A stretch of DNA of 64,000 nucleotides from Ruania suaedae (GTDB taxonomy: Bacteria; Actinomycetota; Actinomycetes; Actinomycetales; Beutenbergiaceae), in NCBI RefSeq assembly GCF_021049265.1, contig NZ_CP088018.1, positions 3,224,001-3,288,000 of the forward strand, given 5' to 3'. Made by a program: the position numbers and the translations under genes. The notes under the pieces were generated by a model. It was not told the DNA's origin. It searched no databases and worked only from the letters and a program-made list of their open reading frames with translations. Shown one piece after another: positions 1 to 64,000 of this stretch. Numbering within the stretch: the first letter of the stretch is position 1; each line of letters starts with the position of its first letter.

Positions 1-85
1 CGGGCGCCGTCGGCTCTGAGTGGGGCATGGGGCCAATCTATTGATCGGATGCGCGCACGCACAGCCGGACACGCCAAACAGCAGA

Positions 86-100
86 CATATGATGTATGGT
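86..100. promoter_or_regulatory. AT-rich promoter/operator candidate of the first operon
   Basis: An AT-rich patch (CATATGATGTATGGT) in an otherwise very GC-rich leader, about 30 bases before the start at 130. It contains ATGTATG, a 7-mer that recurs in the promoter region at 15585-15591. It could be the -10 region, a GntR-type operator, or both; no convincing -35 is seen. Confidence 0.35.
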
Positions 101-129
101 GTTCGGAACGATCTCACCTCGAGGATGAT

Positions 130-1284
130 ATGAAGATCACCGGCTATCGCACCCTGAGTACGACCCACCACTGGGGAAGGCCCGTTGGCGACGTCAACGG
201 CTACATCGCCTCCGGCGTGACCGACGTGCCACTCGTGATCCTCGAGACCGACGAAGGTGTCGAGGGCGTCGCGACCGGGTCCCACCACGATCTCGACCGG
301 CTCTTCCCGGCGCTCGAGGGCAAGGACCCGCGCGCAGTCACCACGCTGTACGACGCGATGCTCGCCCGGGTGTTCAAGTCCTCGCACGGCGGGGCGACGT
401 TCGGGGGCATCGGAACCCTGGACACCGCGCTGTGGGATCTCAAGGCCAAGCTGGCCGGCGAGCCGTTGTGGCGTCTGCTGGGGGGCGGAGACCGATTCGT
501 GCATGGCTACGCCTCCGGCCTGGACGCCGCCCTCACCGACGACGAGCTCGTCACCCTCTACGTCGCGTTCGCCGAGCGCGGCTACACCGCTGCCAAGCTG
601 AAGGGCGGGCGCTGCCTCGCCGACGATCTGCGTCGCTTCGCATTGGTCACCGAGACGCTCGGCGCCACGGGCACCACGCCCGCCCTCATGCTCGATGCCA
701 ACGAGTCCTGGAACGTCAAGCAGGCGGTGCGGTACGTGAGCGCGCTCGAGGAGCACGTCGACCTCACCTGGGTGGAGGAGCCGCTGCGCCGGTGGGACAC
801 CGCGGGACACGCCCGGCTGAGCCCGGCCATCAAGGCCGCCGTGGCCACTGGGGAGAACCTCACCGGGCTCGAGTGGTATCGCCCCCTGCTCGACGGCGGA
901 GGCGCCGATATCGTTCAGGCCGGTGCGATCTGGGGGATCACCCACATGCTGCGGGTGGCGATGGCCGCTCACAGCCGCGACCTGCCGTTCAGCCCCGTGG
1001 GCCTGACGGCCAACTTCGCCGTCGCAGCCGTCGCAGCCGCCGTCCCGAACCATCTCTCGTCCGAGGTGCAGGATCTCGGGGTACCGCTCGGCCTGACCGT
1101 GGACCAGCAGCTGATCGATGGCGGCATCGTGCTCGGCGAGCTGCCCGGCGCCGGCGTCGCGGTCGACGAGACGGCGATCCGCGCGGCGCGCACGGCCGAG
1201 GGATGGCAGGAGCCGGCCGGGCCGCACATGCGTCCGCATCGCAGCGGCCTGCGCATGGTCGAATCCGGCGGCTGGGGGAAATGA
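130..1284 (+). CDS. enolase-superfamily (mandelate racemase/muconate lactonizing type) acid-sugar dehydratase
   Basis: A 384-residue cytoplasmic enzyme of the mandelate racemase subgroup of the enolase superfamily, which abstracts a proton alpha to a carboxylate; most relatives dehydrate sugar acids. The canonical active-site parts are visible: a KxK pair (K156, K158) on the second barrel strand, and metal ligands D189 (LDANE), E216 (VEEP) and E242 (GEN) at the usual spacing of about 26 residues. I chose the ATG at 130 because GAGGA precedes it at 121-125 and the family N-terminus begins there; the reading frame stays open upstream to 49. It is the first gene of a tight operon, and its stop overlaps the next start (ATGA). 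Substrate cannot be read from sequence. The FAH-family dehydratase and 2-oxoglutarate-semialdehyde dehydrogenase downstream suggest that it makes a 2-keto-3-deoxy acid. Family certain, substrate inferred. Confidence 0.88.
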   Translation: MKITGYRTLSTTHHWGRPVGDVNGYIASGVTDVPLVILETDEGVEGVATGSHHDLDRLFPALEGKDPRAVTTLYDAMLARVFKSSHGGATFGGIGTLDTALWDLKAKLAGEPLWRLLGGGDRFVHGYASGLDAALTDDELVTLYVAFAERGYTAAKLKGGRCLADDLRRFALVTETLGATGTTPALMLDANESWNVKQAVRYVSALEEHVDLTWVEEPLRRWDTAGHARLSPAIKAAVATGENLTGLEWYRPLLDGGGADIVQAGAIWGITHMLRVAMAAHSRDLPFSPVGLTANFAVAAVAAAVPNHLSSEVQDLGVPLGLTVDQQLIDGGIVLGELPGAGVAVDETAIRAARTAEGWQEPAGPHMRPHRSGLRMVESGGWGK

Positions 1285-2240
1285 TGCAGATCCGCCCTGG
1301 CCTGCACCGGATCGTGGCCCCGCTCGGCGAGCGGTTCGTCGCCTTCTACCTGCTCACCGGCACCCGTGGCACGCTCCTGCTCGACACGGGGGTGGAGGAG
1401 TCGGTCTCGGGCACGCTCAAGCCCTACCTGGGTGAGATCGGCCTGGACCCGGCCGAGATCCGCTGGGCCATCAGCTCACACTGCGACTTCGACCACACCG
1501 GCGGCAACGGCGCCCTGCGCGATCTGGCCCCGCACGTCCAGCTGCTCGCGGGCCACGACGACGTGCCCATGACCGAGGATCTCGAGCTGCTCATCCGTGG
1601 CCGCTACGGCGAGTTCGCCGACGCCGACGGTTTCGACGACCCACCCGAGGCCACCGCCGAGATCCGCCGCAGCACTCGTCTCGTCCCGGTGGACCGGGCG
1701 CTGGCGGGCGGTGAGCTGATCGACCTCGGCGACCGCCGGATCGAGGTGCTGCACGCACCCGGCCACTCCCCCGGCCACCTGGCGCTCTGGGACGCGAGCA
1801 ACCGCGCCCTGCTCATCTCCGACGCCGTCCTCGGTGAGAGCGTTCTGACAGCCGACGGTGAGCCGATCTTCCCACCCACCTACCGCGACGCCGTCGCCTA
1901 CACCGACACGATCGAACGCCTTCGCAGCTACGACGCCGATCTCCTGCTGACCGCGCACTACCCGGTGTACGAGGGGGCGGAGGTCGCCGGGTTCCTGGAC
2001 CGCTCGGCTGCCTACGTCAGACGCATCGACGAGGTGATCGCCGGTGAATTGCGCGGCGGTGAGGAACTGACCTCGCTCGAGCTCATCCGTCGATGTGCAC
2101 CTCAGCTGGGCACCTGGTCCGATGCGGCCGCGGAGTACCTGATCTTCCCGATGACCGGCAACCTGGAGCGACTCACGGCCGCCGGCACCGTGCGCGAGGG
2201 CACCCGGGCGGGCCGCCGGACCTGGCAGTGGATCGCATGA
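1281..2240 (+). CDS. metallo-beta-lactamase-fold hydrolase
   Basis: A 319-residue cytoplasmic MBL-fold hydrolase (glyoxalase II-like group), probably a binuclear metal hydrolase of a thioester, lactone or ester. The first metal motif is H67-C-D-F-D-H72, that is HxDxDH rather than the usual HxHxDH. This substitution is known in several MBL subgroups and suggests altered metal binding. Later family motifs are present: HAPGHSPGH, a LLISDAVLG segment carrying the bridging Asp, and a final His in LLTAHYP. The C-terminal 70 residues look like the winged-helix tail common in glyoxalase-like MBL proteins. It starts with ATG ATG inside the preceding stop and ends by ATGA overlap with the next gene, so translation is coupled. 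A role such as lactone or CoA-thioester hydrolysis in the same pathway is inferred from position only. Confidence 0.85.
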   Translation: MMQIRPGLHRIVAPLGERFVAFYLLTGTRGTLLLDTGVEESVSGTLKPYLGEIGLDPAEIRWAISSHCDFDHTGGNGALRDLAPHVQLLAGHDDVPMTEDLELLIRGRYGEFADADGFDDPPEATAEIRRSTRLVPVDRALAGGELIDLGDRRIEVLHAPGHSPGHLALWDASNRALLISDAVLGESVLTADGEPIFPPTYRDAVAYTDTIERLRSYDADLLLTAHYPVYEGAEVAGFLDRSAAYVRRIDEVIAGELRGGEELTSLELIRRCAPQLGTWSDAAAEYLIFPMTGNLERLTAAGTVREGTRAGRRTWQWIA

Positions 2241-3304
2241 GGGTGCGTCTGGGAGCGATCGGCGCCGGCTGGTGGGCCACGAGCAACCACTTCCCGATCT
2301 TCGCCGCGCGCGAGGACGTCGAGCTGGTGGGGGTCTGCGGCAAGGGCCCGAGCCTGACCCGCGCGCAGGAGGAGTTCGGCTTCGGGTTCGCCACCGAGGA
2401 TGCCGACGAGCTCCTCGCTGCGGACATCGACGCCGTGGTCATCTCCACCCCGCACGATCTGCACCACCGGTTCGCAGCGGCGGCGCTCGATCGCGGCCTG
2501 CACGTGCTGTGCGAGAAGCCGATGACGCTCGACGCTGCCCAGGCGTGGGATCTGGCCGCCCACGCCGAGCGCTCCGGCACCGTGTTCCTGGTGCCCTACG
2601 GCTGGAACTACAAACCGTTCACCGCAGCAGCGAAGCGCATCCTCGATGACGGTGGAGTCGGGGAGATCCAGTACGTGCTGTGCCACATGGCCTCGCCCAC
2701 CCGTGGCCTGTTCGGCTCCGACCCCACGCACATGCTGCAGCGATGGAGCTCGCAGACGGCACCCGACCCCAGCACATGGGCCGATCCGGCTCACGGCGGC
2801 GGCTACGCGCACGGCCAGATCACCCACTCCTCGGCACTGCTGTCCTGGCTCACGGGCCTGCGCGCCACCACGGTGGCGGGCCGGGTGAGTGGCCCGGAGG
2901 CCGCCGTCGACCTGTTCGACGCCGCGGTGGTGCAGTTCGAGGGCGGCGCGCTGGGCACCGTCTCGGGGGCCGCCACCCTGGCCGACGGCGACAGGTACCA
3001 GCTCGACATCCGACTGTTCGGCACCGAGGGCGTGCTGATGATCGACGTGGAGCGCGAGCGGGTCGCCCTCAGCCGCTACGACGGCCGTCGCGAGGACGTC
3101 GACATCAGCCCGGGTGAGGGCGACTACGAGTGCCTCGTGCCGCCCGCGCGCTTCATCGACCTGATCACCGGCGCCAGCACCGAGAACAACTCCGACGCCC
3201 GGGTGGCCGCTCGATCGGTCGAGCTGATCGAGGCGCTGCTGCGCTCAGCCGCCGCCGGCGGCGTCGAGACGCCTGTCCACCGAGACTCCCGGAGGAACAC
3301 ATGA
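2237..3304 (+). CDS. Gfo/Idh/MocA family NAD(P)-dependent oxidoreductase
   Basis: A 355-residue two-domain oxidoreductase. Residues 1-120 form a Rossmann fold opening with the GxGxxG variant GAIGAGW, followed by the family signature CEKPM with catalytic K94. Residues from about 130 to the end form the alpha/beta dimerisation and substrate domain. Members oxidise or reduce sugars, inositols and sugar derivatives using a tightly or loosely bound NAD(P). The ATG at 2237 overlaps the upstream stop, and the ATGA at the end overlaps the CoA-transferase start. In this operon it is the only obvious candidate for the first oxidation of a sugar or sugar acid; that assignment is inference. The substrate is unknown. 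Confidence 0.9.
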   Translation: MRVRLGAIGAGWWATSNHFPIFAAREDVELVGVCGKGPSLTRAQEEFGFGFATEDADELLAADIDAVVISTPHDLHHRFAAAALDRGLHVLCEKPMTLDAAQAWDLAAHAERSGTVFLVPYGWNYKPFTAAAKRILDDGGVGEIQYVLCHMASPTRGLFGSDPTHMLQRWSSQTAPDPSTWADPAHGGGYAHGQITHSSALLSWLTGLRATTVAGRVSGPEAAVDLFDAAVVQFEGGALGTVSGAATLADGDRYQLDIRLFGTEGVLMIDVERERVALSRYDGRREDVDISPGEGDYECLVPPARFIDLITGASTENNSDARVAARSVELIEALLRSAAAGGVETPVHRDSRRNT

Positions 3305-4521
3305 CCGACGCCGGACCCCGCGGAGTCCTCGACGGCTACCGCGTCATCGACTGCTCCATCGCCATGGCCGGGCCGTTCGCCGCGCAGCGCCTCGGCGACC
3401 TCGGCGCCGATGTCGTCAAGGTGGAGCCGACCTCTGGCGAGTGGCAGCGGGCCGCGGCTGCCGGGGGCGCGACGGGCAACGAGATCAACGTGTCCTTCCT
3501 GAGCCTGAACCGGAACAAGCGGTCCCTGGCGATCGATCTGAAGTCCGAGGACGGGCGCCAGATCGTGCACGAGCTCGTCGCCGGCGCCGACGTCTTCCTG
3601 CAGAACTACCGCCCCGGCGTGGCCGCCCGGCTCGGCCTCGACTACGACACCCTGGCCGCGATCAACCCGGCCCTGGTCTACGTGTCCATCTCCGGCTACG
3701 GCGAGGACGGGCCCTACCGGGACCGCCCGGGCCAGGACCTCATCCTGCAGGCCATGAGCGGGGCGATGCTCTCCGCCGGGCGCGACGGCGAGCCGCCCGC
3801 GCCGGCCGGGCAGTACCTGGCCGATGCCGTCACCGCCTCGACCGCGTTCGAGGGCGTGCTCGCCGCGCTGCTGCACCGCGAACGCACGGGCGAGGGCCAG
3901 CTGGTCACCGTCAACATGCTCGACGCCCTCACCACGCTGCAGATGCAGGAGCTGAGCGTGTACACCGTCGGAGGAGTGCCCCAGCAGCGGGGCACCGAGC
4001 CCCACGCGCACGTCTACATCCGAGCGCCGTACGGGATCTTCGAGACGGCGGACGGATTCCTGGCGCTCGCGTTCGCGGACCTCGACGCGCTCGGGGCGGT
4101 GCTGGCGGAGCCGCGACTGGCGGGGCTCGACGCCGAGACCCACGGCTGGACCCACCGGGACGAGCTGCACGCGATCGTCGCGGCGCACCTGCGCCGGCAG
4201 AACACCCAGCACTGGCTGGACGTGCTGCTTCCCGCCGGGATGTGGGTGGGGCCGGTGTACGGCTACGAGCAGCTGGTGCAGGACCCGCAGATCCAGCACA
4301 ACCAGACGTTCGTCGAGTACGACCATCCGACCGAGGGCCGGGTGAAGACCCCCGGCTTCCCCTACCGGATGACGAAGACGCCCCCGCGGATCGATCGGGG
4401 TGCGCCACGGGTCGGCGAGCACACGCGGGAGATCCTGAACGAGCTCGGCGTCGATCCTGATCGCACCGAACGCCTCGTCGGTGACGGCGTGGTGGCCGAG
4501 CCCGTCAGCGCCCCGGTATGA
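3301..4521 (+). CDS. CaiB/BaiF (class III) CoA-transferase
   Basis: A 406-residue class III CoA-transferase, which moves CoA between carboxylic acids through an aspartyl-acyl intermediate. The N-terminal block VIDCSIAMAGPFAAQRLGDL, the VVKVEP motif, NRNKRSLAIDLKS and the RPGQD segment with the likely nucleophile D146 are all family-typical, and the length is normal. The proteins interlock as a dimer in the family. It is coupled by ATGA overlaps on both sides. Together with the enoyl-CoA hydratase downstream it implies that one intermediate of this operon is processed as a CoA thioester, which is unusual beside the FAH/semialdehyde-dehydrogenase pair. The acid substrate is unknown. Confidence 0.93.
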   Translation: MTDAGPRGVLDGYRVIDCSIAMAGPFAAQRLGDLGADVVKVEPTSGEWQRAAAAGGATGNEINVSFLSLNRNKRSLAIDLKSEDGRQIVHELVAGADVFLQNYRPGVAARLGLDYDTLAAINPALVYVSISGYGEDGPYRDRPGQDLILQAMSGAMLSAGRDGEPPAPAGQYLADAVTASTAFEGVLAALLHRERTGEGQLVTVNMLDALTTLQMQELSVYTVGGVPQQRGTEPHAHVYIRAPYGIFETADGFLALAFADLDALGAVLAEPRLAGLDAETHGWTHRDELHAIVAAHLRRQNTQHWLDVLLPAGMWVGPVYGYEQLVQDPQIQHNQTFVEYDHPTEGRVKTPGFPYRMTKTPPRIDRGAPRVGEHTREILNELGVDPDRTERLVGDGVVAEPVSAPV

Positions 4522-5633
4522 CCGACTACGTCGGGCTCACCTGGGACCATCCACGCGGCCGGAACGCTCTGGAGGCGGCCGCCGCTCGGAGGTCCGGACC
4601 GGGCAGCTCGACCGGACTGGGCGGTGGCGACACGCTGCGCTGGGAGGCTCAGCCGCTGGAGGGGTTCGAGTCCGCCTCGATCACCGATCTCGCCGCGCGC
4701 TACGACGTGCTCGTGCTCGACCACCCGCACCTCGGCGACGCCCTGGCCGCGGACTGCCTGCATCCGATCGACACGCTCCTGTCGACCGAGCAGGTGCGCC
4801 GCCTGGAGCAGGGCGCCGTGGGAGCCAGCGTGCGCTCCTACCTGCTCGGCTCGCACCTGTGGGCCCTCCCGCTCGACGCCGCCACGCAGGTGAGCGCGCG
4901 ACGCCCGCACGCGCTCGCCGAGCCACCCGCGACGTGGCAGGAGGCGGTCGGGCTCGCCGGCGGCGGACGGCTCGCGATGAGCCTGGCCGGTCCGCACGCC
5001 TTCCTGACCCTGTGCTCGATCACCGTCTCCCTCGGCGGCGAGATCTCACCCTCCTCCTTCGACCGCACGGCGGCCGGGCAGGCGCTGGAGATCCTGACGG
5101 CCCTGTCCGCGAACGTGCCGGCCGGGAGCGAGCGGCTGAACCCGATCGGGCTGCTGGAGCGGATGCGCACCATGGGCGACATCGACTACATCCCGCTCGT
5201 CTACGGCTACGTCACCTACGCCGCCGACCTCGCGTTCGGACCACCGCCCCGGGGTAGGTGCATCGGGTCCACGATCGGCGGCACCGGAATCGCCCTGACC
5301 CGGCGTAGCACTCCCTCGCCCGCGCTGGTGGAGCACCTGAGCTGGCTCCTCGCCGAGGAGACCCAGCGCACCTTCATCCCCGCCCATGACGGTCAGCCCA
5401 GCGCCCGCGCCTCCTGGGCCGACCCGGAGGTCGATGCCGCCGCCCACGGGTTCTACTCGGCCACCCGCCAGACGATGGAGGCGGCGTGGGTCCGGCCACG
5501 GTTCGCCGGCTACGTCCCCGTCCAGAGTGAGTCCGCACGGATCGTCCGCTCCGCCGTCCTCGATGGGCGGCCTGCCGGCCACGCTCTCGACGAGCTGCAG
5601 GAACTGTTCACCGACCGACCGGAGACCTCATGA
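4518..5633 (+). CDS. solute-binding-protein-like cytoplasmic protein (no signal peptide)
   Basis: A 371-residue protein that resembles the periplasmic-binding fold of sugar ABC-transporter solute-binding proteins. Features include ITDLAARYDVLVLDHPHLG, a LWALPLDAATQV hinge-like segment, SLAGPHAFLTL, and a C-terminal helical part ending LDELQELF. It has no hydrophobic N-terminal segment, lipobox or Tat motif, so it should stay in the cytoplasm. No permease or ATPase gene is next to it; it sits between a CoA-transferase and an enoyl-CoA hydratase with ATGA overlaps on both sides. I believe related proteins without signals are found beside CoA-transferases in other bacteria. A binding, chaperone or regulatory role for the operon's small-molecule intermediate is possible but unsupported. 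Fold call moderately sure, function unknown. Confidence 0.7.
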   Translation: MTDYVGLTWDHPRGRNALEAAAARRSGPGSSTGLGGGDTLRWEAQPLEGFESASITDLAARYDVLVLDHPHLGDALAADCLHPIDTLLSTEQVRRLEQGAVGASVRSYLLGSHLWALPLDAATQVSARRPHALAEPPATWQEAVGLAGGGRLAMSLAGPHAFLTLCSITVSLGGEISPSSFDRTAAGQALEILTALSANVPAGSERLNPIGLLERMRTMGDIDYIPLVYGYVTYAADLAFGPPPRGRCIGSTIGGTGIALTRRSTPSPALVEHLSWLLAEETQRTFIPAHDGQPSARASWADPEVDAAAHGFYSATRQTMEAAWVRPRFAGYVPVQSESARIVRSAVLDGRPAGHALDELQELFTDRPETS

Positions 5634-6412
5634 CCCTCACGTCCGGCACCGAGCTCATCGCGGTCGACGTCCATGACCACGTCGCCACGATCCGGCTGAA
5701 CCGGCCCGCCAAGCTCAACGCCGTCACCCAGGAGATGAGCGCCGACCTGGTCCGGATCATCCACACGATCAACGAGGACCCTGCGATCCGGGCGCTCGTC
5801 TACACCGGTACCGGCCGCGCCTTCTGCGCCGGTAGCGACATCACCACCCTGGACGAGTACGCCACGCCGTGGCAGTTCCGCAACCGCCACGACTACTGCG
5901 ACGCGCTGCGCGCGTGCCGCAAGCCGATCATCGCCGCCGTCAACGGCTACGCCTTCGGCGGCGGCCTCGAGGCCGCACTCACCTGCGACATCCGCATCGC
6001 GGCTGAGTCCGCGACCTTCGCCGCGCCCGAGGTCACGCTCGGATGGATCGGCGGCGGGGGCATGTCGCCGCTGCTCGCCGCCTCGGTAGGTCCGGGCAAC
6101 GCGGCGCTGATGCTGATGACCGGCGACCGGATCGACGCCTCCCAGGCGCTCGCGTGGGGCATGGTCAGCCAGGTGCTGCCCGCCGACCGGCTGCTGGAGC
6201 GCGCCCAGGAACTCGCCGCGATGATCGCCGCTCGCCCCCCGATCGCCGTCGAGACGGCGAAGGCGAACCTGCGGGCGGCGCAGAACATGCCGCTCGATCA
6301 GGCCATCGGCTATGAGCGCGAGCTGCAGGCGATCACCTTCGCCACCGACGACGCCAGGGAGGGCCGTGCGGCGTTCGCCGAGAAGCGCACCGGCGTCTTC
6401 CACGGCCGCTGA
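5630..6412 (+). CDS. enoyl-CoA hydratase/isomerase (crotonase) family protein
   Basis: A 260-residue crotonase-fold enzyme acting on CoA thioesters, of typical length. The oxyanion-hole segments FCAGSDI and GYAFGGGLEAAL are intact. Both glutamates used by hydratases are present, one in GGGLEAAL and one in PEVTLGWIGGGG, so hydratase activity is plausible rather than only isomerase or hydrolase activity. The start ATG at 5630 overlaps the upstream stop. A 17-base gap then separates it from the FAH-family gene, the only non-overlapping junction in this operon, bridged by a GAGGAGA ribosome-binding sequence. It presumably works on the thioester made by the CoA-transferase two genes upstream. Confidence 0.93.
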   Translation: MTLTSGTELIAVDVHDHVATIRLNRPAKLNAVTQEMSADLVRIIHTINEDPAIRALVYTGTGRAFCAGSDITTLDEYATPWQFRNRHDYCDALRACRKPIIAAVNGYAFGGGLEAALTCDIRIAAESATFAAPEVTLGWIGGGGMSPLLAASVGPGNAALMLMTGDRIDASQALAWGMVSQVLPADRLLERAQELAAMIAARPPIAVETAKANLRAAQNMPLDQAIGYERELQAITFATDDAREGRAAFAEKRTGVFHGR

Positions 6413-6429
6413 CACGAGGAGAGACACCG

Positions 6430-7623
6430 ATGACGACCTGGATCCCCCCGGTCACCGACATCCTGCCGCAGGACCACGCCGAGGCCGTGCTGGTCGGGCG
6501 CGCCTGGCTGCCCCACGCCCCGGGACCGGCCGTCGTGGCCGTCCGCGCCGGTGAGCTGCTCGACCTCTCGGCCACCTTCCCCACGATGCGCGACCTCACC
6601 GAGCAGCCCGACCCGGGTGCGGCCGCCGCCGCAGCGACCGGCCCGTCGATCGGACCGCTCGAGAGCGTCTGGGCCAACACGAACCCGGACCACCGCGACG
6701 AGCGGCATCCCTGGCTGCTCTCACCGATCGACCTGCAGGTCATCAAGGCGGCGGGCGTGACGTTCCCGGTCTCGATGCTCGAACGGATCATCGAGGAGCG
6801 CGCCCGGGGCGAGGCGGCGACCGCGCAGCACATCCGCGGCACCATCCTGGAGGCGATCGGCGGCGACATCGCCGATCTGGTTCCCGGCTCCGACGCCGCC
6901 GCCCGGCTCAAGGAGGTGCTGCTCGAGGCGGGCCTGTGGAGCCAGTACCTCGAGGTCGGCATCGGCCCGGATGCCGAGATCTTCACCAAGGCACCGGTCC
7001 TCGCCTCCGTCGGGCCCGGTGCGGACGTGGGCGTGCTCGCCGAGTCGGAGTGGAACAACCCCGAGCCTGAGGTGGTCCTGGCCGTCTCGTCCACGGGCGC
7101 GATCGTCGGCGCCACGCTCGGCAACGACGTGAACCTGCGCGACATCGAGGGCCGCTCCGCTCTGCTGCTGGGCCGGGCCAAGGACAACAACGCCTCCGCC
7201 TCCCTCGGCCCGTTCCTGCGCCTGTTCGATGCGACCTTCACCCTCGACGACGTGCGCCACGAGACCGTCTCGCTCACCGTCACCGGTGCGGACGACTTCC
7301 GGATGGAGGCCACCTCGGACATGGCGCGCATCAGCCGCGACCCCGCCGACCTGGTCCATCAGGCCACCGGGGACCATCACGCCTATCCCGACGGCTTCGT
7401 GCTCTACCTCGGCACCATGTTCGCCCCCACCGCCGATCGCGGTGTGGCGGGCCACGGTTTCACCCACCACCCTGGAGACGTCGTCCGGATCGCCTCCCCG
7501 GGGCTGGGCGCGCTCGTCAACCGCGTCCAGCACTGCGAGTCCCTGCCCCCGTGGGAGTTCGGGATCGGGGCCCTCATCTCCACCCTCGCCCAGCGAGACC
7601 TGATCGGAAGGATGACTCGATGA
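6430..7623 (+). CDS. FAH-family 2-keto-3-deoxy-sugar-acid dehydratase
   Basis: A 397-residue fumarylacetoacetate-hydrolase-fold protein. The metal-binding block EWNNPEPEV (E207 to E214), followed by LGNDVNLRDIEGRSALLLGRAKDNNAS with D233, is characteristic of the branch that includes 2-keto-3-deoxy-D-xylonate and L-arabinonate dehydratases of the Weimberg-type pathway. That reaction loses water to give 2,5-dioxopentanoate (2-oxoglutarate semialdehyde). The next gene encodes exactly the dehydrogenase that consumes this product, and overlaps it by ATGA. Length and architecture match that branch rather than true fumarylacetoacetases. Family and branch are fairly sure; the stereochemistry and carbon length of the sugar acid are not known. 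Confidence 0.85.
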   Translation: MTTWIPPVTDILPQDHAEAVLVGRAWLPHAPGPAVVAVRAGELLDLSATFPTMRDLTEQPDPGAAAAAATGPSIGPLESVWANTNPDHRDERHPWLLSPIDLQVIKAAGVTFPVSMLERIIEERARGEAATAQHIRGTILEAIGGDIADLVPGSDAAARLKEVLLEAGLWSQYLEVGIGPDAEIFTKAPVLASVGPGADVGVLAESEWNNPEPEVVLAVSSTGAIVGATLGNDVNLRDIEGRSALLLGRAKDNNASASLGPFLRLFDATFTLDDVRHETVSLTVTGADDFRMEATSDMARISRDPADLVHQATGDHHAYPDGFVLYLGTMFAPTADRGVAGHGFTHHPGDVVRIASPGLGALVNRVQHCESLPPWEFGIGALISTLAQRDLIGRMTR

Positions 7624-9134
7624 CCACCCTGTCGACGACCGACCCACGCACCGGCACCAGCACGCCGACCCTGCTCGAGCACACCGGTCCCGAGCGGCTG
7701 GTCGAGATCACCAGCCGTGCGCGGGACGCCTTCGGCGACCTGCGCACCCGGAGCCGCACCTGGCGAGCCGGGCTGCTGCGGGCGCTCGCCGACGGTGTCG
7801 AGGAGGACCGGGAGGCGCTCGTGAGCACGGCGATGAGCGAGACGGGCCTGCCCGAACCGCGGCTGAACGGCGAACTCTCCCGCTCGGTCTACCAGCTGCG
7901 CCTGTTCGCCGACGTCGTCACCGACGGCGGGTACCTCGAGGCGATCATCGACCACGCCGGGCAGACCCCGCTAGGCCCCGGCCCCGACGTGCGCCGCATG
8001 CTCATCCCCCTCGGCCCGGTCGCCGTCTTCGGGGCCAGCAACTTCCCCTTCGCCTTCTCCGTGCTCGGCGGCGACACCGCCTCGGCCCTGGCGGCGGGAG
8101 GCTCGGTGGTCATCAAGGCCCACAGCTCCCACCTGCTGACGTCCCAGCAGTCCTACGACAGTCTCGCCCGGGCGGCTGCGGCCTACGGGGCACCGGAGGG
8201 CACGATCGGCATCGTCTACGGTCAGCAGGCCGGCGCCGACCTGGTCCGCGACCCCCGCATCACCGCCGTCGGTTTCACCGGGTCGTTGTCGACGGGCACG
8301 ATCCTGCAGTCCCTGATCGACGAGCGCCCCACCCCGATCCCCTTCTTCGGTGAGCTCTCCAGCCTCAACCCGCTGGTGCTCACCACCGGCGCCCTGGCCG
8401 AGCGGGGTGAGGAGATCGCCGAGGGCCTGTACACCTCCTTCACCGGCTCGGCCGGGCAGCTGTGCACCAAACCCGGCGTCGCGCTCGTGCCCGAGGGGGA
8501 GGCCGGGGACGCGCTCGTCGCCGGTCTGGTCGCACGCGGCGAGGCCGCCGGGCCGCAGACGCTGCTGAACTCCCGCATCCACGACAGCTTCGGTGAGATC
8601 CGCACCCGGCTCATCGAGGACGGGCGCGCACGCAGCCTGCTGGCACCCCGGGCCGGTGAGCAGGGCTTCGCGCTCACCCCGGCCGTGCTCGAGATCGACG
8701 CCGACGACGTCACCCCCGCCGTCGCCGAGGAGGCCTTCGGCCCCCTGATCGTGGTGGTCCGCTATCGCGACCTGGCGCAGGTCCGTTCGACCCTGACGGC
8801 TGTGCCCGACTCGCTGACGGCGACGATCCACTCGGGGGCCGGTGAGGAGAGCGAGCGGCAGGCCCTGACCGAGGCCGTGCGGGACGTCGTCGGGCGGATC
8901 GTCTACGACGGCTACCCGACCGGGGTGCGGGTGTGCTGGGCGATGCACCACGGCGGCCCGTGGCCGGCCACGAACACCCAGCACACCTCCGTGGGCGCCA
9001 CCGCCGTGCGCCGTTTCCTGCGCCCGCTCGCCTGGCAGGATGCGCCCCAGCACGTGTTGCCGACAGAATTGCGCGATGGCCCGGTCGACATCCCCCGCCG
9101 GGTCGACGGCGTGCTGCAGCCGGCCGGGGACTGA
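7620..9134 (+). CDS. 2,5-dioxovalerate (2-oxoglutarate semialdehyde) dehydrogenase
   Basis: A 504-residue aldehyde dehydrogenase that oxidises 2-oxoglutarate semialdehyde to 2-oxoglutarate with NAD(P). The branch is recognisable from FGASNFPFAFSVLGGDTASALAAG, VIKAHSSH, VGFTGS, FFGELSSLNP with general base E245, and GSAGQLCTKPG with nucleophile C282. The conserved end is GYPTGVRVCWAMHHGGPWPATN. The start ATG lies in the stop of the preceding FAH gene, which points to coupled synthesis of consecutive enzymes. It is the last gene of the operon and is followed by a strong hairpin. The product enters the TCA cycle, so the operon probably feeds a C5-type acid into central metabolism. Confidence 0.93.
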   Translation: MTTLSTTDPRTGTSTPTLLEHTGPERLVEITSRARDAFGDLRTRSRTWRAGLLRALADGVEEDREALVSTAMSETGLPEPRLNGELSRSVYQLRLFADVVTDGGYLEAIIDHAGQTPLGPGPDVRRMLIPLGPVAVFGASNFPFAFSVLGGDTASALAAGGSVVIKAHSSHLLTSQQSYDSLARAAAAYGAPEGTIGIVYGQQAGADLVRDPRITAVGFTGSLSTGTILQSLIDERPTPIPFFGELSSLNPLVLTTGALAERGEEIAEGLYTSFTGSAGQLCTKPGVALVPEGEAGDALVAGLVARGEAAGPQTLLNSRIHDSFGEIRTRLIEDGRARSLLAPRAGEQGFALTPAVLEIDADDVTPAVAEEAFGPLIVVVRYRDLAQVRSTLTAVPDSLTATIHSGAGEESERQALTEAVRDVVGRIVYDGYPTGVRVCWAMHHGGPWPATNTQHTSVGATAVRRFLRPLAWQDAPQHVLPTELRDGPVDIPRRVDGVLQPAGD

Positions 9135-9137
9135 GGT

Positions 9138-9180
9138 GTGCGGTGGATCGCAGGCACCACATGACCGCGATCCACCGCAC
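9138..9180. terminator. bidirectional hairpin terminator between convergent genes
   Basis: A perfect 14-base-pair inverted repeat (GTGCGGTGGATCGC and its complement) with a 15-base loop. It lies between the dehydrogenase stop at 9134 and the fucosidase stop at 9204. There is no T-run on either side, as is common in high-GC actinobacteria. Confidence 0.75.
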
Positions 9181-9203
9181 GGCCGGGCCCATGGACCCGG
9201 CGA

Positions 9204-10496
9204 TCAGTCCTCGCGGAGGAACAGCTCCACCACCGGCACCGCGACATCGGGCCGCACGGCCGGCAGCTGCAGCGTGACCGTCCCCGCCGGCTGCTCGCCG
9301 GGGGTGATGTGCTCGAGCTGGTGGTTGGCGTCGGTGCGCCCGCCGCCGGCCACGCGCACCTGAAGCTGGGACCCGTCGTGCAGGAACCGCGCGAACTGGA
9401 CCGAGCCGGGCAGGTCGCGCAGGTGCACGTGCTTGAGCGGCCAGTGCAGCAGGTGCACGTAGAGGCGATCCTCCCGCCGGGTGAGCGCCGTCCCGGGGGC
9501 CGGGGTCGCCACGACCGGTCCGGCACCGATGATCGCCTGGCGGTGCAGGCGCATCCAGGACGCCAGCTGCTGCAACGAGGCGGTGTCGTGCGGGGTCATG
9601 GCGCCACGGCCGTCGGGACCGATGTTGAGCAGGAGGTTCCCGTTCTTGGACACGATGTCGATCAGGGTGCGGATCAGCAGGTCCGGCGTCTTGAGGTTGC
9701 GGTTCTCCCGGTCATAGCCCCACGCCCCGTTCATGGTGTGGCAGGCCTCCCAGGTCTGCCACGCGCCGTCCTCGGTCATCATCGGGGCGTCCGGCAGGTA
9801 CTGCTCCGGGGTGATCAGATCGCCCGGGATGCCCAGCCGGTCGTTGACCACGGCCCCGGGCTGCAGCTCCCGGGTCATCGCGAGCAGACCGGCCGAGTCC
9901 CAGTCCTGCGGGCCCTTGCCGGCCCAGCCATCCTGCTCCCAGGGGTAGGTGAAGTCGTAGAAGACATAGTCGATCGGCCCGTACCCGGTCAGCAGCTCGC
10001 GCACCTGCCCGTGCAGGAACTGCCGGTAGCGCTCCATGTCGCGTCCGGCGTTCAGCTCGGCGGCGTCCGGGCGGTCCCGCAGCGGATGCTGGAAGTCGAT
10101 GGTGAAGTCCGGGTGGTGCCAATCGATCAGGGAGTAGTAGATCCCTACCCGTAGTCCTACGCGGCGGCATGCTTCGACGGTCTCGGCCACCAGATCTCGA
10201 CCGAAGAACGCGCTCGAGCTGTAGTCGCTGAGGCCGGTCTCATACAGCGCGAAGCCGTCGTGATGCTTGGCGGTGAGCACGAGGTAGCCCATACCCGCGT
10301 CCTTGGCCGCGCGGGCCAGGGTGTCGGCGTCGAACAGGTCGGGGTCGAAGTACCGGGCGAGGCGCTCGTACTCGGCCGGATCGATGCGCTCGTTGGTCAT
10401 CACCCACTCGTGCCGGGCCAGGGTGGAGTAGACGCCGAAGTGGACGAACATCCCGAACCGGTCGTGGGTGAACCACGCCGGCACCGCGCCCGCCAT
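9204..10496 (-). CDS. GH29 alpha-L-fucosidase, cytoplasmic
   Basis: A 430-residue glycoside hydrolase of family GH29, retaining alpha-L-fucosidases. The N-terminal motif WFTHDRFGMFVHFGVYS, the YLVLTAKHHDGFALY block and the presumed nucleophile D181 in DYVFYDF are clear, as is the end motif NGNLLLNIGPDGRG. A short beta domain makes up the last 90 residues. No signal peptide is present, so it should cleave imported fucosides inside the cell. The ATG at 10496 shares one base with the stop of the upstream permease (TGATG). It is the last gene of the leftward glycan operon. The fucose released could be degraded by the rightward operon's SDR, enolase-like protein and DapA-like aldolase; that link is inferred. 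Confidence 0.92.
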   Translation of the reverse strand: MAGAVPAWFTHDRFGMFVHFGVYSTLARHEWVMTNERIDPAEYERLARYFDPDLFDADTLARAAKDAGMGYLVLTAKHHDGFALYETGLSDYSSSAFFGRDLVAETVEACRRVGLRVGIYYSLIDWHHPDFTIDFQHPLRDRPDAAELNAGRDMERYRQFLHGQVRELLTGYGPIDYVFYDFTYPWEQDGWAGKGPQDWDSAGLLAMTRELQPGAVVNDRLGIPGDLITPEQYLPDAPMMTEDGAWQTWEACHTMNGAWGYDRENRNLKTPDLLIRTLIDIVSKNGNLLLNIGPDGRGAMTPHDTASLQQLASWMRLHRQAIIGAGPVVATPAPGTALTRREDRLYVHLLHWPLKHVHLRDLPGSVQFARFLHDGSQLQVRVAGGGRTDANHQLEHITPGEQPAGTVTLQLPAVRPDVAVPVVELFLRED

Positions 10497-11488
10497 CAGA
10501 ACAGGCTCGTCTTCGCCACGCGCCGAGCCAGCCAGTTGGCCAGCACGAGCATGATGACGGCGATCACCGACTTGAACAGCCCGATCGCCGCGGCGTAGGA
10601 GTACTGCGGGATCGAGGAGGCGAAGGCGACGTTGTAGGAGTAGGTGTCGATCACCTCGGAGACGTTGAGGTTCAGCGGCGTCTGCATCAGCAGCACCTTC
10701 TCGAAGCCGACCGAGAGCATCGAACCCATGTTGAGGATCAGCAGCGTCACCATCACCGGCAGGATGCCGGGCAGATCGATGTGCCAGATCCGACGCACGA
10801 TCGAGGCGCCGTCCACCTTGGCCGCCTCGTGCAGCTGCGGATCGATACCCGCCAGCGCGGCCAGGTAGATGATCGCCGAGTAACCCAGCGTCTGCCAGGC
10901 ACCGGACCAGACGTAGGTGTGCCGGAACAGCTCCGCGCTCAGGAAGTCGGTCGGCGTGCCGCCCATCCCGACGATGACCTGGTTGACGATGCCCCCGCTC
11001 GGGGAGAACAGCATGATGATGATGCCCACGACCACGACGGTGGAGATGAAGTACGGCGCGTAGGTGATCAGCTGCACGCTGCGCTTGAACTTCATGTTGC
11101 GCACCACGTTCAGCAGCAGCGCGAGGATGATCGGAAGAGGGAAGAGGGCGATCAACTCGTAGAAGTTCAGGACGAGCGAGTTCCTGATGACCGTCCCGAA
11201 CTGGAACGAGTTCACGAACTGCTCGACGTACTTCAGCCCTGCCCACGGGCTGCCACTGATGCCCAGAGCCACACTGAAGTCCCTGAACGCCATCTGCAGG
11301 CCGTACAGCGGGGCCCACATGAAGAGGATGGCGTAGATGAACGGAGGCAACAGCAGCACATACAGGCGCCAGGAGCGCTTGAGGCGCAGCCCGAGCGGGT
11401 ACTGGTGCTTCTTCGCCGGAGGCCGGCTTGCCGGGGCAGGTGCCGAGGACCGCGAGGCGCGCGGTGCGGCAGTGGTCGGTGTCGTCAT
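10496..11488 (-). CDS. sugar ABC transporter permease, LplB type
   Basis: A 330-residue CUT1-family permease (MalF/UgpA class, closest in look to LplB), with a Pro/Ala-rich cytoplasmic N-terminus and about six membrane segments. The cytoplasmic EAA loop that contacts the ATPase is present as EAAKVDGASIVRRIWHIDLPGILP, here with A and K following the E. It ends WLARRVAKTSLF, typical of this subgroup. It pairs with the permease encoded just upstream and with the lipoprotein binding protein. No ATPase gene is found anywhere in the locus, so it must use a shared MsiK/MsmX-type ATPase encoded elsewhere. The oligosaccharide is unknown. Confidence 0.93.
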   Translation of the reverse strand: MTTPTTAAPRASRSSAPAPASRPPAKKHQYPLGLRLKRSWRLYVLLLPPFIYAILFMWAPLYGLQMAFRDFSVALGISGSPWAGLKYVEQFVNSFQFGTVIRNSLVLNFYELIALFPLPIILALLLNVVRNMKFKRSVQLITYAPYFISTVVVVGIIIMLFSPSGGIVNQVIVGMGGTPTDFLSAELFRHTYVWSGAWQTLGYSAIIYLAALAGIDPQLHEAAKVDGASIVRRIWHIDLPGILPVMVTLLILNMGSMLSVGFEKVLLMQTPLNLNVSEVIDTYSYNVAFASSIPQYSYAAAIGLFKSVIAVIMLVLANWLARRVAKTSLF

Positions 11489-11505
11489 CGTTCAGGCTCC
11501 CTGGC

Positions 11506-12405
11506 TCACTTGAGCGAACCGATCAGCGCACCCTTGGTGAAGTGCTTCTGGACGAACGGGTAGGCGATCAGGGGCGGGATCATCGCGACCACGATCAGGG
11601 CGTACTTGAGCTTGTCGAAGAGCTCCTTGCGCCGGATCAGCTCGGAGACGTCACCGCCGATCATGGACGGATCCACCTGGCTCTGCGTCAGGATGTCCCG
11701 CAGCACCAGCTGCAGCGGGAACAACGTGTCGTCGGAGAGGTAGAGCAGCGCGTTGAACCAGCCGTTCCACTGGGTGATCGCGTAGAACAGGATGTTCACT
11801 GCGATGATCGGCTTGCTCAGCGGAATAGCCATCTTGAAGAAGAACCGGAAGTCGGTGGCGCCATCGACCTGCGCCGCCTCGAGCATCTCCTTCGGGATGT
11901 TCATCCGGTAGAACGTCATCGTGATGATCATGTTGAAGACGTTGAGGACACCGGGCAGCACCACGGCCCAGATCGAGTTCATCAACCCCAGCGCGTTCAC
12001 GATCATGTAGGTCGGGATGATGCCCGCGCTGAACAGGAACGGGATGAGGAAGAAGAACATCAGGATGCGCCGGAACGGCAGATCGTCCCTCGAGAGCACG
12101 TAGCCGGCCAGCAGGGTCAGGAACGTGCCGATGGCCGAGCCGAGGACGGTGTAGAGCACCGAGTTGAGGAAGCCCCGCACCAACCGTGGGGAGCCGAGCA
12201 CCTCGGCGTAGGCGTCGAAGTTCAGCCCGACCGGCAGGAACCAGACGTCCCCGCGCGTGAGCGCGTCGGCGCTGGACACCGACGCACTCAGCACGAAGAC
12301 CAACGGATAGAGCACCGACAGGGTGAAGATCGCCAGCAGCACGTACGTACTGACCATGAAGGCGGCATCACCACCGGTGTACTTCATCCGGCGAGCGCGG
12401 AGCAT
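11506..12405 (-). CDS. sugar ABC transporter permease, YtcP/MalG type
   Basis: A 299-residue second permease of the importer, with six predicted membrane segments. Its EAA loop is EAAQVDGATDFRFFFKMAIPLSKP, and it has the conserved end PFVQKHFTKGALIGSLK of the LplC/YtcP subgroup. The frame is open upstream into the preceding gene. I chose the ATG at 12405, eight bases after the upstream stop, because the protein then begins MLRARRMKYTGG like its relatives; the ATG at 12387 is an alternative. It lies 17 bases before the partner permease. Heterodimer formation with that partner is known for the family. Confidence 0.9.
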   Translation of the reverse strand: MLRARRMKYTGGDAAFMVSTYVLLAIFTLSVLYPLVFVLSASVSSADALTRGDVWFLPVGLNFDAYAEVLGSPRLVRGFLNSVLYTVLGSAIGTFLTLLAGYVLSRDDLPFRRILMFFFLIPFLFSAGIIPTYMIVNALGLMNSIWAVVLPGVLNVFNMIITMTFYRMNIPKEMLEAAQVDGATDFRFFFKMAIPLSKPIIAVNILFYAITQWNGWFNALLYLSDDTLFPLQLVLRDILTQSQVDPSMIGGDVSELIRRKELFDKLKYALIVVAMIPPLIAYPFVQKHFTKGALIGSLK

Positions 12406-12413
12406 GGGCAGAC

Positions 12414-14180
12414 TCACCCCTGACGCGCGTCGAAGACTTGCTGGTGCAGGTCGATGTACTCCGGCAGGCCCATGGAGTCGAACGCGGACACGTAGGACTC
12501 CCATGCTGCGTCATCGTTGATGTCGAGCTCACCGATGGCGAAGTTCGCCATGTGCTGGCGCACGTGGCTCTCGATCGAGGCAGCGATGTCGGCACGCCGT
12601 GACGCCTGCGACTCGTCGAAGATCAGTGCCGGGAGGAAGAACTCCTGCGGCTGCTGATAGGGCTCGTACTCGGTGGTGGCTTCGTACAGCGCCACCTCCA
12701 TGTCGGGCTTGTCCGGGTCGGAGAGCTGCCCCAACCGGAAGTCGTTGGAGTTGTACGCCGGGGCGAGACCGCCGAGGCTGGTTCCCGACTCCGGTGGCCA
12801 GGTCACCCGGTCCCAGATGGCCTGCTTGCCGTTGATGCCGAGGTCTCCTTCTTCGGCGTAGTTCCAGTTGTCCGTGTTGCCGGACGCTGCGCGCAGCGAG
12901 CCCTCGAGCGTGAACATGTAGTCGAACCACTGCACGAGCACCTCGGGGTTCTCGCAGTTGCGCGTGATGACGAACGGGCGACTGCGGTCGGTCTCCCAGT
13001 TCCAGTTCGCGTACCGCACGCCGCTGGGGCCCTCGAGCGGCGGCACCGAGACATACTCGCGCCACAGAGCATCCGGCTCGTCGGAGATGTCGGCGAAGAA
13101 TCCGGGGTAGTAGCTGCGCACGAAGCCCAGCCGGCCCTGGTTGCCTGCCTGCAGCAGCTCATCGCTCGTCGTCGTGAACGTCTGGCGGTCCAGCGTCCCA
13201 TCGTCGGCGAGGGTGCGCAGGTAGCGCAGGCCCTCGCGCCACTCGTCCTTGTCGGCGACGAACTCCACCTGGCCCTCGTTCAGGCGGAGCCATCCGCCAC
13301 CATCACCCTCCGAACCCGGGTTGTACAGGAACGAGTTCATGATGAAGTTGTCGATGAAGTCGTTCGGGCCACCGCCCGAGAACGGGATCATCTGGCCGGT
13401 GCCGGAGGGGTCCTGCTCCTTGAACAGCCGGAGCACCTCGCGCAGGTCCTCGGTGGTCTGCGGCATCTCGGCCCCCACCGCCTCGAGGTACCGGGCGTTG
13501 ATGTACGCGCGCGAGGGGCTGACGCGGCAGTGATAGCAGTCGTTCGGAGCGGCCATCTGGTACTTGTGGCCGTCCGTCGCCGTGATCGCCGCGCCCCAGT
13601 CCGGGTAGTCGGTCATCATCTGACGCATCGCCGGGGCGTAGGTCTCGATGAGGTCCTCCAGGGGGAGGAACACACCCTGGCTCCCGTACAGCGAGACCTG
13701 GTCGTTGGTGAACGGCACCGTCAGGTAGGCGTCCGGCATGTCACCCGCGGTCATCTGGGCGTTCACGCGCGTGAGGTCGGCGTCCTCGTTGAGGACGACC
13801 TCGTAGTTCACCTTGACGCCGGTCTGTTCCTCCATCCACTGGGTGAACTCGTTGGTGTTCCAGTCCCCGACGTCGTTCGGGTTGAGCCGGACGCCGATCG
13901 TGAAGGTCGCGTCGCCGGTGTAGAACGGCTCGCGCACGTAGGCCCGGGGACCGACGTAGCCGTCCGGGTAGAGGATGCCGTCGGTGATCTCCTCACCCAG
14001 CTGCACCTGCTCGACGCCGTCGACGCCGCTGGCCTCGATCTCCTCCGGCGTCTCCGCCTCCGGGTCGCTGCCGCACGCGGCGAGGACACCGGTCGTGGCG
14101 AGCGCACCGGCGCCCGCTGTGCCGTAGCGAAGCAGTGAGCGACGGTCGAGGTCGCGCTCCAGGGGGTTGAACGTGGTCAT
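12414..14180 (-). CDS. lipoprotein solute-binding protein of sugar ABC importer (LplA-like)
   Basis: A 588-residue extracellular solute-binding lipoprotein. The N-terminus contains twin arginines (DRRSLLRYG), a hydrophobic stretch and the lipobox LAAC, so it is probably exported (possibly by Tat), lipidated on that Cys and held on the outer face of the membrane. The mature protein is larger than ordinary sugar binding proteins (about 400 residues), matching the LplA-like class that handles oligosaccharides. It is rich in Asp, Glu, Trp and Tyr, as expected for glycan binding. It sits 24 bases downstream of the GH28 gene and directly before the two permeases. The ligand is unknown; the neighbouring GH28 and GH29 enzymes suggest a pectic or fucosylated oligosaccharide. 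Confidence 0.92.
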   Translation of the reverse strand: MTTFNPLERDLDRRSLLRYGTAGAGALATTGVLAACGSDPEAETPEEIEASGVDGVEQVQLGEEITDGILYPDGYVGPRAYVREPFYTGDATFTIGVRLNPNDVGDWNTNEFTQWMEEQTGVKVNYEVVLNEDADLTRVNAQMTAGDMPDAYLTVPFTNDQVSLYGSQGVFLPLEDLIETYAPAMRQMMTDYPDWGAAITATDGHKYQMAAPNDCYHCRVSPSRAYINARYLEAVGAEMPQTTEDLREVLRLFKEQDPSGTGQMIPFSGGGPNDFIDNFIMNSFLYNPGSEGDGGGWLRLNEGQVEFVADKDEWREGLRYLRTLADDGTLDRQTFTTTSDELLQAGNQGRLGFVRSYYPGFFADISDEPDALWREYVSVPPLEGPSGVRYANWNWETDRSRPFVITRNCENPEVLVQWFDYMFTLEGSLRAASGNTDNWNYAEEGDLGINGKQAIWDRVTWPPESGTSLGGLAPAYNSNDFRLGQLSDPDKPDMEVALYEATTEYEPYQQPQEFFLPALIFDESQASRRADIAASIESHVRQHMANFAIGELDINDDAAWESYVSAFDSMGLPEYIDLHQQVFDARQG

Positions 14181-14204
14181 GCTCTTACCTCTCTTCGTTG
14201 AGAC

Positions 14205-15536
14205 TTACGCTGGGGAGGGGGTGGTCGTCAGCGATAGGCCGACGACGTTCTCGATCGAGTCGGGTTCGGCCATCGACTCGAACGAGCTGTCACTGATGCG
14301 GACATCGGCGATGGGACTGTGGTCGAAACCCGCCAGGTGCAGAGCGCGCCTGGCCCGGCCGACCCGGACATTGCTGATCCGGATGTGGCGCACGGTCGGG
14401 GTCCGCAGACCGGCCAGGCCTTCGCCGCGCAGGAAGTTGCAACTGAGGAACTCGCGCTGGAGATGGGACGCGTCGACGTCGTCGACGTAGACGTTCTCGA
14501 CGTAGCCGCCGCGGGCGGCATTGGTCTTGATGTAGAGCCCGTACCAGAGGTCGGGGCCCCCGATCGTGCACCGGCGCACGTACACGTCGTGCACACCGGA
14601 GGTCAGTTCGCTGCCGATGGTGAACGCTCCGTACTTCATCACCATCGTGCAGTCCTCGATGACGACGTTGCGGCACGGCCGGTCCACGCGCTCGGCGTCC
14701 TCCTCCCGGCCTGCCTTGATGGCGATGGCGTCGTCACCGACGTCGAAACGGCAGCGCCGGATGACCACGTCGGTGCAGGACTCGGGGTCCACGCCGTCGT
14801 TGTTGGGGCCGTGGGTCTCGATCTGCACGTCCTCGACGAGCACGCCGGTGCACAGCACCGGATGGATCTCCCACATCGGGGAGCGGACGATCCGCACCCC
14901 CTGCACCCGGACCCGCTCGCACCGGTAGAACTCGATGAAGTTGGGCCGGAAGTTCCGCGCCGGGGCCATGACGCGCCCCTCCGGTGGCACACCCTCGCGG
15001 ACCAGCGCGACGAGGTACTTCCAGTCGCTCTCCTGCTCCACGATCCCGGGGAGCCAGCCGAACTCCTCCAGGCCGCACCACGGCCACCAGTGCTCGTTGT
15101 CGGCACCGCCGTCCAGGGTGCCGGTACCGGTGATGGCGACGTTCTCGGCGTCGTGGGCGGTGATGAGCGGGGAGTACCCCATCATCTCCACCCCCTGCCA
15201 CCGGGTCAGGACCGGGGGGAGGTAGCGCTCGGGCTCGGCGATGAACTCCACCGTGGCCCCCGCGGCCACATGCAGGTCGATGTTGCTGTACAGCCTGATC
15301 GGGCCGGTGCGGTAGGTGCCGGCGCCGAGCACCACCCGGCCACCGCCCGAGCGCCGGACGTCGTCGATCGCGGCGGTGATCGCCGCGGAGCAGTCGCTCC
15401 TGCCATCGCCGACTGCGCCGTGGTCCTCCACGCGCACCTCGTGGTCGGGAAACGTCGGCGGCTGGACTCGCCGGACGATGGCGTCGGCACGGTGCCAGCC
15501 CGGGCCATCGTCCTGCCATTCGTCGAGTTGCATCAT
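14205..15536 (-). CDS. GH28-family (polygalacturonase-like) parallel beta-helix enzyme, cytoplasmic
   Basis: A 443-residue right-handed beta-helix protein of GH28, the family of polygalacturonases, rhamnogalacturonases and related exo-enzymes. It opens with the usual DHGAVGDGRSDCSAAI. The catalytic blocks are recognisable but altered: N245-N-D-G (usual NTDG), G267-D-D-A (usual GDDC), K301-Y-G where most members have GHG, and Y335-I-K where most have RIK. The three acidic residues are kept; the active-site His position is apparently Tyr. There is no signal peptide, so it acts on imported material. The start at 15536 (ATG ATG) follows GAAAGG. It is the first gene after a promoter-like gap and leads the ABC importer operon. 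An exo-acting activity on a non-standard uronide or rhamnoside is possible. Confidence 0.87.
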   Translation of the reverse strand: MMQLDEWQDDGPGWHRADAIVRRVQPPTFPDHEVRVEDHGAVGDGRSDCSAAITAAIDDVRRSGGGRVVLGAGTYRTGPIRLYSNIDLHVAAGATVEFIAEPERYLPPVLTRWQGVEMMGYSPLITAHDAENVAITGTGTLDGGADNEHWWPWCGLEEFGWLPGIVEQESDWKYLVALVREGVPPEGRVMAPARNFRPNFIEFYRCERVRVQGVRIVRSPMWEIHPVLCTGVLVEDVQIETHGPNNDGVDPESCTDVVIRRCRFDVGDDAIAIKAGREEDAERVDRPCRNVVIEDCTMVMKYGAFTIGSELTSGVHDVYVRRCTIGGPDLWYGLYIKTNAARGGYVENVYVDDVDASHLQREFLSCNFLRGEGLAGLRTPTVRHIRISNVRVGRARRALHLAGFDHSPIADVRISDSSFESMAEPDSIENVVGLSLTTTPSPA

Positions 15537-15580
15537 TGCCTTTCGTTCCCACGTCCTCGTGCGATCAGACTCTCCGAAGG

Positions 15581-15629
15581 TACTATGTATGACCCTTCTG
15601 GTCAAGATCGTACCTATGACGTATGTAAG
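15581..15629 (-). promoter_or_regulatory. AT-rich promoter/operator region of the GH28-ABC-fucosidase operon
   Basis: This lies in the 106-base gap between the acetyltransferase-fusion stop (15643) and the GH28 start (15536). It is markedly AT-richer than its surroundings. It holds the related elements TACTATGTATGAC (15581-15593) and TACCTATGACGTATG (15611-15625), which share TATGAC and ATGTATG-like cores, as expected for paired regulator sites. It probably provides an internal promoter for the importer genes. The exact -10 and -35 were not assigned. Confidence 0.45.
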
Positions 15630-15642
15630 TTGATTCGATTCA

Positions 15643-17379
15643 TCACCGGACGAGCGACGCCGCCGGCTCCGGGCGATGGATCCCGCCGGGGCGGTAGCTC
15701 AGCGAGCGACTGATTCCCAGCAGATCGGCCAGATACCAGACGATGGCCAGCCACATCTCCGTCCCGCGCAACCCCGGGGTCTCGGCCAGTGGGTCGCGGC
15801 CGGTCCCGGACTCCGCCGCGAAGGCGAACCCTTCGCCGGGGCGCCAGTGGCTCAGCGCGTCTGTCAGCAGCCGGGCCGCTACCCGCCGGATCTCGTCCTG
15901 GCGGTATCCGCCCGTCCGGCCCGCGAGCCACAACGGGTGCGCGACGTCCAGCACATTGCACGCGTTCTGACGATCGGGCGCGAAGTAGCGGGCGTCATCG
16001 GCGTGGGCGAGCACCGTGTCGACGACGCGCTCGGGATGCGGCAAGGGCAGCCCGAACTGGGCGAACGACCCTCGCGACGTGCGGTAGAAGCCGTTCACGG
16101 TCTCCAGCCGGCCCGAGCGCGGGTCGTCCGTCCCCCACATCCCTGTCCTCGGGTCGACACGGGTGTGCAACCAGCCGAACAGCCCGGCCGCGGTGGCGGC
16201 ACTGTGCGGGGAACCGGCGCGGGTGTTCCACAGCAGGGCCGTGCCGAGCATGTCGGCGACGTTGCTGCTGCGCCACGGACTACCGCGCCACGGTAGCGAG
16301 TCCAGGAGTTCGACGAGGCCGTCGGCGCCGAGCCGGTCCACCGCGTGGATCGGATGCGCGACGCTCGATCCGAGCACGTCCAGGGCGTAGCCCACGCACA
16401 GCACGTGATAGTGGGCGTCGTCGACGCTGAGATCCGTCACCGTCGGTCCGGGCCGCCCGGAGGCGTCGAGTTCGGCGATCATACCCGAGATCGGGTCCTG
16501 CAGCCCGCGCAGCCACGCGATGTGCTCCTCGCGCGTCAGCTGCGGCGGAACCTGGCCGGTCAGGTAGGCCGCCACCTCCACGGCGTCGCAGTGCGCCCGC
16601 ACCGACGGCGCGCTGCCCGGTGCGTCGACATACCGACCCAGACCCGCGTCCCACGATCTCGCCAGGACCCTCTCCGCCTGCTCCCGCACCATCCGGTCGA
16701 AGCCTCGTACCTGCTCGGCGAGCACGGGCTCGGCGGCCGCGGCGTGTGATGCCTCACGCGGAGCGAGCTCGGGCACCCGCCACTTGCGCACCGTCGCCGG
16801 GTTCCCGGCCACGATCGCCCCGGCCGGTACGTCCTTGGTCACGATCGAGCCGGCGCCGACGACGGCCCGGTCACCGATCGTGATCCCATCGAGGACCATT
16901 ACGTGCGAACCGATCCAGACGTCGTCACCGATCGTGATGCCGCGTTGGGAAGTCGGCTGCTTGAAGACCGGCAGGTCCGGGTCGGTGATCGTGTGGTTGA
17001 AGGCCAGCATGGAGGTGTGGGCGCCGATGCGCACCGAGTGGCCGAGCCGGATGTTGCCGCGGATCACGCAGAACGGGTTGATGGTGCAGTTCGGGCCGGT
17101 CTGCAGGGTGCCGGTGAGATAGGCGTGCCCGGAGATGTAGGAACTGCGCCCCAGCGTCAGGGTCTCCACCTGGATGGCGGCCAACGGGGAGAGGAAACAG
17201 CGCTCACCGATCGAGGAGTCCGGCCGCAGGCGCAGGAACTCCTTCTGCTGGGCAAGCTGCTCGGCCTGCTGCTCGGCACTGGCCTCCACCCAGAAGAACC
17301 AGGACGAATAGTCGTAGTGGTCGCGGTCGAAGGGATTGGTCTCGGTTCCGGTCTCGATGCCGGTCTCGGTCTCGCTCAT
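15643..17379 (-). CDS. hexapeptide acetyltransferase fused to an alpha-helical toroid-like domain
   Basis: A 578-residue two-part protein. Residues of roughly 55-220 form a left-handed beta-helix acetyltransferase of the maltose/galactoside O-acetyltransferase type. It has repeated hexapeptides (ITIGDDVWIGSHV, ITIGDRAVVGAGSIV), the presumed catalytic His in AFNHT, and the end VAGNPATVRKWR. The remaining 350 residues look like an (alpha/alpha) helical toroid, as in glycan-processing enzymes, with WLRGLQDPISGMI, HTRVDPRTGMWGTDD, TVNGFYRTSRG and a NACNVLDVAHPLW segment. The N-terminus has a Thr/Glu-rich run. The start ATG overlaps the upstream stop by ATGA. No signal peptide. It might modify or unmask acetylated sugars during intracellular breakdown; the activity of neither half is known here. 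Confidence 0.8.
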   Translation of the reverse strand: MSETETGIETGTETNPFDRDHYDYSSWFFWVEASAEQQAEQLAQQKEFLRLRPDSSIGERCFLSPLAAIQVETLTLGRSSYISGHAYLTGTLQTGPNCTINPFCVIRGNIRLGHSVRIGAHTSMLAFNHTITDPDLPVFKQPTSQRGITIGDDVWIGSHVMVLDGITIGDRAVVGAGSIVTKDVPAGAIVAGNPATVRKWRVPELAPREASHAAAAEPVLAEQVRGFDRMVREQAERVLARSWDAGLGRYVDAPGSAPSVRAHCDAVEVAAYLTGQVPPQLTREEHIAWLRGLQDPISGMIAELDASGRPGPTVTDLSVDDAHYHVLCVGYALDVLGSSVAHPIHAVDRLGADGLVELLDSLPWRGSPWRSSNVADMLGTALLWNTRAGSPHSAATAAGLFGWLHTRVDPRTGMWGTDDPRSGRLETVNGFYRTSRGSFAQFGLPLPHPERVVDTVLAHADDARYFAPDRQNACNVLDVAHPLWLAGRTGGYRQDEIRRVAARLLTDALSHWRPGEGFAFAAESGTGRDPLAETPGLRGTEMWLAIVWYLADLLGISRSLSYRPGGIHRPEPAASLVR

Positions 17380-20111
17380 CGCGCACTCCTGATCGGGTTC
17401 TCGTACAGCCAGTCGAAGGTGTCCTCGCGTTCGGCCATGGACACACTGCGGCCGGTGAACTCCTGGTCGGCGGCGACCGCGCCGAGGATCACGTACGCGC
17501 CGCCGCCGGGGGCGAAGGTGTGCCGGCCGGCCTCGTAGCGGAAGGCGTGCACGTCCACCGGCGGGTTCCACGAGACCGTCACCGCCGAGGTCAGCACCGG
17601 CGCCAGCCCGCCCCGGTCGTCGGCGTGGGTATTGGTCTCCAGGTCGGGCACCTGCAGCCAGGTGGGGCTCGGGTCCTTGAAGTAGCCGACCAGCAGGTGC
17701 CCTTCCTGCGCCAGCGAGAACTCCACGCTCGCCTCGCCACCGAGCGCCGCCGACTTGGTGAACCGGACCCCGCGCAGGCCGGCGAGCTCCTCGGCGAGGG
17801 CGACCACCGGCTCGTCGACATCGTCGAAGAGTGCGTTCCCCTCGACGACTTCGAACGGCTGACCACCGGCATGGACGGTCAGGTCGATCGCGCGGAACGG
17901 CCCCGGCAGCGTAGGCCGCTCCGCCACGGCCGGCGGCAGCTCACCGCGGGCGAGGATCTCGACATTGGCCCGCAGGTTGGCCAGTTCGGCCTCGTACTCG
18001 GGAAGGCACTGCTGCCAGTGCCCGTACGCCTTGCCGTTCGGGAACGGGATCTTGCGCTGCGGCGTCTGCATGCTGTTGGCGTACCAGTAGGTTCCGGCCG
18101 TCAGGTCGGCGAGGCGGCGGTACACCTCCACGCTCGCCTCGACCAGCGGGACGGCCTTCTGCAACCGGGAGGCGAGGGCACGGTGGTCACCCTCGAAGGT
18201 GGCCCTGGCGTGCAGGATCTCGACGGCGGACCGCACCCTCAGGTCGTAGAAGTCGGCGATGAGCGCGATGGCTTGCGCGTCCCCGGCGAGCCGGTCGTAC
18301 TCACCCGCCTCGCTCCGCACCGCCTCGCGGCCCGCCTGCACGGCGGCCACCGCACGCGCCGAGAAGCGCACCCCGTCCTCGACGACGTCCAGCGGAGTCT
18401 CCCCCACGTGCGCCGTACCGGCCACCTCGTTCGCGACGTAGTCCTCCAGCCGCTCCCCCGCCGGCGCATGGGAGAGCCACAGGTCGTCGTACGCGCGGTG
18501 CCGGGCGGGGTTGGTGAGCTGGCTCAACGTCATGCCGAGGCTGAGCGTCTGACGGTTGCCCTCGGTGATCCCGAGCCGGCGCACCAGCCGCGGTGCGACC
18601 TGGCCCATCGCCTCGAGCGTCTCGAGCGCCGCCGCTCCGGCCTGCTCGGAGCCGAACTGCTCTGCGAGCCGGCCGGTCCAGTACTGTCGCTCCGCGTCGG
18701 CGTCCCGGTCCGCCTTCCAGGCGTAGCGGTGCCAGGCCTCGAACCAGATCCAGTCCCGGTCGAGCTGGCGCAATCTCGGCTCTGCCTTGTCCGGTGAGAG
18801 CGGCCACTCCCAGTAGAACAGCGGGTACAGGTGCAGCCCATTGCTGTCGAGCCGGTGCCGGATGGCGCGGACGCTGCGCTGGATGAAGGTGACAGCGCCG
18901 TACCGGAACGGTTCGAGGTCGGCGAGGATGTGGATGTTGACCACGTGCGCCCCGCCGAGCGAGGCGAGGTAGCGGTGCGTGCGCTGCCACTTCCCGCGCG
19001 GATTCCAGGTGGTCAGGGACTCGCCGTTGTACTTGGCCTCGGTGTGAAGTGCCGGGTACCGGCCCGCGGAGGCCTCGATCACCGGCTTGGGGTCCAGCGA
19101 GTGGGCACGCAGCAGGATCGGTGGCGGCTGCTGGGTGCCTGCGGCGGCCACGCCGTCCTCGACAGCGGGCAGGATCGTCTCGGTGAACCACTCGGTGCCG
19201 TAGAGGTCGCCCTGCAGCACCTCGCCCAGGCAGACGTAGAGCCCGATCTGCGGGAAGTCGCGTACGAAGTCGGTCAGCACGGCGCGGGTGTACGCCGACG
19301 TGAGCTCGGTGGGGCGGGGCTGATGCAGCGGGATGTCGTGATGACGGGCGAAGGGCAGCGGGATGTGGATGTTGTAGAACATCAGGAACAGCTGGATCCC
19401 GCGGCGGCCCGCCTCGGCCACCATCCACGCCAGCGTCTCCCGGTTGAGCGCCAGCTGCTCGGGCGTGACCTCGAGCGCCTCCGGGAACTCCTCGGTCTGG
19501 ACGAACGAGGCGAACGGATGCCCGCTCCACAGGTAGATGACATTGGCGCGCTGGCTGAGCAGCGTCTCGAACATCTCCAGCCAGAGGTCGCGGTCGTAGA
19601 ACCAGCTGAAGCGATCCGGGGTGATCGGGTACTCGTACACCTGCCGCGGAGGTTCCACCTCGGTGAGCTGGAGCCCGATCGCAGGCCCGCGCAGCGCCAG
19701 ATCAGGGGTCTGGCCGGTCTCGACATCCCAGGGGATCCCACCCTCGTCCGCGACCAGCCGAGCCAGCTCCTGACAGCCGTAGAGCACGCCGACGTCGTCG
19801 GCGCCGGTCACCACGAGGACGCGGCCGGGCAGCATGCTCAGGTAGAAACCGTTCGGGCCCGGTGCGCCGGTGTTGTACAGCAGCCATTCCTGCTGCTCGA
19901 GCGCCGTGATCGCGGGCGCTGCGCGCTGGCCGACGACGATGCTCACCTCGCCGGCCTCCGGCCGCCGGGCCACCGCGCCGAGCGGGCGGGTGCGTACGGC
20001 GACACCGGCCTCGGCCAGGGCTGTGCCGAGCATCTCGATCCCGTGCCGTGCGGCCGGGCCGCCGTCGGCGGCCGGGCTGATCACGACGGTGTGCTGCGCT
20101 GAGCCGGACAC
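17376..20111 (-). CDS. large unassigned glycoside hydrolase (GH20/GH67-like architecture)
   Basis: A 911-residue protein. I chose the GTG at 20111 because CGGGAG lies six bases before it; there is no ATG nearby, although the frame is open upstream to 20471. Residues of about 1-130 resemble the alpha/beta domain preceding hexosaminidase and alpha-glucuronidase barrels (VVGQR, VLYGCQELARLV). A TIM-barrel-like part follows, with NVIYLWSGHPFASF, FLMFYNIHIPLP, the acidic LYVCLGEV segment and HTEAKYNGESL, then a long helical region and a beta-rich C-terminus. There is no signal peptide. It heads the leftward operon, diverging from the GntR gene, and overlaps the acetyltransferase fusion by ATGA. 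It could be an exo-glycosidase of a pectic or glucuronoxylan fragment. I cannot place it in a named GH family. Confidence 0.72.
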   Translation of the reverse strand: MSGSAQHTVVISPAADGGPAARHGIEMLGTALAEAGVAVRTRPLGAVARRPEAGEVSIVVGQRAAPAITALEQQEWLLYNTGAPGPNGFYLSMLPGRVLVVTGADDVGVLYGCQELARLVADEGGIPWDVETGQTPDLALRGPAIGLQLTEVEPPRQVYEYPITPDRFSWFYDRDLWLEMFETLLSQRANVIYLWSGHPFASFVQTEEFPEALEVTPEQLALNRETLAWMVAEAGRRGIQLFLMFYNIHIPLPFARHHDIPLHQPRPTELTSAYTRAVLTDFVRDFPQIGLYVCLGEVLQGDLYGTEWFTETILPAVEDGVAAAGTQQPPPILLRAHSLDPKPVIEASAGRYPALHTEAKYNGESLTTWNPRGKWQRTHRYLASLGGAHVVNIHILADLEPFRYGAVTFIQRSVRAIRHRLDSNGLHLYPLFYWEWPLSPDKAEPRLRQLDRDWIWFEAWHRYAWKADRDADAERQYWTGRLAEQFGSEQAGAAALETLEAMGQVAPRLVRRLGITEGNRQTLSLGMTLSQLTNPARHRAYDDLWLSHAPAGERLEDYVANEVAGTAHVGETPLDVVEDGVRFSARAVAAVQAGREAVRSEAGEYDRLAGDAQAIALIADFYDLRVRSAVEILHARATFEGDHRALASRLQKAVPLVEASVEVYRRLADLTAGTYWYANSMQTPQRKIPFPNGKAYGHWQQCLPEYEAELANLRANVEILARGELPPAVAERPTLPGPFRAIDLTVHAGGQPFEVVEGNALFDDVDEPVVALAEELAGLRGVRFTKSAALGGEASVEFSLAQEGHLLVGYFKDPSPTWLQVPDLETNTHADDRGGLAPVLTSAVTVSWNPPVDVHAFRYEAGRHTFAPGGGAYVILGAVAADQEFTGRSVSMAEREDTFDWLYENPIRSAR

Positions 20112-20186
20112 AAAGAACTCCCGTAGTTCTGCTCGTTTGCCTCGCCTGTCGGGGCGAGATGCTCGAAGGTAGCACCGTGCGATACC

Positions 20187-20199
20187 AGATACAATGTCT
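20187..20199. promoter_or_regulatory. imperfect palindrome in the divergent GntR/glycosidase promoter region
   Basis: AGATACAATGTCT has four of six symmetric positions and lies midway in the 124-base divergent gap between the glycosidase start (20111) and the GntR start (20236). It is flanked by GATACC and by TTGCGATC. Its size and position fit an operator for the adjacent GntR/FCD regulator controlling both arms; this is inferred from layout. Confidence 0.4.
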
Positions 20200-20235
20200 T
20201 GCGATCGGAGCCCGCCGCCTGATAGAGATGGGGCC

Positions 20236-20943
20236 ATGACCCCACCAGCGGAGGTGGCGGACCCGGCCCCTCGACCGGCACTCGCCCTCGAACAGCCCGT
20301 CTCCCGCGGCGATCGCGTCCGGGACGTGATCCAGGCCGCGATCCTCGACGCGCGCCTTCCCCAGGGCACACCATTGGTCGAGCGCGAGCTCTCGGCCATG
20401 CTCGGCGTCTCGAAGACGCCGATCCGGGAGGCGCTGAAACAGTTGCAGTCCAGCGGTCTGGTCGTCTCCACGGCCTACCAGGGAATGCGCGTGCGGGTGC
20501 TCGACGTCGCGATCGTGCGCGAGGTGACCGATGCCCGGCTCGCCGTCGAGCCACAGGCGCTACGGCTGGCCGTCGCCGCCCGAGGCGTGGCCCACTGCAC
20601 GGAAGCGCGCGAACTTCTCGCTCGCACCGAGGCACTGGTGAGCGCCAACGACACGGCTGAGCTCAGCGTGGCCAACCGGGCGTTCCACCGGTGCCTCTAC
20701 GCGGCCTGCGGGAACGACCTGCTGATCGACTTCCTCGACAAGCTGCAGGCGCTGAGCAGTTTCATCGCCACGGCCGGCTGGCACGTGCAGGCGACCTACG
20801 ACCAGGAGCTCGCCGAGCACTCCCGTCTGCTGGAGGCGTTCGAGCGTGCCGACGCCGAGGAGACCGCCCTTCTCCTTCGCCGGCACATCTCCGACGCGGC
20901 GCAGGGAACACTGCACGCGCTCGAGAGCGAGTCGGCCACATGA
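20236..20943 (+). CDS. GntR-family transcriptional regulator, FadR/FCD subgroup
   Basis: A 235-residue regulator. Residues of about 30-95 form the winged helix (RVRDVIQAAILDARLPQGTPLVERELSAMLGVSKTPIREALKQLQSSGLV). The rest is a helical FCD ligand domain. The residues that usually bind a metal there are present: an Asp in DARLAVEP and His residues in AFHRCLY, EHSRLLEA and RRHISDA. FCD regulators generally sense sugar acids or other carboxylates and act as repressors. The start ATG at 20236 is preceded by GAGATGGGG. It diverges from the large glycosidase gene and is the first gene of the rightward catabolic operon, overlapping the next gene by ATGA. It most likely controls both arms; the effector is probably an acid intermediate of the pathway. 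Confidence 0.93.
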   Translation: MTPPAEVADPAPRPALALEQPVSRGDRVRDVIQAAILDARLPQGTPLVERELSAMLGVSKTPIREALKQLQSSGLVVSTAYQGMRVRVLDVAIVREVTDARLAVEPQALRLAVAARGVAHCTEARELLARTEALVSANDTAELSVANRAFHRCLYAACGNDLLIDFLDKLQALSSFIATAGWHVQATYDQELAEHSRLLEAFERADAEETALLLRRHISDAAQGTLHALESESAT

Positions 20944-22097
20944 GCACGATCGCCGACCTCCGGCTGACGCCGCTCAACATCTCCCGGACCACCGGGTTCG
21001 TGTGCGGGCACGTCATCGTCGAGATCGACACCGACGACGGCCTCCTCGGCGTCGGTGAGATGTCCGACCTCCAGCATCTTCCCCGCTTCCACCCCGACAT
21101 CGACGACCTGACCTCGACACTCCGGGCGATGCTGCTCGGCGCCGACATCTGGGACGCGAACCAGCTGACCGGACTGCTCGCCGAGGCCTTCCCGCCAGCC
21201 GGAGCGCTCTACGACAAGGGCGCGGTGATCCGCTGCGGAGTCGACCTCGCGCTCTGGGATCTGCGCGGCAAGGCCACCGGCCGCAGCGTGACCTCGCTGC
21301 TCGGCGGGGCGGTGCGCCCGTCCCTCCCGGTCGCCTACCCGATCTTCCGCCAGCGCAGCGAGGCCGACGTCGAGGCGAACCTCGAGCTCGTGGCCGCCCG
21401 GCTGGACGCCGGCTTCTCGATGTTCCGGGTGTACGTGGGTGGAGACCTCGGCCTCGACGAGGAATTCCTGCGGCGCCTGCGGGAACGGTTCGAGCAGGCG
21501 ATCCAGATCAAATCCCTCGACTTCTCCAACCTCCTCGACGCACCAGCGGCCACCCGCTTCATCGAGCGCACCCGCGACGTCGACTACGCGCTCGTCGAGG
21601 CTCCCGCCCACGAGGGTGACGTCACCGGCCTGGCCGAGGTGCGCCGTCGGACCCTGATCCCGGTGAGCGAGCACGTCTACGACGCCCGTTCCGCCCTCCG
21701 GCTCGTGGCCGAACGCGCGGTGGACGTGTTCAACGTCGGGCTGTTCGCCCTCGGCGGCATCACCCCCGCCCAGCAGGTCATCGCCATCGCCGACGCGGCC
21801 CGTCTCGACACCCTGATCGGCACCACCCAGGAGCTCTCGATCGGGACGGCCGCCGCCGCGCACCTGGGCGTGGCGACCGTGAGCGCCCGGGTGGCAGCCG
21901 ATCCGGTCGGCCCGCTACTCTACGACGGCGACGTCGTCACCGAACCGGTGACCTATCGCCAGGGCCACCTCGCCCCACCCCCGGGCCCCGGCCTGGGCAT
22001 GAGCCTCGACGCCCGGCAGCTGCAGCAGGCAGCAGGACCGCTGCGGTGGGAGGCCGGATCCGGTTCCGTGATCGATCGCGTGGGGGCGCAGACATGA
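20940..22097 (+). CDS. enolase-superfamily protein lacking the KxK catalytic lysines
   Basis: A 385-residue enolase-superfamily protein with the N-terminal capping domain (GHVIVEIDTDDGLLGVGEMSD) and barrel. The metal ligands are conserved at proper spacing: D194 (SLDFSN), E220 (VEAPA) and E244 (SEHVY). Where the second strand normally carries K-x-K, this protein reads R163-V-Y165-V-G, so both usual lysines are replaced. It therefore cannot use the standard Lys base; it may use Arg/Tyr, act on the other face, or do different chemistry. The ATG overlaps the GntR stop and the stop overlaps the SDR start. In this pathway it would be placed as an acid-sugar dehydratase, for example on L-fuconate, but the missing lysines make that uncertain. 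Confidence 0.85.
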   Translation: MSTIADLRLTPLNISRTTGFVCGHVIVEIDTDDGLLGVGEMSDLQHLPRFHPDIDDLTSTLRAMLLGADIWDANQLTGLLAEAFPPAGALYDKGAVIRCGVDLALWDLRGKATGRSVTSLLGGAVRPSLPVAYPIFRQRSEADVEANLELVAARLDAGFSMFRVYVGGDLGLDEEFLRRLRERFEQAIQIKSLDFSNLLDAPAATRFIERTRDVDYALVEAPAHEGDVTGLAEVRRRTLIPVSEHVYDARSALRLVAERAVDVFNVGLFALGGITPAQQVIAIADAARLDTLIGTTQELSIGTAAAAHLGVATVSARVAADPVGPLLYDGDVVTEPVTYRQGHLAPPPGPGLGMSLDARQLQQAAGPLRWEAGSGSVIDRVGAQT

Positions 22098-22900
22098 GCA
22101 CCGCACGATTCGCGGGCGCGCGGGTGCTGATCACCGGCGGCTCGCGCAACATCGGACGCGCCATCACCGAGAGGTTCGCCGCCGAGGGCGCGCACGTCGC
22201 CATCAATACCCTCGACGAGCAGGAGGCGGAGGAGCTCGCCTCCTCCCTGCGCACGCAGGAGCGGCACGCCATCACCGTCCCGGCGGACGTCTCCGACCCC
22301 GCCGCCGTGGAGGACATGCTGGCACGGGTCCACGACGGGCTCGGCGGGATCGATGTGCTGATCAACAATGCCGCCGTCCCGATGCTGGGGCGGGTGCCGT
22401 TCTTCGACCTCACCCTGTCCGAATGGGATCGCCAGTTCGCCGTCGGCGCGCGAGGCACCTACCTGTGCACCCGCGGGGTGGCCGAGCGAATGGGCTCCGG
22501 CGGCAGCATCATCAATATCTCCTCGATCGGGGCGACCAAGGCGCACCGGGAGGCGGTCGCCTACGACGCGACCAAAGGTGCGATCGAGTCGTTCACGCGT
22601 GCCGCAGCGCTGGAGCTGGCGCCGCACGGCATCCGTGTCAACGCCATCGCCCCGGGCGCGATCTCGAACGCGCGCTACCAGGGCGAGGACCCCGCGGTCC
22701 AGCAGGCCGAGGTGACGCCCATCCCGCTCGGGCGGGCGGGCACCGGCGGCGAGGTGGCCGCCCTCGCCGCGTTCCTGGCCTCGGCGGAGGCCGCGTACAT
22801 CACCGGCCAGGTCATCACCATCGACGGCGGCCTCAGCGTGCAGGCCCGCCAGGCCACCTCCGAGGTCGTGCTGGTCTCCGAACGGGAAGGTTCTGCATGA
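22094..22900 (+). CDS. SDR-family oxidoreductase (sugar/polyol dehydrogenase-like)
   Basis: A 268-residue classical short-chain dehydrogenase. It shows the cofactor motif TGGSRNIGRA, NNAA at the fourth strand, the catalytic Ser in NISS, the YxxxK pair in YDATKGA and a C-terminal ITGQVITIDGG. A loop acidic residue consistent with NAD preference is not obvious (AINTLDEQ after the second strand). Length is normal with about 20 extra C-terminal residues. It is coupled by ATGA overlaps to the enolase-like gene before and the aldolase-like gene after. A likely job is oxidation of a free sugar such as fucose, or of a later keto-acid, in the same route; the substrate is unproven. Confidence 0.92.
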   Translation: MSTARFAGARVLITGGSRNIGRAITERFAAEGAHVAINTLDEQEAEELASSLRTQERHAITVPADVSDPAAVEDMLARVHDGLGGIDVLINNAAVPMLGRVPFFDLTLSEWDRQFAVGARGTYLCTRGVAERMGSGGSIINISSIGATKAHREAVAYDATKGAIESFTRAAALELAPHGIRVNAIAPGAISNARYQGEDPAVQQAEVTPIPLGRAGTGGEVAALAAFLASAEAAYITGQVITIDGGLSVQARQATSEVVLVSEREGSA

Positions 22901-23823
22901 GGGTCGACCTCGAGGGGGTGACCGCGGTCCTGGTCACCGGCTACCGCGATGGCACCGCACAGGTGGATCGCGCCGCCGTGACTGCGCTCGCCACCCGGGT
23001 CAGCGACGGTGGCGTCCCGGTCCTGACCGCCCTCGGCAACACCGCCGAGGTCCACCAGCTCCAGGGACCGGAACGGCGAGAGGTGCTGGAGGCCGTGGCC
23101 GAGGCCGGGCACCCCGGGACGATGCTCGCCGGTGTCGCGGGTCCGATGTCCGGAATGCTCCGGGAGATCGAGCTCGCCCATGCGCTGGGATATCACGCGG
23201 CGATGGTCCACGAGCCGGCCGACCCGTTCGGCGACGGTACCGGCCTGGTCCGGTTCTATACCGAGCTCGCACAATGGTCGGCACTGCCGCTCGTGCTGTA
23301 CGTACGCAGCACCCGGCTCTCCGGCACCCAGCTGCGGACCCTCGCCGGTCACGAGCGCGTCGTCGGCGTGAAGTACGCCCGGCCCGACCTGCACACGCTC
23401 GGCTCCCTCCTGCGGTCGGGGGCGGGGGCGATGTGCACGTGGATCAACGGTCTCGCCGAGTCCCACGCCCTCGCCTTCGCCGGCATCGGCGTGACCTCCT
23501 TCACCTCCGGCATCGCCAACGCCAGGCCCGAGATCGCCATGGCGCTCCACCTAGGCGTGACCAGTGGGGATCTGCGAGCGGTCCGTCGCCTGGTCGAGGA
23601 GTACATCGGCGAGGTCGAGGCCCTGCGCGCCGAGCGAGCCGGCCGCCACAACGTCTCGGTCATCAAGGAACTGCTGCGATGGGAGGGCCTGGACACGGGA
23701 GGCGTGCGCGCGCCGCACGAAGAGCTGGACGAGGGCGCACGCACTCGGCTGATCAGCGTGCGGGGATACCGCCCTACTCTGGAGGCCGTCGTGCTCGGAT
23801 CGTCCTCGAGGGAGACCCCATGA
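22897..23823 (+). CDS. DapA/NAL-family aldolase or dehydratase
   Basis: A 308-residue (beta/alpha)8 enzyme of the dihydrodipicolinate synthase / N-acetylneuraminate lyase family, which works through a Schiff base on 2-keto acids. The Schiff-base lysine is K159 (VVGVKYARPD) and the catalytic Tyr is Y135 (VLYVRS). The substrate-carboxylate loop that is usually GNTGE reads GNTAEVHQL. Members in sugar-acid loci split 2-keto-3-deoxy acids into pyruvate plus an aldehyde or dehydrate them. The ATG at 22897 overlaps the SDR stop and the end overlaps the dehydrogenase start. With a deoxyhexonate substrate the products would be pyruvate and lactaldehyde, which would suit the fucosidases nearby. Confidence 0.9.
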   Translation: MRVDLEGVTAVLVTGYRDGTAQVDRAAVTALATRVSDGGVPVLTALGNTAEVHQLQGPERREVLEAVAEAGHPGTMLAGVAGPMSGMLREIELAHALGYHAAMVHEPADPFGDGTGLVRFYTELAQWSALPLVLYVRSTRLSGTQLRTLAGHERVVGVKYARPDLHTLGSLLRSGAGAMCTWINGLAESHALAFAGIGVTSFTSGIANARPEIAMALHLGVTSGDLRAVRRLVEEYIGEVEALRAERAGRHNVSVIKELLRWEGLDTGGVRAPHEELDEGARTRLISVRGYRPTLEAVVLGSSSRETP

Positions 23824-24812
23824 CCGCACCCGCCGCAGCCTTCCTGCTCGATCCCGGTGCCCTGGACGCCGTGTTCGGGCCCGCCGAACACGCCCGCCTG
23901 GACGAACTGCTCGACATGGGCCAGGACGTCCACGCCACGGCGGACTCCTTGCTCGGCTCCCCGCGGCTGGAGCAGATCGAGGTGCTCATCGCCGGCTGGG
24001 GCACGCCTCGCCTGCGCCGGGAGCTGTTGGACCGCATGCCGGCGCTGAAGCTGGTGCTCTACTCCGCCGGGTCGATCCGCCACCTGGTGACCGAGGACTT
24101 CTGGCAGCGAGGTATCGGCCTCGTCTCGGCCGCTGACGCGAACAACGACCCCGTGGCGGAGTACGTCGTGGCACACACCGTCCTCGCTCTCAAGGGCGAG
24201 CACCGCGCGATGGCCCATCTGCGCGCGACCGGCACACTGCTGCCCGACCACACCGGCCTCGGAATCGACCGACGACGGATCGGCCTGGTCGGCTTCGGCT
24301 CCATCGCACGCAAGGTCGTCGACCGGTTGAGCCGGTTCGAGCACCACATCGGGGTCTGGGACCCTTACCTGGACCACGCCGACGGGGTCCACCGCTACGA
24401 GACGCTCACCGAGTTGTTCGCGGAGAGCGACGTCGTGAGCATCCACGCACCCTGGATCGCCGGGGAGAACGACCGGATGATCGACGCCCAGGCGCTGGCC
24501 GCCCTGCCCCACGGCGCCACGCTCATCAACACCGCTCGGGGAGCCTTGGTGGACGAGGAAGCGCTCATCGCCCTCCTTCGTGAGCGACCCGACCTGTACG
24601 CCGTGCTCGACGTGACGTGGCCCGAACCGCCACCGAGCGGAAGCCCGCTCTACGACCTCGGCAATGTCACGCTCACCGGCCACATCGCGGGCAGCATCGG
24701 TACCGAGCGCCAGGCTCTGGGCCGGCTCGTGCTCGGCGAGCTGCAGCGGTGGCTCGACGGGCAGGAGCTCCAGCACCAGGTCACCGAGGACCGCGCTCGG
24801 CTACGCGCCTGA
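23820..24812 (+). CDS. D-isomer-specific 2-hydroxyacid dehydrogenase
   Basis: A 330-residue NAD(P)-dependent 2-hydroxyacid dehydrogenase. The Rossmann motif begins at G158 (VGFGSIA). The catalytic triad is R240 (NTARGALVDE), E269 (TWPEPP) and H288 (GHIAGS), so it should be active. Proteins of this family interconvert 2-hydroxy and 2-keto acids. It is coupled by ATGA to the DapA-like gene and followed after 43 bases by the beta-helix gene. It may reduce or oxidise a 2-keto acid made by the preceding enzyme. The N-terminal domain is divergent (LDPGALDAVFGPAEHARLDEL), and I cannot name the substrate. Confidence 0.92.
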   Translation: MTAPAAAFLLDPGALDAVFGPAEHARLDELLDMGQDVHATADSLLGSPRLEQIEVLIAGWGTPRLRRELLDRMPALKLVLYSAGSIRHLVTEDFWQRGIGLVSAADANNDPVAEYVVAHTVLALKGEHRAMAHLRATGTLLPDHTGLGIDRRRIGLVGFGSIARKVVDRLSRFEHHIGVWDPYLDHADGVHRYETLTELFAESDVVSIHAPWIAGENDRMIDAQALAALPHGATLINTARGALVDEEALIALLRERPDLYAVLDVTWPEPPPSGSPLYDLGNVTLTGHIAGSIGTERQALGRLVLGELQRWLDGQELQHQVTEDRARLRA

Positions 24813-24855
24813 CAACGGAGCCTCCACCAGCCCACCGCACCGACGAAGGAGTCAG

Positions 24856-27003
24856 ATGTCCACCGACCGGATCGAGGTGTTCGTCCACCCGAACGGCTCA
24901 CGTTACGCCGACGGTTCGCAGGGGTACCCGGTGGGTTCGCTCGTCACGGCGATGACCCTGGTCCGTTCGCGCCGCGCGCCCGGGCAGCGCGCCGTGGTGT
25001 GGATCGCCGGAGGCCGCTATCCCCACCACGAGACGCTCCGGCTGGGTCCGGCCGACTCGTTCACCTCCTTCGTCGCTCTCGACCACGCCGACCCACCCGT
25101 CTTCGACGGCTCGGCCGCGGTCACGGGCTGGCGATCGATCACCGTCGATGGGCGCGACCTGCTCGCCGCCCCTGCACCCGCCGAGGGCGGTCGGGCGCTG
25201 TACGTGGACGGGCAGCGGCGGGCCCGGCCGCGACTTCCGCGCTCCGGCCGGCTCCGGATGGCCGGTGCCGGCGACCTGGACCCCGCCGCGCACGGCGTCG
25301 GGACGATGTTCGACGGCGGGGACACCTTCACCTTCACCGAGGGAGACGTTCCCGAGCTGTCCGAGCCCGAGCGGGTCGAGGTGGTGGTCCCGCACTACTG
25401 GGTGCAGGAGCGGCTGCCGATCGGCAGCATCGATCACCGGACGCGCACCGTCACCAGTCCCTACCGCAGCCTGTTCGCCCTCCGTGAGGACAGCGCGAAG
25501 ACGTTCGCGACCTACTACCTCGACAACGTGGTGGAGGCGCTGGGCGAGGTGGGTGGTGAGTGGTACCTCGACACCACCGGCGCCGTCAGCGGGTTGGGCT
25601 CCTCCCACGTGCTGTATGCGCCCGCGGAGCGCGAGAGCGCCACCTCACTGCACGCGAGGCTGCCGGTGATCGACACCTTCGTGGCCATCGAGGGTGAGGC
25701 CGATGAGCCGGTCCGGGAGATCAGATTCGAGCACGTCGCCTTCGCCTACGCCGACTTCGCCACCGCCCCGGCCGCCGTGCCCCCGTTCGGGGTACGGGAG
25801 GACCCGCTGCTTCCGCCGGGTGAGTACGGCAGCGACATCCAGGCCGCCGCCCAGGTGCCCGCCGCCGTGCGGCTGCGGCACGCCCACGCCTGCGCCGTGG
25901 TCGGCGGGAGCATCAGCCACGTCGGCGGCTACGGTGTGGAGCTCGGTGAGGGCACTCGCGGGGCACTGCTCTCCGGGATCGACCTGTCCGACCTGGGCGC
26001 CGGTGGTGTACGCGCCGGTGGGAGCGCCGATGCCGGTTCACCGGGCTTCGTCAGCCACAACGAGATCAGCGACTGCACGATCCGCTCCGGTGGTCGGGTG
26101 TACCCGGGATGCGTCGGCATCCTGGTCCAGCACGGCGCCCACCACGTGATCGCGCACAACGAGATCTCGGACATGCTCTACACCGCCATCTCGGTGGGCT
26201 GGGTCTGGGACTATCACGCCAGCGCCTCGGTCGGGAACATCATCGAGGGCAACCACCTGCACCATCTCGGCCAAGGCGAACTCAACGACATGGGCGGCAT
26301 CTACCTGCTGGGCATCGCCCCCGGCACGGTGATCCGCCACAACCACATCCATGACGTGCAGTGCCGCAACTACGGCGGATGGGGCATCTACCTGGACGAG
26401 GCCTCCTCCCACGTGGTGGTCGAGGGCAACACGGTGCACGACACCTCCAGCCAGTGCATGCACCTGCACTACGGCCGCGAGAACATCGTCCGCGACAACC
26501 TCTTCGCCTTCGGTGGCGAGGGACAGATCGCCGTCACCCGGCCGGAGGAACAGACCGGGATGACGGTGATGAACAACATCATCCTCGGGCGCGGCAGACC
26601 GGCCTTCGGTGGGCACCACCAGCGCCCCGACGACGTCCGCGACTTCAACGTCCGCAGCGATCTCAACCTCATCTGGGACTACGAGGCGGCGCCGGGCGCC
26701 GTCGTCGCCGCGAACGGACGGGTCGAGGTCTCCGACGGGAACCGCCGCTGGTCGCTCGTGCACGCCGCCGACGAGGAGTGGCTCGCCGCCGGACACGACA
26801 CCCACTCGCGCGTGGCCGACCCGCTGCTACGGGACCCGCTCGCCGGTGACTTCACGCCGCTGCCGGGCTCCCCGGTGCCCGGGTCGGGCGCCGGAACTGC
26901 CCCCGACGCCGGCCCGCGCCCCGCCGCGGCGCGTCGTCATCCGCTGGTTCAGCCCACGCTGCCCGACCCGAGCCCGCCGACGCGGGCACGGTCGGTCTTC
27001 TAG
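24856..27003 (+). CDS. right-handed parallel beta-helix glycosidase-like protein (GH141-like), cytoplasmic
   Basis: A 715-residue protein starting at an ATG preceded by GAAGGAGT. The N-terminus (VFVHPNGSRYADGSQGYPVGSL, then VVWIAGGRYPHHETLRLGP and a DPPVFDGSAAVTGW block) is the usual entry of GH141-like and related beta-helix enzymes. The second half carries many helix-coil repeats, such as GNIIEGNHLHHLGQG, VIRHNHIHDVQ, VVVEGNTVHDTSSQCMHLHYG and MTVMNNIILGRG. GH141 contains alpha-L-fucosidases and xylanases acting on complex pectin or xylan. There is no signal peptide, although many relatives are secreted, so it presumably acts after import. It is the last gene of the rightward operon and stops nine bases before the convergent pgi stop. 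Fold sure, GH141 membership probable. Confidence 0.8.
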   Translation: MSTDRIEVFVHPNGSRYADGSQGYPVGSLVTAMTLVRSRRAPGQRAVVWIAGGRYPHHETLRLGPADSFTSFVALDHADPPVFDGSAAVTGWRSITVDGRDLLAAPAPAEGGRALYVDGQRRARPRLPRSGRLRMAGAGDLDPAAHGVGTMFDGGDTFTFTEGDVPELSEPERVEVVVPHYWVQERLPIGSIDHRTRTVTSPYRSLFALREDSAKTFATYYLDNVVEALGEVGGEWYLDTTGAVSGLGSSHVLYAPAERESATSLHARLPVIDTFVAIEGEADEPVREIRFEHVAFAYADFATAPAAVPPFGVREDPLLPPGEYGSDIQAAAQVPAAVRLRHAHACAVVGGSISHVGGYGVELGEGTRGALLSGIDLSDLGAGGVRAGGSADAGSPGFVSHNEISDCTIRSGGRVYPGCVGILVQHGAHHVIAHNEISDMLYTAISVGWVWDYHASASVGNIIEGNHLHHLGQGELNDMGGIYLLGIAPGTVIRHNHIHDVQCRNYGGWGIYLDEASSHVVVEGNTVHDTSSQCMHLHYGRENIVRDNLFAFGGEGQIAVTRPEEQTGMTVMNNIILGRGRPAFGGHHQRPDDVRDFNVRSDLNLIWDYEAAPGAVVAANGRVEVSDGNRRWSLVHAADEEWLAAGHDTHSRVADPLLRDPLAGDFTPLPGSPVPGSGAGTAPDAGPRPAAARRHPLVQPTLPDPSPPTRARSVF

Positions 27004-27011
27004 CCCGCCCG

Positions 27012-28694
<1,683 letters not shown>

Positions 28695-28812
28695 GGTTCT
28701 CTCCTGAGGCGGCGCTGGCGGTGACGTCTCTCACCGTAGACCGCCCGGGCCGGCGGGACCACCACGCTGCTCCCTCTCCCACCTCGCGGTCGCGCGTCGG
28801 TAGGCTGAGGCC

Positions 28813-29085
28813 ATGGACAGCCTCGCGTTCCGGGCCCGGATGAGAGAGATCCAGGCCGAGCTCTCGGACATGGATCCGGCCGATCCTCAGACCCTGGAGC
28901 GTGCCCGCGAGCTCACCGAGGAGCTGGACGTGCTCGCGGCCGAGCAGCGCGAGCGCGCCAACCAGCTCGCCGCCCGCGCGTTCGAGCAGCAGGTCGCGGT
29001 CGGTGGTGTGGACGCCCCGCTGGGCAAGGTCGAGGACGCAGTCGACCGCGTGACGGACCCCGGCCCCGACCGCGAGCGCCGATGA
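28813..29085 (+). CDS. small coiled-coil hypothetical protein
   Basis: A 90-residue acidic, helical protein with no membrane segment. Residues of about 8-65 are rich in Glu, Arg, Leu and Ala with heptad-like spacing (RMREIQAELSDM through REQAN-like repeats), suggesting a coiled coil. The tail is Pro/Arg/Asp-rich. Its stop overlaps the ATG of the GNAT/MazG-like fusion (ATGA), so the two are co-translated and may cooperate. It diverges from pgi. I recognise no family; expression is supported only by the start context, codon usage and coupling. Confidence 0.7.
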   Translation: MDSLAFRARMREIQAELSDMDPADPQTLERARELTEELDVLAAEQRERANQLAARAFEQQVAVGGVDAPLGKVEDAVDRVTDPGPDRERR

Positions 29086-30482
29086 CGCTGTCCGCCGCGG
29101 CTGTCCGCGCCCGGCTCGCTGCCCCGGATCTGCCCGAAGCCCTCCCGCTGCTCGGCTTCGCCCCGGAGGACGCGGACGCCACCATGGCGCTGCGGGCGAG
29201 GGCGCTCACCGACGACGCCGCGATCGAGCGCATCTGCGCCTACGCCGACGAGCTGCACCGCCGCCTGGGCGATGTCACGCGGACGATCGAGGGCGAGGTC
29301 TGGCAGCGCCAGGACGACGGCACGGCGGCCGACGGCCCGCTCGCCATCCTCACCTTCCTCGTCACGCTGCCCGAGATCCGGGCCTTCCATCGTGCCCGCG
29401 GCATCCCCGAGGCCATCTCCTGGCGCTCGCTGGCGGACCTCGGCCAGCAGGTGGCCGTGCACCGCCTCGCGATCGGGGAGTTCGGGCTGCACACGCAGAA
29501 CTGGGTCACCAATGCCTGGGTGGGCGGCCTGTACTGGCTGGGCCGGCTGCAGTTCACCCTCGAGCGCACCGACGGCCAGATCCTCGCCTCCGCGCACATC
29601 CCACGCACCGGCCCGCTGGACCCTGCCGCCGTGGACGCCTCCTTCGCCCGGGTGGCGCCGTTCTTCGCCCGCCACTTCCCCGAGCACCCGATCGCCGGAC
29701 TGCACTGCCACAGCTGGCTGCTTGACCCGCAGCTGGCCCAGGTCCTGCCCGCGCACTCGAACATCGCGGCGTTCGGGCGCCGCTGGCGCCTCACCGGTCA
29801 CGCCGATCCCGGCACGGCGGACGTGCTGTTCTTCGTCTTCGCCCGGCGCGGTCAGGTCGACCTCGACACCCTGCCGCGCACCTCGAGCCTGCAACGTGGG
29901 GTGCTCGAGCACCTCCAGGCCGGCGGCACGTGGCAGACCTGCACCGGGACCCTCCCGTTGCCCGACGGCGCACCCGACCCGGCCGCGGGCGCCACCTCTC
30001 CCGTGGTCACCGAGCTCACCGGTCCCGGCGCCGAGGCGCCGGAATCGCTCGTCCGGGAGTTCCACCGCGTCTACGACGTGCCGGTGGGATCTGCGCCCTC
30101 GCTCGACTCCGGGCGCGTGCCGATGCGGATGGCACTGATCGCCGAGGAGTTCGCCGAGCTCGTCCGCTCGGTCCACGGCCGTGAGGCCGAGGCGGTCATG
30201 GTCGAGGCCTACGAGCGCGCGGCGGGCATGGACGGCGGCGCACGGGACGCCGTCGGGGCGGCCGATGCGCTCGGGGACCTGGTTTACGTGCTCTACGGGA
30301 TGGCACTGGAGTGCGGCATCCCGCTGACGGAGGTGCTGGCCGAGATCCAGGCCTCGAACCTGTCCAAGCTCGGGGCGGACGGCCGGCCCGTCCTGCGCGC
30401 GGACGGCAAGGTGCTCAAGGGGCCGGGCTACCGGCGCCCGGACATCGCCGCGGTGCTCGGCCGGCGCAGCGCGCCGGACTGA
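29082..30482 (+). CDS. GNAT-like acyltransferase-domain protein fused to a MazG-like pyrophosphohydrolase domain
   Basis: A 466-residue fusion. Residues of about 1-295 match the acyltransferase-domain proteins built from an N-terminal helical module and a C-terminal GNAT-like fold. Visible landmarks are LGQQVAVHRLAIGEFGL, NWVTNAWVGGLYWLGRLQF, GLHCHSWLLDPQL and FVFARRGQVDLDTLP. Residues of about 320-460 resemble the all-alpha MazG/HisE-type NTP pyrophosphohydrolases, with VREFHRVYDVP, RMALIAEEFAELV (the EExxE-like metal site), DALGDLVYVLYGMALECGIPL and SNLSKLGADG, ending VLKGPGYRRPD. Each half is known separately; the joined form is noteworthy. It is coupled to the small coiled-coil gene by ATGA. 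The end lies one base from the convergent CsoR-family gene. A house-cleaning nucleotidase combined with acyl transfer is possible. Confidence 0.8.
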   Translation: MTLSAAAVRARLAAPDLPEALPLLGFAPEDADATMALRARALTDDAAIERICAYADELHRRLGDVTRTIEGEVWQRQDDGTAADGPLAILTFLVTLPEIRAFHRARGIPEAISWRSLADLGQQVAVHRLAIGEFGLHTQNWVTNAWVGGLYWLGRLQFTLERTDGQILASAHIPRTGPLDPAAVDASFARVAPFFARHFPEHPIAGLHCHSWLLDPQLAQVLPAHSNIAAFGRRWRLTGHADPGTADVLFFVFARRGQVDLDTLPRTSSLQRGVLEHLQAGGTWQTCTGTLPLPDGAPDPAAGATSPVVTELTGPGAEAPESLVREFHRVYDVPVGSAPSLDSGRVPMRMALIAEEFAELVRSVHGREAEAVMVEAYERAAGMDGGARDAVGAADALGDLVYVLYGMALECGIPLTEVLAEIQASNLSKLGADGRPVLRADGKVLKGPGYRRPDIAAVLGRRSAPD

Positions 30483-30483
30483 C

Positions 30484-30762
30484 TCAGGCCAGGGAGAGGA
30501 AGAGCTTCTCGAGCTCTGCCTCGGTGAGCTCGTCCTCGGACTGCGCTGCGCCGTCGGGATCGCGCAGGCACTCCTTCATCGCGGTGGAGACCACGGCGAA
30601 CCCTGCCCGGTCCAGGGCCGTGGAGACGGCGGCCAGCTGGGTGACCACGGCCCGGCAGGAGCCGTCCTGCTCGACCGCCGTGATCACCCCGTCGAGCTGG
30701 CCGCGCGCGCGGCGCAGCCGGTTCAGGATGCGGCGCCGGGCTTCGGGATCGGTGGTCACCAT
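30484..30762 (-). CDS. CsoR/RcnR/FrmR-family transcriptional repressor lacking the copper-ligand His
   Basis: A 92-residue all-helical DUF156 regulator that represses by binding GC-rich palindromes. The first conserved cysteine is C36 (DGSCRAVVTQL) and the second is C65 (MKECL). Copper-sensing CsoR proteins also need a His four residues before the second Cys; here that position is A61. The pattern Cys plus Cys without His is like CstR, the sulfane-sulfur sensor, so sulfur or another thiol-reactive signal is more likely than Cu(I). The ATG at 30762 shares a base with the stop of the small Cys-rich gene upstream. No copper ATPase, CopZ or sulfur gene is adjacent. The palindrome at 30963-30978 is its probable operator. 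Confidence 0.88.
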   Translation of the reverse strand: MVTTDPEARRRILNRLRRARGQLDGVITAVEQDGSCRAVVTQLAAVSTALDRAGFAVVSTAMKECLRDPDGAAQSEDELTEAELEKLFLSLA

Positions 30763-30932
30763 CAGCGGCCGAACAGCCGGCTGAAGACGCCGCGCCGGGG
30801 CGCCGGCGGTGCGGGATCGTGGCCGGGGCACTGCTGCCCCGCCGGTACCGACGCCATCACGTCGTCGACGTGCTGGCCGCAGCCGGCCCAGGTCGTCTTG
30901 CCGCAGGTCTCACAGGTCACGGGACGGCACAC
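30762..30932 (-). CDS. small Cys-rich (zinc-ribbon-like) protein co-transcribed with the CsoR-family regulator
   Basis: A 56-residue protein read from the GTG at 30932, which follows GAGGAG at seven bases; the open frame extends further but has no other supported start. It carries cysteines at positions 2, 7, 10, 18 and 35 in the pattern C-E-T-C-G-K-T-T-W-A-G-C-G-Q-H, then QQCPGH, and ends RRGVFSRLFGR. The CxxC and CGQH elements suggest zinc or another metal bound by a small ribbon. Similar small proteins are common hypothetical proteins in actinobacteria. It is the first gene after the palindromic operator and overlaps the regulator start, so the two are autoregulated together. A metal or sulfur chaperone role is a guess. 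Confidence 0.75.
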   Translation of the reverse strand: MCRPVTCETCGKTTWAGCGQHVDDVMASVPAGQQCPGHDPAPPAPRRGVFSRLFGR

Positions 30933-30962
30933 GGACACTCCTCTCGACGGAACGCGGAGAAC

Positions 30963-30978
30963 ATACCCCCCGGGGTAT
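30963..30978. promoter_or_regulatory. CsoR-type operator palindrome
   Basis: ATACCCCCCGGGGTAT has 7-base arms (ATACCCC / GGGGTAT) about a CC centre and matches the known layout of CsoR-family operators (T-A-C-C-C-C... G-G-G-G-T-A). It lies 31-46 bases upstream of the GTG of the Cys-rich gene and begins immediately beside the stop codon of the upstream M50 gene (30979-30981). Confidence 0.85.
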
Positions 30979-31683
30979 CTAAGGTAGCAGGGGCAGCACC
31001 GTCGCACCGGCCCACCAGGTGGCGGCACCGAGCACCAGGACGAAGCTCACCAGCCACAGCACCCGGGGTATGCGCGTCAGCGCCGCCAGTACCGCCGGAT
31101 CGCTGCCACGGCTACGATCCCGGGCGACCGAGCCGACGTGACGCCACGCGCCGACGAGCAGGACCGCCCCGACGGCGAGCACCGCCAGACCCTGCCAGAG
31201 TGGCCCGGCCGCCCACCACAGCAGCCCGAGCGCTGCGAGCACCAGCACCATGACCAGCGCCGTCAGGAACGAGCGCACCCGCACCAGGGTGGCCACGAGA
31301 ACCAGGAGAGCCACGGTCAACACGACCGGGGCCCAGCCGCGCGCCGCCGCCACGATGATCGCCGCTCCCACCACCGCCGGCGCCGGGTAGCCGGCCCAGG
31401 TGGTGGCCACCCGCCCGGGCCCGCGGGCGCGGCCGTGGGTGATCGCGTGCCCGGACGCGTCCATCCGCAGCACGAAGCCGGCGAACCGGCGCCCGCACAG
31501 GATGCCGACGACCGCGTGCCCCAGTTCGTGCACGAGCGTCACCACCAGCCGGGCGGCACGCCAGGCCGGTCCCAGCACCACCACGGCCGCGACCAACCCC
31601 AGCAGCACGAGCAGCTCGCGGGCCGAGGGCGCGAGCGCGGGACCGGGCAGCACCCGGTCGACGACCTCGCTCCACACGTCCAT
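30979..31683 (-). CDS. M50 family (site-2-protease-like) membrane metalloprotease
   Basis: A 234-residue integral membrane protein. The zinc motif HELGH (H52, E53, H56) lies within the second hydrophobic segment (LVVTLVHELGHAVVGILCGRRF), as in M50B-type proteases. About six further hydrophobic segments follow. The second M50 motif (LDG-like) is not evident, so activity is less certain; the protein belongs to the group of short M50 proteins with DASGHA-like loops found in actinobacteria. It stops directly beside the CsoR-type operator, in the same direction, so read-through into the regulator genes is possible. Its substrate is unknown. Confidence 0.85.
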   Translation of the reverse strand: MDVWSEVVDRVLPGPALAPSARELLVLLGLVAAVVVLGPAWRAARLVVTLVHELGHAVVGILCGRRFAGFVLRMDASGHAITHGRARGPGRVATTWAGYPAPAVVGAAIIVAAARGWAPVVLTVALLVLVATLVRVRSFLTALVMVLVLAALGLLWWAAGPLWQGLAVLAVGAVLLVGAWRHVGSVARDRSRGSDPAVLAALTRIPRVLWLVSFVLVLGAATWWAGATVLPLLP

Positions 31684-31836
31684 CCGGCGAGCCTAGGAGA
31701 TCGCCGCTGACCGGGCCGACACGGATACGTGGAGTGCGGGGCCATGCTGCCGCGCACCGACGCAGCCGTGTCGATCCGGTCACCGGGCGGCGGTGCGCAG
31801 CGCGGGAGACCGGCGGTCATCCCCTGGCGCCCCAGC

Positions 31837-31880
31837 GTTGGGCAGCCGTTCACCCGGTGTTCGCGGCGCCTCGACAGGAT
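31837..31880 (+). promoter_or_regulatory. PHO-box-like direct repeats and -10 element
   Basis: Three consecutive 11-base units starting at 31837, 31848 and 31859 begin GTTGGGC, GTTCACC and GTTCGCG. This is the spacing and core (GTTCACC) of actinobacterial PhoP boxes. A CAGGAT hexamer at 31875-31880 could be the -10 region. The translation start is at 31912 with AAGGAG at 31901-31906. Together they suggest phosphate-starvation control of the secreted phytase-like protein. Confidence 0.55.
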
Positions 31881-31911
31881 GACCGGTGGTCCCCTACCCG
31901 AAGGAGCACCT

Positions 31912-34566
31912 GTGCGCCGCACGCTCTCCCTCGCCGCCCTCGCCGCCCTCGTGGGCACCGCGACCACCGGCACCCTGCTCGCCGGCCCCGCTGACGCCGC
32001 CGACACCGATGTGGTCATCAACGAGGTGCAGTCCAACAGCGCCGACGACTCCCCCGACTTCGTCGAGCTCACCAACACCGGGGACGACCCCGTCGACATC
32101 TCCGGCTGGATCATCCGCGACGACGACGATGACCACACCTTCGCCATCGACGCGGGCACCGTGCTCGAGCCGGGCGACTTCGCGGTGTTCGAGACCAACG
32201 AGATCGACGACGGCTTCGGGCTGGGCTCCAACGACATGGCCCGGCTGTTCACTGCCGACGGCGTCACCCTGGTCGACTCCTACGCCTGGACCGACCACGC
32301 CTTCAGCGAGGGGCGGGTGCCCGACGGCACGGGCGAGTTCACCGACACCGAGCCCACCCCCGGGGCCGCGAACGTGGAGCGGGACGCGCCGCAGTCGTAC
32401 GACGCCGAGGAGAGCGTCGCCGTCAACGAGGTCATGTCCGATGACCCCGACGGCGGTGAGGACTGGGTGGAGCTGATCAACCACGGCGACGCCGAGGTTG
32501 ACCTCTCCGGATGGATCCTGCGCGACGACGACGACCTGAGCGCCCTGCCGATCGCCGCGGGAACCACGCTCGAGCCCGGCGAGTTCCTGGTGATCGAGAC
32601 GGGCGTCACCGACGACGGTTTCGGCCTGGGCAAGAACGACATGATCCGGCTCTACCTCGCCGACGGCCTGGGCCTGGTGGACTCCTACGCCTGGACCGAG
32701 CACGCGTTCACCGAGGGGCGCGTGCCCGACGGCACCGGCCCCTTCGTCGACGCCACCGCCACGCGCGGATCGGCCAACGTCGCCCGTGACTCCGCCAACC
32801 CGATCGTCATCAACGAGGTCGAGTCCAACGGCGGGATCGGGGACTGGGTGGAGCTGGCGAACACCGACACCGAGCAGTCGCTCGACCTGACCGGCTGGAC
32901 GATCATCGACAACGACCCCACCCACGAGCCGGTCGAGCTCTCCGGTGAGATCGAGTCCGGTGGGTACCTGGCAGTCATGACCGAGCCGAACTTCGGCCTC
33001 GGCAACCCGGACAGCGTCACCCTGCGCGACGCCGAGGGCACCGTGGTCGACTCGGTGAGCTGGCAGGACCACGCGCCGATCACCCTCGGCCGCTGCCCCG
33101 ACATGACCGGCGCGTTCGCCGACACCTCCGAGGCCACCTTCGAGCTGGCCAACGCCTGCGAGGAGATCACCGCGCCGGAGATCGACGCCGAGCCGTGGCC
33201 GTTCGCCGACGAGATCACCGACGCCGTCGCCGCCGGCACCTTCGGTGAGGACATGTCGGGCGTCGACATCGCCACCGACGGCACGGTGTACGCCGTCAAC
33301 AACGGCACCTCCGAGCTGGTCACCATGGCCCTCGACGGTGATCAGTACGTGGTCACCGCCGCCCAGGTGGTGACCTACCCCGACGGCGGAGGCGAGCCGG
33401 ACACCGAGGGCGTCACCGTGACCGCGGACGGGCAGATCTTCGTCTCCACCGAGCGCGACAACGCTGCCGGGGGCACCAGCCGGCCGTCGGTGCTGCGCGT
33501 GGACACCGAGACCGGCACCGCCACGCACGAGTGGAACCTCGCCGAGATCACCGGCCCGCTCAGCGCCAACGGCGGCCTCGAGGGGATCGAATGGATCTCC
33601 GACGCCGACGCCACCGCGCTCGGGGTCCGCGACGCCGAGGGCGGCGAGTACGACCCCGCCGCGTTCGGTGAGCACTTCGGCGGCATCTTCGCCGTGGCGG
33701 TGGAGTCCACCGGTGACATCCACCTGGTCGTCCTCGAGGGCGACGGCACGTCCACCCACCTGCAGTCCGTCGCCCCGAGCGAGGCCATGCCCGCGGCGAT
33801 GGGCCTGGACTGGCGGGCCGGCGCCAACGAGCTGTGGGTGCTGTGCGACGAGGCGTGCGACAACCGCACGTCGGTGCTCGCCTTCGACGGCGGCGAGCTC
33901 ACCCGCTCGGCCACCTACCACGCCCCGACCGGGATGAACCCGGACTACACCAACGAGGGCATCGCCTTCGCCTGGTGCGACGTGAACGCGGCCGCGGACC
34001 CGGGGGTGCTGTGGATCTCCGACACCGCGCACGACGGCGTCTCCCTGCGGGCGGCAGCGGGCGAGGAGTGCGTCGAGCCGGTGGACCCCGACCCCACTGA
34101 CCCAACTGACCCTGACCCCACCGACCCCACGCCGACCCCGGACGAGGACCTCACCGAGGACACGCGTGGCAGCGTCACCGCCCCGGCGACGGCGGAGCCC
34201 GGGGAGCGGATCGAGGTCACCGTGGCGGGCAGCGAGGGTGAGCAGGTGCACGTCTGGCTGCACTCCGAGCCGGTGCTGCTGGCCACGGCAACCATGGCCG
34301 AGAACGGGACGGTCGCCGTCACCATCCCGGCGGACGCCGATCTCGGCGACCACCAGGTGGTGGTCCAGGCCGCCGACGGCACCCTGATCGGGTGGGCACC
34401 GCTGGAGCTCGTGGCCGGCGAGGCCGCGGACGACGAGGCGCCGCAGGGCGAGGGCTCCCTCGCCGAGACGGGCTCCGCCGTCGGGCCGGCGCTGGCGGTC
34501 GGTGGCCTCGGCACCGCCCTGCTCGGACTGATGCTCGTGGCCACCCGGCGTCGCCTCCTCGGCTGA
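31912..34566 (+). CDS. secreted, sortase-anchored protein with three lamin-tail domains and a phytase-like (esterase-like) propeller
   Basis: An 884-residue protein started at the GTG that follows AAGGAG by five bases. A signal peptide occupies residues of about 1-31 (ending PADA). Three lamin-tail domains begin near residues 34, 169 and 298, each with the core INEV...DWVELxNxGDxxVDLSGWxxxDDD. Residues of about 430-720 resemble the esterase-like domain of phytases, with DMSGVDIATDGTVYAVNN, GVTVTADGQIFVSTERD, GLEGIEWISDADATALG and GMNPDYTNEGIAF. A DP/TDP-rich linker, an Ig-like domain and a cell-wall anchor follow. The anchor has LAETG at 850-854, a membrane segment and Arg residues; LAxTG is the class E sortase form. 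The upstream PHO-box-like repeat suggests induction by phosphate limitation and a role in extracellular phosphate release. Phosphatase activity is inferred. Confidence 0.85.
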   Translation: MRRTLSLAALAALVGTATTGTLLAGPADAADTDVVINEVQSNSADDSPDFVELTNTGDDPVDISGWIIRDDDDDHTFAIDAGTVLEPGDFAVFETNEIDDGFGLGSNDMARLFTADGVTLVDSYAWTDHAFSEGRVPDGTGEFTDTEPTPGAANVERDAPQSYDAEESVAVNEVMSDDPDGGEDWVELINHGDAEVDLSGWILRDDDDLSALPIAAGTTLEPGEFLVIETGVTDDGFGLGKNDMIRLYLADGLGLVDSYAWTEHAFTEGRVPDGTGPFVDATATRGSANVARDSANPIVINEVESNGGIGDWVELANTDTEQSLDLTGWTIIDNDPTHEPVELSGEIESGGYLAVMTEPNFGLGNPDSVTLRDAEGTVVDSVSWQDHAPITLGRCPDMTGAFADTSEATFELANACEEITAPEIDAEPWPFADEITDAVAAGTFGEDMSGVDIATDGTVYAVNNGTSELVTMALDGDQYVVTAAQVVTYPDGGGEPDTEGVTVTADGQIFVSTERDNAAGGTSRPSVLRVDTETGTATHEWNLAEITGPLSANGGLEGIEWISDADATALGVRDAEGGEYDPAAFGEHFGGIFAVAVESTGDIHLVVLEGDGTSTHLQSVAPSEAMPAAMGLDWRAGANELWVLCDEACDNRTSVLAFDGGELTRSATYHAPTGMNPDYTNEGIAFAWCDVNAAADPGVLWISDTAHDGVSLRAAAGEECVEPVDPDPTDPTDPDPTDPTPTPDEDLTEDTRGSVTAPATAEPGERIEVTVAGSEGEQVHVWLHSEPVLLATATMAENGTVAVTIPADADLGDHQVVVQAADGTLIGWAPLELVAGEAADDEAPQGEGSLAETGSAVGPALAVGGLGTALLGLMLVATRRRLLG

Positions 34567-34580
34567 GGCAGCGCACCAGC

Positions 34581-34616
34581 CGGAAGGGGCCGCACCCGCA
34601 CGGGTGCGGCCCTTCC
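34581..34616 (+). terminator. hairpin terminator after the lamin-tail protein
   Basis: A near-perfect inverted repeat, 16 pairs with one bulged G, separated by a four-base loop. It starts 14 bases after the stop at 34566. It is GC-rich and lacks a T-run. Confidence 0.8.
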
Positions 34617-34692
34617 GCGCTCCACGGTCCTGCCCGCGCATGGGGCCCGCTGCCCATGTCCCGGGCAGCACCCCGCCGCTAGGGTCACCGGT

Positions 34693-35262
34693 ATGACCAC
34701 CACCTACCCGCAGCTGACCGTGCGTCAGAAGCTGAGTCTGATGACCAACCGCTTCGAGATCCGCGAGGGCGGGAAGGATGGGCGCATCCTCGCGATCGCC
34801 CAGCAGAAGCGACTCGCGATGAGGGAGCAGGTGACCTTCTACGCCGACGAGGAGCGCACCCGGCCGCTGTTCGGATTCAAGGCGCAGCAGGTGATGGACC
34901 TCGGCGCCACGTACGACATCGTCGACGGGTCCGGGCAGCAGATCGGGTGGTTCCGCAAGGACTTCGGCAAGAGCCTGTTCAACACCACCTTCCACATCGG
35001 CGTCCCCGCCCAGGGCCTGGAGGGGTCGGGCCACGAACGCAACGCTTTCGTGGCCTTCGCACGCCGCTTCCTCGACATCGGCTGGCCGGTGCACTTCGAC
35101 TACACCGCGGCCCATGGGGCCCCCATCCTGGCGATCGAACGCGCCTGGCTACTCCGGGACGTCTACGACGTGAGGCTGCCGGAGGCGCCGAACGGCGCCC
35201 GGATGGACTGGCGCGTGGCCGCCGCGATCGCGGTCGGCATGGACGTGCTGCTCGCTCGCTGA
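34693..35262 (+). CDS. LURP-one-related / scramblase-like (tubby fold) protein
   Basis: A 189-residue protein resembling the LURP-one-related/DUF567 family, a twelve-strand beta barrel around a helix. Typical segments are LMTNRFEIREGGKDGRILAIAQQKRLAMREQVTFYADE, a KAQQVMDLGATYDIVDGSGQQIGWFRKDFGKSLF block, and the C-terminal hydrophobic WRVAAAIAVGMDVLLA. It has no signal peptide. Family members in bacteria have no settled function; phospholipid or membrane association is proposed for the fold. It stands alone between a terminator and the RecQ-like gene. Confidence 0.85.
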   Translation: MTTTYPQLTVRQKLSLMTNRFEIREGGKDGRILAIAQQKRLAMREQVTFYADEERTRPLFGFKAQQVMDLGATYDIVDGSGQQIGWFRKDFGKSLFNTTFHIGVPAQGLEGSGHERNAFVAFARRFLDIGWPVHFDYTAAHGAPILAIERAWLLRDVYDVRLPEAPNGARMDWRVAAAIAVGMDVLLAR

Positions 35263-35344
35263 CCCCGACGACTAGGCCGAGGAGGGGCCGGGCCCTGTGG
35301 ACGGGCCGGGCTGTTGTCGGCCCCAGGGGGCAGGATGGGCATCG

Positions 35345-37417
35345 ATGACATCGACAGCCGAGATCCTCGCCCGCACGATCCGTTCCGTCGCCGGTCCGGA
35401 GGCGGCCCCGCGCCCGGACCAGGAGCGCGCGGTGGTCGAGCTCGTCGACCACGGCCGCCGGGTGCTGGTGGTCCAGGCCACCGGCTGGGGCAAGTCGGCG
35501 GTCTACTGGGGTGCGACGGCGGCGCTGCGCGAGCGTGGTTCGGGCCCGACACTCGTGGTCTCGCCACTGCTGGCGCTGATGCGCGACCAGATCGCCGCTG
35601 CCGAGCGCGCCGGTCTGCGGGCGGCCACCATCAACTCGACCAATATCGAGGAGTGGGACGGGGTGCTGGCGGCGCTCACTGCCGGGGAGATCGACGTGCT
35701 GCTCATCTCCCCCGAGCGGCTGTCCAACCCCCGCTTCGCCGAGCGGCTGCCACAGCTGCTGGCGAGCACCGGCATGCTCGTGATCGACGAGGCGCACTGC
35801 GTCTCGGACTGGGGCTTCGACTTCCGCCCCGACTACCAGCGCCTCACCCGCACGCTGCTCCAGCTCTCCCCGGGTACCCCCGTGCTGGCCACCACCGCGA
35901 CGGCGAACACCCGCGTGACCGAGGACGTCGCCACCCAGCTGGGTGAGCAGACCGTGACGCTGCGCGGGTCCCTCGCGCGCGCCTCGCTGCGGCTCGCCGT
36001 GGTGCCGGGCCTGAGCCCGCTGGAACGCTACGCCTGGGTGGCCGAGGCCCTCCGGCAGCTGCCCGGCTCCGGGATCGTCTACGCGCTCACGGTCGCCGAG
36101 GCCGAGCGGGTCACCGGGTTCCTGCGGGCCCAGGGGCTCGACGTGGCGGCCTACACCGGGCAGACGGAGAACCGGACCGAGCTGGAGGACCGGCTGCGCG
36201 ACAACCAGGTCAAGGCGCTCGTGGCGACCTCCGCACTGGGCATGGGCTACGACAAGCCCGATCTGGCCTTCTGCGTACACCTGGGCTCCCCGGCGTCCCC
36301 GGTGGCGTACTACCAACAGGTCGGGCGGGCCGGACGTGCGCTCGACGACGCCCTCGCGGTGCTGGTGCCCTCGGACGCAGACGAACGCATCTGGGAGTAC
36401 TTCGCCACCGCCGGCATCCCGGACCCCGACCAGGTCGAGCAGGTGCTCACCGTGCTCGCCCGCGAGGGCGGGACCGACGAGGACGGCCGGCCGGTGGCGG
36501 TCTCGGAGTCGGCGATCTCCACGGGCACCGGGATCCGGCCCGGCCGGCTGGCCACCCAGCTGAAGATCCTCGCCGTCGACGGCGCGGTCGAACGGGTGCG
36601 CGGCGGGTGGGCCGGCACCGGCCAAGGCTGGCACTTCGACGAGCAGAAGTGGTCGGCGCTGAAGACGGTCCGGGCGGACGAGGCGGATCTGATGCGCCGC
36701 TACGCCCACGGCGAGGGCTGTCTGATGCAGTTCCTGCAGCAGGCACTCGATGACCCCGACCCGCGCCCGTGCGGGCGCTGCTCGGTCTGCGACGGACGCC
36801 TCCCTCCCCCCGGTGCACGACCGAGCGAGGAGCAGGTGACCGCGGCACGGCAGCACTTCCGCGGCCTGGACAGCAGGGTCGAGCCCCGCAAGCTCTGGCC
36901 CTCCCGCCTCGAGGGCGTACGCGGGAAGATCGGGCCGGTGATCGGTGAGGGGCGGGCGATCGCCTTCGCCGACGATCCCGCCTGGGGCGAGACGCTAGCC
37001 CGGCTGTGGGACGCCGACAACGAGGCGCCACCGGAGATCCTGGAGGCCGCCGTCGCCACCTTGCGCCGGTGGGCGCCACACTGGCAGCGCCCGACGGCGG
37101 TGGTCCCCATGCCCTCGCGGCGCTACCCGCGACTGGTCGGATCGGTGGCCGAACATCTGGCACAGGTGGGCCGGCTGCCGTTGGTGCACGCGCTCGAGGT
37201 CACCGGCCCTCCCCCCTCGCAGGAGGCCGCGTCCGGCGTCCGGGTGTCCGAGCTGCTCGAGCGCACCAGGGTCGTCGAGGGCGTCGAGCTGGCCGGCCCG
37301 GTGCTGCTCGTGGACGACACGATCCGGTCGCGCTGGACAGTCACGGTCGCCGCAGATCTGCTGGCCCGGGCCGGCGGCGGGCCGGTGCTGCCGTTCGCGA
37401 TCCACCAGCTGCCCTGA
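35345..37417 (+). CDS. RecQ-like DEAH helicase fused to a phosphoribosyltransferase-like domain
   Basis: A 690-residue superfamily 2 helicase. Walker A is ATGWGKS with K50, the Walker B/DEAH box is at D148 (DEAHCVSDWGFDFRPDY), and motif VI is QVGRAGR, followed by the RecQ-type zinc region GEGCLMQFLQQALDD...CGRCSVC. The C-terminal 180 residues are not RQC/HRDC; they look like a type I phosphoribosyltransferase fold, with TAVVPMPSRRYPRLVGSVAEHLA and the PRPP-loop-like VLLVDDTIRSRWTV. I know this fusion from actinobacteria only as an uncharacterised helicase. Start is the ATG at 35345; no strong ribosome-binding site is seen. It would unwind DNA 3'-5'; what the second domain binds (a nucleotide or PRPP) is unknown. 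Confidence 0.88.
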   Translation: MTSTAEILARTIRSVAGPEAAPRPDQERAVVELVDHGRRVLVVQATGWGKSAVYWGATAALRERGSGPTLVVSPLLALMRDQIAAAERAGLRAATINSTNIEEWDGVLAALTAGEIDVLLISPERLSNPRFAERLPQLLASTGMLVIDEAHCVSDWGFDFRPDYQRLTRTLLQLSPGTPVLATTATANTRVTEDVATQLGEQTVTLRGSLARASLRLAVVPGLSPLERYAWVAEALRQLPGSGIVYALTVAEAERVTGFLRAQGLDVAAYTGQTENRTELEDRLRDNQVKALVATSALGMGYDKPDLAFCVHLGSPASPVAYYQQVGRAGRALDDALAVLVPSDADERIWEYFATAGIPDPDQVEQVLTVLAREGGTDEDGRPVAVSESAISTGTGIRPGRLATQLKILAVDGAVERVRGGWAGTGQGWHFDEQKWSALKTVRADEADLMRRYAHGEGCLMQFLQQALDDPDPRPCGRCSVCDGRLPPPGARPSEEQVTAARQHFRGLDSRVEPRKLWPSRLEGVRGKIGPVIGEGRAIAFADDPAWGETLARLWDADNEAPPEILEAAVATLRRWAPHWQRPTAVVPMPSRRYPRLVGSVAEHLAQVGRLPLVHALEVTGPPPSQEAASGVRVSELLERTRVVEGVELAGPVLLVDDTIRSRWTVTVAADLLARAGGGPVLPFAIHQLP

Positions 37418-37551
37418 TCCCCAGGGACCAGCTGGCGAGACGAACACATTGAACATATGGACAAGTACTGCCTCGATGCGGTTGGGTAGCGCACGGCAGT
37501 AGTAGTCCAGAGATGGCGCGATGGCGCCGCAGAGCCTCGGGGGAGGACGCG

Positions 37552-40500
37552 ATGCAGCGCGCACCGCATGGAATCAAGGGTGGTCCGACAACCAGGCGGT
37601 GGCGTACGCGTGCGAGCGCGATGCTCGCACTCGTCGCGCTGGTCGCCTCCGCGCTGGCCACGACGGCCCCGTGGGCCGCAGCCCCGGCGTCCGCGGCTCC
37701 CGGCGACCCGTTCGACCCGGCCGACCCGCTGGTGTTCGTCGGGCAGAACCAGCCCACCGGGCTCTTCCGGGCGGTGACCAACGCCGCCGGTGAGGTCGAA
37801 TTCGAAGACGAGGGTCCACCGTCACCGGTCACCTACAACGCTCTCGCCTACAACACGGCGGACAACTACCTGTACGCGATCGTCAACGCCGGGAACGCCA
37901 CGTACCCGCAGGGCTCGCTCGTGCAGATCGGAGAGGCGGGCACGCTCACCCGGGTGGGTACGGAGACGTTCCAGAACTCGCTGGTGGGCGCCTTCGGTGA
38001 CGACGGCCTGATGTACTCCACCTTCGGTGCACAGGATGAGATCCAGGTGATCGACACCAGCACCGGAACGCTGGCCCAGACCCTCTCCCTGTCCCAGCCG
38101 ATGTACACCACGACGGTCGGCGGCCCGGACTTCGCCCTCCTGGACGGCTACCTGTGGTCCGCCGGCTCGGGGGGAATCACCCGCACCGACCCCAGCACCG
38201 GCACGGTCGACTACTTCCCCGGCGTCATCGACGAGTCGCTGGCGATCGCCGGCGCGGCCTGGACCTTCGGGAACGGCAACCTGGGCTTCTCCTTCAACTC
38301 CAGCGGCACCGTGGTCCAGATCGCCGTGGAGAGCCCCGGTTCCGCCGACCCGACCTTCACCGAGATCAGCCGGGGCCCCGGCCCGTCGAGCACCAACAAC
38401 GACGGCGCCGCCTCCCCCGGCCAGCCGACCGACCTCAGCATCGTCAAGGAGGGCCCGGAGGCTCTCGTCGCCGGCAGCACGATCGAGTACACGCTCACCG
38501 TGACCAACAACGGCCCGGGCAACAGCTCCGGCTTCACCGTCAGTGACACGATCCCCGCGACGCTGACCAACGCCTCCACCCCCGACGTGGACAACTGCGA
38601 CGTCGACGGCTCCACCTTCACCTGCCGTGGTGGCCGCACGCTCGCCGGCGAGTCCGTGGAGTTCACGATCGTCGCCGACGTCCCGGCCGACCTGGCACCC
38701 GACGCCGAGCTCGCCAACACCGCGACCGTGGTGCCCAACGAGGAGGACCCGACCCCGGGCAACAACACCAGCACCTCGACCGGTGAGGCTGCCTCGATCG
38801 ATCTCGTCAAGGAGGTCGCCGAGATCGAGGACGTCAACGACAACGGCCTCACCGACGCCGGCGATGTGATCACCTACGAGTTCACGGTTACCAACACCGG
38901 GCTCGTGGAGCTCACCGACATCGCGGTCGACGACCCGCTGCTGACCGAACCCGCCGAGTGCCCGGTCACCACCCTGGCTCCGGGCGAGGACACGGTCTGC
39001 GACGCCACCTACACGATCACCGAGGACGACGAAGCCGGCACCAGCGTCGACAACACCGCCACTGCGGGCGGCACCACTCCGGACGACCAGACCGTCACGA
39101 GCGAGCCCTCGACCACGAGCACCGAGCTCGAGGCGCCGGCCCCGGCGCTGACGCTGGTCAAGTCCGCGACGCCGACCGACCTGGACCAGTTCGACCCCGG
39201 TCAGGAGATCACCTACTCCTTCCTCGTCACCAACACCGGCAACGTCACCGTCGAGGACATCGCCATCGACGAGGGTGAGTTCTCCGGGTCCGGCCCGCTT
39301 GCGGACCCGGTCTGCGAGGAGACCATGCTCGCCCCGGAGGGCGAGACCCTGTGCACGACGGTCTACACCCTCACCGAGGAGGACATCCTCGAGGGCGGGG
39401 TCAGCAACACCGCCACCGCCACCGGTACCCCACCGGGCGAGCCGCCGGTGGAGTCCCCGCCGTCGGAGTTCGAACTGCCCGCTCCGGCGCAGCCGTCGCT
39501 GACGGTGGTCAAGTCCGCCACCCCGGAGATCGTCGACGCCGAGGGTGACGTCATCACCTACTCGTTCCTGGTGACCAACACCGGCAACCTGACGCTGAGC
39601 GATGTCGGTATCGCCGAGCAGGAGTTCAGCGGCACGGGCGACCTGTCCGCGATCGAGTGCCCGGACACGACGCTGGCGCCCCAGGGCACCACGACCTGCG
39701 TCGCCACCTACGAGGTCACCCAGGCCGACATCGACTCCGGCGACATCGACAACACCGCCACCGCCGAGGGCACCCCGCCCGGAGCCGAGGAGCCCATCAG
39801 CTCCGAGCCCTCCAGTGCGAACGTCTTCGCCGACCGGACCCCCGGGCTCGCCCTCGTCAAGTCGGTGGATCCGGCGGACGCCGAGACCTATGTGGCGGAC
39901 CAGGAGATCACCTACTCCTTCCTCGTCACCAACACCGGCAACGTCACCCTCGAGAACGTCGACGTGACCGACACCGAGTTCTCCGGCACCGGCGAGCTCG
40001 GCGAGATCACCTGCACCGACGGCGCCGGCCAGAGCTTCGCACCCGAGGACACCTTCACCTGTGAGGCCACCTACACCCTCACCCAGGAGGACATCGACGC
40101 CGGCGAGATCACCAACACCGCGATCTCCTCGGGCAACGCGCCGGGCGACGACTTCCCGGTCGAGTCCGACCCCTCCACGGTGGAGCTGGACCTGCCGGCC
40201 CAGCCGGCACTGACGGTCGTCAAGACCGCTTCACCGGAAGTCGTCAGTGCCGAGGGTGAGGAGATCACCTACTCCTTCCTCGTCACCAACACCGGCAACG
40301 TCACGCTCACCGACGTCGAGGTGATCGAGGGCGAGTTCTCCGGCACCGGTGACCTCGGCGAGATCACCTGCCCCGACGGCGCGGGCGAGAGCCTTGCGCC
40401 CGAGGACACCTTCACCTGTGAGGCGACCTACCTCGTCACCCAGGCAGACGTGGACGCCGGGGAGATCACCAACACGGCCACCGCAGGGGGCACCCCGCCC

Positions 40501-42087
40501 GGCAGCGATGAGCCGATCGAGTCGGACCCGTCCACCTCGACGGTGGCGGTCGAGCAGACACCGGCGCTCTCCATGGTGAAGTCGGCCTCCCCCTCGGACG
40601 TCGACTCCTACGAGGTCGACCAGGCGATCACCTACTCCTTCCTCGTCACCAACACCGGCAACGTCACCCTCACCGACGTCGAGGTGGTCGAGCTGGAGTT
40701 CACCGGGACCGGGGATCTCAGCGAGATCACCTGCCCCGACGGCGCCGGGGCAAGCCTCGCGCCGGAGGACACCTTCACCTGTGAGGCGACCTACGTCGTC
40801 ACCCAGGCGGATGTGGACGCCGGTGGGATCGCCAACCTCGCAGGCTCGACGGGCACCCCGCCCGCGGGCGACCCCGTCGACTCACCTCCGTCGCTGGTCG
40901 AGCTGCCGATCCCGGCGGAGCCGGGCCTGTCGGTCGAGAAGTCGGCCGCGCCCGAGAGTGTCGGCGCCGAGGGCGAGGAGATCACCTACTCGTTCCTGGT
41001 CACCAACACCGGCAATGTCACCCTGAGCGATGTCAGCATCACCGAGCAGGAGTTCAGCGGCACCGGTGACCTCTCCGCCATCGAGTGCCCGGCGGCGACC
41101 CTCGCCCCCGAGGCGACGACGACCTGTTCGGCCACCTACGTGGTGACCCAGGCCGACGTCGACGCGGGCGAGATCACCAACACCGCCACCGCGGGCGGTA
41201 CCCCGCCCGGGTCCGAGGAGCCGGTCGGCTCGGAGCCGTCCACCTCGACAGTCGGCGTCGACCAGACGCCGGAGCTCGCACTCACCAAGACCTCGGACGC
41301 CGATGACCTCGAGTCGCTCGCGGCCGGTGAGGAGATCACCTACACCTTCCTGGTGACCAACACCGGGAACGTGACGATGACCGATGTCGAGGTCGTCGAG
41401 GGCGAGTTCACCGGGACCGGTGACCTCGGCGAGGTCACCTGCCCGGACGGCGCCGGGGCGAGCCTGGCACCGGGTGAGACCTTCGAGTGCACGGCCTCGT
41501 ACACCCTGACCCAGGAGGACGTCGACACCGGCTCGGTGGAGAACACCGCCACCGCCACCGGCTTCCCGCCGGGCTCGGAGGAGCCGATCGAGTCGCCGCC
41601 GTCGACCGTGACGATCCCCCCGGTGGCTGAGCCGGGCCTGACGGTGGTCAAGTCCTCCGACACGGTCAGCGTTCAGCAGGCCGGTCACGTGATCACCTAT
41701 TCGTTCCTGGTGACCAACGTCGGCAACGTGACGATCTCCGACGTCACCGTCGAGGAGGGCGACTTCACGGGCGCCGGCGAGCTCGAGCCGGTCACCTGCC
41801 CGGCGGCGGCGGCTTCGCTCGCCCCCGGGGACGAGGTCACCTGCACCACCACCTACGAGGTGGTCGAGGCCGACCTCGACGGCGGTCAGATCAGCAACAC
41901 CGCGACCGCCGGTGGTCTCACGCCGGGCGGTGACCCGGTCACCTCCGCGGAGTCGACCACCACCACCGAGACCGCGGACCAGCTGCCGGCCACCGGCTCC
42001 TCGATCCTCCCGATCGTGGCGATCGCGCTGCTGCTGGTCGGCGGGGGCGTCGCCCTCGCGGTGGTCCGACGCCGCAGCACCCGCTGA
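37552..42087 (+). CDS. giant LPATG-anchored surface protein with ten tandem DUF11/DUF7507-type domains
   Basis: A 1511-residue secreted protein. The ATG at 37552 is preceded by GGGGGAGGA and starts a signal peptide (Arg-rich start, hydrophobic core MLALVALVASALATTAPWAAA, cleavage after PASA). The ATG at 37513 has no ribosome-binding site. Residues of about 50-285 resemble a beta-propeller-like recognition module (YNALAYNTADNYLYAIVN). One DUF11 domain and nine homologous Ig-like domains of about 117 residues follow, each with the core ITYSFLVTNTGNVTL and two cysteines. The end is LPATG (1478-1482), a membrane segment and RRRSTR, so a sortase links it to peptidoglycan. It is highly acidic and Thr/Pro-rich. 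Such stalks hold an adhesive tip away from the wall; adhesion to a plant or soil surface is inferred. Confidence 0.9.
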   Translation: MQRAPHGIKGGPTTRRWRTRASAMLALVALVASALATTAPWAAAPASAAPGDPFDPADPLVFVGQNQPTGLFRAVTNAAGEVEFEDEGPPSPVTYNALAYNTADNYLYAIVNAGNATYPQGSLVQIGEAGTLTRVGTETFQNSLVGAFGDDGLMYSTFGAQDEIQVIDTSTGTLAQTLSLSQPMYTTTVGGPDFALLDGYLWSAGSGGITRTDPSTGTVDYFPGVIDESLAIAGAAWTFGNGNLGFSFNSSGTVVQIAVESPGSADPTFTEISRGPGPSSTNNDGAASPGQPTDLSIVKEGPEALVAGSTIEYTLTVTNNGPGNSSGFTVSDTIPATLTNASTPDVDNCDVDGSTFTCRGGRTLAGESVEFTIVADVPADLAPDAELANTATVVPNEEDPTPGNNTSTSTGEAASIDLVKEVAEIEDVNDNGLTDAGDVITYEFTVTNTGLVELTDIAVDDPLLTEPAECPVTTLAPGEDTVCDATYTITEDDEAGTSVDNTATAGGTTPDDQTVTSEPSTTSTELEAPAPALTLVKSATPTDLDQFDPGQEITYSFLVTNTGNVTVEDIAIDEGEFSGSGPLADPVCEETMLAPEGETLCTTVYTLTEEDILEGGVSNTATATGTPPGEPPVESPPSEFELPAPAQPSLTVVKSATPEIVDAEGDVITYSFLVTNTGNLTLSDVGIAEQEFSGTGDLSAIECPDTTLAPQGTTTCVATYEVTQADIDSGDIDNTATAEGTPPGAEEPISSEPSSANVFADRTPGLALVKSVDPADAETYVADQEITYSFLVTNTGNVTLENVDVTDTEFSGTGELGEITCTDGAGQSFAPEDTFTCEATYTLTQEDIDAGEITNTAISSGNAPGDDFPVESDPSTVELDLPAQPALTVVKTASPEVVSAEGEEITYSFLVTNTGNVTLTDVEVIEGEFSGTGDLGEITCPDGAGESLAPEDTFTCEATYLVTQADVDAGEITNTATAGGTPPGSDEPIESDPSTSTVAVEQTPALSMVKSASPSDVDSYEVDQAITYSFLVTNTGNVTLTDVEVVELEFTGTGDLSEITCPDGAGASLAPEDTFTCEATYVVTQADVDAGGIANLAGSTGTPPAGDPVDSPPSLVELPIPAEPGLSVEKSAAPESVGAEGEEITYSFLVTNTGNVTLSDVSITEQEFSGTGDLSAIECPAATLAPEATTTCSATYVVTQADVDAGEITNTATAGGTPPGSEEPVGSEPSTSTVGVDQTPELALTKTSDADDLESLAAGEEITYTFLVTNTGNVTMTDVEVVEGEFTGTGDLGEVTCPDGAGASLAPGETFECTASYTLTQEDVDTGSVENTATATGFPPGSEEPIESPPSTVTIPPVAEPGLTVVKSSDTVSVQQAGHVITYSFLVTNVGNVTISDVTVEEGDFTGAGELEPVTCPAAAASLAPGDEVTCTTTYEVVEADLDGGQISNTATAGGLTPGGDPVTSAESTTTTETADQLPATGSSILPIVAIALLLVGGGVALAVVRRRSTR
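38425..41982 (+). repeat. coding tandem repeat, one DUF11 plus nine units of 345-360 bases
   Basis: Unit starts are at 38425, 38794, 39139, 39490, 39841, 40201, 40561, 40918, 41269 and 41629. The last eight units alternate between two types. Units at 39490, 40201, 40918 and 41629 begin with an acidic or Gln residue and xLxVxKS. Units at 39139, 39841, 40561 and 41269 begin directly PxLxLxKS and are followed by an xPA-type linker, whereas the other type ends in a xxT-type linker. This is a two-domain higher-order period of about 711 bases. Confidence 0.9.
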
Positions 42088-42092
42088 GCCCC

Positions 42093-42127
42093 GCTCCCGG
42101 TCCGCACCCACGGTGCGGGCCGGGAGC
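42093..42127 (+). terminator. hairpin terminator after the surface protein
   Basis: A 16-pair stem with one G-T wobble and a three-base loop, starting six bases after the stop at 42087. Confidence 0.85.
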
Positions 42128-42139
42128 AGCACAGCATGA

Positions 42140-42183
42140 ACGACGCCGCCCGCACCATCGCTCGATGGTGCGGGCGGCGTCGT
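42140..42183. terminator. very long perfect hairpin between convergent genes
   Basis: Perfect arms of 21 bases with only two bases between them (an effective loop of about six). They lie between the surface-protein terminator and the stop of the convergent gene at 42188. It would terminate transcription from the minus strand and back up the first terminator. Confidence 0.85.
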
Positions 42184-42187
42184 CGTC

Positions 42188-42874
42188 TCAGGCGCTGCGT
42201 ACCCGCGGTCGCCAGTGGCGGGGCTCAAGCACCGGCGGCTCCTGGCCGGCCAGCCCGGCGCGTTCGCGGCAGTGGGCGATGGCCTCCTCGAGCAGATCCC
42301 GCAGCCGCTCGTCGGTGTCGGGAACGCACGCCTCGGCGATCCCGCGCGTCGAGGTCTCCATGATGGCCACACCCGAGGACGTGCGGGCCCCGGAGCGAGG
42401 CAGGCGTCGTGTGAAGGAGGCCGCCCACCGGCGCAGCCCATCGTACTGAGCCAGGCATGCGCGGGCCCGGGCCACGACGGCTGGGTCGGCAGCGGTGGCA
42501 TACCCGCCGAAAACTCCGATGGTGCGCCCGATGCCCACGACGAGCGCCCGCTGCCGCGACTCGGCGGCCACCGGGAGCGCGTGCACCGCGGCGATCAGTG
42601 CGAGCTCGTCCTGCAGCCCGGGGCCCAGGTCGCGCAACCCGATCACACCGGGGGTGAGCCTGGCCAGCCGCGGCCGGGCGGAATCGCTGCTGAGGTCGTT
42701 GACCAGCCGCGCCAGGTGCGCGAGGGACTCGTCCGTGCAGGACGGCGCATCGCTCCAGGGCTCGCCGGCGAGATAGGAGGCGAGCTCCATGAAGCAGGCG
42801 CCCCGGCGGGGGTTGCGATGGCGACCCCGCGCGAGCATCGGCATGGACGACGAGACCGAACCAGTGGCGGGCAT
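42188..42874 (-). CDS. conserved-looking hypothetical protein
   Basis: A 228-residue soluble protein. The ATG at 42874 has GAGGAGG eight bases before it, so I prefer it to the GTG at 42883, which overlaps that site. The readable features are a CFMELASYLAGEPWSDAPSCTDESLAHLARLVND segment, an Asp-Ser-Ala-Arg-rich LSSDSARPRLARLTPGVIGLRD, a central GIGRTIGVFGGYATAAD stretch and a basic C-terminus (HWRPRVRSA). There are no membrane segments or enzyme motifs I recognise. I recall similar proteins as hypotheticals in actinobacteria. It converges with the surface-protein gene and lies 127 bases downstream of nothing co-directional, so it has its own promoter. Confidence 0.7.
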   Translation of the reverse strand: MPATGSVSSSMPMLARGRHRNPRRGACFMELASYLAGEPWSDAPSCTDESLAHLARLVNDLSSDSARPRLARLTPGVIGLRDLGPGLQDELALIAAVHALPVAAESRQRALVVGIGRTIGVFGGYATAADPAVVARARACLAQYDGLRRWAASFTRRLPRSGARTSSGVAIMETSTRGIAEACVPDTDERLRDLLEEAIAHCRERAGLAGQEPPVLEPRHWRPRVRSA

Positions 42875-43001
42875 CCCGGCCACCTCCTCAAGGCAGACGA
42901 CTCACGCCCCTAGTATCCGCCGGTCCGGCGCTGGACGCCAGAGGAGGCGGGCCACCGGTGCGCGCAGCCCTCGACCGCGTCCCACATCCGGTCCGGAGGT
43001 C

Positions 43002-44039
43002 TCAGTCGCGCGTGGGCTCCTCGTCCCAGCGATCGCCCCACGCAGCCTTGCGCGCGGCGCGGAAGGCCTGCTTGTCCCGTCTGGTCACCGTCCTGACCTG
43101 CTCCTGCCCGTCGGACTCGCACAGCTGCAGGCGCACATGCCCCGATCGCACCTGCGGGTGCCGCAGCACGCGTGCCGGCGGACGTTCCACCGGCAGCCGG
43201 GTCGCGGCCACGTAGGCGAACTTCTCGTCCTCGAAACCCCTCGAGCCGCCCTTGGCCTGCCGGTGCGCCGAGGTGCGCTCGAGTCGTGCTGCCGCATGGC
43301 ACCAGTCCCCCGGCCGCAACGGGCACGGCTCCTCGTGCGGGCAGGGAGCCGCGATCTGCAGCCCCGCCGCGAGCAGTCGCTCACGCACCCGCATCAGCCG
43401 GGCGTACCCCGCCGGTGTCCCCGGCTCGACCACCACGACCGTGTCGGCCCAGCTCACCAGGCGATCCACGACGGCGTCCTGCCCCTGCTGCGCCATCTCA
43501 CCGAGGACGTACCCCGCCAGTGCCAGCCGGCGGTCCGCCGCCGGTGCAGCATCAGGGTCAGCAGAGCCAGCAGGATCAGCACCGTCGGTCGTGTCGGTAG
43601 GCCTCGCCGGGGCATCGAGCCGGCCGACCCGGCTGTGCACGCGAACGGGCGCGTGCGCGAGCATCCCGGCCGCCAGCTCCAGCGCCTCGGAGGCGTAGTC
43701 CGTCAGCGTGAGCGAGGTGAGCGTGTCGAAGGTGTCCAGGGCCGCCCAGCTCATCGCGCCGGTTCCGGCTCCGAGATCGCTCGCGGCGAGCGGCCGCAGG
43801 CTCGGCACGGCGGCGGCCACCTCGGCCAGGGCAGCACGGGAGGCCGCGAAGGTGGCAGGCATCCGCGTCAGCACATAGGCAGCCGCCCGGAGCCGGGAGG
43901 TCATGATCGGGGCGGGCGCAGGGCGATCGGCGAGGTACCGGTCACTGAGGGCACGGGACGCGCGGTCGAGCTCTGCTGCCGGGTGCTGCGACAACACGGC
44001 CTGCCGGGCAGTCACGAGCGCGGTGGGGAGGGCGTGCAC
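43002..44039 (-). CDS. Rsm22-family SAM-dependent methyltransferase with a four-Cys (Fe-S type) motif
   Basis: A 345-residue Rsm22/METTL17-type protein associated with the ribosomal small subunit in its family. The SAM motif is ASDLGAGTGAMSWA (D88-G95), with TLTDYASEALELA after it. Four cysteines are arranged as C233-x5-C239-x7-C247 (CPHEEPCPLRPGDWCH) and C307 (RLQLCESDG), the pattern that binds an iron-sulfur cluster in mitochondrial Rsm22. The C-terminus is Lys/Arg-rich (DKQAFRAARKAAW). I place the start at the GTG at 44039 because the sequence upstream is not protein-like and overlaps the divergent promoter; a GTG at 44207 is also in frame. A role in small-subunit assembly or rRNA methylation is inferred from family. 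Confidence 0.82.
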   Translation of the reverse strand: MHALPTALVTARQAVLSQHPAAELDRASRALSDRYLADRPAPAPIMTSRLRAAAYVLTRMPATFAASRAALAEVAAAVPSLRPLAASDLGAGTGAMSWAALDTFDTLTSLTLTDYASEALELAAGMLAHAPVRVHSRVGRLDAPARPTDTTDGADPAGSADPDAAPAADRRLALAGYVLGEMAQQGQDAVVDRLVSWADTVVVVEPGTPAGYARLMRVRERLLAAGLQIAAPCPHEEPCPLRPGDWCHAAARLERTSAHRQAKGGSRGFEDEKFAYVAATRLPVERPPARVLRHPQVRSGHVRLQLCESDGQEQVRTVTRRDKQAFRAARKAAWGDRWDEEPTRD

Positions 44040-44208
44040 CCGGCCAGTATGACTGCCTCCCTGGGCCCACTGCGCGCGGAGGAGGAGCCCGCTACGTCGG
44101 CCCAGGGTCGAGTCAAGTCCCCACCAAATCGCCGCTCGGCGGACACGTGCGATCTTTGCCCGCGCCTTACACTGTGGTGACTGGTGAACGAACGAGAGGT
44201 GGAGCACC

Positions 44209-46770
44209 GTGGCCGACCTCCTCGCTTCCTACCGCGCCGCCGGCCCCGGTCACGACGAGATGCTGCAGTCGGCCGGTGCGGCACGAGCCGCCTGGGACCA
44301 GATGGCCGATCTCGCCCAGGTCCAGAGCTGGGAGGATCTGGCGCTGCGCCGCGAGGAGGTCACCCTGCTGCTCGAGGACCACGGCGTGCGCTACGGCGCC
44401 GGCCACCAGCTCGCGGACGGACGATCCGACGACGGAACCGACGAGCCCCTGGACGCGCCCTGGCGGCTCGACGCGCTCCCGCTGATCCTGGACGAGATCG
44501 AGTGGGCCCGACTCGAGGCCGGGTTGCGGCAGCGCGCCGCCCTCCTCGATGCGATCCTGACCGATCTCTACGGCGAACGCCGCCTCCTCGCCGACGCCAC
44601 CCTCCCCTCCGAGCTGGCGCTCGCCCATCCGGGATTCCTGCGCGCGGCGGAAGGCGTCGCGATCCCCGGCCCCCACCAGCTCTTCCTGTACGCGGCCGAC
44701 CTGGCACGCAACGCGGACGGCTCCTGGGTGACGCTCTCGGACCGGACCCAGGCACCCTCGGGCCTGGGTTTCGCGATGGAGGACCGTCGCGTCGTCTCCC
44801 AGGTCCTGGCGGGCTCCTACCGCCAGGCACGCATCCGCCGGATGGGCCCGTTCTTCCACGCCATGCGCACCGCCCTGCAGGAGGTCGCACGCGTGGGCTC
44901 CGGAGATGCTCCGCGTGTGGCCCTGCTGACCCCCGGCCCCTATTCCGAGACGGCGTTCGACCAGGGCTACCTCGCCACGATGCTGGGGCTGCCGCTGGTC
45001 GAGGGCGAGGACCTGGTGGTGCAGGAGGGGCGGCTCTGGATGCGCGCGCTGGGCGGCCTCGAGCCGGTCGACGTGCTGCTGCGCCGGGTGGACGCGGAGT
45101 TCTGCGACCCACTGGACCTACGGGGTGACTCCGTCCTCGGTGTCCCGGGCCTCGTGCAGGCGGCCCGCAGCGGGGCTGTCACGGTGGTGAACCCGTTCGG
45201 AGCCGGAGTGCTGGAGAACCCAGCCCTGATGACCTACCTGCCACGCCTGGCCCGTCAGGTGCTGGGCGAGGAGCTCATGCTGGGGTCGACCGCCACCTAT
45301 TGGTGCGGCGAGCGCAGCATGTGCTCCCACGTGATCGCGAACCTCGACCGGTTGGTGATCCGCGAGACCGCCCCCGGAGGCTACCTCCGCGACGGCTGGG
45401 AGCTGACGGTGGCCGAGCGGACCGATCTGGCCACGATGATCTCGGCCGATCCGCACCGCTGGGTGGGCCAGGAGCCCGTGGCCGCCTCCACCACTCCCAC
45501 GATCGGCGCCGACGCGCTGCAGGCGCGCCCGACGACGCTGCGCACCTTCGCGCTCGCCCGCCCCTCCGGCTATCAGGTGCTCTCGGGCGGTCTCGCGCGG
45601 GTCGAACTCGACGAGCCCACCCGGTCCGCACAGCCGGAGCCCTCCTCGCCACCCCTGCGGATGGCCGGCTCGGCGGCCAAGGACGTCTGGATCCTCTCCG
45701 CCGAGGCTCAGCCCGTACAGGATCCATGGCTCGCCGACGACGGCACGCCGTACCGCCCGGCGGTCCCGGCGATCAGCCCGGGTGCCGCCGAGGACCTGTT
45801 CTGGTTCGGCCGCTACGCCGAGCGTGCCGAGGCCACGGTCCGCCTCGTCCGTGCCGTGACCGACCGGTGGGAGGACTACCACCTCACACCCGCCAGTGCG
45901 GGCGGACGATGCCTGGCCGTGCTCACCGCCGCCCTGGCCCAGGTGACGGCGGAGGGCTCGCTCGAGGACGTGCTGCTGGCCGAACGCCGCCCGGGCACCG
46001 TGGGCTTCGCCGTCGCGCGCGCAGTGCGTGCCGCCTCCGGGGTGCGCGATCAGCTCTCCGGTGACATCTGGATCGCGCTCTCGGCCGCCGAGCGCGCCCT
46101 CGCCGGGGCTCGTACTGCTCGCACCCGGCCGGGCGGGACGGCCGATCTCGACGGCGTCCTGACCCGCACGCTCGAGGCGTTGCTCGCGGTTGCCGGGATC
46201 GGCGCCGAGGGCATGGTGCGTGACGTCGGGTGGTCGCTGATGGACATCGGACGCCGGCTGGAGCGAGCCCAGCACCTCGTGCAGGTGCTGGCCGCCACCG
46301 CGACCAGCCGCCACGACCGGGCGGTGGACTCGATGGTCCTGGAATCAGTTCTGATCGCGCACGAGTCGATCATCACCTACCGGCGACGCTCGCAGTCGAC
46401 CGACCGGCTGGACGCCTTCCTGGAACTCCTCCTGCTCGACCACCGCAACCCGCGCTCGCTCGCCTACCAGCTCTCGACCCTGCGCTCCGATTTCGACGCC
46501 CTCCCCACCGCAGCGGCCAACGCCCAGGTGCGTGACCAGCTGCTGGCCGACCTCGACGACCTGCTGGCCGAGCAGGAGGTCTCCCGTCTCGCCGCCACGG
46601 ACGAGGCCGGTCAGCACCGCCCGCTCGCCGAGCTGCTGCAGTCCCTCGACTGGCGGCTGCGCGACCTCGGCGAGGAGATCGCCCGCATCCACTTCGCTCA
46701 CCCGGTGCCGATCCAGTGGCAGGACGCCGCCGGCACCTGGGTGCCCCGCCGCGAGGAGATGCAGCCGTGA
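44209..46770 (+). CDS. circularly permuted ATP-grasp protein fused to an alpha-E domain
   Basis: An 853-residue fusion begun by GTG after GGAG at 44201-44204. Residues of about 60-480 are the circularly permuted type 2 ATP-grasp region, with LPLILDEIEWARLEAGLRQRAALLDAILTDLYGERRL, VALLTPGPYSETAFDQGYLA, GEELMLGSTATYWCGER and VIRETAPGG. Residues of about 530-840 are the all-helical alpha-E domain (FWFGRYAERAEATVRLVRA, DIGRRLERAQHLVQVL). The separate proteins are commonly encoded side by side with a transglutaminase, and here they are already joined. They are thought to form or modify a peptide, but no product is known. A TACACT hexamer at 44168-44173 may be the -10. It overlaps the transglutaminase gene by GTGA. 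Confidence 0.92.
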   Translation: MADLLASYRAAGPGHDEMLQSAGAARAAWDQMADLAQVQSWEDLALRREEVTLLLEDHGVRYGAGHQLADGRSDDGTDEPLDAPWRLDALPLILDEIEWARLEAGLRQRAALLDAILTDLYGERRLLADATLPSELALAHPGFLRAAEGVAIPGPHQLFLYAADLARNADGSWVTLSDRTQAPSGLGFAMEDRRVVSQVLAGSYRQARIRRMGPFFHAMRTALQEVARVGSGDAPRVALLTPGPYSETAFDQGYLATMLGLPLVEGEDLVVQEGRLWMRALGGLEPVDVLLRRVDAEFCDPLDLRGDSVLGVPGLVQAARSGAVTVVNPFGAGVLENPALMTYLPRLARQVLGEELMLGSTATYWCGERSMCSHVIANLDRLVIRETAPGGYLRDGWELTVAERTDLATMISADPHRWVGQEPVAASTTPTIGADALQARPTTLRTFALARPSGYQVLSGGLARVELDEPTRSAQPEPSSPPLRMAGSAAKDVWILSAEAQPVQDPWLADDGTPYRPAVPAISPGAAEDLFWFGRYAERAEATVRLVRAVTDRWEDYHLTPASAGGRCLAVLTAALAQVTAEGSLEDVLLAERRPGTVGFAVARAVRAASGVRDQLSGDIWIALSAAERALAGARTARTRPGGTADLDGVLTRTLEALLAVAGIGAEGMVRDVGWSLMDIGRRLERAQHLVQVLAATATSRHDRAVDSMVLESVLIAHESIITYRRRSQSTDRLDAFLELLLLDHRNPRSLAYQLSTLRSDFDALPTAAANAQVRDQLLADLDDLLAEQEVSRLAATDEAGQHRPLAELLQSLDWRLRDLGEEIARIHFAHPVPIQWQDAAGTWVPRREEMQP

Positions 46771-47834
46771 GCCGCGACGCCATCAGCGGCCACGACGCCG
46801 AGGACGGCACGCCGTCGGAGGCCATCCGCCACTACCGGCTCACCCACGAGACCACCTACACCTATCCGGCGGCGGTGACCTCCTCCTACGGTCGCGCCAC
46901 CCTGCTGCCACGCCCGGGCGGCGGGCAGCAGGTCCACAGCAGCGGGTTGCAGATCGAGCCCGAGCCCGACGTCGTGACCGAGCATCGCGATTTCGCCGGC
47001 AACCGCTCAGGGTTCTTCCACGTCACCACCGAGCACGAGGTGCTGCGCGTGGTCAGTCATGCGGTGATCACCACCGGCCGCCGTCGCACCGATGTCACCC
47101 GCCTGCCGCGCGCGGCCTGGGAGGAGGTGGCCCACCAGGTCCGCACCATCCGCAGCGGAGCGCCGGGCACCGCCCGGGACAACCCCGCGACGGCGGTCGC
47201 GATCGCGGACGCCAGGCTCCCCTCGCCGATGGTGGACACCGACGAGAGCGTCCGGCGGTACGCAGTCGGCTCCTTCACCCCGGGGCGGCCGCTGATCGAG
47301 GTGATCCTCGACCTCACCCACCGCATCAACACCGATTTCACCTACGCACCGGGCTCGACCTCGGTCACCTCCCGGCTGCACGAGGTGCTGGCCGGCCGCA
47401 AGGGCGTGTGCCAGGACTTCGCGCACCTATTGATCGGCTGCTTCCGGTCGATGGGGCTGGCAGCCCGCTATGTCTCCGGCTACATCGAGACACGCCCCCC
47501 GCCCGGGCAGCCGAAACTCAGGGGCGTGGACGCCTCGCACGCCTGGGCCGCCGTCTGGCTGCCCGGTGGCGGCTGGGTCCAGGTGGACCCCACCAACGAC
47601 CAGGTGGTCGACAGCCGCTACGTGACCATCGGCTGGGGCCGCGACTACCGCGACGTCGCCCCGCTGCGCGGCATCGTCTTCACCGAGGGGTCGGGCTCAC
47701 GGCTGGACGTGGGCGTGGACCTGTGGCCGCTGGCGGGCGGGGAGGTCGCCGACGCGGTGGCAGAGGTGGACCACCTCACCGCATCATGGAACGAGAGCAC
47801 GATCACGCAGGAACGACGAGGGAGCGCACACTGA
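46767..47834 (+). CDS. transglutaminase-like (SCP1.201/bacterial-type) cysteine peptidase
   Basis: A 355-residue transglutaminase-fold protein with the bacterial N-terminal beta domain (RLTHETTYTYPAAVTSSYGRATLLPRP). The catalytic triad is C215 (RKGVCQDFAHL), H258 (DASHAWAAVW) and D274 (WVQVDPTNDQ). The GTG at 46767 overlaps the stop of the ATP-grasp/alpha-E gene and GAGGAG lies eight bases before it. This three-part set (ATP-grasp, alpha-E, transglutaminase) is a well-known conserved bacterial neighbourhood whose substrate is unknown; it is probably a peptide ligase with its matching hydrolase. No signal peptide, so it is cytoplasmic. Confidence 0.93.
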   Translation: MSRDAISGHDAEDGTPSEAIRHYRLTHETTYTYPAAVTSSYGRATLLPRPGGGQQVHSSGLQIEPEPDVVTEHRDFAGNRSGFFHVTTEHEVLRVVSHAVITTGRRRTDVTRLPRAAWEEVAHQVRTIRSGAPGTARDNPATAVAIADARLPSPMVDTDESVRRYAVGSFTPGRPLIEVILDLTHRINTDFTYAPGSTSVTSRLHEVLAGRKGVCQDFAHLLIGCFRSMGLAARYVSGYIETRPPPGQPKLRGVDASHAWAAVWLPGGGWVQVDPTNDQVVDSRYVTIGWGRDYRDVAPLRGIVFTEGSGSRLDVGVDLWPLAGGEVADAVAEVDHLTASWNESTITQERRGSAH

Positions 47835-48289
47835 TGGCGATCGCGACCAACACCCGGGTGGAGCGGGCCGAGCTGGAGGAGTTCCTGCGGCCGCGGCACC
47901 GCGCCATCGTGATGACACTGCGATCCGACGGCGGGCCCCAGCTCTCCCCGGTCTCGTGCGGACTGGACGAGCAGGGCCGTCTCGTGGTCTCGACCTACCC
48001 GGACCGGGCGAAGGCGAACAACGTCCGCGCCCGGGAGACGGTGGCCGCGTGCGTCCTCTCCGACGACTGGGACGGTCCGTGGGTGCAGGTCGAGGGCTCC
48101 GGGGAGATCATCGATCTGCCGGACTCGGTCGAACCGCTGGTGGACTACTACCGGGCGGTGGCGGGCGAGCACCCGGACTGGGAGGAGTACCGGGAGGCGA
48201 TGGTGCGGCAGGGCAAGTCGCTGCTGCGGCTGACCATCACCCGGTGGGGGCCGATCGCCACCGGCGGCTTCCCGGCGCGCCTCGCCTGA
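47834..48289 (+). CDS. PPOX-class F420-dependent oxidoreductase
   Basis: A 151-residue split-barrel flavin/deazaflavin-dependent protein of the pyridoxamine-phosphate-oxidase-like class. The opening LEEFLRPRHRAIVMTLRSDGGPQLSPVSCGLDEQGRLVVSTYPDRAKANNVRARETVAACVLSD is split here as the N-terminal barrel and the KANNVR phosphate-binding strand that typically holds F420. The ATG shares one base with the upstream stop (TGATG), so it belongs to the transglutaminase operon in this genome. Substrate unknown. Family members reduce diverse small molecules with F420H2. Confidence 0.88.
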   Translation: MAIATNTRVERAELEEFLRPRHRAIVMTLRSDGGPQLSPVSCGLDEQGRLVVSTYPDRAKANNVRARETVAACVLSDDWDGPWVQVEGSGEIIDLPDSVEPLVDYYRAVAGEHPDWEEYREAMVRQGKSLLRLTITRWGPIATGGFPARLA

Positions 48290-48296
48290 GATCCTG

Positions 48297-48314
48297 GCGG
48301 GCCGACAAGCCCGC
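48297..48314. terminator. short GC hairpin between convergent genes
   Basis: GCGGGC and GCCCGC arms with a six-base loop, between the stops at 48289 and 48332. It is short and weak; a terminator is only suggested by position. Confidence 0.4.
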
Positions 48315-48331
48315 AGGTTCCCCGGGACCGC

Positions 48332-49099
48332 TCAGTCGCGGGCGGTCAGCACCACCGGGCCATCGGGGGTGATGGCCACAGTGTGCTCGGAGTGCGCTCC
48401 GCGGGAGCCGTCCGCCGAACGCAGCGTCCACCCGTCCGCATCGGTGTAGAGCTCGTCGGTGCCCATCATGAACCAGGGCTCGATCGCGATCACCAGACCG
48501 GGGCGCAGCGGCAGTCCACGCCCGGCGCGACCGGTGTTGGCGATGTGCGGCGGCCCGTGCATCTCCCGGCCCACACCGTGCCCGCCGAAGTCGGTGTTCA
48601 CGGGGTACCCGTAACTCCGGGCGACCTCCCCGATTGCCGCCGAGATGTCGCCGATCCGGTGCTTGACGGTGGCCACCTCGATCGCTGCGTCGAGGGCCTC
48701 CTCGGTGGCCCTGATGATGCGCAGGTCCTCCTCGCGCGGTGTCCCCACGACGAAGCTGCGCGCCGAGTCGCTGACCCAGCCGTTGATGCTGACGGCGAAG
48801 TCCACGGTGACCAGGTCGCCGTCCTTGAGCCGGTAGTCGTTGGGCAGCCCGTGCAGGACGGCGTCGTTGACCGAGGTGCACAGCACCTTGCCGAAGGGGC
48901 TCGCGCCGAAGGACGGGTGGTAGTCGATGTAGCAGGACGTCGCCCCAGCCTCCCTGATCATCCGGTGCGCCAGGGCGTCCAGCTCGTTGAGCGAGACGCC
49001 GACGTCGGCCGCGTCCGCGAGCGCGTTCAGCACCCGGCCCACGAACGCACCGGCAGGACGCATCGCCTCGATCTCGGCGGGAGTCTTCAACTCGATCAC
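48332..49099 (-). CDS. map: type I methionine aminopeptidase
   Basis: A 255-residue pita-bread metallopeptidase that removes N-terminal methionine. The five metal ligands are D100 (VTVDFAV), D111 (VSDSAR), H174 (FGGHGVG), E207 (IAIEPW) and E238 (SEHTV), with the substrate His H83. The length is that of type Ia enzymes without an N-terminal extension. Translation starts with GTG at 49099; no clear ribosome-binding site is seen in the GC-rich leader. It is monocistronic, with the DnaA-box-containing gap upstream. Many actinobacteria have two such genes; this one lacks the zinc-finger or SH3-binding extension. Confidence 0.97.
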   Translation of the reverse strand: MIELKTPAEIEAMRPAGAFVGRVLNALADAADVGVSLNELDALAHRMIREAGATSCYIDYHPSFGASPFGKVLCTSVNDAVLHGLPNDYRLKDGDLVTVDFAVSINGWVSDSARSFVVGTPREEDLRIIRATEEALDAAIEVATVKHRIGDISAAIGEVARSYGYPVNTDFGGHGVGREMHGPPHIANTGRAGRGLPLRPGLVIAIEPWFMMGTDELYTDADGWTLRSADGSRGAHSEHTVAITPDGPVVLTARD

Positions 49100-49165
49100 C
49101 CGCCCACCCTAGCCGCCACCCGGCTTCGCGCCGGATCCGGTGTCCACACGCCTGTGCACGCACCC

Positions 49166-49174
49166 TGTGGACAA
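49166..49174 (-). promoter_or_regulatory. DnaA-box-like site (TTGTCCACA)
   Basis: An exact match to the TTGTCCACA consensus favoured in high-GC actinobacteria, read on the minus strand. Confidence 0.55.
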
Positions 49175-49399
49175 CCTCCCATGGGGAGCACGCCCCGCCC
49201 CGTCGCGGGCTGTGGGTCTCGCGCGCACCCCAACACCGCGTGAACCCGCGGCCGATTGCGCCGCGTCCGGCGCTGTTGGCATGACGCGGAACGCTCGGCG
49301 CCGCGGGGACCCGGTTCATGTGATGTTCACCCGGCACGACGCCGTCCACAGCGCCGACCTGCGACGATGCCGTGCGTGCACACACCTGTGCACAGCACG

Positions 49400-49408
49400 T
49401 GTGGATAA
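49400..49408 (-). promoter_or_regulatory. DnaA-box-like site (TTATCCACA)
   Basis: An exact match to the classical TTATCCACA box, read on the minus strand, 52 bases before the NUDIX gene start. Confidence 0.55.
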
Positions 49409-49459
49409 CCGTGGGCGCCTCGGCCACCTCAGCGCAGGTGTGGCACTACCATCGCTGCC

Positions 49460-49894
49460 ATGCCCGCCCGTTCCCACCTCGTGGTGGCCGCAGCCGTCGT
49501 GGACGACCTCGACCGTCCGACGATGCTCCTCGCGGCACGTCGCAGCGCCCCGAAGTCGCTGGCCGGCCGATGGGAGTTCGCCGGCGGCAAGGTGGAGGAG
49601 GGCGAGGACGAGGTGACGGCCCTGCGCCGCGAGCTCCGGGAGGAGTTGGGCGTGGCCGTCGAGGTCGGTGCTGCCGTGCCCGGGCCTGAGCACGGCGGCT
49701 GGCCGATCCTCCACGGGCACACCATGCGGATCTGGTTCGCCCGCATCACCGCCGGTACGCCCGAGCCGCTGGCCGATCACGACGATCTGCGATGGCTCCC
49801 GATGGCGGACCTGCTCGCCGTGGACTGGCTCGAGCCGGACCTGCCCGTCGTCCACGCGGTCAGGGCCGCAGCATCGACCGGCCCGGTGGCGTGA
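49460..49894 (+). CDS. NUDIX hydrolase, MutT-like
   Basis: A 144-residue pyrophosphohydrolase with the complete NUDIX box from G43 to V65 (GGKVEEGEDEVTALRRELREELG). The preceding WEFAGG fits the MutT/CTP-pyrophosphohydrolase branch, which removes oxidised nucleotides such as 8-oxo-dGTP. The N-terminal strand HLVVAAAVVDD and the C-terminal LRWLPMADLLAVDWLEPDLPVV are also typical of that branch. It lies directly downstream of the DnaA-box-rich gap and 48 bases before a TetR gene. The precise nucleotide substrate is not determined. Confidence 0.93.
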   Translation: MPARSHLVVAAAVVDDLDRPTMLLAARRSAPKSLAGRWEFAGGKVEEGEDEVTALRRELREELGVAVEVGAAVPGPEHGGWPILHGHTMRIWFARITAGTPEPLADHDDLRWLPMADLLAVDWLEPDLPVVHAVRAAASTGPVA

Positions 49895-49942
49895 CTTTCC
49901 GACTGATTCGCGCCGCGTGTCACGAAATGGGATGATGGGCCG

Positions 49943-50554
49943 GTGCCCAAGATCATCGGCTCCACGCTCGCCGAGCACCGGGAGCACGTGCGCTCCCAGC
50001 TCTTCGATGCCCTCTCGCGCCTGATGAGCGAGGCCGGCTTCGACTCGGTGAGCCTGGCCGATATCGCCGCAGCAGCCGGGGTGGGCCGGACGTCGGTGTA
50101 CAACCACTTCCCGGACAAGGAGTCGCTGCTCCTGAGCTTCATCGAGCACGAGACCTCCAAGTACGTGGCCGACCTGCGCGCCTCGCTACAGGACGTCGAC
50201 GACCCGGAGCAGCAGCTACGGGTGTACGTGCGCGAGCAGATCGATCTCAAGACCATCTATCACGTCACCCCCGGACCGGACCTGCGCTCGGTGGTCTCCG
50301 GCAGTACGGCGGCCCGCCTGCGCGAGCACGTCGGGCAGGTGACCGACCTGCTGGCGGGCATTCTGCGCGGGGGTATCGCAGCGGGCCGGCTCCCCGATCA
50401 GGACGTCGACGCCGTCGTCCCGCTGATCAACTCCTGCCTGTCCGGACGCACGTTCCCCGACGGTGGACCCGAGCGCGCTCGCGCCGTCGAAGCGACCGAG
50501 CGATTCGTGCTGCGCGCCGTGGGCATGCGTGAGGGCGCGCTCGCTCCGTCCTGA
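49943..50554 (+). CDS. TetR-family transcriptional regulator
   Basis: A 203-residue regulator. Residues of about 18-65 form the TetR helix-turn-helix (LFDALSRLMSEAGFDSVSLADIAAAAGVGRTSVYNHFPDKESLL). The rest is a ligand domain beginning SFIEHETSKYVADLRASL. Translation starts with GTG at 49943; only a weak GATGATGG precedes it. It is followed by the convergent LLM oxidoreductase gene. No adjacent divergent target is present, so its regulon and ligand are unknown. Confidence 0.93.
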   Translation: MPKIIGSTLAEHREHVRSQLFDALSRLMSEAGFDSVSLADIAAAAGVGRTSVYNHFPDKESLLLSFIEHETSKYVADLRASLQDVDDPEQQLRVYVREQIDLKTIYHVTPGPDLRSVVSGSTAARLREHVGQVTDLLAGILRGGIAAGRLPDQDVDAVVPLINSCLSGRTFPDGGPERARAVEATERFVLRAVGMREGALAPS

Positions 50555-50621
50555 CCCCACCTGCACGGTCGGACGGCACGGTCCGTCGGCACGATCCACC
50601 CGTACGGCTCACCCGCAGGCG

Positions 50622-51425
50622 TCAGGCCCTCAGCCGGGAGCGCACCTCACCAAGTCGCTGCGCCAGCGCCATGATCGCCTCGCTCCCGTCCGGCTGCTGG
50701 CCCGCGTCGACGGCGCCCACCACCGGCACCCGGGTGGCACCGGCGGCCACGCACTCCTGGATGGCCTCGGCCAGCTCGTCGTGGCCGGCCCCCACCGGCA
50801 CGGTGAGGAAGGTCGTCACGTCGAGATCTCCGGTGCGGCCGCTCGCCCGGTGGGCGGCACGAGCCTGCTCGGCGCCCTCGGCGTAGTCGCGGATCAGGAT
50901 GACGCCGTCTCCGTACTCCCCTGCCAGCTGGAGTGTCTTCGGCCCTTCCGCCCCGATCAGCAGCGGCGGCGGCTGCCGCGGCGGCCACCGCAGCTGGACG
51001 TCGGACAAGGTGACGTAGGTGCCGTCCACGGTGACGGACTCCCCCGCCAGGAGCGCCCGCAGGGCGGTGATGTGTTCGCGCAGCAACGTCAGCGGCGAGC
51101 GCACGCGCGCTCCCGCCTGGCCCATCCAGGGCAGGATGCCGTGCCCGAAGCCCGGGAGCAGCCGCCCCGGATACAGGCGATCGAGGGTGGCCACCTCCAT
51201 CGCGGTGAGGGCCACGTTGCGCAACGGTACCGGCAGCAGTCCGATCCCCACGCGCACCCTGCTCGTGGAGGCGAGCAGCGCCGCCGCTGCACCGACTCCC
51301 GACTCGGCGAAGCAGTCCTCCCATAGCCACACCTCGTCCAGGCCGGCGTCCTCGGCGGCGCGGGCGGCGGCGATGAATCGCTCCGGCGGTTGGTCCGGCG
51401 GCACGATGAGTCCGATGTCAACCAT
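50622..51425 (-). CDS. LLM-class F420/FMN-dependent oxidoreductase
   Basis: A 267-residue luciferase-like TIM-barrel oxidoreductase. The N-terminus VDIGLIVPPDQPPERFIAAARAAEDAGLDEVWLWEDCFAESG, shown by its parts IGLIVPP and AEDAGLDEVWLWED, is family-typical. So are VRVGIGLLPVPLRNVALTAMEVATLD and PRQPPPLLIGAEGPKTL. It is short relative to the 300-350 residue norm because the C-terminal part is compact. The cofactor is probably F420 in this lineage. The ATG at 51425 is followed upstream by an AT-rich divergent promoter region shared with heme oxygenase. Substrate unknown. Confidence 0.9.
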   Translation of the reverse strand: MVDIGLIVPPDQPPERFIAAARAAEDAGLDEVWLWEDCFAESGVGAAAALLASTSRVRVGIGLLPVPLRNVALTAMEVATLDRLYPGRLLPGFGHGILPWMGQAGARVRSPLTLLREHITALRALLAGESVTVDGTYVTLSDVQLRWPPRQPPPLLIGAEGPKTLQLAGEYGDGVILIRDYAEGAEQARAAHRASGRTGDLDVTTFLTVPVGAGHDELAEAIQECVAAGATRVPVVGAVDAGQQPDGSEAIMALAQRLGEVRSRLRA

Positions 51426-51492
51426 GGAGGCACCGTAGCGCCCCGTCCTGTTATTTTCGAGAGGATCGTATTGCGCTATTCTCCTTCCACCC

Positions 51493-51521
51493 TTGCAGGT
51501 GAGGCTTACCTCACCTAGAGT
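51493..51521 (+). promoter_or_regulatory. sigma-70-type promoter of heme oxygenase
   Basis: TTGCAG (51493-51498) and TAGAGT (51516-51521) are separated by exactly 17 bases. The whole spacer is occupied by the iron box, so a bound regulator would block RNA polymerase. Confidence 0.65.
51497..51516. promoter_or_regulatory. IdeR/DtxR-type iron box
   Basis: AGGTGAGGCTTACCTCACCT has perfect 8-base arms around CTTA. It matches about 15 of 19 positions of the DtxR/IdeR consensus (TTAGGTTAGSCTAACCTAA). It overlaps the promoter spacer of the heme oxygenase gene, giving repression under iron sufficiency. Confidence 0.75.
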
Positions 51522-51523
51522 GC

Positions 51524-51549
51524 TGACAGATCGTCACGACAATCTGTCA
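51524..51549. promoter_or_regulatory. inverted repeat TGACAGAT-N10-ATCTGTCA in the heme oxygenase leader
   Basis: A perfect 8-base inverted repeat with a ten-base spacer, immediately downstream of the -10 hexamer and before the ribosome-binding site (GAAGGGG). It could be a second operator (for example heme-responsive) or an RNA hairpin. Confidence 0.5.
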
Positions 51550-51566
51550 TCAACCGAAGGGGTGCC

Positions 51567-52214
51567 ATGTCACTCGTCGCCGCTGCCGCCCCGGTGAGCA
51601 CGCTGCTCCGCGAGGCCACCGCGCAGGCCCACGAACGCGCCGAGAACACTGGCTTCGTCCAGCACCTGATGTCGGGGCGGCTCACCGTCGAGGCATTCAC
51701 CGCACTCGTGGCCCAGCACCACGCCATCTACCTCTCCCTCGAAGCGCTCGGCGCCAGGGTCCGCGACCTGCCGGGCGCTGACCGACTCGTGCGGCCCGAG
51801 CTGCTCCGCTCACCCGCCCTGGCCCGCGATCTCGCGCACCTGAGCGCCGATCGCGCCGCGCCTCCGGCGACGGCCGCCACGCGCGCCTACGTCGCCCGGC
51901 TGGACGAACTGCACGACCTGCCCGGCTACGCCGCGCATGCCTACACCCGGTACCTCGGCGACCTCTCGGGCGGTCAGATCGTGAAGACGATGATGCAACG
52001 CCACTACGGCCTCGGCGAGCAAGGGCTGAGCTTCTACACCTTCGAGCAGATCGAGAAGATCCCGCCGTACAAGAGTGGCTATCGCGCTGCGCTCGATGCC
52101 CTCGACCTGGACGAGCAGGAACGGGCCCGGCTCGTCGAGGAGGCGCGCGCCGCGTTCGCCTTCAACGAGGCCGTCTTCACCGACCTCGGCGAGCTCTACC
52201 CGCCCGCGCACTGA
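51567..52214 (+). CDS. hmuO: biliverdin-producing heme oxygenase
   Basis: A 215-residue canonical heme oxygenase that opens heme to biliverdin, CO and Fe(II). The proximal heme ligand is H22 (TAQAHERAENTGF). The distal-helix glycine motif GDLSGGQ is at 131-137, preceded by YTRYL. The length is that of the HmuO class. It starts at the ATG after GAAGGGG. The promoter carries an IdeR/DtxR-type box, so it should be expressed when iron is scarce, to release iron from acquired heme. No heme-uptake genes lie beside it in this window. It converges with the thioredoxin/NHL gene 12 bases away. Confidence 0.96.
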   Translation: MSLVAAAAPVSTLLREATAQAHERAENTGFVQHLMSGRLTVEAFTALVAQHHAIYLSLEALGARVRDLPGADRLVRPELLRSPALARDLAHLSADRAAPPATAATRAYVARLDELHDLPGYAAHAYTRYLGDLSGGQIVKTMMQRHYGLGEQGLSFYTFEQIEKIPPYKSGYRAALDALDLDEQERARLVEEARAAFAFNEAVFTDLGELYPPAH

Positions 52215-52226
52215 GCGCGAGGTGGC

Positions 52227-54107
52227 TCACCCGAACAGCGGTAGCTCCAGCTCGGCCGGCCCGCCGGCCACCACCCGCACCGGAATCCCCCAGTCCTGCT
52301 GTGCGAGGTGGCACGCCGGGTACTCCACGGCCGGGTCGGCGTCGCAGGCGGCGGCTCTCGCGCTCACGTGCAGCACACCCTCCCCCTCGGTCAGGTGCAG
52401 GGACCTTGCCAGGCCCGTGTCCTCACCGTGACCCCAGGCCAGCAGCGAGGGTGGGGTCGCCGAGACGGTGACCTGCGTCGCCGGGCCGTACCGGTCGTCC
52501 AGCGTGGTCCCCGGCGCCGGCGTGAACAACACCCGCAGCTCCACCTGCGCCCCGACCTCGGTGACCGGTCGTTGCACGCGGTGAGCTGCGCCGTCGTGGG
52601 TGAGGGCCTGCCCGAGCGGGACGGCGGTGAGCCGGTGCGCGGCGGATTCGACCACCAGCAGCCGCCCACCGGCCACGAGCGCGTCGGAGGGCTCGGCCAG
52701 GCCGGTGGCGAGGGTGGTGACCTCACGCGTGAGGGGGTCGTAGCGGCGCAGCGCCCCGTTGTAGGTGTCGGCGATCGCCACCGAGCCGTCCGGCAGCACA
52801 CCGACGCCGAGCGGATGCTGCAGGAGCGGTTCGGAACCGGCCCCTCCAGCCCTGCCATCTCGGTGGCCGAACTCGAACAGCCCCTGCCCGACGGCGGTGC
52901 TCACCTCCCCGTCGAAGCCACCGGTGAGGTGCACCAGTCGCAGCGCCGAGGTCTCCGCGTCGGCGAGCCAGACCTGGCCGGGCTCGCCCACGGCCAGCCC
53001 GGAGGGCTGGGCGAACCATGCCTGCGGGAGCTCGCCGTCCACGAGACCCTCGTTCATCGTGCCGGCCACGTGCCGGATGTGGCCCTGGTCGCCATCGAAC
53101 TCCCAGAGGGTGTGGGTACCGGCCATCGCCACGAGGAACCCACCCATCCGCGGAACCCACGCCACATCCCACGGGGAGGAGAGGTTCTGGCCGAGCGGCC
53201 CGGGCGCCTCCGGGTCCTGGTTGTCCGGCGCCCCCACCCGGTAGGGCCGGCCGGAACCGGCCACGGTGCGCACCGACCCGTCGTCCAGGCGCACCCCGCG
53301 CAGCAGGTGGTTGACGGTGTCGGCGACCAGCACGTCGTAGCCGAGCTCCAGCTCCGGCGGCACCAGGCACAGGCCATTCGGCTCGTTGAACGAGGCCTCC
53401 TCCGGCCCGCCGTCGGCGGCGCCACGCTCACCGGAGCCGATCCGGCGCACCAGGGTCTCGCCGTCAGGGGCCAGCTCGGCGAGGCTGTGGTGGCCGGCGT
53501 CGGCCACGAACAGGTGGCCGTTCGTCAGCTCGATCGCCTTGGCCGGGAAGCGCAGCGTGGTCGACGGCGGCTCCGGCGGCACGTACGGCCCCTCACCCCG
53601 GTGCAGGGTGCCCTTCGCCTCGTGATCGCGGATCAGCTCGGAGATCAGGGCCGCCAGGCCCGGCGCGTGACCCTCCCCGGCGAGCTGGGTCACCACATAC
53701 CCCTCGGGGTCGATCACCACGAGCGTGGGCCAGGCGCGGGCGGTGTACGCCGTCCAGGTGATCATCTCGGCGTCGTCGAGCACCGGGTGGGCCACGCCAT
53801 AGCGCTCCACCGCGGCGGCGAGCGCCTCCGGGTCGGCCTCGTGGGTGAACTTCGGCGAGTGCACCCCGACGATCACGAGCTCGTCGGCGAACCGCTCCTC
53901 CAGCTCGCGCAGCTCGTCGAGCACGTGCAGGCAGTTGATGCAGCAGAACGTCCAGAAGTCGAGCAGCACGATCTTCCCGCGCAGGTCGGCGAGGGAGAGG
54001 TCGCGGCCGCCGGTGTTCAGCCAGCCACGGCCGACCAGCTCGGAGGCGCGGACACGGGGCAGACGAGGGGAAGGATCGGTCACCGAGGCAGCGTACGCGG
54101 GCGTCAT
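52227..54107 (-). CDS. thioredoxin-like domain fused to an NHL-repeat beta-propeller (NHLRC2-like)
   Basis: A 626-residue protein. Residues of about 25-170 are a TlpA/thioredoxin-like fold with the active site F-C55-C56-I-N-C59, in which the redox pair is C56xxC59. Residues of about 190-500 form an NHL propeller (FPAKAIELTNGHLFVADAGHHSLAEL and similar repeats with LVADTVNHLLRGV and VAIADTYNGALRRYD). A small beta domain closes the protein. It matches the NHLRC2-like family. Despite the redox site there is no signal peptide, so it is cytoplasmic. The ATG at 54107 lacks a ribosome-binding site; a GTG at 54083 is an alternative. Function in the family is unclear. Confidence 0.9.
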   Translation of the reverse strand: MTPAYAASVTDPSPRLPRVRASELVGRGWLNTGGRDLSLADLRGKIVLLDFWTFCCINCLHVLDELRELEERFADELVIVGVHSPKFTHEADPEALAAAVERYGVAHPVLDDAEMITWTAYTARAWPTLVVIDPEGYVVTQLAGEGHAPGLAALISELIRDHEAKGTLHRGEGPYVPPEPPSTTLRFPAKAIELTNGHLFVADAGHHSLAELAPDGETLVRRIGSGERGAADGGPEEASFNEPNGLCLVPPELELGYDVLVADTVNHLLRGVRLDDGSVRTVAGSGRPYRVGAPDNQDPEAPGPLGQNLSSPWDVAWVPRMGGFLVAMAGTHTLWEFDGDQGHIRHVAGTMNEGLVDGELPQAWFAQPSGLAVGEPGQVWLADAETSALRLVHLTGGFDGEVSTAVGQGLFEFGHRDGRAGGAGSEPLLQHPLGVGVLPDGSVAIADTYNGALRRYDPLTREVTTLATGLAEPSDALVAGGRLLVVESAAHRLTAVPLGQALTHDGAAHRVQRPVTEVGAQVELRVLFTPAPGTTLDDRYGPATQVTVSATPPSLLAWGHGEDTGLARSLHLTEGEGVLHVSARAAACDADPAVEYPACHLAQQDWGIPVRVVAGGPAELELPLFG

Positions 54108-54135
54108 GGCGCCCGCGTAGCGGGATTTTCAGGCG

Positions 54136-54157
54136 CCGACGGTGCTACCACCGTCGG
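54136..54157. terminator. hairpin overlapping the end of the Erm-like gene
   Basis: A perfect nine-pair stem (CCGACGGTG / CACCGTCGG) with a four-base loop that overlaps the stop codon (54145-54147) of the Erm-like gene. It could terminate that transcript before the thioredoxin/NHL gene. Confidence 0.5.
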
Positions 54158-54681
54158 TTCCGAACCCGGCGCAGCACCAGCACCGCCGAATCGCTGCGCG
54201 GCGGGGGCACGAACGCCGCGGCCGGTACGTGCGGCCCCACCTCGGCGGTGAACCCGCGCGGGGGTGCGGCGGCGAAGCGGCGCACCATCCACCGTGGCAG
54301 CACCAGATCGGCGCGCACGAGCGAGGAGCGGGGGCCGGTGAGGCGGCGCACCAGCGCGGCACCGATCGCATAGGGCGGATTCGCCACCACCCGGAACGGC
54401 CGCCGCGGCAGCGGCACCTCCAGCAGGTCCGCCTGCACCACCGCGACGGCCTCGGCCGAACCGAGTGCCGCCGTCAGGCCCTGGGCGCGTCCGGGATGCA
54501 GCTCGACGGCGATCACCCGCCTGGCCACCGCCGCGAGCTGCCGGGTCAGCGCGCCCGATCCGACGCCGAGATCGAGCACCAGGTCGCTCTCCCGCAGACC
54601 GGCGCCGCGGACGATGCGTTCAGCCCAGGAGCCCGTCAGCCGGTGCGAGCCCCAGCGTCGCTGCCCGCGCTCGGCGGACAC
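54145..54681 (-). CDS. compact Erm(37)-like 23S rRNA adenine-N6 methyltransferase
   Basis: A 178-residue KsgA/Erm-type methyltransferase. SAM motif I is DLGVGSG (37-43) and the base-binding motif IV is NPPY (101-104). The end block GFTAEVGPHVPAAAFVPPPRSDSAVLVLRR is that of Erm enzymes. The N-terminus (RRWGSHRLTGSWAERIV) and the total length resemble the compact mycobacterial Erm(37), about 179 residues, rather than KsgA or classical Erm of 240 residues or more, because the C-terminal helical domain is missing. It probably methylates A2058 or neighbours of 23S rRNA and lowers macrolide binding. GTG start at 54681 with no strong ribosome-binding site. Resistance is an inference from family. Confidence 0.85.
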   Translation of the reverse strand: MSAERGQRRWGSHRLTGSWAERIVRGAGLRESDLVLDLGVGSGALTRQLAAVARRVIAVELHPGRAQGLTAALGSAEAVAVVQADLLEVPLPRRPFRVVANPPYAIGAALVRRLTGPRSSLVRADLVLPRWMVRRFAAAPPRGFTAEVGPHVPAAAFVPPPRSDSAVLVLRRVRNRRW

Positions 54682-54716
54682 GACGCACCATCACCATGTA
54701 GCAACCCATGGCTGCG

Positions 54717-54754
54717 ACAGTAGGCAGCGGCCGGACCGGTACGCCACGGTTTTT
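54717..54754 (-). promoter_or_regulatory. possible WhiB7-type promoter upstream of the Erm-like gene
   Basis: Reading towards the Erm-like gene, an AAAAA run (54750-54754) lies two bases before GTGGCG (54742-54747), followed after 19 bases by TACTGT (54717-54722). An A-rich patch just upstream of a TTGGCG-like -35 is the layout recognised by WhiB7 with SigA. The spacing is longer than ideal, so this is only a candidate. Confidence 0.3.
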
Positions 54755-54793
54755 CGCACGGCTGCACCCGGTGGGCCGGATATCGTGGCGCCC

Positions 54794-55495
54794 ATGTCAC
54801 GCTCGGGCAAGGCAGCGATCGGCACCCTCCTCCTCCTGGTGGTGCTCGTCGGCGGTGCCTACGCGCTGGACCGCTGGGCCGCCGGCCAGGCCGAGGAGCG
54901 GATCGAGACCGAGGCGGCCACCGCCTTCCCGGACGCGGACGGGCTCGACGCCTCCATCGAGGGCGCGCTCTTCCTGCCGCAGATGATCACCGGATCGCTG
55001 GAGACCGTCCGCCTGACCGCGGACTTCATCCAGTACGAAGGTACCGAGTTCACCGATGTGACGGTCACGGCCGCCGGGGTCGGGATCGAGGCGCCGCGCA
55101 CCGTGACCGACCTGACCATGACGGCCACCCTGCCTCCCGGGACGGTCCAGACCCTGGTGCAACAGAGCGGCCGGGTACCCGACGGCGTCACGATCGACGT
55201 CGCCGACGGCGCACTGCTGGCCACGGCGACGGTCCTGGGGGTCCCGCTCGAGGCGACACTGACGCCCGTGGTGGAGTCCGGGGAGCTGCGCCTGGAACCC
55301 GACACCTTCACCCTCGGCGGCCTAGAGGTCGATGCCGGTGCGGTCCCGGGCGACCTGCTCGGCGATCTGGCGGGGATCGACGTCCCGCTCGATGCCCTCC
55401 CGGAGGCGCTGGCCCTGGAGTCGGTGGAGACCACCGGCAGCGACGTGCTCGTCCGGGTGACCGGCACCGACGTCGCCTTCGATGATCTCGGCTGA
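54794..55495 (+). CDS. LmeA/DUF2993-family phospholipid-binding protein
   Basis: A 233-residue protein with one N-terminal membrane segment (IGTLLLLVVLVGGAYAL), which acts as a signal anchor or signal peptide. A DUF2993 lipid-binding beta domain follows, with ERIETEAATAFPDADGLDASIEGALFLPQMITGSLETVRL shown by its LFLPQMITG part, and a C-terminal VRVTGTDVAFDDL. In mycobacteria the family member LmeA functions in lipoglycan (lipomannan) elongation and binds phospholipids outside the membrane. The divergent start is 112 bases from the Erm-like gene. A cell-envelope role is likely; the specific pathway is inferred. Confidence 0.87.
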   Translation: MSRSGKAAIGTLLLLVVLVGGAYALDRWAAGQAEERIETEAATAFPDADGLDASIEGALFLPQMITGSLETVRLTADFIQYEGTEFTDVTVTAAGVGIEAPRTVTDLTMTATLPPGTVQTLVQQSGRVPDGVTIDVADGALLATATVLGVPLEATLTPVVESGELRLEPDTFTLGGLEVDAGAVPGDLLGDLAGIDVPLDALPEALALESVETTGSDVLVRVTGTDVAFDDLG

Positions 55496-55515
55496 CCCCG
55501 TGGTAGGACTGCCGA

Positions 55516-56205
55516 ATGGCCGCCCGCTTCGAAGAGCTCGACTTCCAGCAGACCCCCGTCGGTGAGATCAGCCTGCGGCGGCGTTACGACCTGACCGCGC
55601 AGACCGACGTCTACGAGGTGCGGCTCGGCGAGGAGTACCTGATGTCGAGCCTGTTCACGGTGGCCGAGCGGGCGCTGGCCACGCTCGGCCTGGACCTGCT
55701 CGACCGCGGCGATGCCCGGGTGCTGGTGGGTGGGCTCGGGCTCGGCTACACCGCGCACACGGCGCTGGCCGACCCGCGGGTGGCGGAGCTGACAGTGATG
55801 GACGTGGCCGAGCCGGTCCTGGACTGGCATCGCCGCGGTCTGCTGCCCGAGACCGCCGGGCTGGCCGAGGACCCTCGCTGCCACCTGGTGCTGCGTGACT
55901 TCTTCCAGCTCGTCGCAGCCGAACCTGAGACCACCTACGACGCGATCCTGCTCGATGTGGACCACACGCCCGGGCACGTGCTGCACCCCAGCCATGCCGC
56001 CTTCTACACCCCGGCCGGCCTGCGCTCGATGCGCCGCCACCTCGCCCCGGACGGCGTGTTCGCCCTGTGGTCGGACGACCCGCCCGACGCCGGGTTCGAG
56101 GACGTGCTGAGGCAGGTATTCGACCGGACCTCGGCCGAGGTGGTCACCTTCGCCAACCCGCTCACGGGCGGGGAGTCGGCCAACACGGTCTACCTGGCCC
56201 GTTGA
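55516..56205 (+). CDS. spermidine-synthase-like methyltransferase-fold protein
   Basis: A 229-residue Rossmann-like protein of the spermidine/spermine synthase superfamily. The nucleotide motif is VLVGGLGLGYTAHTAL and the acidic second-strand motif is LTVMDVAEPVLDWH. The aminopropyl-transfer region appears as YDAILLDVDHTPGHVLHPSHAAFYTP. It is shorter than true spermidine synthase (about 280 residues), with a reduced N-terminal beta domain, and no SAM decarboxylase gene is nearby, so polyamine synthesis is doubtful. Start at ATG 55516, 20 bases after the LmeA gene, probably the same transcript. It converges with the S9 peptidase gene. Confidence 0.87.
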   Translation: MAARFEELDFQQTPVGEISLRRRYDLTAQTDVYEVRLGEEYLMSSLFTVAERALATLGLDLLDRGDARVLVGGLGLGYTAHTALADPRVAELTVMDVAEPVLDWHRRGLLPETAGLAEDPRCHLVLRDFFQLVAAEPETTYDAILLDVDHTPGHVLHPSHAAFYTPAGLRSMRRHLAPDGVFALWSDDPPDAGFEDVLRQVFDRTSAEVVTFANPLTGGESANTVYLAR

Positions 56206-56254
56206 GGGGCCCCGGTCGCCGACTGACCCACCCGCCGACCAGCGGCGATGTCGA

Positions 56255-58324
56255 CTACCCCAGGACCTCGGGCACCTGGGGCTCGCCCTCCCCGCGCACA
56301 TGCTGGGCCAGGAATCCGGCGACCACCTGGTACCAGACCTTCGCGTGCTGCGGGGTGAGGACCCAGTGGTTCTCGTCCGGGAAGTACAGGAACCGGTGCA
56401 CCGTGGAGCCGTCCTCAGCGGCCGGCAGCCCGGAGGAGCTGAGCAGGTCGTACCAGAGCCGCAGCCCCTCACCGATCGGCACCCGGTAGTCCTTGTCCCC
56501 GTGGATGACCAGGACCGGGGTGCGGATGTCGGCCACCGCCCGGTGCGGGGAGTTGCGCTCGGCCATCTCCGGGGTCATCTCCCGGGTCCAATAGAACGCG
56601 GCGTCGGTGGTGCCTCCGAAGGCGTCCAGGCCCCACAGGCTGGCGTGGGTGACGATCGCGTCGAACCGGTCGGTGTGGCCGGCCACCCAGTTGGCCATGT
56701 AGCCACCGAAGGAGCCGCCCATCGCGGCCGTGCGGGTCCCGTCGATCTCCGGCAGCTCCACCGCGGCATCGGTGGCGGCCATCAGGTCGGTGAACGGGGC
56801 CTGCCCCCACGCGCCCCAGCCGCGCTGGATGAAGTCCTGCCCGTACCCGGTGCTCAGTGCCGGATCGGGCAGCAGCACCGCATACCCCTGCGCCACCAGG
56901 ATCCACGGGCACCAGCGCCAACTCCACGCGTTCCAGGAGCCGAGCGGCCCGCCGTGGATCCACAGCAACAGCGGAGCGGGCTCGTCCGCACTCGCCCCCT
57001 CCGGCAGTGCCAGCCAGGAGCGCACTCGCGTGCCGTCCTCGGCCTCGGTCTCTACCTCGCGCAGCGTCCCCGGAAGCACCGGCCGCGGCACCGGTCCACG
57101 CAGCGGCTGGACCCGCTGCGCCGCCTCCCCCGTCAGATCGATCCGCACCACCTCGGACGGGAACTCGTAGGAGGAACGCAACGCATAGGCGGCCGAACCG
57201 TCCGGTGCGGCCACCACCCCGGTGTAGGCGGCGTCGTCGTCGGTCAGACGGGTCAGGCCCCCCGCCAGGGTGAGGTGGAAGACGGGCGAGCGGCCGTCGT
57301 CGTCGGTGGCCATCAGCAGCCCGGAGGAGTCCGGCAGCCATACCGGCTGCCCGGGCCAGCGGTCCCAGTCCGCGGCGAGGCGGCGCGGCGACGACCCGTC
57401 GATCCCGCACACCCACAGGGTCACCTCCGGCGCCTGCTCCGGGGTGGTGATGCTCTCGCGCAGATAGGCGACGAGTCGGCCGTCGGGACTGATCCGGGGG
57501 CCGTCGAGGTCGGCCTCGAGATCGTCCACGAGCACCGACCGCTCACCCGTGGCGACATCGATGCGCACCAGCTGCGAGCGCAGGGCACCCCGGCCGGTCG
57601 GCACGCTCCAGGAGCTCACGACGGCGGAGCCGTCGGCGGCCAGATCGGCGCCCGCCTCGATGAGGTGCTTGCCGGCGTCCGGGGTCAGGTCGCGCAGCTC
57701 GGCCTCGTCATCGGCGCCGCCGAGCTCGGCGGTGAAGTAGCGGGGTGCGGCCGGCCCGAGGTCGTGGTCCCAGAACCGCACCGGGTAGTCGCGGTGCAGG
57801 ATGGCCGCGACCTTCTGCTCGGAGCGCGCATCCCAGATGGCCTGCTCGGACTCCTCGTCGGCCGCCGAGGGCATCGCATCGGCCGTGACCACCACGGCAT
57901 CGGCGGAGCGGGCCGCGTGCACCCCGGAGATGCCACCCGGCCGGGTCGCCACCTGCCGGGCCTCGCCGCCGGCCGCCGGCAGCAGCCACAGCGCGGGCTT
58001 GGCCTTGTCGTCCCCGGTCTCCTCAGTGGGCCGCTTGGCCACGAACAGCAGGTCGCCGTCCGCGGTGAATGCCGCTCCCCCTTCCCCGGTGAGGCCACGG
58101 GTCAGGCGTCGCGCGGCGTGGCCGCCCGAGGGGTCGACCTCCCACAGGGACGTCAGGTACGTGGTGGCGTCGGCGTTGAGCGAGGAGACGCCCACGACGA
58201 GGGAGCTGCCGTCCGGTGAGAGCGTCAGTGAGCTCACGCGCGGCAGCGCGACATAGGAGTCGAGGTCGTGGAACGGGGTGGCCGGAGGGTTCGCCTCGGA
58301 GTCGGCGGTGTCGTGGGTGCTCAC
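56255..58324 (-). CDS. S9-family (prolyl oligopeptidase-like) serine peptidase
   Basis: A 689-residue two-domain peptidase. Residues of about 30-400 are a beta-propeller built of WD40/TolB-like PD40 repeats (LTLSPDGSSLVVGVSS, FTADGDLLFVAKRP, ISPDGRLVAYLRES). The C-terminal 260 residues are an alpha/beta-hydrolase with the nucleophile in GGSFGGYMANW, the Asp in HGDKDYRVP and the His in FPDENHWV. I place the start at the GTG at 58324 (VSTHDTADSE); no ribosome-binding site is clear, and the frame is open beyond. No signal peptide, so it is a cytoplasmic oligopeptidase or acylaminoacyl peptidase-like enzyme. It is divergent from the esterase gene. Confidence 0.9.
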   Translation of the reverse strand: MSTHDTADSEANPPATPFHDLDSYVALPRVSSLTLSPDGSSLVVGVSSLNADATTYLTSLWEVDPSGGHAARRLTRGLTGEGGAAFTADGDLLFVAKRPTEETGDDKAKPALWLLPAAGGEARQVATRPGGISGVHAARSADAVVVTADAMPSAADEESEQAIWDARSEQKVAAILHRDYPVRFWDHDLGPAAPRYFTAELGGADDEAELRDLTPDAGKHLIEAGADLAADGSAVVSSWSVPTGRGALRSQLVRIDVATGERSVLVDDLEADLDGPRISPDGRLVAYLRESITTPEQAPEVTLWVCGIDGSSPRRLAADWDRWPGQPVWLPDSSGLLMATDDDGRSPVFHLTLAGGLTRLTDDDAAYTGVVAAPDGSAAYALRSSYEFPSEVVRIDLTGEAAQRVQPLRGPVPRPVLPGTLREVETEAEDGTRVRSWLALPEGASADEPAPLLLWIHGGPLGSWNAWSWRWCPWILVAQGYAVLLPDPALSTGYGQDFIQRGWGAWGQAPFTDLMAATDAAVELPEIDGTRTAAMGGSFGGYMANWVAGHTDRFDAIVTHASLWGLDAFGGTTDAAFYWTREMTPEMAERNSPHRAVADIRTPVLVIHGDKDYRVPIGEGLRLWYDLLSSSGLPAAEDGSTVHRFLYFPDENHWVLTPQHAKVWYQVVAGFLAQHVRGEGEPQVPEVLG

Positions 58325-58437
58325 GGGACGTTCGTACCACGCCGGGGGCGACAGTGGCGAGACGATTCCCGCCCGCAGCCGGCGGTGCGGCACAGGTTCA
58401 GTAGGGTGGCGCGCAGTCATCGACCAAGGAGCACCAG

Positions 58438-59421
58438 TTGACTGTGCCGCCCTTCCGCACCTGGTTCCCGGACGCCCCGTTCGATGCCACCCACGGCTAC
58501 GACCTCGAGGCACTGCTGGCGGTGCGCCCGCCGGCCGAGCCCGCGGGCTTCGACGCGTACTGGCGCCGGCTCTACGCCCAGGGTCGGCGCGTGGACCCGC
58601 AACCGTGGATGACACCGGACCCGATGACGGCCCGCCATCACGATGTGCACCACCTCGACCTGACCACCCTCGACGGCCTCCGGCTGGGGGGCTGGGTGGC
58701 GCTGCCACACCGGCCGGCACGCGTGGGCGTGGTCATCAGTCACGGATACGGCGGACGCTCCGAGCCCGACCTGGCCGCACTGCCCGCCGATGCCGCAGCG
58801 GTGTTCCCGGTGGCCCGTGGGTTGCCGACGATGAGCCTGATGCCGCAGGTGCTCCGCCCCGAGCACGGGCACGTCCTCGAGGGGATCGAGTCGATCGAGA
58901 CCTATGTGCTGCGCGGCTGCGCGGCGGACGTGTGGTCCGCCGCCACGGCGTTGCATCAAGTGCTCGAGTCCGAGGTGCCGCTGGTGTTCGTCGGCGGCAG
59001 CTTCGGCGGGGGCCAGGGTGCCCTCGCCCTCCCCTGGGACCGGCGGTTCGTCGCGGCTGCTCTGCAGGTGCCCAGCTTCGGGCAGTACGACCTGCGGATG
59101 GCGCAGCGTTGCACCGGCAGCGGGGCGCTGGTCACCGAGTACGTGAGCACTCATCCGCGGGCCCGGGAGGTGCTGCGCTACTTCGACGCCGCCACCGCCG
59201 CGCTGCGGCTGCGGATCCCCACCCTGATGGCGTGCGCGCTGTGGGACCCGGCGGTCCCCCCGGCCGGGCAGTTCGCGGTGCACAACGCGGCGCGGGCGGC
59301 CACCGGCGCTGACGCGCGCCTGCAGGTGCTCAGCGCCGGCCACGCCGAGTACCCCTCCCAGGTGCAGGAAGAGGCCGTGTGGCTGCGGGGCGTACGGGAG
59401 CTGATCGCGGCCAGCGGGTAA
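58438..59421 (+). CDS. acetyl-xylan-esterase (AXE1/Cah) family hydrolase
   Basis: A 327-residue alpha/beta-hydrolase of the acetyl xylan esterase / cephalosporin C deacetylase family, acting on acetyl esters of sugars. The block GFDAYWRRLYAQG, the nucleophile region FVGGSFGGGQGALAL and PVARGLP are family-typical. The C-terminal SAGHAEYP holds the His. The start is probably the TTG at 58438, seven bases after AAGGA; a GTG at 58444 is the alternative. It is cytoplasmic. Together with the glycan locus it would fit deacetylation of imported oligosaccharides, but it is 30 kb away. Confidence 0.88.
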   Translation: MTVPPFRTWFPDAPFDATHGYDLEALLAVRPPAEPAGFDAYWRRLYAQGRRVDPQPWMTPDPMTARHHDVHHLDLTTLDGLRLGGWVALPHRPARVGVVISHGYGGRSEPDLAALPADAAAVFPVARGLPTMSLMPQVLRPEHGHVLEGIESIETYVLRGCAADVWSAATALHQVLESEVPLVFVGGSFGGGQGALALPWDRRFVAAALQVPSFGQYDLRMAQRCTGSGALVTEYVSTHPRAREVLRYFDAATAALRLRIPTLMACALWDPAVPPAGQFAVHNAARAATGADARLQVLSAGHAEYPSQVQEEAVWLRGVRELIAASG

Positions 59422-59429
59422 CTGACCCG

Positions 59430-59455
59430 GGCGGGACGACGGGGTGAATCCCGCC
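59430..59455. terminator. short hairpin downstream of the esterase gene
   Basis: GGCGGGA and TCCCGCC arms with a 12-base loop, nine bases after the stop at 59421. It is a modest terminator candidate. Confidence 0.5.
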
Positions 59456-59607
59456 ATGTGGTCGCCGGCCGGTTCGCCCATGTCCGAGCCTGCGGCACGC
59501 GCGTACAGTGATCGGCGACCAACCCGACCGCCAGCTGCGCAGCCACGCCCCTGACCGGCCGGACGATTCCTGCAGAGGCGGCGCTCGCCGCGGAAGGAAG
59601 CTGATCC

Positions 59608-59910
59608 ATGTCGCAGACGCCACGCTCCCGGGCACCCGGGGTGGTCGCGATCGTCCTGGGGGTCCTGCTCGCAGCCCTCATGGTCTATCCCTGGCCACAG
59701 CACACCGAGACCCCGATCATCGGCGGGGTGATCCCGGCGCCGCTGTTCTTCTGGATCCTGTGGACCGCGCTGTTCGTCGGCTACGTCGCCTGGATCGTCT
59801 ACCGGTGGGACCCCTACGCCGCCGTCGCGCGCCGCGCCGAGGCACTGGCCGCTCCGAGCCAGGCCACCCAGACCCAGGCCGCTCCGACCGAGGCGAAGGA
59901 GGAGCGCTGA
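59608..59910 (+). CDS. DUF3311 small membrane protein, symporter accessory subunit
   Basis: A 100-residue protein with two membrane segments (VVAIVLGVLLAALMVYPW and PLFFWILWTALFVGYVAWIVY), joined by the YPWPQHTETPIIGGVIPAPLFF loop. The cytoplasmic tail is Ala/Thr/Gln-rich. This matches DUF3311, which is encoded directly before sodium:solute symporters in many bacteria and is regarded as a partner subunit. GGAAGGAA lies about nine bases before the ATG. Its stop shares one base with the symporter start (TGATG). Confidence 0.9.
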   Translation: MSQTPRSRAPGVVAIVLGVLLAALMVYPWPQHTETPIIGGVIPAPLFFWILWTALFVGYVAWIVYRWDPYAAVARRAEALAAPSQATQTQAAPTEAKEER

Positions 59911-61421
59911 TGTCCGCCACCACCATGTGGATCGCCCTCGGGGTCTTCGCCGGCCTGCTGGTCTTCCTGGGCTATCTCGGCCACCGCGGCACGCAGAACA
60001 CCCTCGAGGACTTCGTGCTCGGCAGCCGCAAGTTGAGCAACATCCCGGCGTTCTTCACCGTCACCGCCACGCTGTTCAGCGCCTTCAGCTACTTCGGCAT
60101 CACCGGCCAGTTCTACACCAGCGGCATCGGCGCCTGGATCCAGGTGGCCACCACGGCCGCCGTCGGGCCGATCCTGTACTTCGCCGGCACCCGCATCTGG
60201 GTGGTGGCCCGCAAGTACGGCATCGTCAACGTCACCGAGTACCTCACCGACAGGTACCGCTCCCGCTCGGTCGGCCTGGTGGCCGGGCTGATCATGATCG
60301 CCGCGCTCGTGCCCTACATGGGCGCCCAGTTCCGCGGCAGCGGCCTGACCCTGGAGGCGGTGACCAGCGGTGGGATCCCCTACTGGGCGGGGGCGGTCTT
60401 CCTGGCCGTGGTCGTCACGCTGTACGTGATGAGCGGCGGGTTCCGCTCGGTGGTGTGGACCGACGTGATCCAGGGCGGGATGATGTACGTGCTGCTCGCG
60501 ATCGCGGCGATCATCCTCGTCGCCACCCACACCGACGGCCTGGGCAATCTGCTCGACATGGTCGAGGACCAGGGCCAGGGCGCCCTGCTGTCCAACCCTG
60601 GCGCCGACGGACTGTTCGGGCTGCCGTACCTGATCTCGGTGCTGGTCATCTTCGCGGCGGCGCACTTCACGATGCCGCAGCTGCAGCAGCGGTGGATGGC
60701 CGCCCGGAGCCACTCCACCCTGAAGTTCATGGCGATCTCGCTGCCGGTGGGCACCGCGATCATCTACTTCTGCCTGTTCTACATCGCGATGGTCGGCGTG
60801 GTCACCCGGCCCGGCGACCCGGCGCCCGAGGCGATCTACCCGGCGATGATCATGGAGGTCCTCCCGCAGTGGCTGCTGCTGGTGGCGATCCTGGCCATCA
60901 TCGCCGCCACGGGCTCCACCGCGAACTCGATCGTGCTGACGCTGAGCTCGATCGTGGCGAAGGAGTACGTCAACCCGATCGCCGCCAGGCGGCGCGGGAC
61001 CGCACTGAGCCCCGAGCGGGAGAACAAGGCCCTGACCACGACGGCGCGGATCCTGCTGCCGATCCTGGTGGCCGGCGGTCTGCTGGTCGCCTTCTTCGGG
61101 CCCAGCAGCATCATCGGGATCATCGTCTCCATCACCTGGCCGGCGGTCTTCCTCATCTTCCCGACGCTGCTGGCGGGCCTGTACTGGCGCCGCGCCACCG
61201 CCCCGGCGGCCGTGCTCTCGATGCTCCTCTCGGAGCTGATCTTCCTCAGCCTGAACCAGGGGTGGCTGCCGATCTCCCTCGGCGGGTGGCACCCGGCGAT
61301 CCCGGCCGCCATCGTGGGCGTGATCGTGCTGATCGGTGGCAGCCTGCTCACGCGGCCGCCGTCGAAGGAGCACGTGGATCGCCACTTCGATCTCTTCGAG
61401 ACCGACCCCGCGAAGGTCTGA
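59910..61421 (+). CDS. sodium:solute symporter (SSS family)
   Basis: A 503-residue membrane carrier with about thirteen membrane helices. Typical features are TLEDFVLGSRKLSNIPAFFTVTATLFSAFSYFGITG shown by its EDFVLGSRKL start, the GGFRSVVWTDVIQGGMMY motif, and the late Ser/Thr-rich AATGSTANSIVLTLSSIVAKEYVNP segment that lines the Na site. The class includes monocarboxylate, proline and pantothenate carriers. With the SDR gene fused to it by an overlapping start and the acyl-CoA ligase opposite, uptake of an organic acid is plausible, but the solute is unknown. The ATG overlaps the DUF3311 stop. Confidence 0.94.
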   Translation: MSATTMWIALGVFAGLLVFLGYLGHRGTQNTLEDFVLGSRKLSNIPAFFTVTATLFSAFSYFGITGQFYTSGIGAWIQVATTAAVGPILYFAGTRIWVVARKYGIVNVTEYLTDRYRSRSVGLVAGLIMIAALVPYMGAQFRGSGLTLEAVTSGGIPYWAGAVFLAVVVTLYVMSGGFRSVVWTDVIQGGMMYVLLAIAAIILVATHTDGLGNLLDMVEDQGQGALLSNPGADGLFGLPYLISVLVIFAAAHFTMPQLQQRWMAARSHSTLKFMAISLPVGTAIIYFCLFYIAMVGVVTRPGDPAPEAIYPAMIMEVLPQWLLLVAILAIIAATGSTANSIVLTLSSIVAKEYVNPIAARRRGTALSPERENKALTTTARILLPILVAGGLLVAFFGPSSIIGIIVSITWPAVFLIFPTLLAGLYWRRATAPAAVLSMLLSELIFLSLNQGWLPISLGGWHPAIPAAIVGVIVLIGGSLLTRPPSKEHVDRHFDLFETDPAKV

Positions 61422-62149
61422 TGAGTCAGCGCGTCGCCGTCATCACCGGCGGCTCGGCCGGGATCGGCCGGGCCGTCGGCGAGCGGCTGCACAGCTCCGG
61501 CTACCGGATCGTGAGCCTGGCACGCCAGGCCGCCGACGGCGCAGGCTGGGTGCCGGAGGTCCAGCACGAGGTGGATGTGGCCGAGGCCGGTGCCATGGCC
61601 GACGTCGCCGCGCGGGTGGTGGCCGAGGAGGGCCAGGTGGACGCCCTCGTCACCTGCGCGGGAACCGTCACCCGGGGCACGCTGGAGGGAACGGGTCCGG
61701 AGCAGGCGGAGCGGCAGATCGCCGTCAACCTGCTCGGGACCATGAACGCGTGCCGGGCCTTCACGCCCGCCCTGCGCGAGGCCCAGGGCGCGATCGTCAC
61801 GCTGAGCTCCTCGATCGCGGTCAACCCGCAGGCCTCGGTGAGCGCCTACGCCGCCGCCAAGGGCGGGGTGGAGTCCTTCTCCCGGGCGCTGGCGCTCGAG
61901 CTGGCGCCGCTGCGGGTGAACGTGGTGCGCCCCTCGCTGGTGGACACCGGCATCTGGGTCAGCGGCGGACTGGACCGCGGCGCCTACGAGACCCTGATCG
62001 CGACCCGCGGGGCGGAGTACCCCCTCGGCCGGGTGGGCCGGCCGGAGGACGTCGCGGCCGCCGTCGCCTTCCTGCTCTCCGAGGACGCCGCCTGGATCAC
62101 CGGCGCCGTCCTACCCGTGGACGGGGGCGCCGACCTGATCGGTCGCTGA
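61421..62149 (+). CDS. SDR-family oxidoreductase
   Basis: A 242-residue short-chain dehydrogenase with cofactor motif TGGSAGIGRAVG, the catalytic Ser in LSSSIA, and YAAAK as the Tyr/Lys pair. The end ITGAVLPVDGGADLIG is typical. The NNAG position reads TCAGTV. The ATG at 61421 lies one base into the symporter stop, so the carrier and this enzyme are co-translated; it presumably oxidises or reduces the imported compound. Substrate unknown. It is followed by the convergent thioesterase gene 37 bases away. Confidence 0.92.
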   Translation: MSQRVAVITGGSAGIGRAVGERLHSSGYRIVSLARQAADGAGWVPEVQHEVDVAEAGAMADVAARVVAEEGQVDALVTCAGTVTRGTLEGTGPEQAERQIAVNLLGTMNACRAFTPALREAQGAIVTLSSSIAVNPQASVSAYAAAKGGVESFSRALALELAPLRVNVVRPSLVDTGIWVSGGLDRGAYETLIATRGAEYPLGRVGRPEDVAAAVAFLLSEDAAWITGAVLPVDGGADLIGR

Positions 62150-62185
62150 CCCACATTGGAATCGCCTGTGGGCGGGGCAGCGACC

Positions 62186-62614
62186 TCAGGCGGAGGCGAC
62201 CGCCGTGCTGTACAGCCCCCGCGCGACGGCGAGCTTCTTGCCGTCACCATTGGTGACCACGGCGTCGGCCACGCCGAGCGAGCGCCCCTTCCGCACCACG
62301 GTGCCCACCGCCAGCAACCGGTCGGTGGGCCGGGCCGGGCGCAGGTAGTCCACCCGCAGGTCGATCGTCGGCAGCCCCACGCCCAGCTCGGTCACCAGCG
62401 CGAAGTCGCCCGCCACATCGAGCAGCGTGGCGAGGATGCCGCCGTGCACGTAACTGCCGTCGACGTCCGCGGTCAGCTCGCCACGGCACTGCAGGGCGAT
62501 CTCCACCTCCCCGGGTGCGGCGCGCACGAGCTCCAGGCCCAGCCAGCGGTGGTAGGCGGGGGTGGTGAGCAGCCGCTCCACGGTCGCGCTGTCCACCAGG
62601 GTCGTCTCACTCAC
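62186..62614 (-). CDS. PaaI-type hotdog-fold acyl-CoA thioesterase
   Basis: A 142-residue hotdog thioesterase. The family block YVHGGILATLLDVAGDFAL carries the His/Gly and Asp of the PaaI/YbgC-like active site, and TIDLRVDYLRPA is the second strand. Start is the GTG at 62614, preceded by GGAGACGAC; it overlaps the stop of the ligase gene (GTGA), so the thioesterase and ligase are coupled. It probably hydrolyses the acyl- or aryl-CoA made by the ligase. It is 37 bases from the convergent SDR. Confidence 0.9.
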   Translation of the reverse strand: MSETTLVDSATVERLLTTPAYHRWLGLELVRAAPGEVEIALQCRGELTADVDGSYVHGGILATLLDVAGDFALVTELGVGLPTIDLRVDYLRPARPTDRLLAVGTVVRKGRSLGVADAVVTNGDGKKLAVARGLYSTAVASA

Positions 62615-64000
62615 GTCGTCTCCTCGGTCTCGATCCGTTCGCGTGCCAGCCGGGTCAACCGGGCGTAGTCGATCTTCCCGGTCCCGCCCAGCGGCAGCTC
62701 CTCGACGAACCACACCCGCCGCGGATGCGCGTGCGCCGCGCCGTGGGTGAGTGCGTACTGCTTCACCTCGTCCTCGCTCAAGCCCCCGGCCACGACGAAC
62801 GCCGCCGGCACCTGGCCCTTGCGCGCGTGCGGGATCGGTACGACGGCGGCCTGCCCCACCCCGGGCATGGTGCGCAGCAACTTCTCCACCTCCAGCGGGT
62901 ACACGTTCTCCCCGCCCACGTTCATCATGTCGTCCGCGCGGCCCAGCACCCGCAGGTAGCCGTCGGCATCTGCCGCGGCGAGGTCGCCCGTGCGCAGCCA
63001 CCCGTCGGTCATCCGCTGCGCCGTCACCTCCGGCAGCCGGTGGTAGCCGGCGGTCACGCCGGGGTTGCGCACCCACAGCTCCCCCACCTGACCCACGGGC
63101 AGGTCGGTCGCCTGGGCGAGTTGCGCCGTCGGGAGATCGGGGTCGAGCACGCGCACCTCGCAGCCAGGCAGCGGCAGTCCGGCCCGGCCGTAGCGAGGGT
63201 TCTCGGTGCGCGGGTTCATCAGCACCTGCGGGCCGCCCTCGGTGAGCCCGTAGGCCTCGATCACCGGCACCCCGAGCCCGGCGGCGAATCGCTGCCCGAG
63301 CGCGTCCGAGAGCGGGGCCGAGCCGCAGATCACGAACCGCAGCGAGGACAGGTCGTGCTCGGTGTGCTGGTCGCTGGCGAGCAGCATCTCGTAGGTGGCC
63401 GGCACCCCGGTGGTGTAGGTGCAGCGGTGCTCGGCCACCTCGGCGGGGATGCCGGCGGGGTCGGGCCGGCGGCCGATCACGATGGTGCCGCCCACCAGCA
63501 GCAGCGGCTTGACCACGCAGATCATCGCGTTCTTGTGGTAGAGCGGGGCGGTGATCAGGCCGCGGTCGTCGCCGGCGAGCTCCCACACCCGCGCCACCGT
63601 GCTCGCGTTCCAGATCTGGCCGGCGTGGGTGAGCAGGCACCCCTTCGGATTGCCGGTGGATCCGGAGGTGTAGGGCTGCAGGCAGATGTCGCCGGGCCGC
63701 ACGGGCTCGGGTCCGCCGGCCCCCGACGGCGCAGCCTGCGTCCCGTCAGCTCCTCGCCAGCCGCCGTCGGCCGCCAGCAGCACGGGCACCTCGGCGGGGG
63801 CCGCGAGCTCGGCGGCGCGCTCGGCCAGCGGATCGTGCGTGAGCAGCACGCGTGGCTCGGCGTCGGCCATCACGTGCTCGAGCGAGGCGCGCCCGGCGCG
63901 GGTGTTCAGCGGCACGGCCACCGCACCGATCCAGACGGTGGCGAGCAGGGCCTCGACGAACCGGTGGTCGTTGCCGAACAGCAGCGCCACCCGGTCGCCC
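62611..64000 (-). CDS. acyl-CoA synthetase (AMP-forming, ANL superfamily), N-terminus beyond the window
   Basis: At least 460 residues of an adenylate-forming ligase. The P-loop-like YTSGSTGNPKG, the A5 motif YGLTEGGP, the A7 motif GWLRTGDLAAADADGYL and the conserved catalytic Lys of GTGKIDYARL are all present. It reads GDRVALLFGNDHRF at the window edge, so roughly the first 30-60 residues are missing. The substrate is an organic or fatty acid. A frame runs through to base 64000 without a convincing start. The overlap with the thioesterase gene and the symporter/SDR cluster facing it suggest a small catabolic module for an acid. Confidence 0.93.
   Translation of the reverse strand, partial: GDRVALLFGNDHRFVEALLATVWIGAVAVPLNTRAGRASLEHVMADAEPRVLLTHDPLAERAAELAAPAEVPVLLAADGGWRGADGTQAAPSGAGGPEPVRPGDICLQPYTSGSTGNPKGCLLTHAGQIWNASTVARVWELAGDDRGLITAPLYHKNAMICVVKPLLLVGGTIVIGRRPDPAGIPAEVAEHRCTYTTGVPATYEMLLASDQHTEHDLSSLRFVICGSAPLSDALGQRFAAGLGVPVIEAYGLTEGGPQVLMNPRTENPRYGRAGLPLPGCEVRVLDPDLPTAQLAQATDLPVGQVGELWVRNPGVTAGYHRLPEVTAQRMTDGWLRTGDLAAADADGYLRVLGRADDMMNVGGENVYPLEVEKLLRTMPGVGQAAVVPIPHARKGQVPAAFVVAGGLSEDEVKQYALTHGAAHAHPRRVWFVEELPLGGTGKIDYARLTRLARERIETEETT

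Follow-up and report, generated by a model that had tools for sequence, protein, structure and literature searches.

A possible CoA-thioester route of sugar-acid dehydration in an operon that joins a CoA-transferase, a crotonase and a sugar-binding-fold protein to Weimberg-type genes

In the window analyzed here (64,000 nucleotides of the Ruania suaedae genome), genes for a CaiB-type CoA-transferase, a binding-fold protein that we call the orphan and a crotonase share one operon with genes for an FAH-fold dehydratase and a KGSADH-like aldehyde dehydrogenase. The linkage of the first three genes, referred to below as the CoA module, with the FAH/KGSADH set is well supported across genomes. We propose, giving the idea slightly less than an even chance, that CaiB and the crotonase dehydrate an aldonate as its CoA thioester and so stand in for the aldonate dehydratase normally used by a Weimberg-type pathway that turns a pentose-type sugar into 2-oxoglutarate, with the orphan as a helper.

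The operon (positions 130 to 9134) comprises eight genes, all on the + strand, with neighbors that overlap by 1 to 4 bases or lie 17 apart; in gene order, the junctions are an overlap of 1 (or 4, there being two possible start codons, at 1284 and 1281), four overlaps of 4, a gap of 17 and an overlap of 4. The first-pass annotation had described a coupled operon holding the FAH-family dehydratase, the semialdehyde dehydrogenase, the CoA-transferase, the enoyl-CoA hydratase, a metallo-beta-lactamase-fold (MBL) hydrolase and a binding-fold protein, and its named genes were all recovered on this strand, with Pfam matches for all except the binding-fold protein. The span also holds two genes that it had left unnamed, the first (130 to 1284), encoding an MR_MLE enolase-superfamily protein (Pfam MR_MLE_N/C), and the third (2237 to 3304), encoding a Gfo/Idh/MocA oxidoreductase (Pfam GFO_IDH_MocA) that is possibly a sugar 1-dehydrogenase. 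Between them lies the MBL hydrolase gene (1284 to 2240; Lactamase_B, E = 5e-24), whose product is possibly a lactonase. Upstream, the 5' end of a divergent GntR/FCD regulator gene occupies positions 1 to 28 on the - strand (FCD, E = 2.7e-21; GntR, E = 4.4e-19), the remainder lying upstream of the window (L004:17283-18029). Profile searches with Pfam and NCBIfam revealed no acyl-CoA dehydrogenase, thiolase or CoA ligase in the operon, none of its eight proteins matched IlvD/EDD in Pfam, and it contains no permease or transporter gene.

The Weimberg pathway is a non-phosphorylative oxidative pentose route, of which the Caulobacter type employs XylX and XylA. Such a pathway calls for a 2-keto-3-deoxy aldonate dehydratase gene, and the FAH gene (6430 to 7623; FAA_hydrolase) is predicted to be one, of the XylX type: its product matches the solved structure 9kkt with an E value of 1.8e-125 and the 2-keto-3-deoxy-D-arabinonate dehydratase 2q18 with one of 3.6e-14, which suggests activity on a 2-keto-3-deoxy-aldonate. 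The NADP-type aldehyde dehydrogenase that follows (7620 to 9134; Aldedh, E = 2.6e-39) has 1eyy (E = 3.2e-96) and 3v4c (E = 3.6e-95) as its nearest solved relatives and belongs to a group that we take to be KGSADH; its scores against the KGSADH-type equivalogs of NCBIfam were far under the cut-offs.

We analyzed the best 80 loci found through the orphan, with flanks of up to 10 kb a side; a script called the genes in GC-rich loci, missing or extending some frames. CaiB and the crotonase were present in all 80 loci and an FAH gene lay within the flanks in 57 (Actinomycetota, 40/43; Alphaproteobacteria, 16/30; Burkholderiales, 1/5; Acidobacteria, 0/2), accompanied by KGSADH in 30. Spacing was tight, with CaiB no more than 100 nt from the orphan in 80/83 loci, and the crotonase no more than 100 nt after it in 75/83; of 53 ordered pairs, 40 had a crotonase-FAH gap that did not exceed 100 nt. 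In an Actinoallomurus locus (L053), about 9 nt separate CaiB from the KGSADH gene that follows it, and a Nocardioides locus (L087) shows the order KGSADH-orphan-FAH-crotonase, the crotonase there being only 34% identical to that of the window. Across alignments limited to relatives that passed set identity thresholds against the window proteins (36 rows for MR_MLE, 77 for CaiB, 76 for the crotonase, 59 for FAH, 32 for KGSADH and 84 for the orphan, window included), correlations of 0.76 to 0.90 were reached by 0 of 999 permutations, values that could reflect co-inheritance or shared organism phylogeny alike.

Two unrelated operons might simply have come to lie side by side by chance, and each set is indeed also found alone. 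Against this, FAH co-occurs with the module far above the 6 to 19% of genomes that carry an FAH relative at E ≤ 1e-60 (24 of 394 in the window's class and 46 of 240 in the class of Azospirillum G303, each count including its own centre genome), the window genes overlap, and L053 and L087 interleave the two sets. We regard chance adjacency as very unlikely and as ruled out by this co-occurrence, gene spacing and interleaving.

Conserved separate occurrence of the two sets had been named beforehand as the observation that would reduce them to adjacent operons, and it was found in part. FAH is absent from the flanks of 23 of the 80 module loci, and among 71 FAH places from two genome draws (window and G268 included) the module is present at six, namely, the window, L016, L158, L159, L172 and L200, two of which are the centre genomes of the draws; at alphaproteobacterial FAH places outside the centre genome the count was 0/46. 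The sets are nonetheless joined in most module loci. Thus, the module usually accompanies FAH and FAH usually occurs without the module, so that the two are separable units that are often joined. Given the choice between two substrates and a route through a CoA intermediate that the first-pass annotation had left, these counts and the interleaved loci make the CoA route the better alternative, and the two-substrate side is less favored.

MR_MLE acid-sugar dehydratases carry a His-Asp dyad; the window protein keeps the KxK and the D/E/E metal-ligand motifs and lacks both dyad residues. Both are likewise absent from 10 further module-associated proteins that were displayed, drawn from 39 MR_MLE proteins of module loci L018 to L097 (34 of the 39 being more than 50% identical to the window's). 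His and Asp occupy the dyad columns in all 13 MR_MLE proteins from module-free actinomycete loci; a set of 16 from FAH loci lacking the module divides into 14 with both residues and two, from L213 and L218 and not beside FAH, with His only. A canonical aldonate dehydratase of the Weimberg type, either IlvD/EDD or a dyad-bearing MR_MLE protein, is not encoded in the operon. Fourteen of the 80 loci combine the module with FAH and KGSADH and have neither IlvD/EDD nor MR_MLE in the flanks; the TIM-barrel gene c7 is missing as well from seven of them, and four Azospirillum loci among the 14 consist of SDR-CaiB-orphan-crotonase-FAH-KGSADH only. Beside FAH in 24 actinomycete loci (window and L016 included), we found MR_MLE in 13, IlvD/EDD in two, the CoA module in five and none of these in four. 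Since no dehydratase lies nearby in 36 of the 46 module-free alphaproteobacterial FAH loci, a missing local dehydratase is weak evidence alone, and the actinomycete part is the mainly informative one. One locus, L160, has an FAH protein 67% identical to the window's with both the module and a dehydratase absent nearby.

It is nevertheless conceivable, if unlikely, that the MR_MLE protein is an aldonate dehydratase despite its lost dyad, with a lysine as base and another residue as acid, and that the CoA module handles another acid or acyl moiety that the same plant polymer releases. The retained KxK and three metal-ligand motifs agree with this, MR_MLE, MBL, Gfo, FAH and KGSADH alone would complete a Weimberg route, an ortholog more than 50% identical occurs in 34 of the 80 loci, and all eight genes occur together in 15. 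The other 46 loci have the module without this MR_MLE protein, among them the 14 just described; a CoA ligase, acyl-CoA dehydrogenase or thiolase that could take a second acid further is missing from the window operon, and the interleaving in L053 and L087 also argues against two separate functions.

Other dehydratases are encoded elsewhere in these genomes. The window's own genome has nine MR_MLE matches, the operon gene included, and two IlvD/EDD genes; ten other genomes have three to eight MR_MLE matches each, some of which are probably MenC or enolase. IlvD/EDD was present in 15 of 15 module genomes searched, which took in 12 of the 14 loci without a local dehydratase (all except L027 and L091); in six of the 15 it is a single copy, presumably the biosynthetic enzyme. 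This rules out, as a general claim, that such genomes are devoid of further aldonate dehydratases. The CoA module might then epimerize or rearrange the sugar acid, by reversible dehydration and hydration of a CoA ester, for an ordinary dehydratase encoded at another place. Crotonases are reversible, 2-methylacyl-CoA racemases belong to the CaiB family, and the additional MR_MLE and IlvD/EDD genes would provide the dehydratase; the Azospirillum form of the operon, in which SDR, module, FAH and KGSADH are the only recognized genes, speaks against it, and we consider this reading rather improbable.

We give about the same low standing to a module whose substrate is a hexonic or 6-deoxy acid, such as L-fuconate derived from fucosylated pectin, with an FAH protein of other substrate and KGSADH used for some substrates only. 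Outside the operon, on the - strand, the window continues with a convergent GH29 alpha-L-fucosidase gene (9204 to 10499, start approximate; Alpha_L_fucos, E = 6.1e-79), an ABC importer (10496 to 14180) and a GH28 pectin-type hydrolase gene (14205 to 15605; Glyco_hydro_28, E = 4.3e-19). Profiles identified an importer permease (10496 to 11488; BPD_transp_1) and binding protein (12414 to 14180; SBP_bac_1), and a second permease (11506 to 12504) was read from sequence. A CaiB-orphan paralogue in the same genome has GH95 beside it. Neighbor clusters present in 20 and 11 loci each have one tested member, matching GH141_M (E = 1.6e-8) and RHGA/GH28 models, respectively; 20 cluster representatives were family tested, and the other names, including those of importer genes c2, c3 and c11, were read from sequence. 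A Sphingobium operon (L042) contains a rhaM-type protein, L-lactate dehydrogenase and a glyoxylate-reductase-like gene, the last two of which are more in keeping with a hexonic or 6-deoxy acid and count against the CoA pentose route. Glycosidase surroundings do not fix the monosaccharide, however, the FAH proteins of module loci keep the blocks in common with 9kkt, and KGSADH is present in 30/80.

The two enzymes central to the CoA route appear equipped for it. CaiB (3301 to 4521; CoA_transf_3, E = 1.9e-108) has succinate-HMG and formyl-CoA transferases as its best solved relatives; the Asp that we take to be catalytic aligns with theirs, and 95% or more of the 77 aligned rows retain it in that column. 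The crotonase (5630 to 6412; ECH_1, E = 2.4e-63) was aligned to 3-hydroxypropionyl-CoA dehydratase, its best solved relative, and to enoyl-CoA hydratases, and both presumably catalytic Glu positions are kept, also across the 76 crotonase rows aligned. For a 2,3-dihydroxyacyl-CoA as crotonase substrate, we know of no precedent.

The binding fold suggested earlier for the protein between them was borne out. The orphan (4518 to 5633) has no Pfam match at E ≤ 0.01 and no NCBIfam match at E ≤ 1e-4, and its AlphaFold2 model (mean pLDDT, 94.0) resembles sugar ABC-transporter binding proteins in Foldseek (best E = 2.1e-18; query-normalized TM of 0.75 to 0.81 for the ten best), pointing to a MalE/SmoF-type fold. 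The conserved [TS]WDH motif was found in 82 of the 83 orphan proteins, and in these at most 7 residues lie between the start of the match and the motif, an N terminus too short to leave room for a signal peptide, and 59/83 genes have no in-frame start codon 45 to 300 nt upstream. From this spacing, the start codons and the operon content, neither a signal peptide or lipobox nor a permease partner could be recognized, and a role as secreted transporter component was ruled out. We found at least 536 relatives among the stretches tested. Clear relatives occurred in three of 296 genomes searched, own genome included; we discounted the weak partial matches in six of the nine matching genomes (E = 8.8e-6 to 4.3e-4), taking them for generic binding proteins.

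Families, operon linkage, retained CaiB and crotonase residues and MR_MLE dyad loss are thus read from the sequence, and we infer every reaction, the step order, the substrate and what the orphan and the MR_MLE protein do. A dehydrogenase (Gfo/Idh in the window, SDR in most relatives) would yield a lactone, whose opening the MBL hydrolase may aid; many relatives of the operon also encode a DUF4432 protein. CaiB, primed, e.g., from succinyl-CoA, would move CoA onto the aldonate, which the orphan may hold or present to it. The crotonase would remove the 3-hydroxyl and the 2-hydrogen, and tautomerization would give the 2-keto-3-deoxy-acyl-CoA, from which CaiB would move the CoA on to another aldonate. 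FAH would then convert the 2-keto-3-deoxy acid to 2-oxoglutarate semialdehyde and KGSADH would oxidize this to 2-oxoglutarate. We favor this route because of the proximity of CaiB, orphan and crotonase, their co-occurrence with FAH and KGSADH, the 14 loci without a local dehydratase, the dyad loss, the retained Glu residues and the lack of acyl-CoA dehydrogenase, thiolase and CoA ligase genes in the window operon. Against it stand the dehydratase candidates elsewhere in the genomes, the module loci without FAH, the FAH loci without the module, and the dyad-less MR_MLE protein, which is present in four of five actinomycete module loci (window, L016, L158 and L159; absent only from L172) and whose lysine could act alone; an MR_MLE protein more than 50% identical to the window's is found in 34/80 loci overall.

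A search of the open-access literature returned no description of a CoA step in sugar-acid breakdown, nor of the solved FAH structure. With somewhat less confidence than in the route at this locus, we suggest a widespread aldonyl-CoA route in which a CoA-transferase, a crotonase and a cytoplasmic sugar-binding-fold protein replace metal-dependent or Fe-S aldonate dehydratases, the binding protein having been recruited from ABC transport as a substrate-presenting enzyme subunit. If true, one of the textbook routes of sugar oxidation exists in several bacterial groups in a form that has been overlooked, with CoA-ester chemistry and recycling of the CoA accomplishing the hard step, the removal of water from the sugar acid. 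This would give a function to a large orphan family for which no Pfam or NCBIfam model was found, could account for CaiB/crotonase pairs in sugar operons, and would offer iron-sulfur-free aldonate dehydration for engineered pentose use.

Several known systems are similar in part. Like the Weimberg pathway, the operon combines a dehydrogenase, an FAH-fold dehydratase and a KGSADH-like aldehyde dehydrogenase, with 2-oxoglutarate as the expected product; unlike it, the operon has neither an IlvD/EDD xylonate dehydratase nor a canonical His-Asp MR_MLE dehydratase and contains CaiB, the orphan and the crotonase instead. The module-associated MR_MLE proteins shown have the fold, KxK and three acidic metal-ligand motifs in common with talarate/galactarate dehydratase (2pp0) and anhydrogalactonate cycloisomerase (5xd7), but the dyad His and Asp are replaced or deleted. 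The orphan shares the fold of MalE, LpqY and SmoF, whereas it lacks signal-peptide room and a Pfam or NCBIfam match and is encoded between a CoA-transferase and a crotonase. CaiB/CaiD, the carnitine CoA-transferase and carnitinyl-CoA dehydratase, likewise couple a family III CoA-transferase to a crotonase, which takes off a beta-hydroxyl as water while CoA cycles between substrate and product, and the window pair appears to have the catalytic Asp and both catalytic Glu residues of that type. It differs in its predicted substrate, a polyhydroxy sugar acid, in an operon free of CoA ligase, acyl-CoA dehydrogenase and transporter genes, and in the third gene, of binding fold, that accompanies it.

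The genome that holds the window is a single contig of 3.56 Mb (window, G000:C1:3224001-3288000). Positions 130-9134 carry eight plus-strand genes whose junctions, read from the sequence, measure -1 (or -4), -4, -4, -4, -4, +17 and -4 bases, and family searches found a divergent GntR/FCD regulator gene starting at window base 28. Pfam and NCBIfam assigned the eight proteins, in order, to MR_MLE, MBL, Gfo/Idh/MocA, CaiB/BaiF, no family for the fifth ("orphan"; 4518-5633), crotonase, FAH (6430-7623) and aldehyde dehydrogenase (7620-9134). These families and the overlapping junctions confirm the gene set that the first-pass annotation had placed in one coupled operon. Among the matches listed, none of the eight proteins scored above the cut-off of an NCBIfam model, and their specific functions are therefore putative. 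The FAH protein resembles 9kkt (E = 1.8e-125), an entry named only "FAH family protein" that is probably Caulobacter XylX, as well as the 2-keto-3-deoxy-D-arabinonate dehydratase 2q18 (E = 3.6e-14); a literature search by the entry codes found nothing relevant. The closest solved structures to the aldehyde dehydrogenase are 1eyy and 3v4c, presumably of the KGSADH-type NADP group.

A four-row orphan alignment, scanned against 84,980 species genomes, yielded at least 536 stretches encoding a relative. The best 80 of these were taken as loci, which biases them toward relatives resembling the window protein; counts over 83 loci add L015-L017. CaiB and crotonase, which with the orphan we call the CoA module, were both present in the fetched DNA of all of the best 80. 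In 80 of 83 loci the CaiB and orphan genes were no more than 100 nt apart, and in 75 of 83 the crotonase followed the orphan at up to the same distance. Identity to the window's crotonase was just 30-38% in L046, L057, L076, L080, L087 and L089, and that of CaiB 37-40% in the same loci except L087; those five, all alphaproteobacterial, show a second form, ordered orphan-CaiB, whose more distantly related crotonase is non-adjacent or upstream. Among the best 80 of at least 536, we found FAH in 57 (on the opposite strand in L060, L062 and L092), KGSADH in 30 (26 Actinomycetota and 4 Azospirillum loci), an MR_MLE sharing more than 50% identity with that of the window in 34, and an IlvD/EDD gene in one (L028, at the locus edge on the opposite strand). 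By taxon, FAH was present in 40/43 loci of Actinomycetota, 16/30 of Alphaproteobacteria, 1/5 of Burkholderiales (a Comamonadaceae MAG) and 0/2 of Acidobacteria. All eight window genes occurred together in 15 of the 80 (Microbacterium, Galbitalea, Agromyces, Leifsonia) and also in L016 (genome G268), where putative sugar ABC importer genes lie in front. Upstream of the module in L031, L035, L059, L072 and similar loci lie an IolG-like Gfo gene (cluster c5; 23 of the best 80) and an AP_endonuc_2 TIM-barrel gene (c7; 22 of 80), which may together provide a 3-keto-glycoside or inositol-like step.

An FAH relative is carried by 24/394 genomes of the window's class and by 46/240 of the class of an Azospirillum genome, the centre genome counted in each draw, so that its presence within 10 kb of the module in 57 of the best 80 loci is far above chance. 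Moreover, the sets can be interleaved: in L053, CaiB lies about 9 nt from KGSADH, with orphan-crotonase-FAH across a LacI gene, and L087 reads KGSADH-orphan-FAH-crotonase. Both the co-occurrence and these gene orders argue against operons that merely stand side by side, the reading that the first-pass annotation had tied to conserved separate occurrence of the two sets. Such separation does exist in part: 23 of the best 80 module loci lack FAH, and 65 of the 71 FAH places in both draws lack the module. The six that bear it are the window, L016, L158, L159, L172 and L200, two of them in the centre genomes; in the alphaproteobacterial draw, it was found at none of the 46 FAH places outside the centre genome. 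Thus, the module occurs mostly with FAH, and FAH mostly without the module. We regard a functional linkage of the CoA module with the FAH/KGSADH set as very probable. L160:9300 (G225, same genus as G268) encodes an FAH protein 67% identical to the window's, and neither the CoA module nor a dehydratase was matched within about 10 kb.

The FAH step requires a 2-keto-3-deoxy acid, the usual source of which is an aldonate dehydratase of the IlvD/EDD or MR_MLE family. Aligned with 5xd7/5xd9 and 2pp0, the window MR_MLE keeps the KxK and three acidic ligand motifs but has Pro at the His position and lacks the QPD Asp. The ten other module-associated MR_MLE proteins compared show the same loss, whereas at module-free FAH loci His and Asp are kept in 14 of 16 (all 13 actinomycete proteins beside FAH, plus L215), the other two (L213, L218) having His only. 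Since the dyad is lost and the substituting Gly and Ser-Pro are conserved across a 36-row alignment, the module-associated MR_MLE is, judged by its residues, not a canonical His-Asp acid-sugar dehydratase; it may work by a lysine-only mechanism. At 20691-22900 (plus strand), another MR_MLE gene precedes an SDR gene, and the two are possibly a further sugar-acid unit.

In fourteen of the best 80 module loci, FAH and KGSADH occur with neither IlvD/EDD nor MR_MLE in the flanks; seven of them also lack c7, and four are Azospirillum loci (L081, L082, L090, L091) ordered SDR-CaiB-orphan-crotonase-FAH-KGSADH. At 24 actinomycete FAH loci (22 surveyed, the window and L016), FAH is accompanied by MR_MLE in 13, IlvD/EDD in 2, the CoA module in 5 and none of these in 4; four of the five module loci, L172 being the exception, also hold the dyad-less MR_MLE. 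However, 36 of 46 module-free alphaproteobacterial FAH loci have no IlvD/EDD or MR_MLE nearby either, and every module genome searched has dehydratase-family genes elsewhere (IlvD/EDD, n = 15; MR_MLE, n = 10; plus the window genome). The missing local dehydratase is therefore supportive of a CoA route, not decisive. In the window's genome, two IlvD/EDD genes adjoin at G000:C1:2408271-2411125 (minus strand).

The AlphaFold2 model of the orphan, built from a 34-row alignment (mean pLDDT, 94.0), matches sugar-binding proteins of the MalE/LpqY/SmoF type. In 82 of 83 orphan proteins a conserved [TS]WDH motif begins 1-7 residues past the match start; in one it was not found. An in-frame start codon 45-300 nt upstream is lacking in 59 of the 83 genes. 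The orphan reads as a leaderless binding-fold protein. Convergent to the operon, GH29, GH28 and ABC importer genes (9204-15605, minus strand; family search) read as a locus for pectin or fucoside use. Elsewhere in the window's genome, a CaiB-orphan paralogue pair (L015:7955-10260; G000:C1 about 3379950-3382260), with tblastn identities of 41% and 33% to the pair in the window, adjoins genes for a GH95 alpha-L-fucosidase and a lactonase-type Amidohydro_2 protein; the 19 kb fetched there gave no match to crotonase, FAH or KGSADH. Sphingobium L042 encodes a rhaM-type protein, a GH2 protein and an L-lactate dehydrogenase above its NCBIfam cut-off; an RHGA/GH28-like cluster occurs in 11 loci and a GH141-like one in 20 (one member of each tested). 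The GH29, GH28, GH95, GH141-like and L042 neighbours suggest a pectin-derived or fucose-configured sugar, and some relatives perhaps act on 6-deoxy acids. The plus-strand gene at 24664-27003 encodes a large protein that matches the right-handed beta-helix fold and is possibly a further pectin-type enzyme.

In alignments, the crotonase, whose top solved relative is 3-hydroxypropionyl-CoA dehydratase, keeps both Glu positions, and CaiB, among whose best model and solved relatives are members that use succinyl-CoA, keeps the Asp of solved family III transferases. Since Pfam and NCBIfam placed none of the operon genes among the CoA ligases, acyl-CoA dehydrogenases or thiolases, the simplest net reaction for CaiB and crotonase would be a CoA-recycling dehydration, which could convert an aldonate to the 2-keto-3-deoxy acid used by FAH. 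Aldonyl-CoA dehydration specifically is a tentative proposal, to which we give slightly less than an even chance. The interpretation in the first-pass annotation, either two substrates or a CoA intermediate, is partly supported, with the latter as the likelier. Searches of open-access full text found no account of such a pathway with a CoA step. CaiB and CaiD act on carnitine by CoA-recycling dehydration, and the net reaction proposed here for CaiB and crotonase would be of the same kind.
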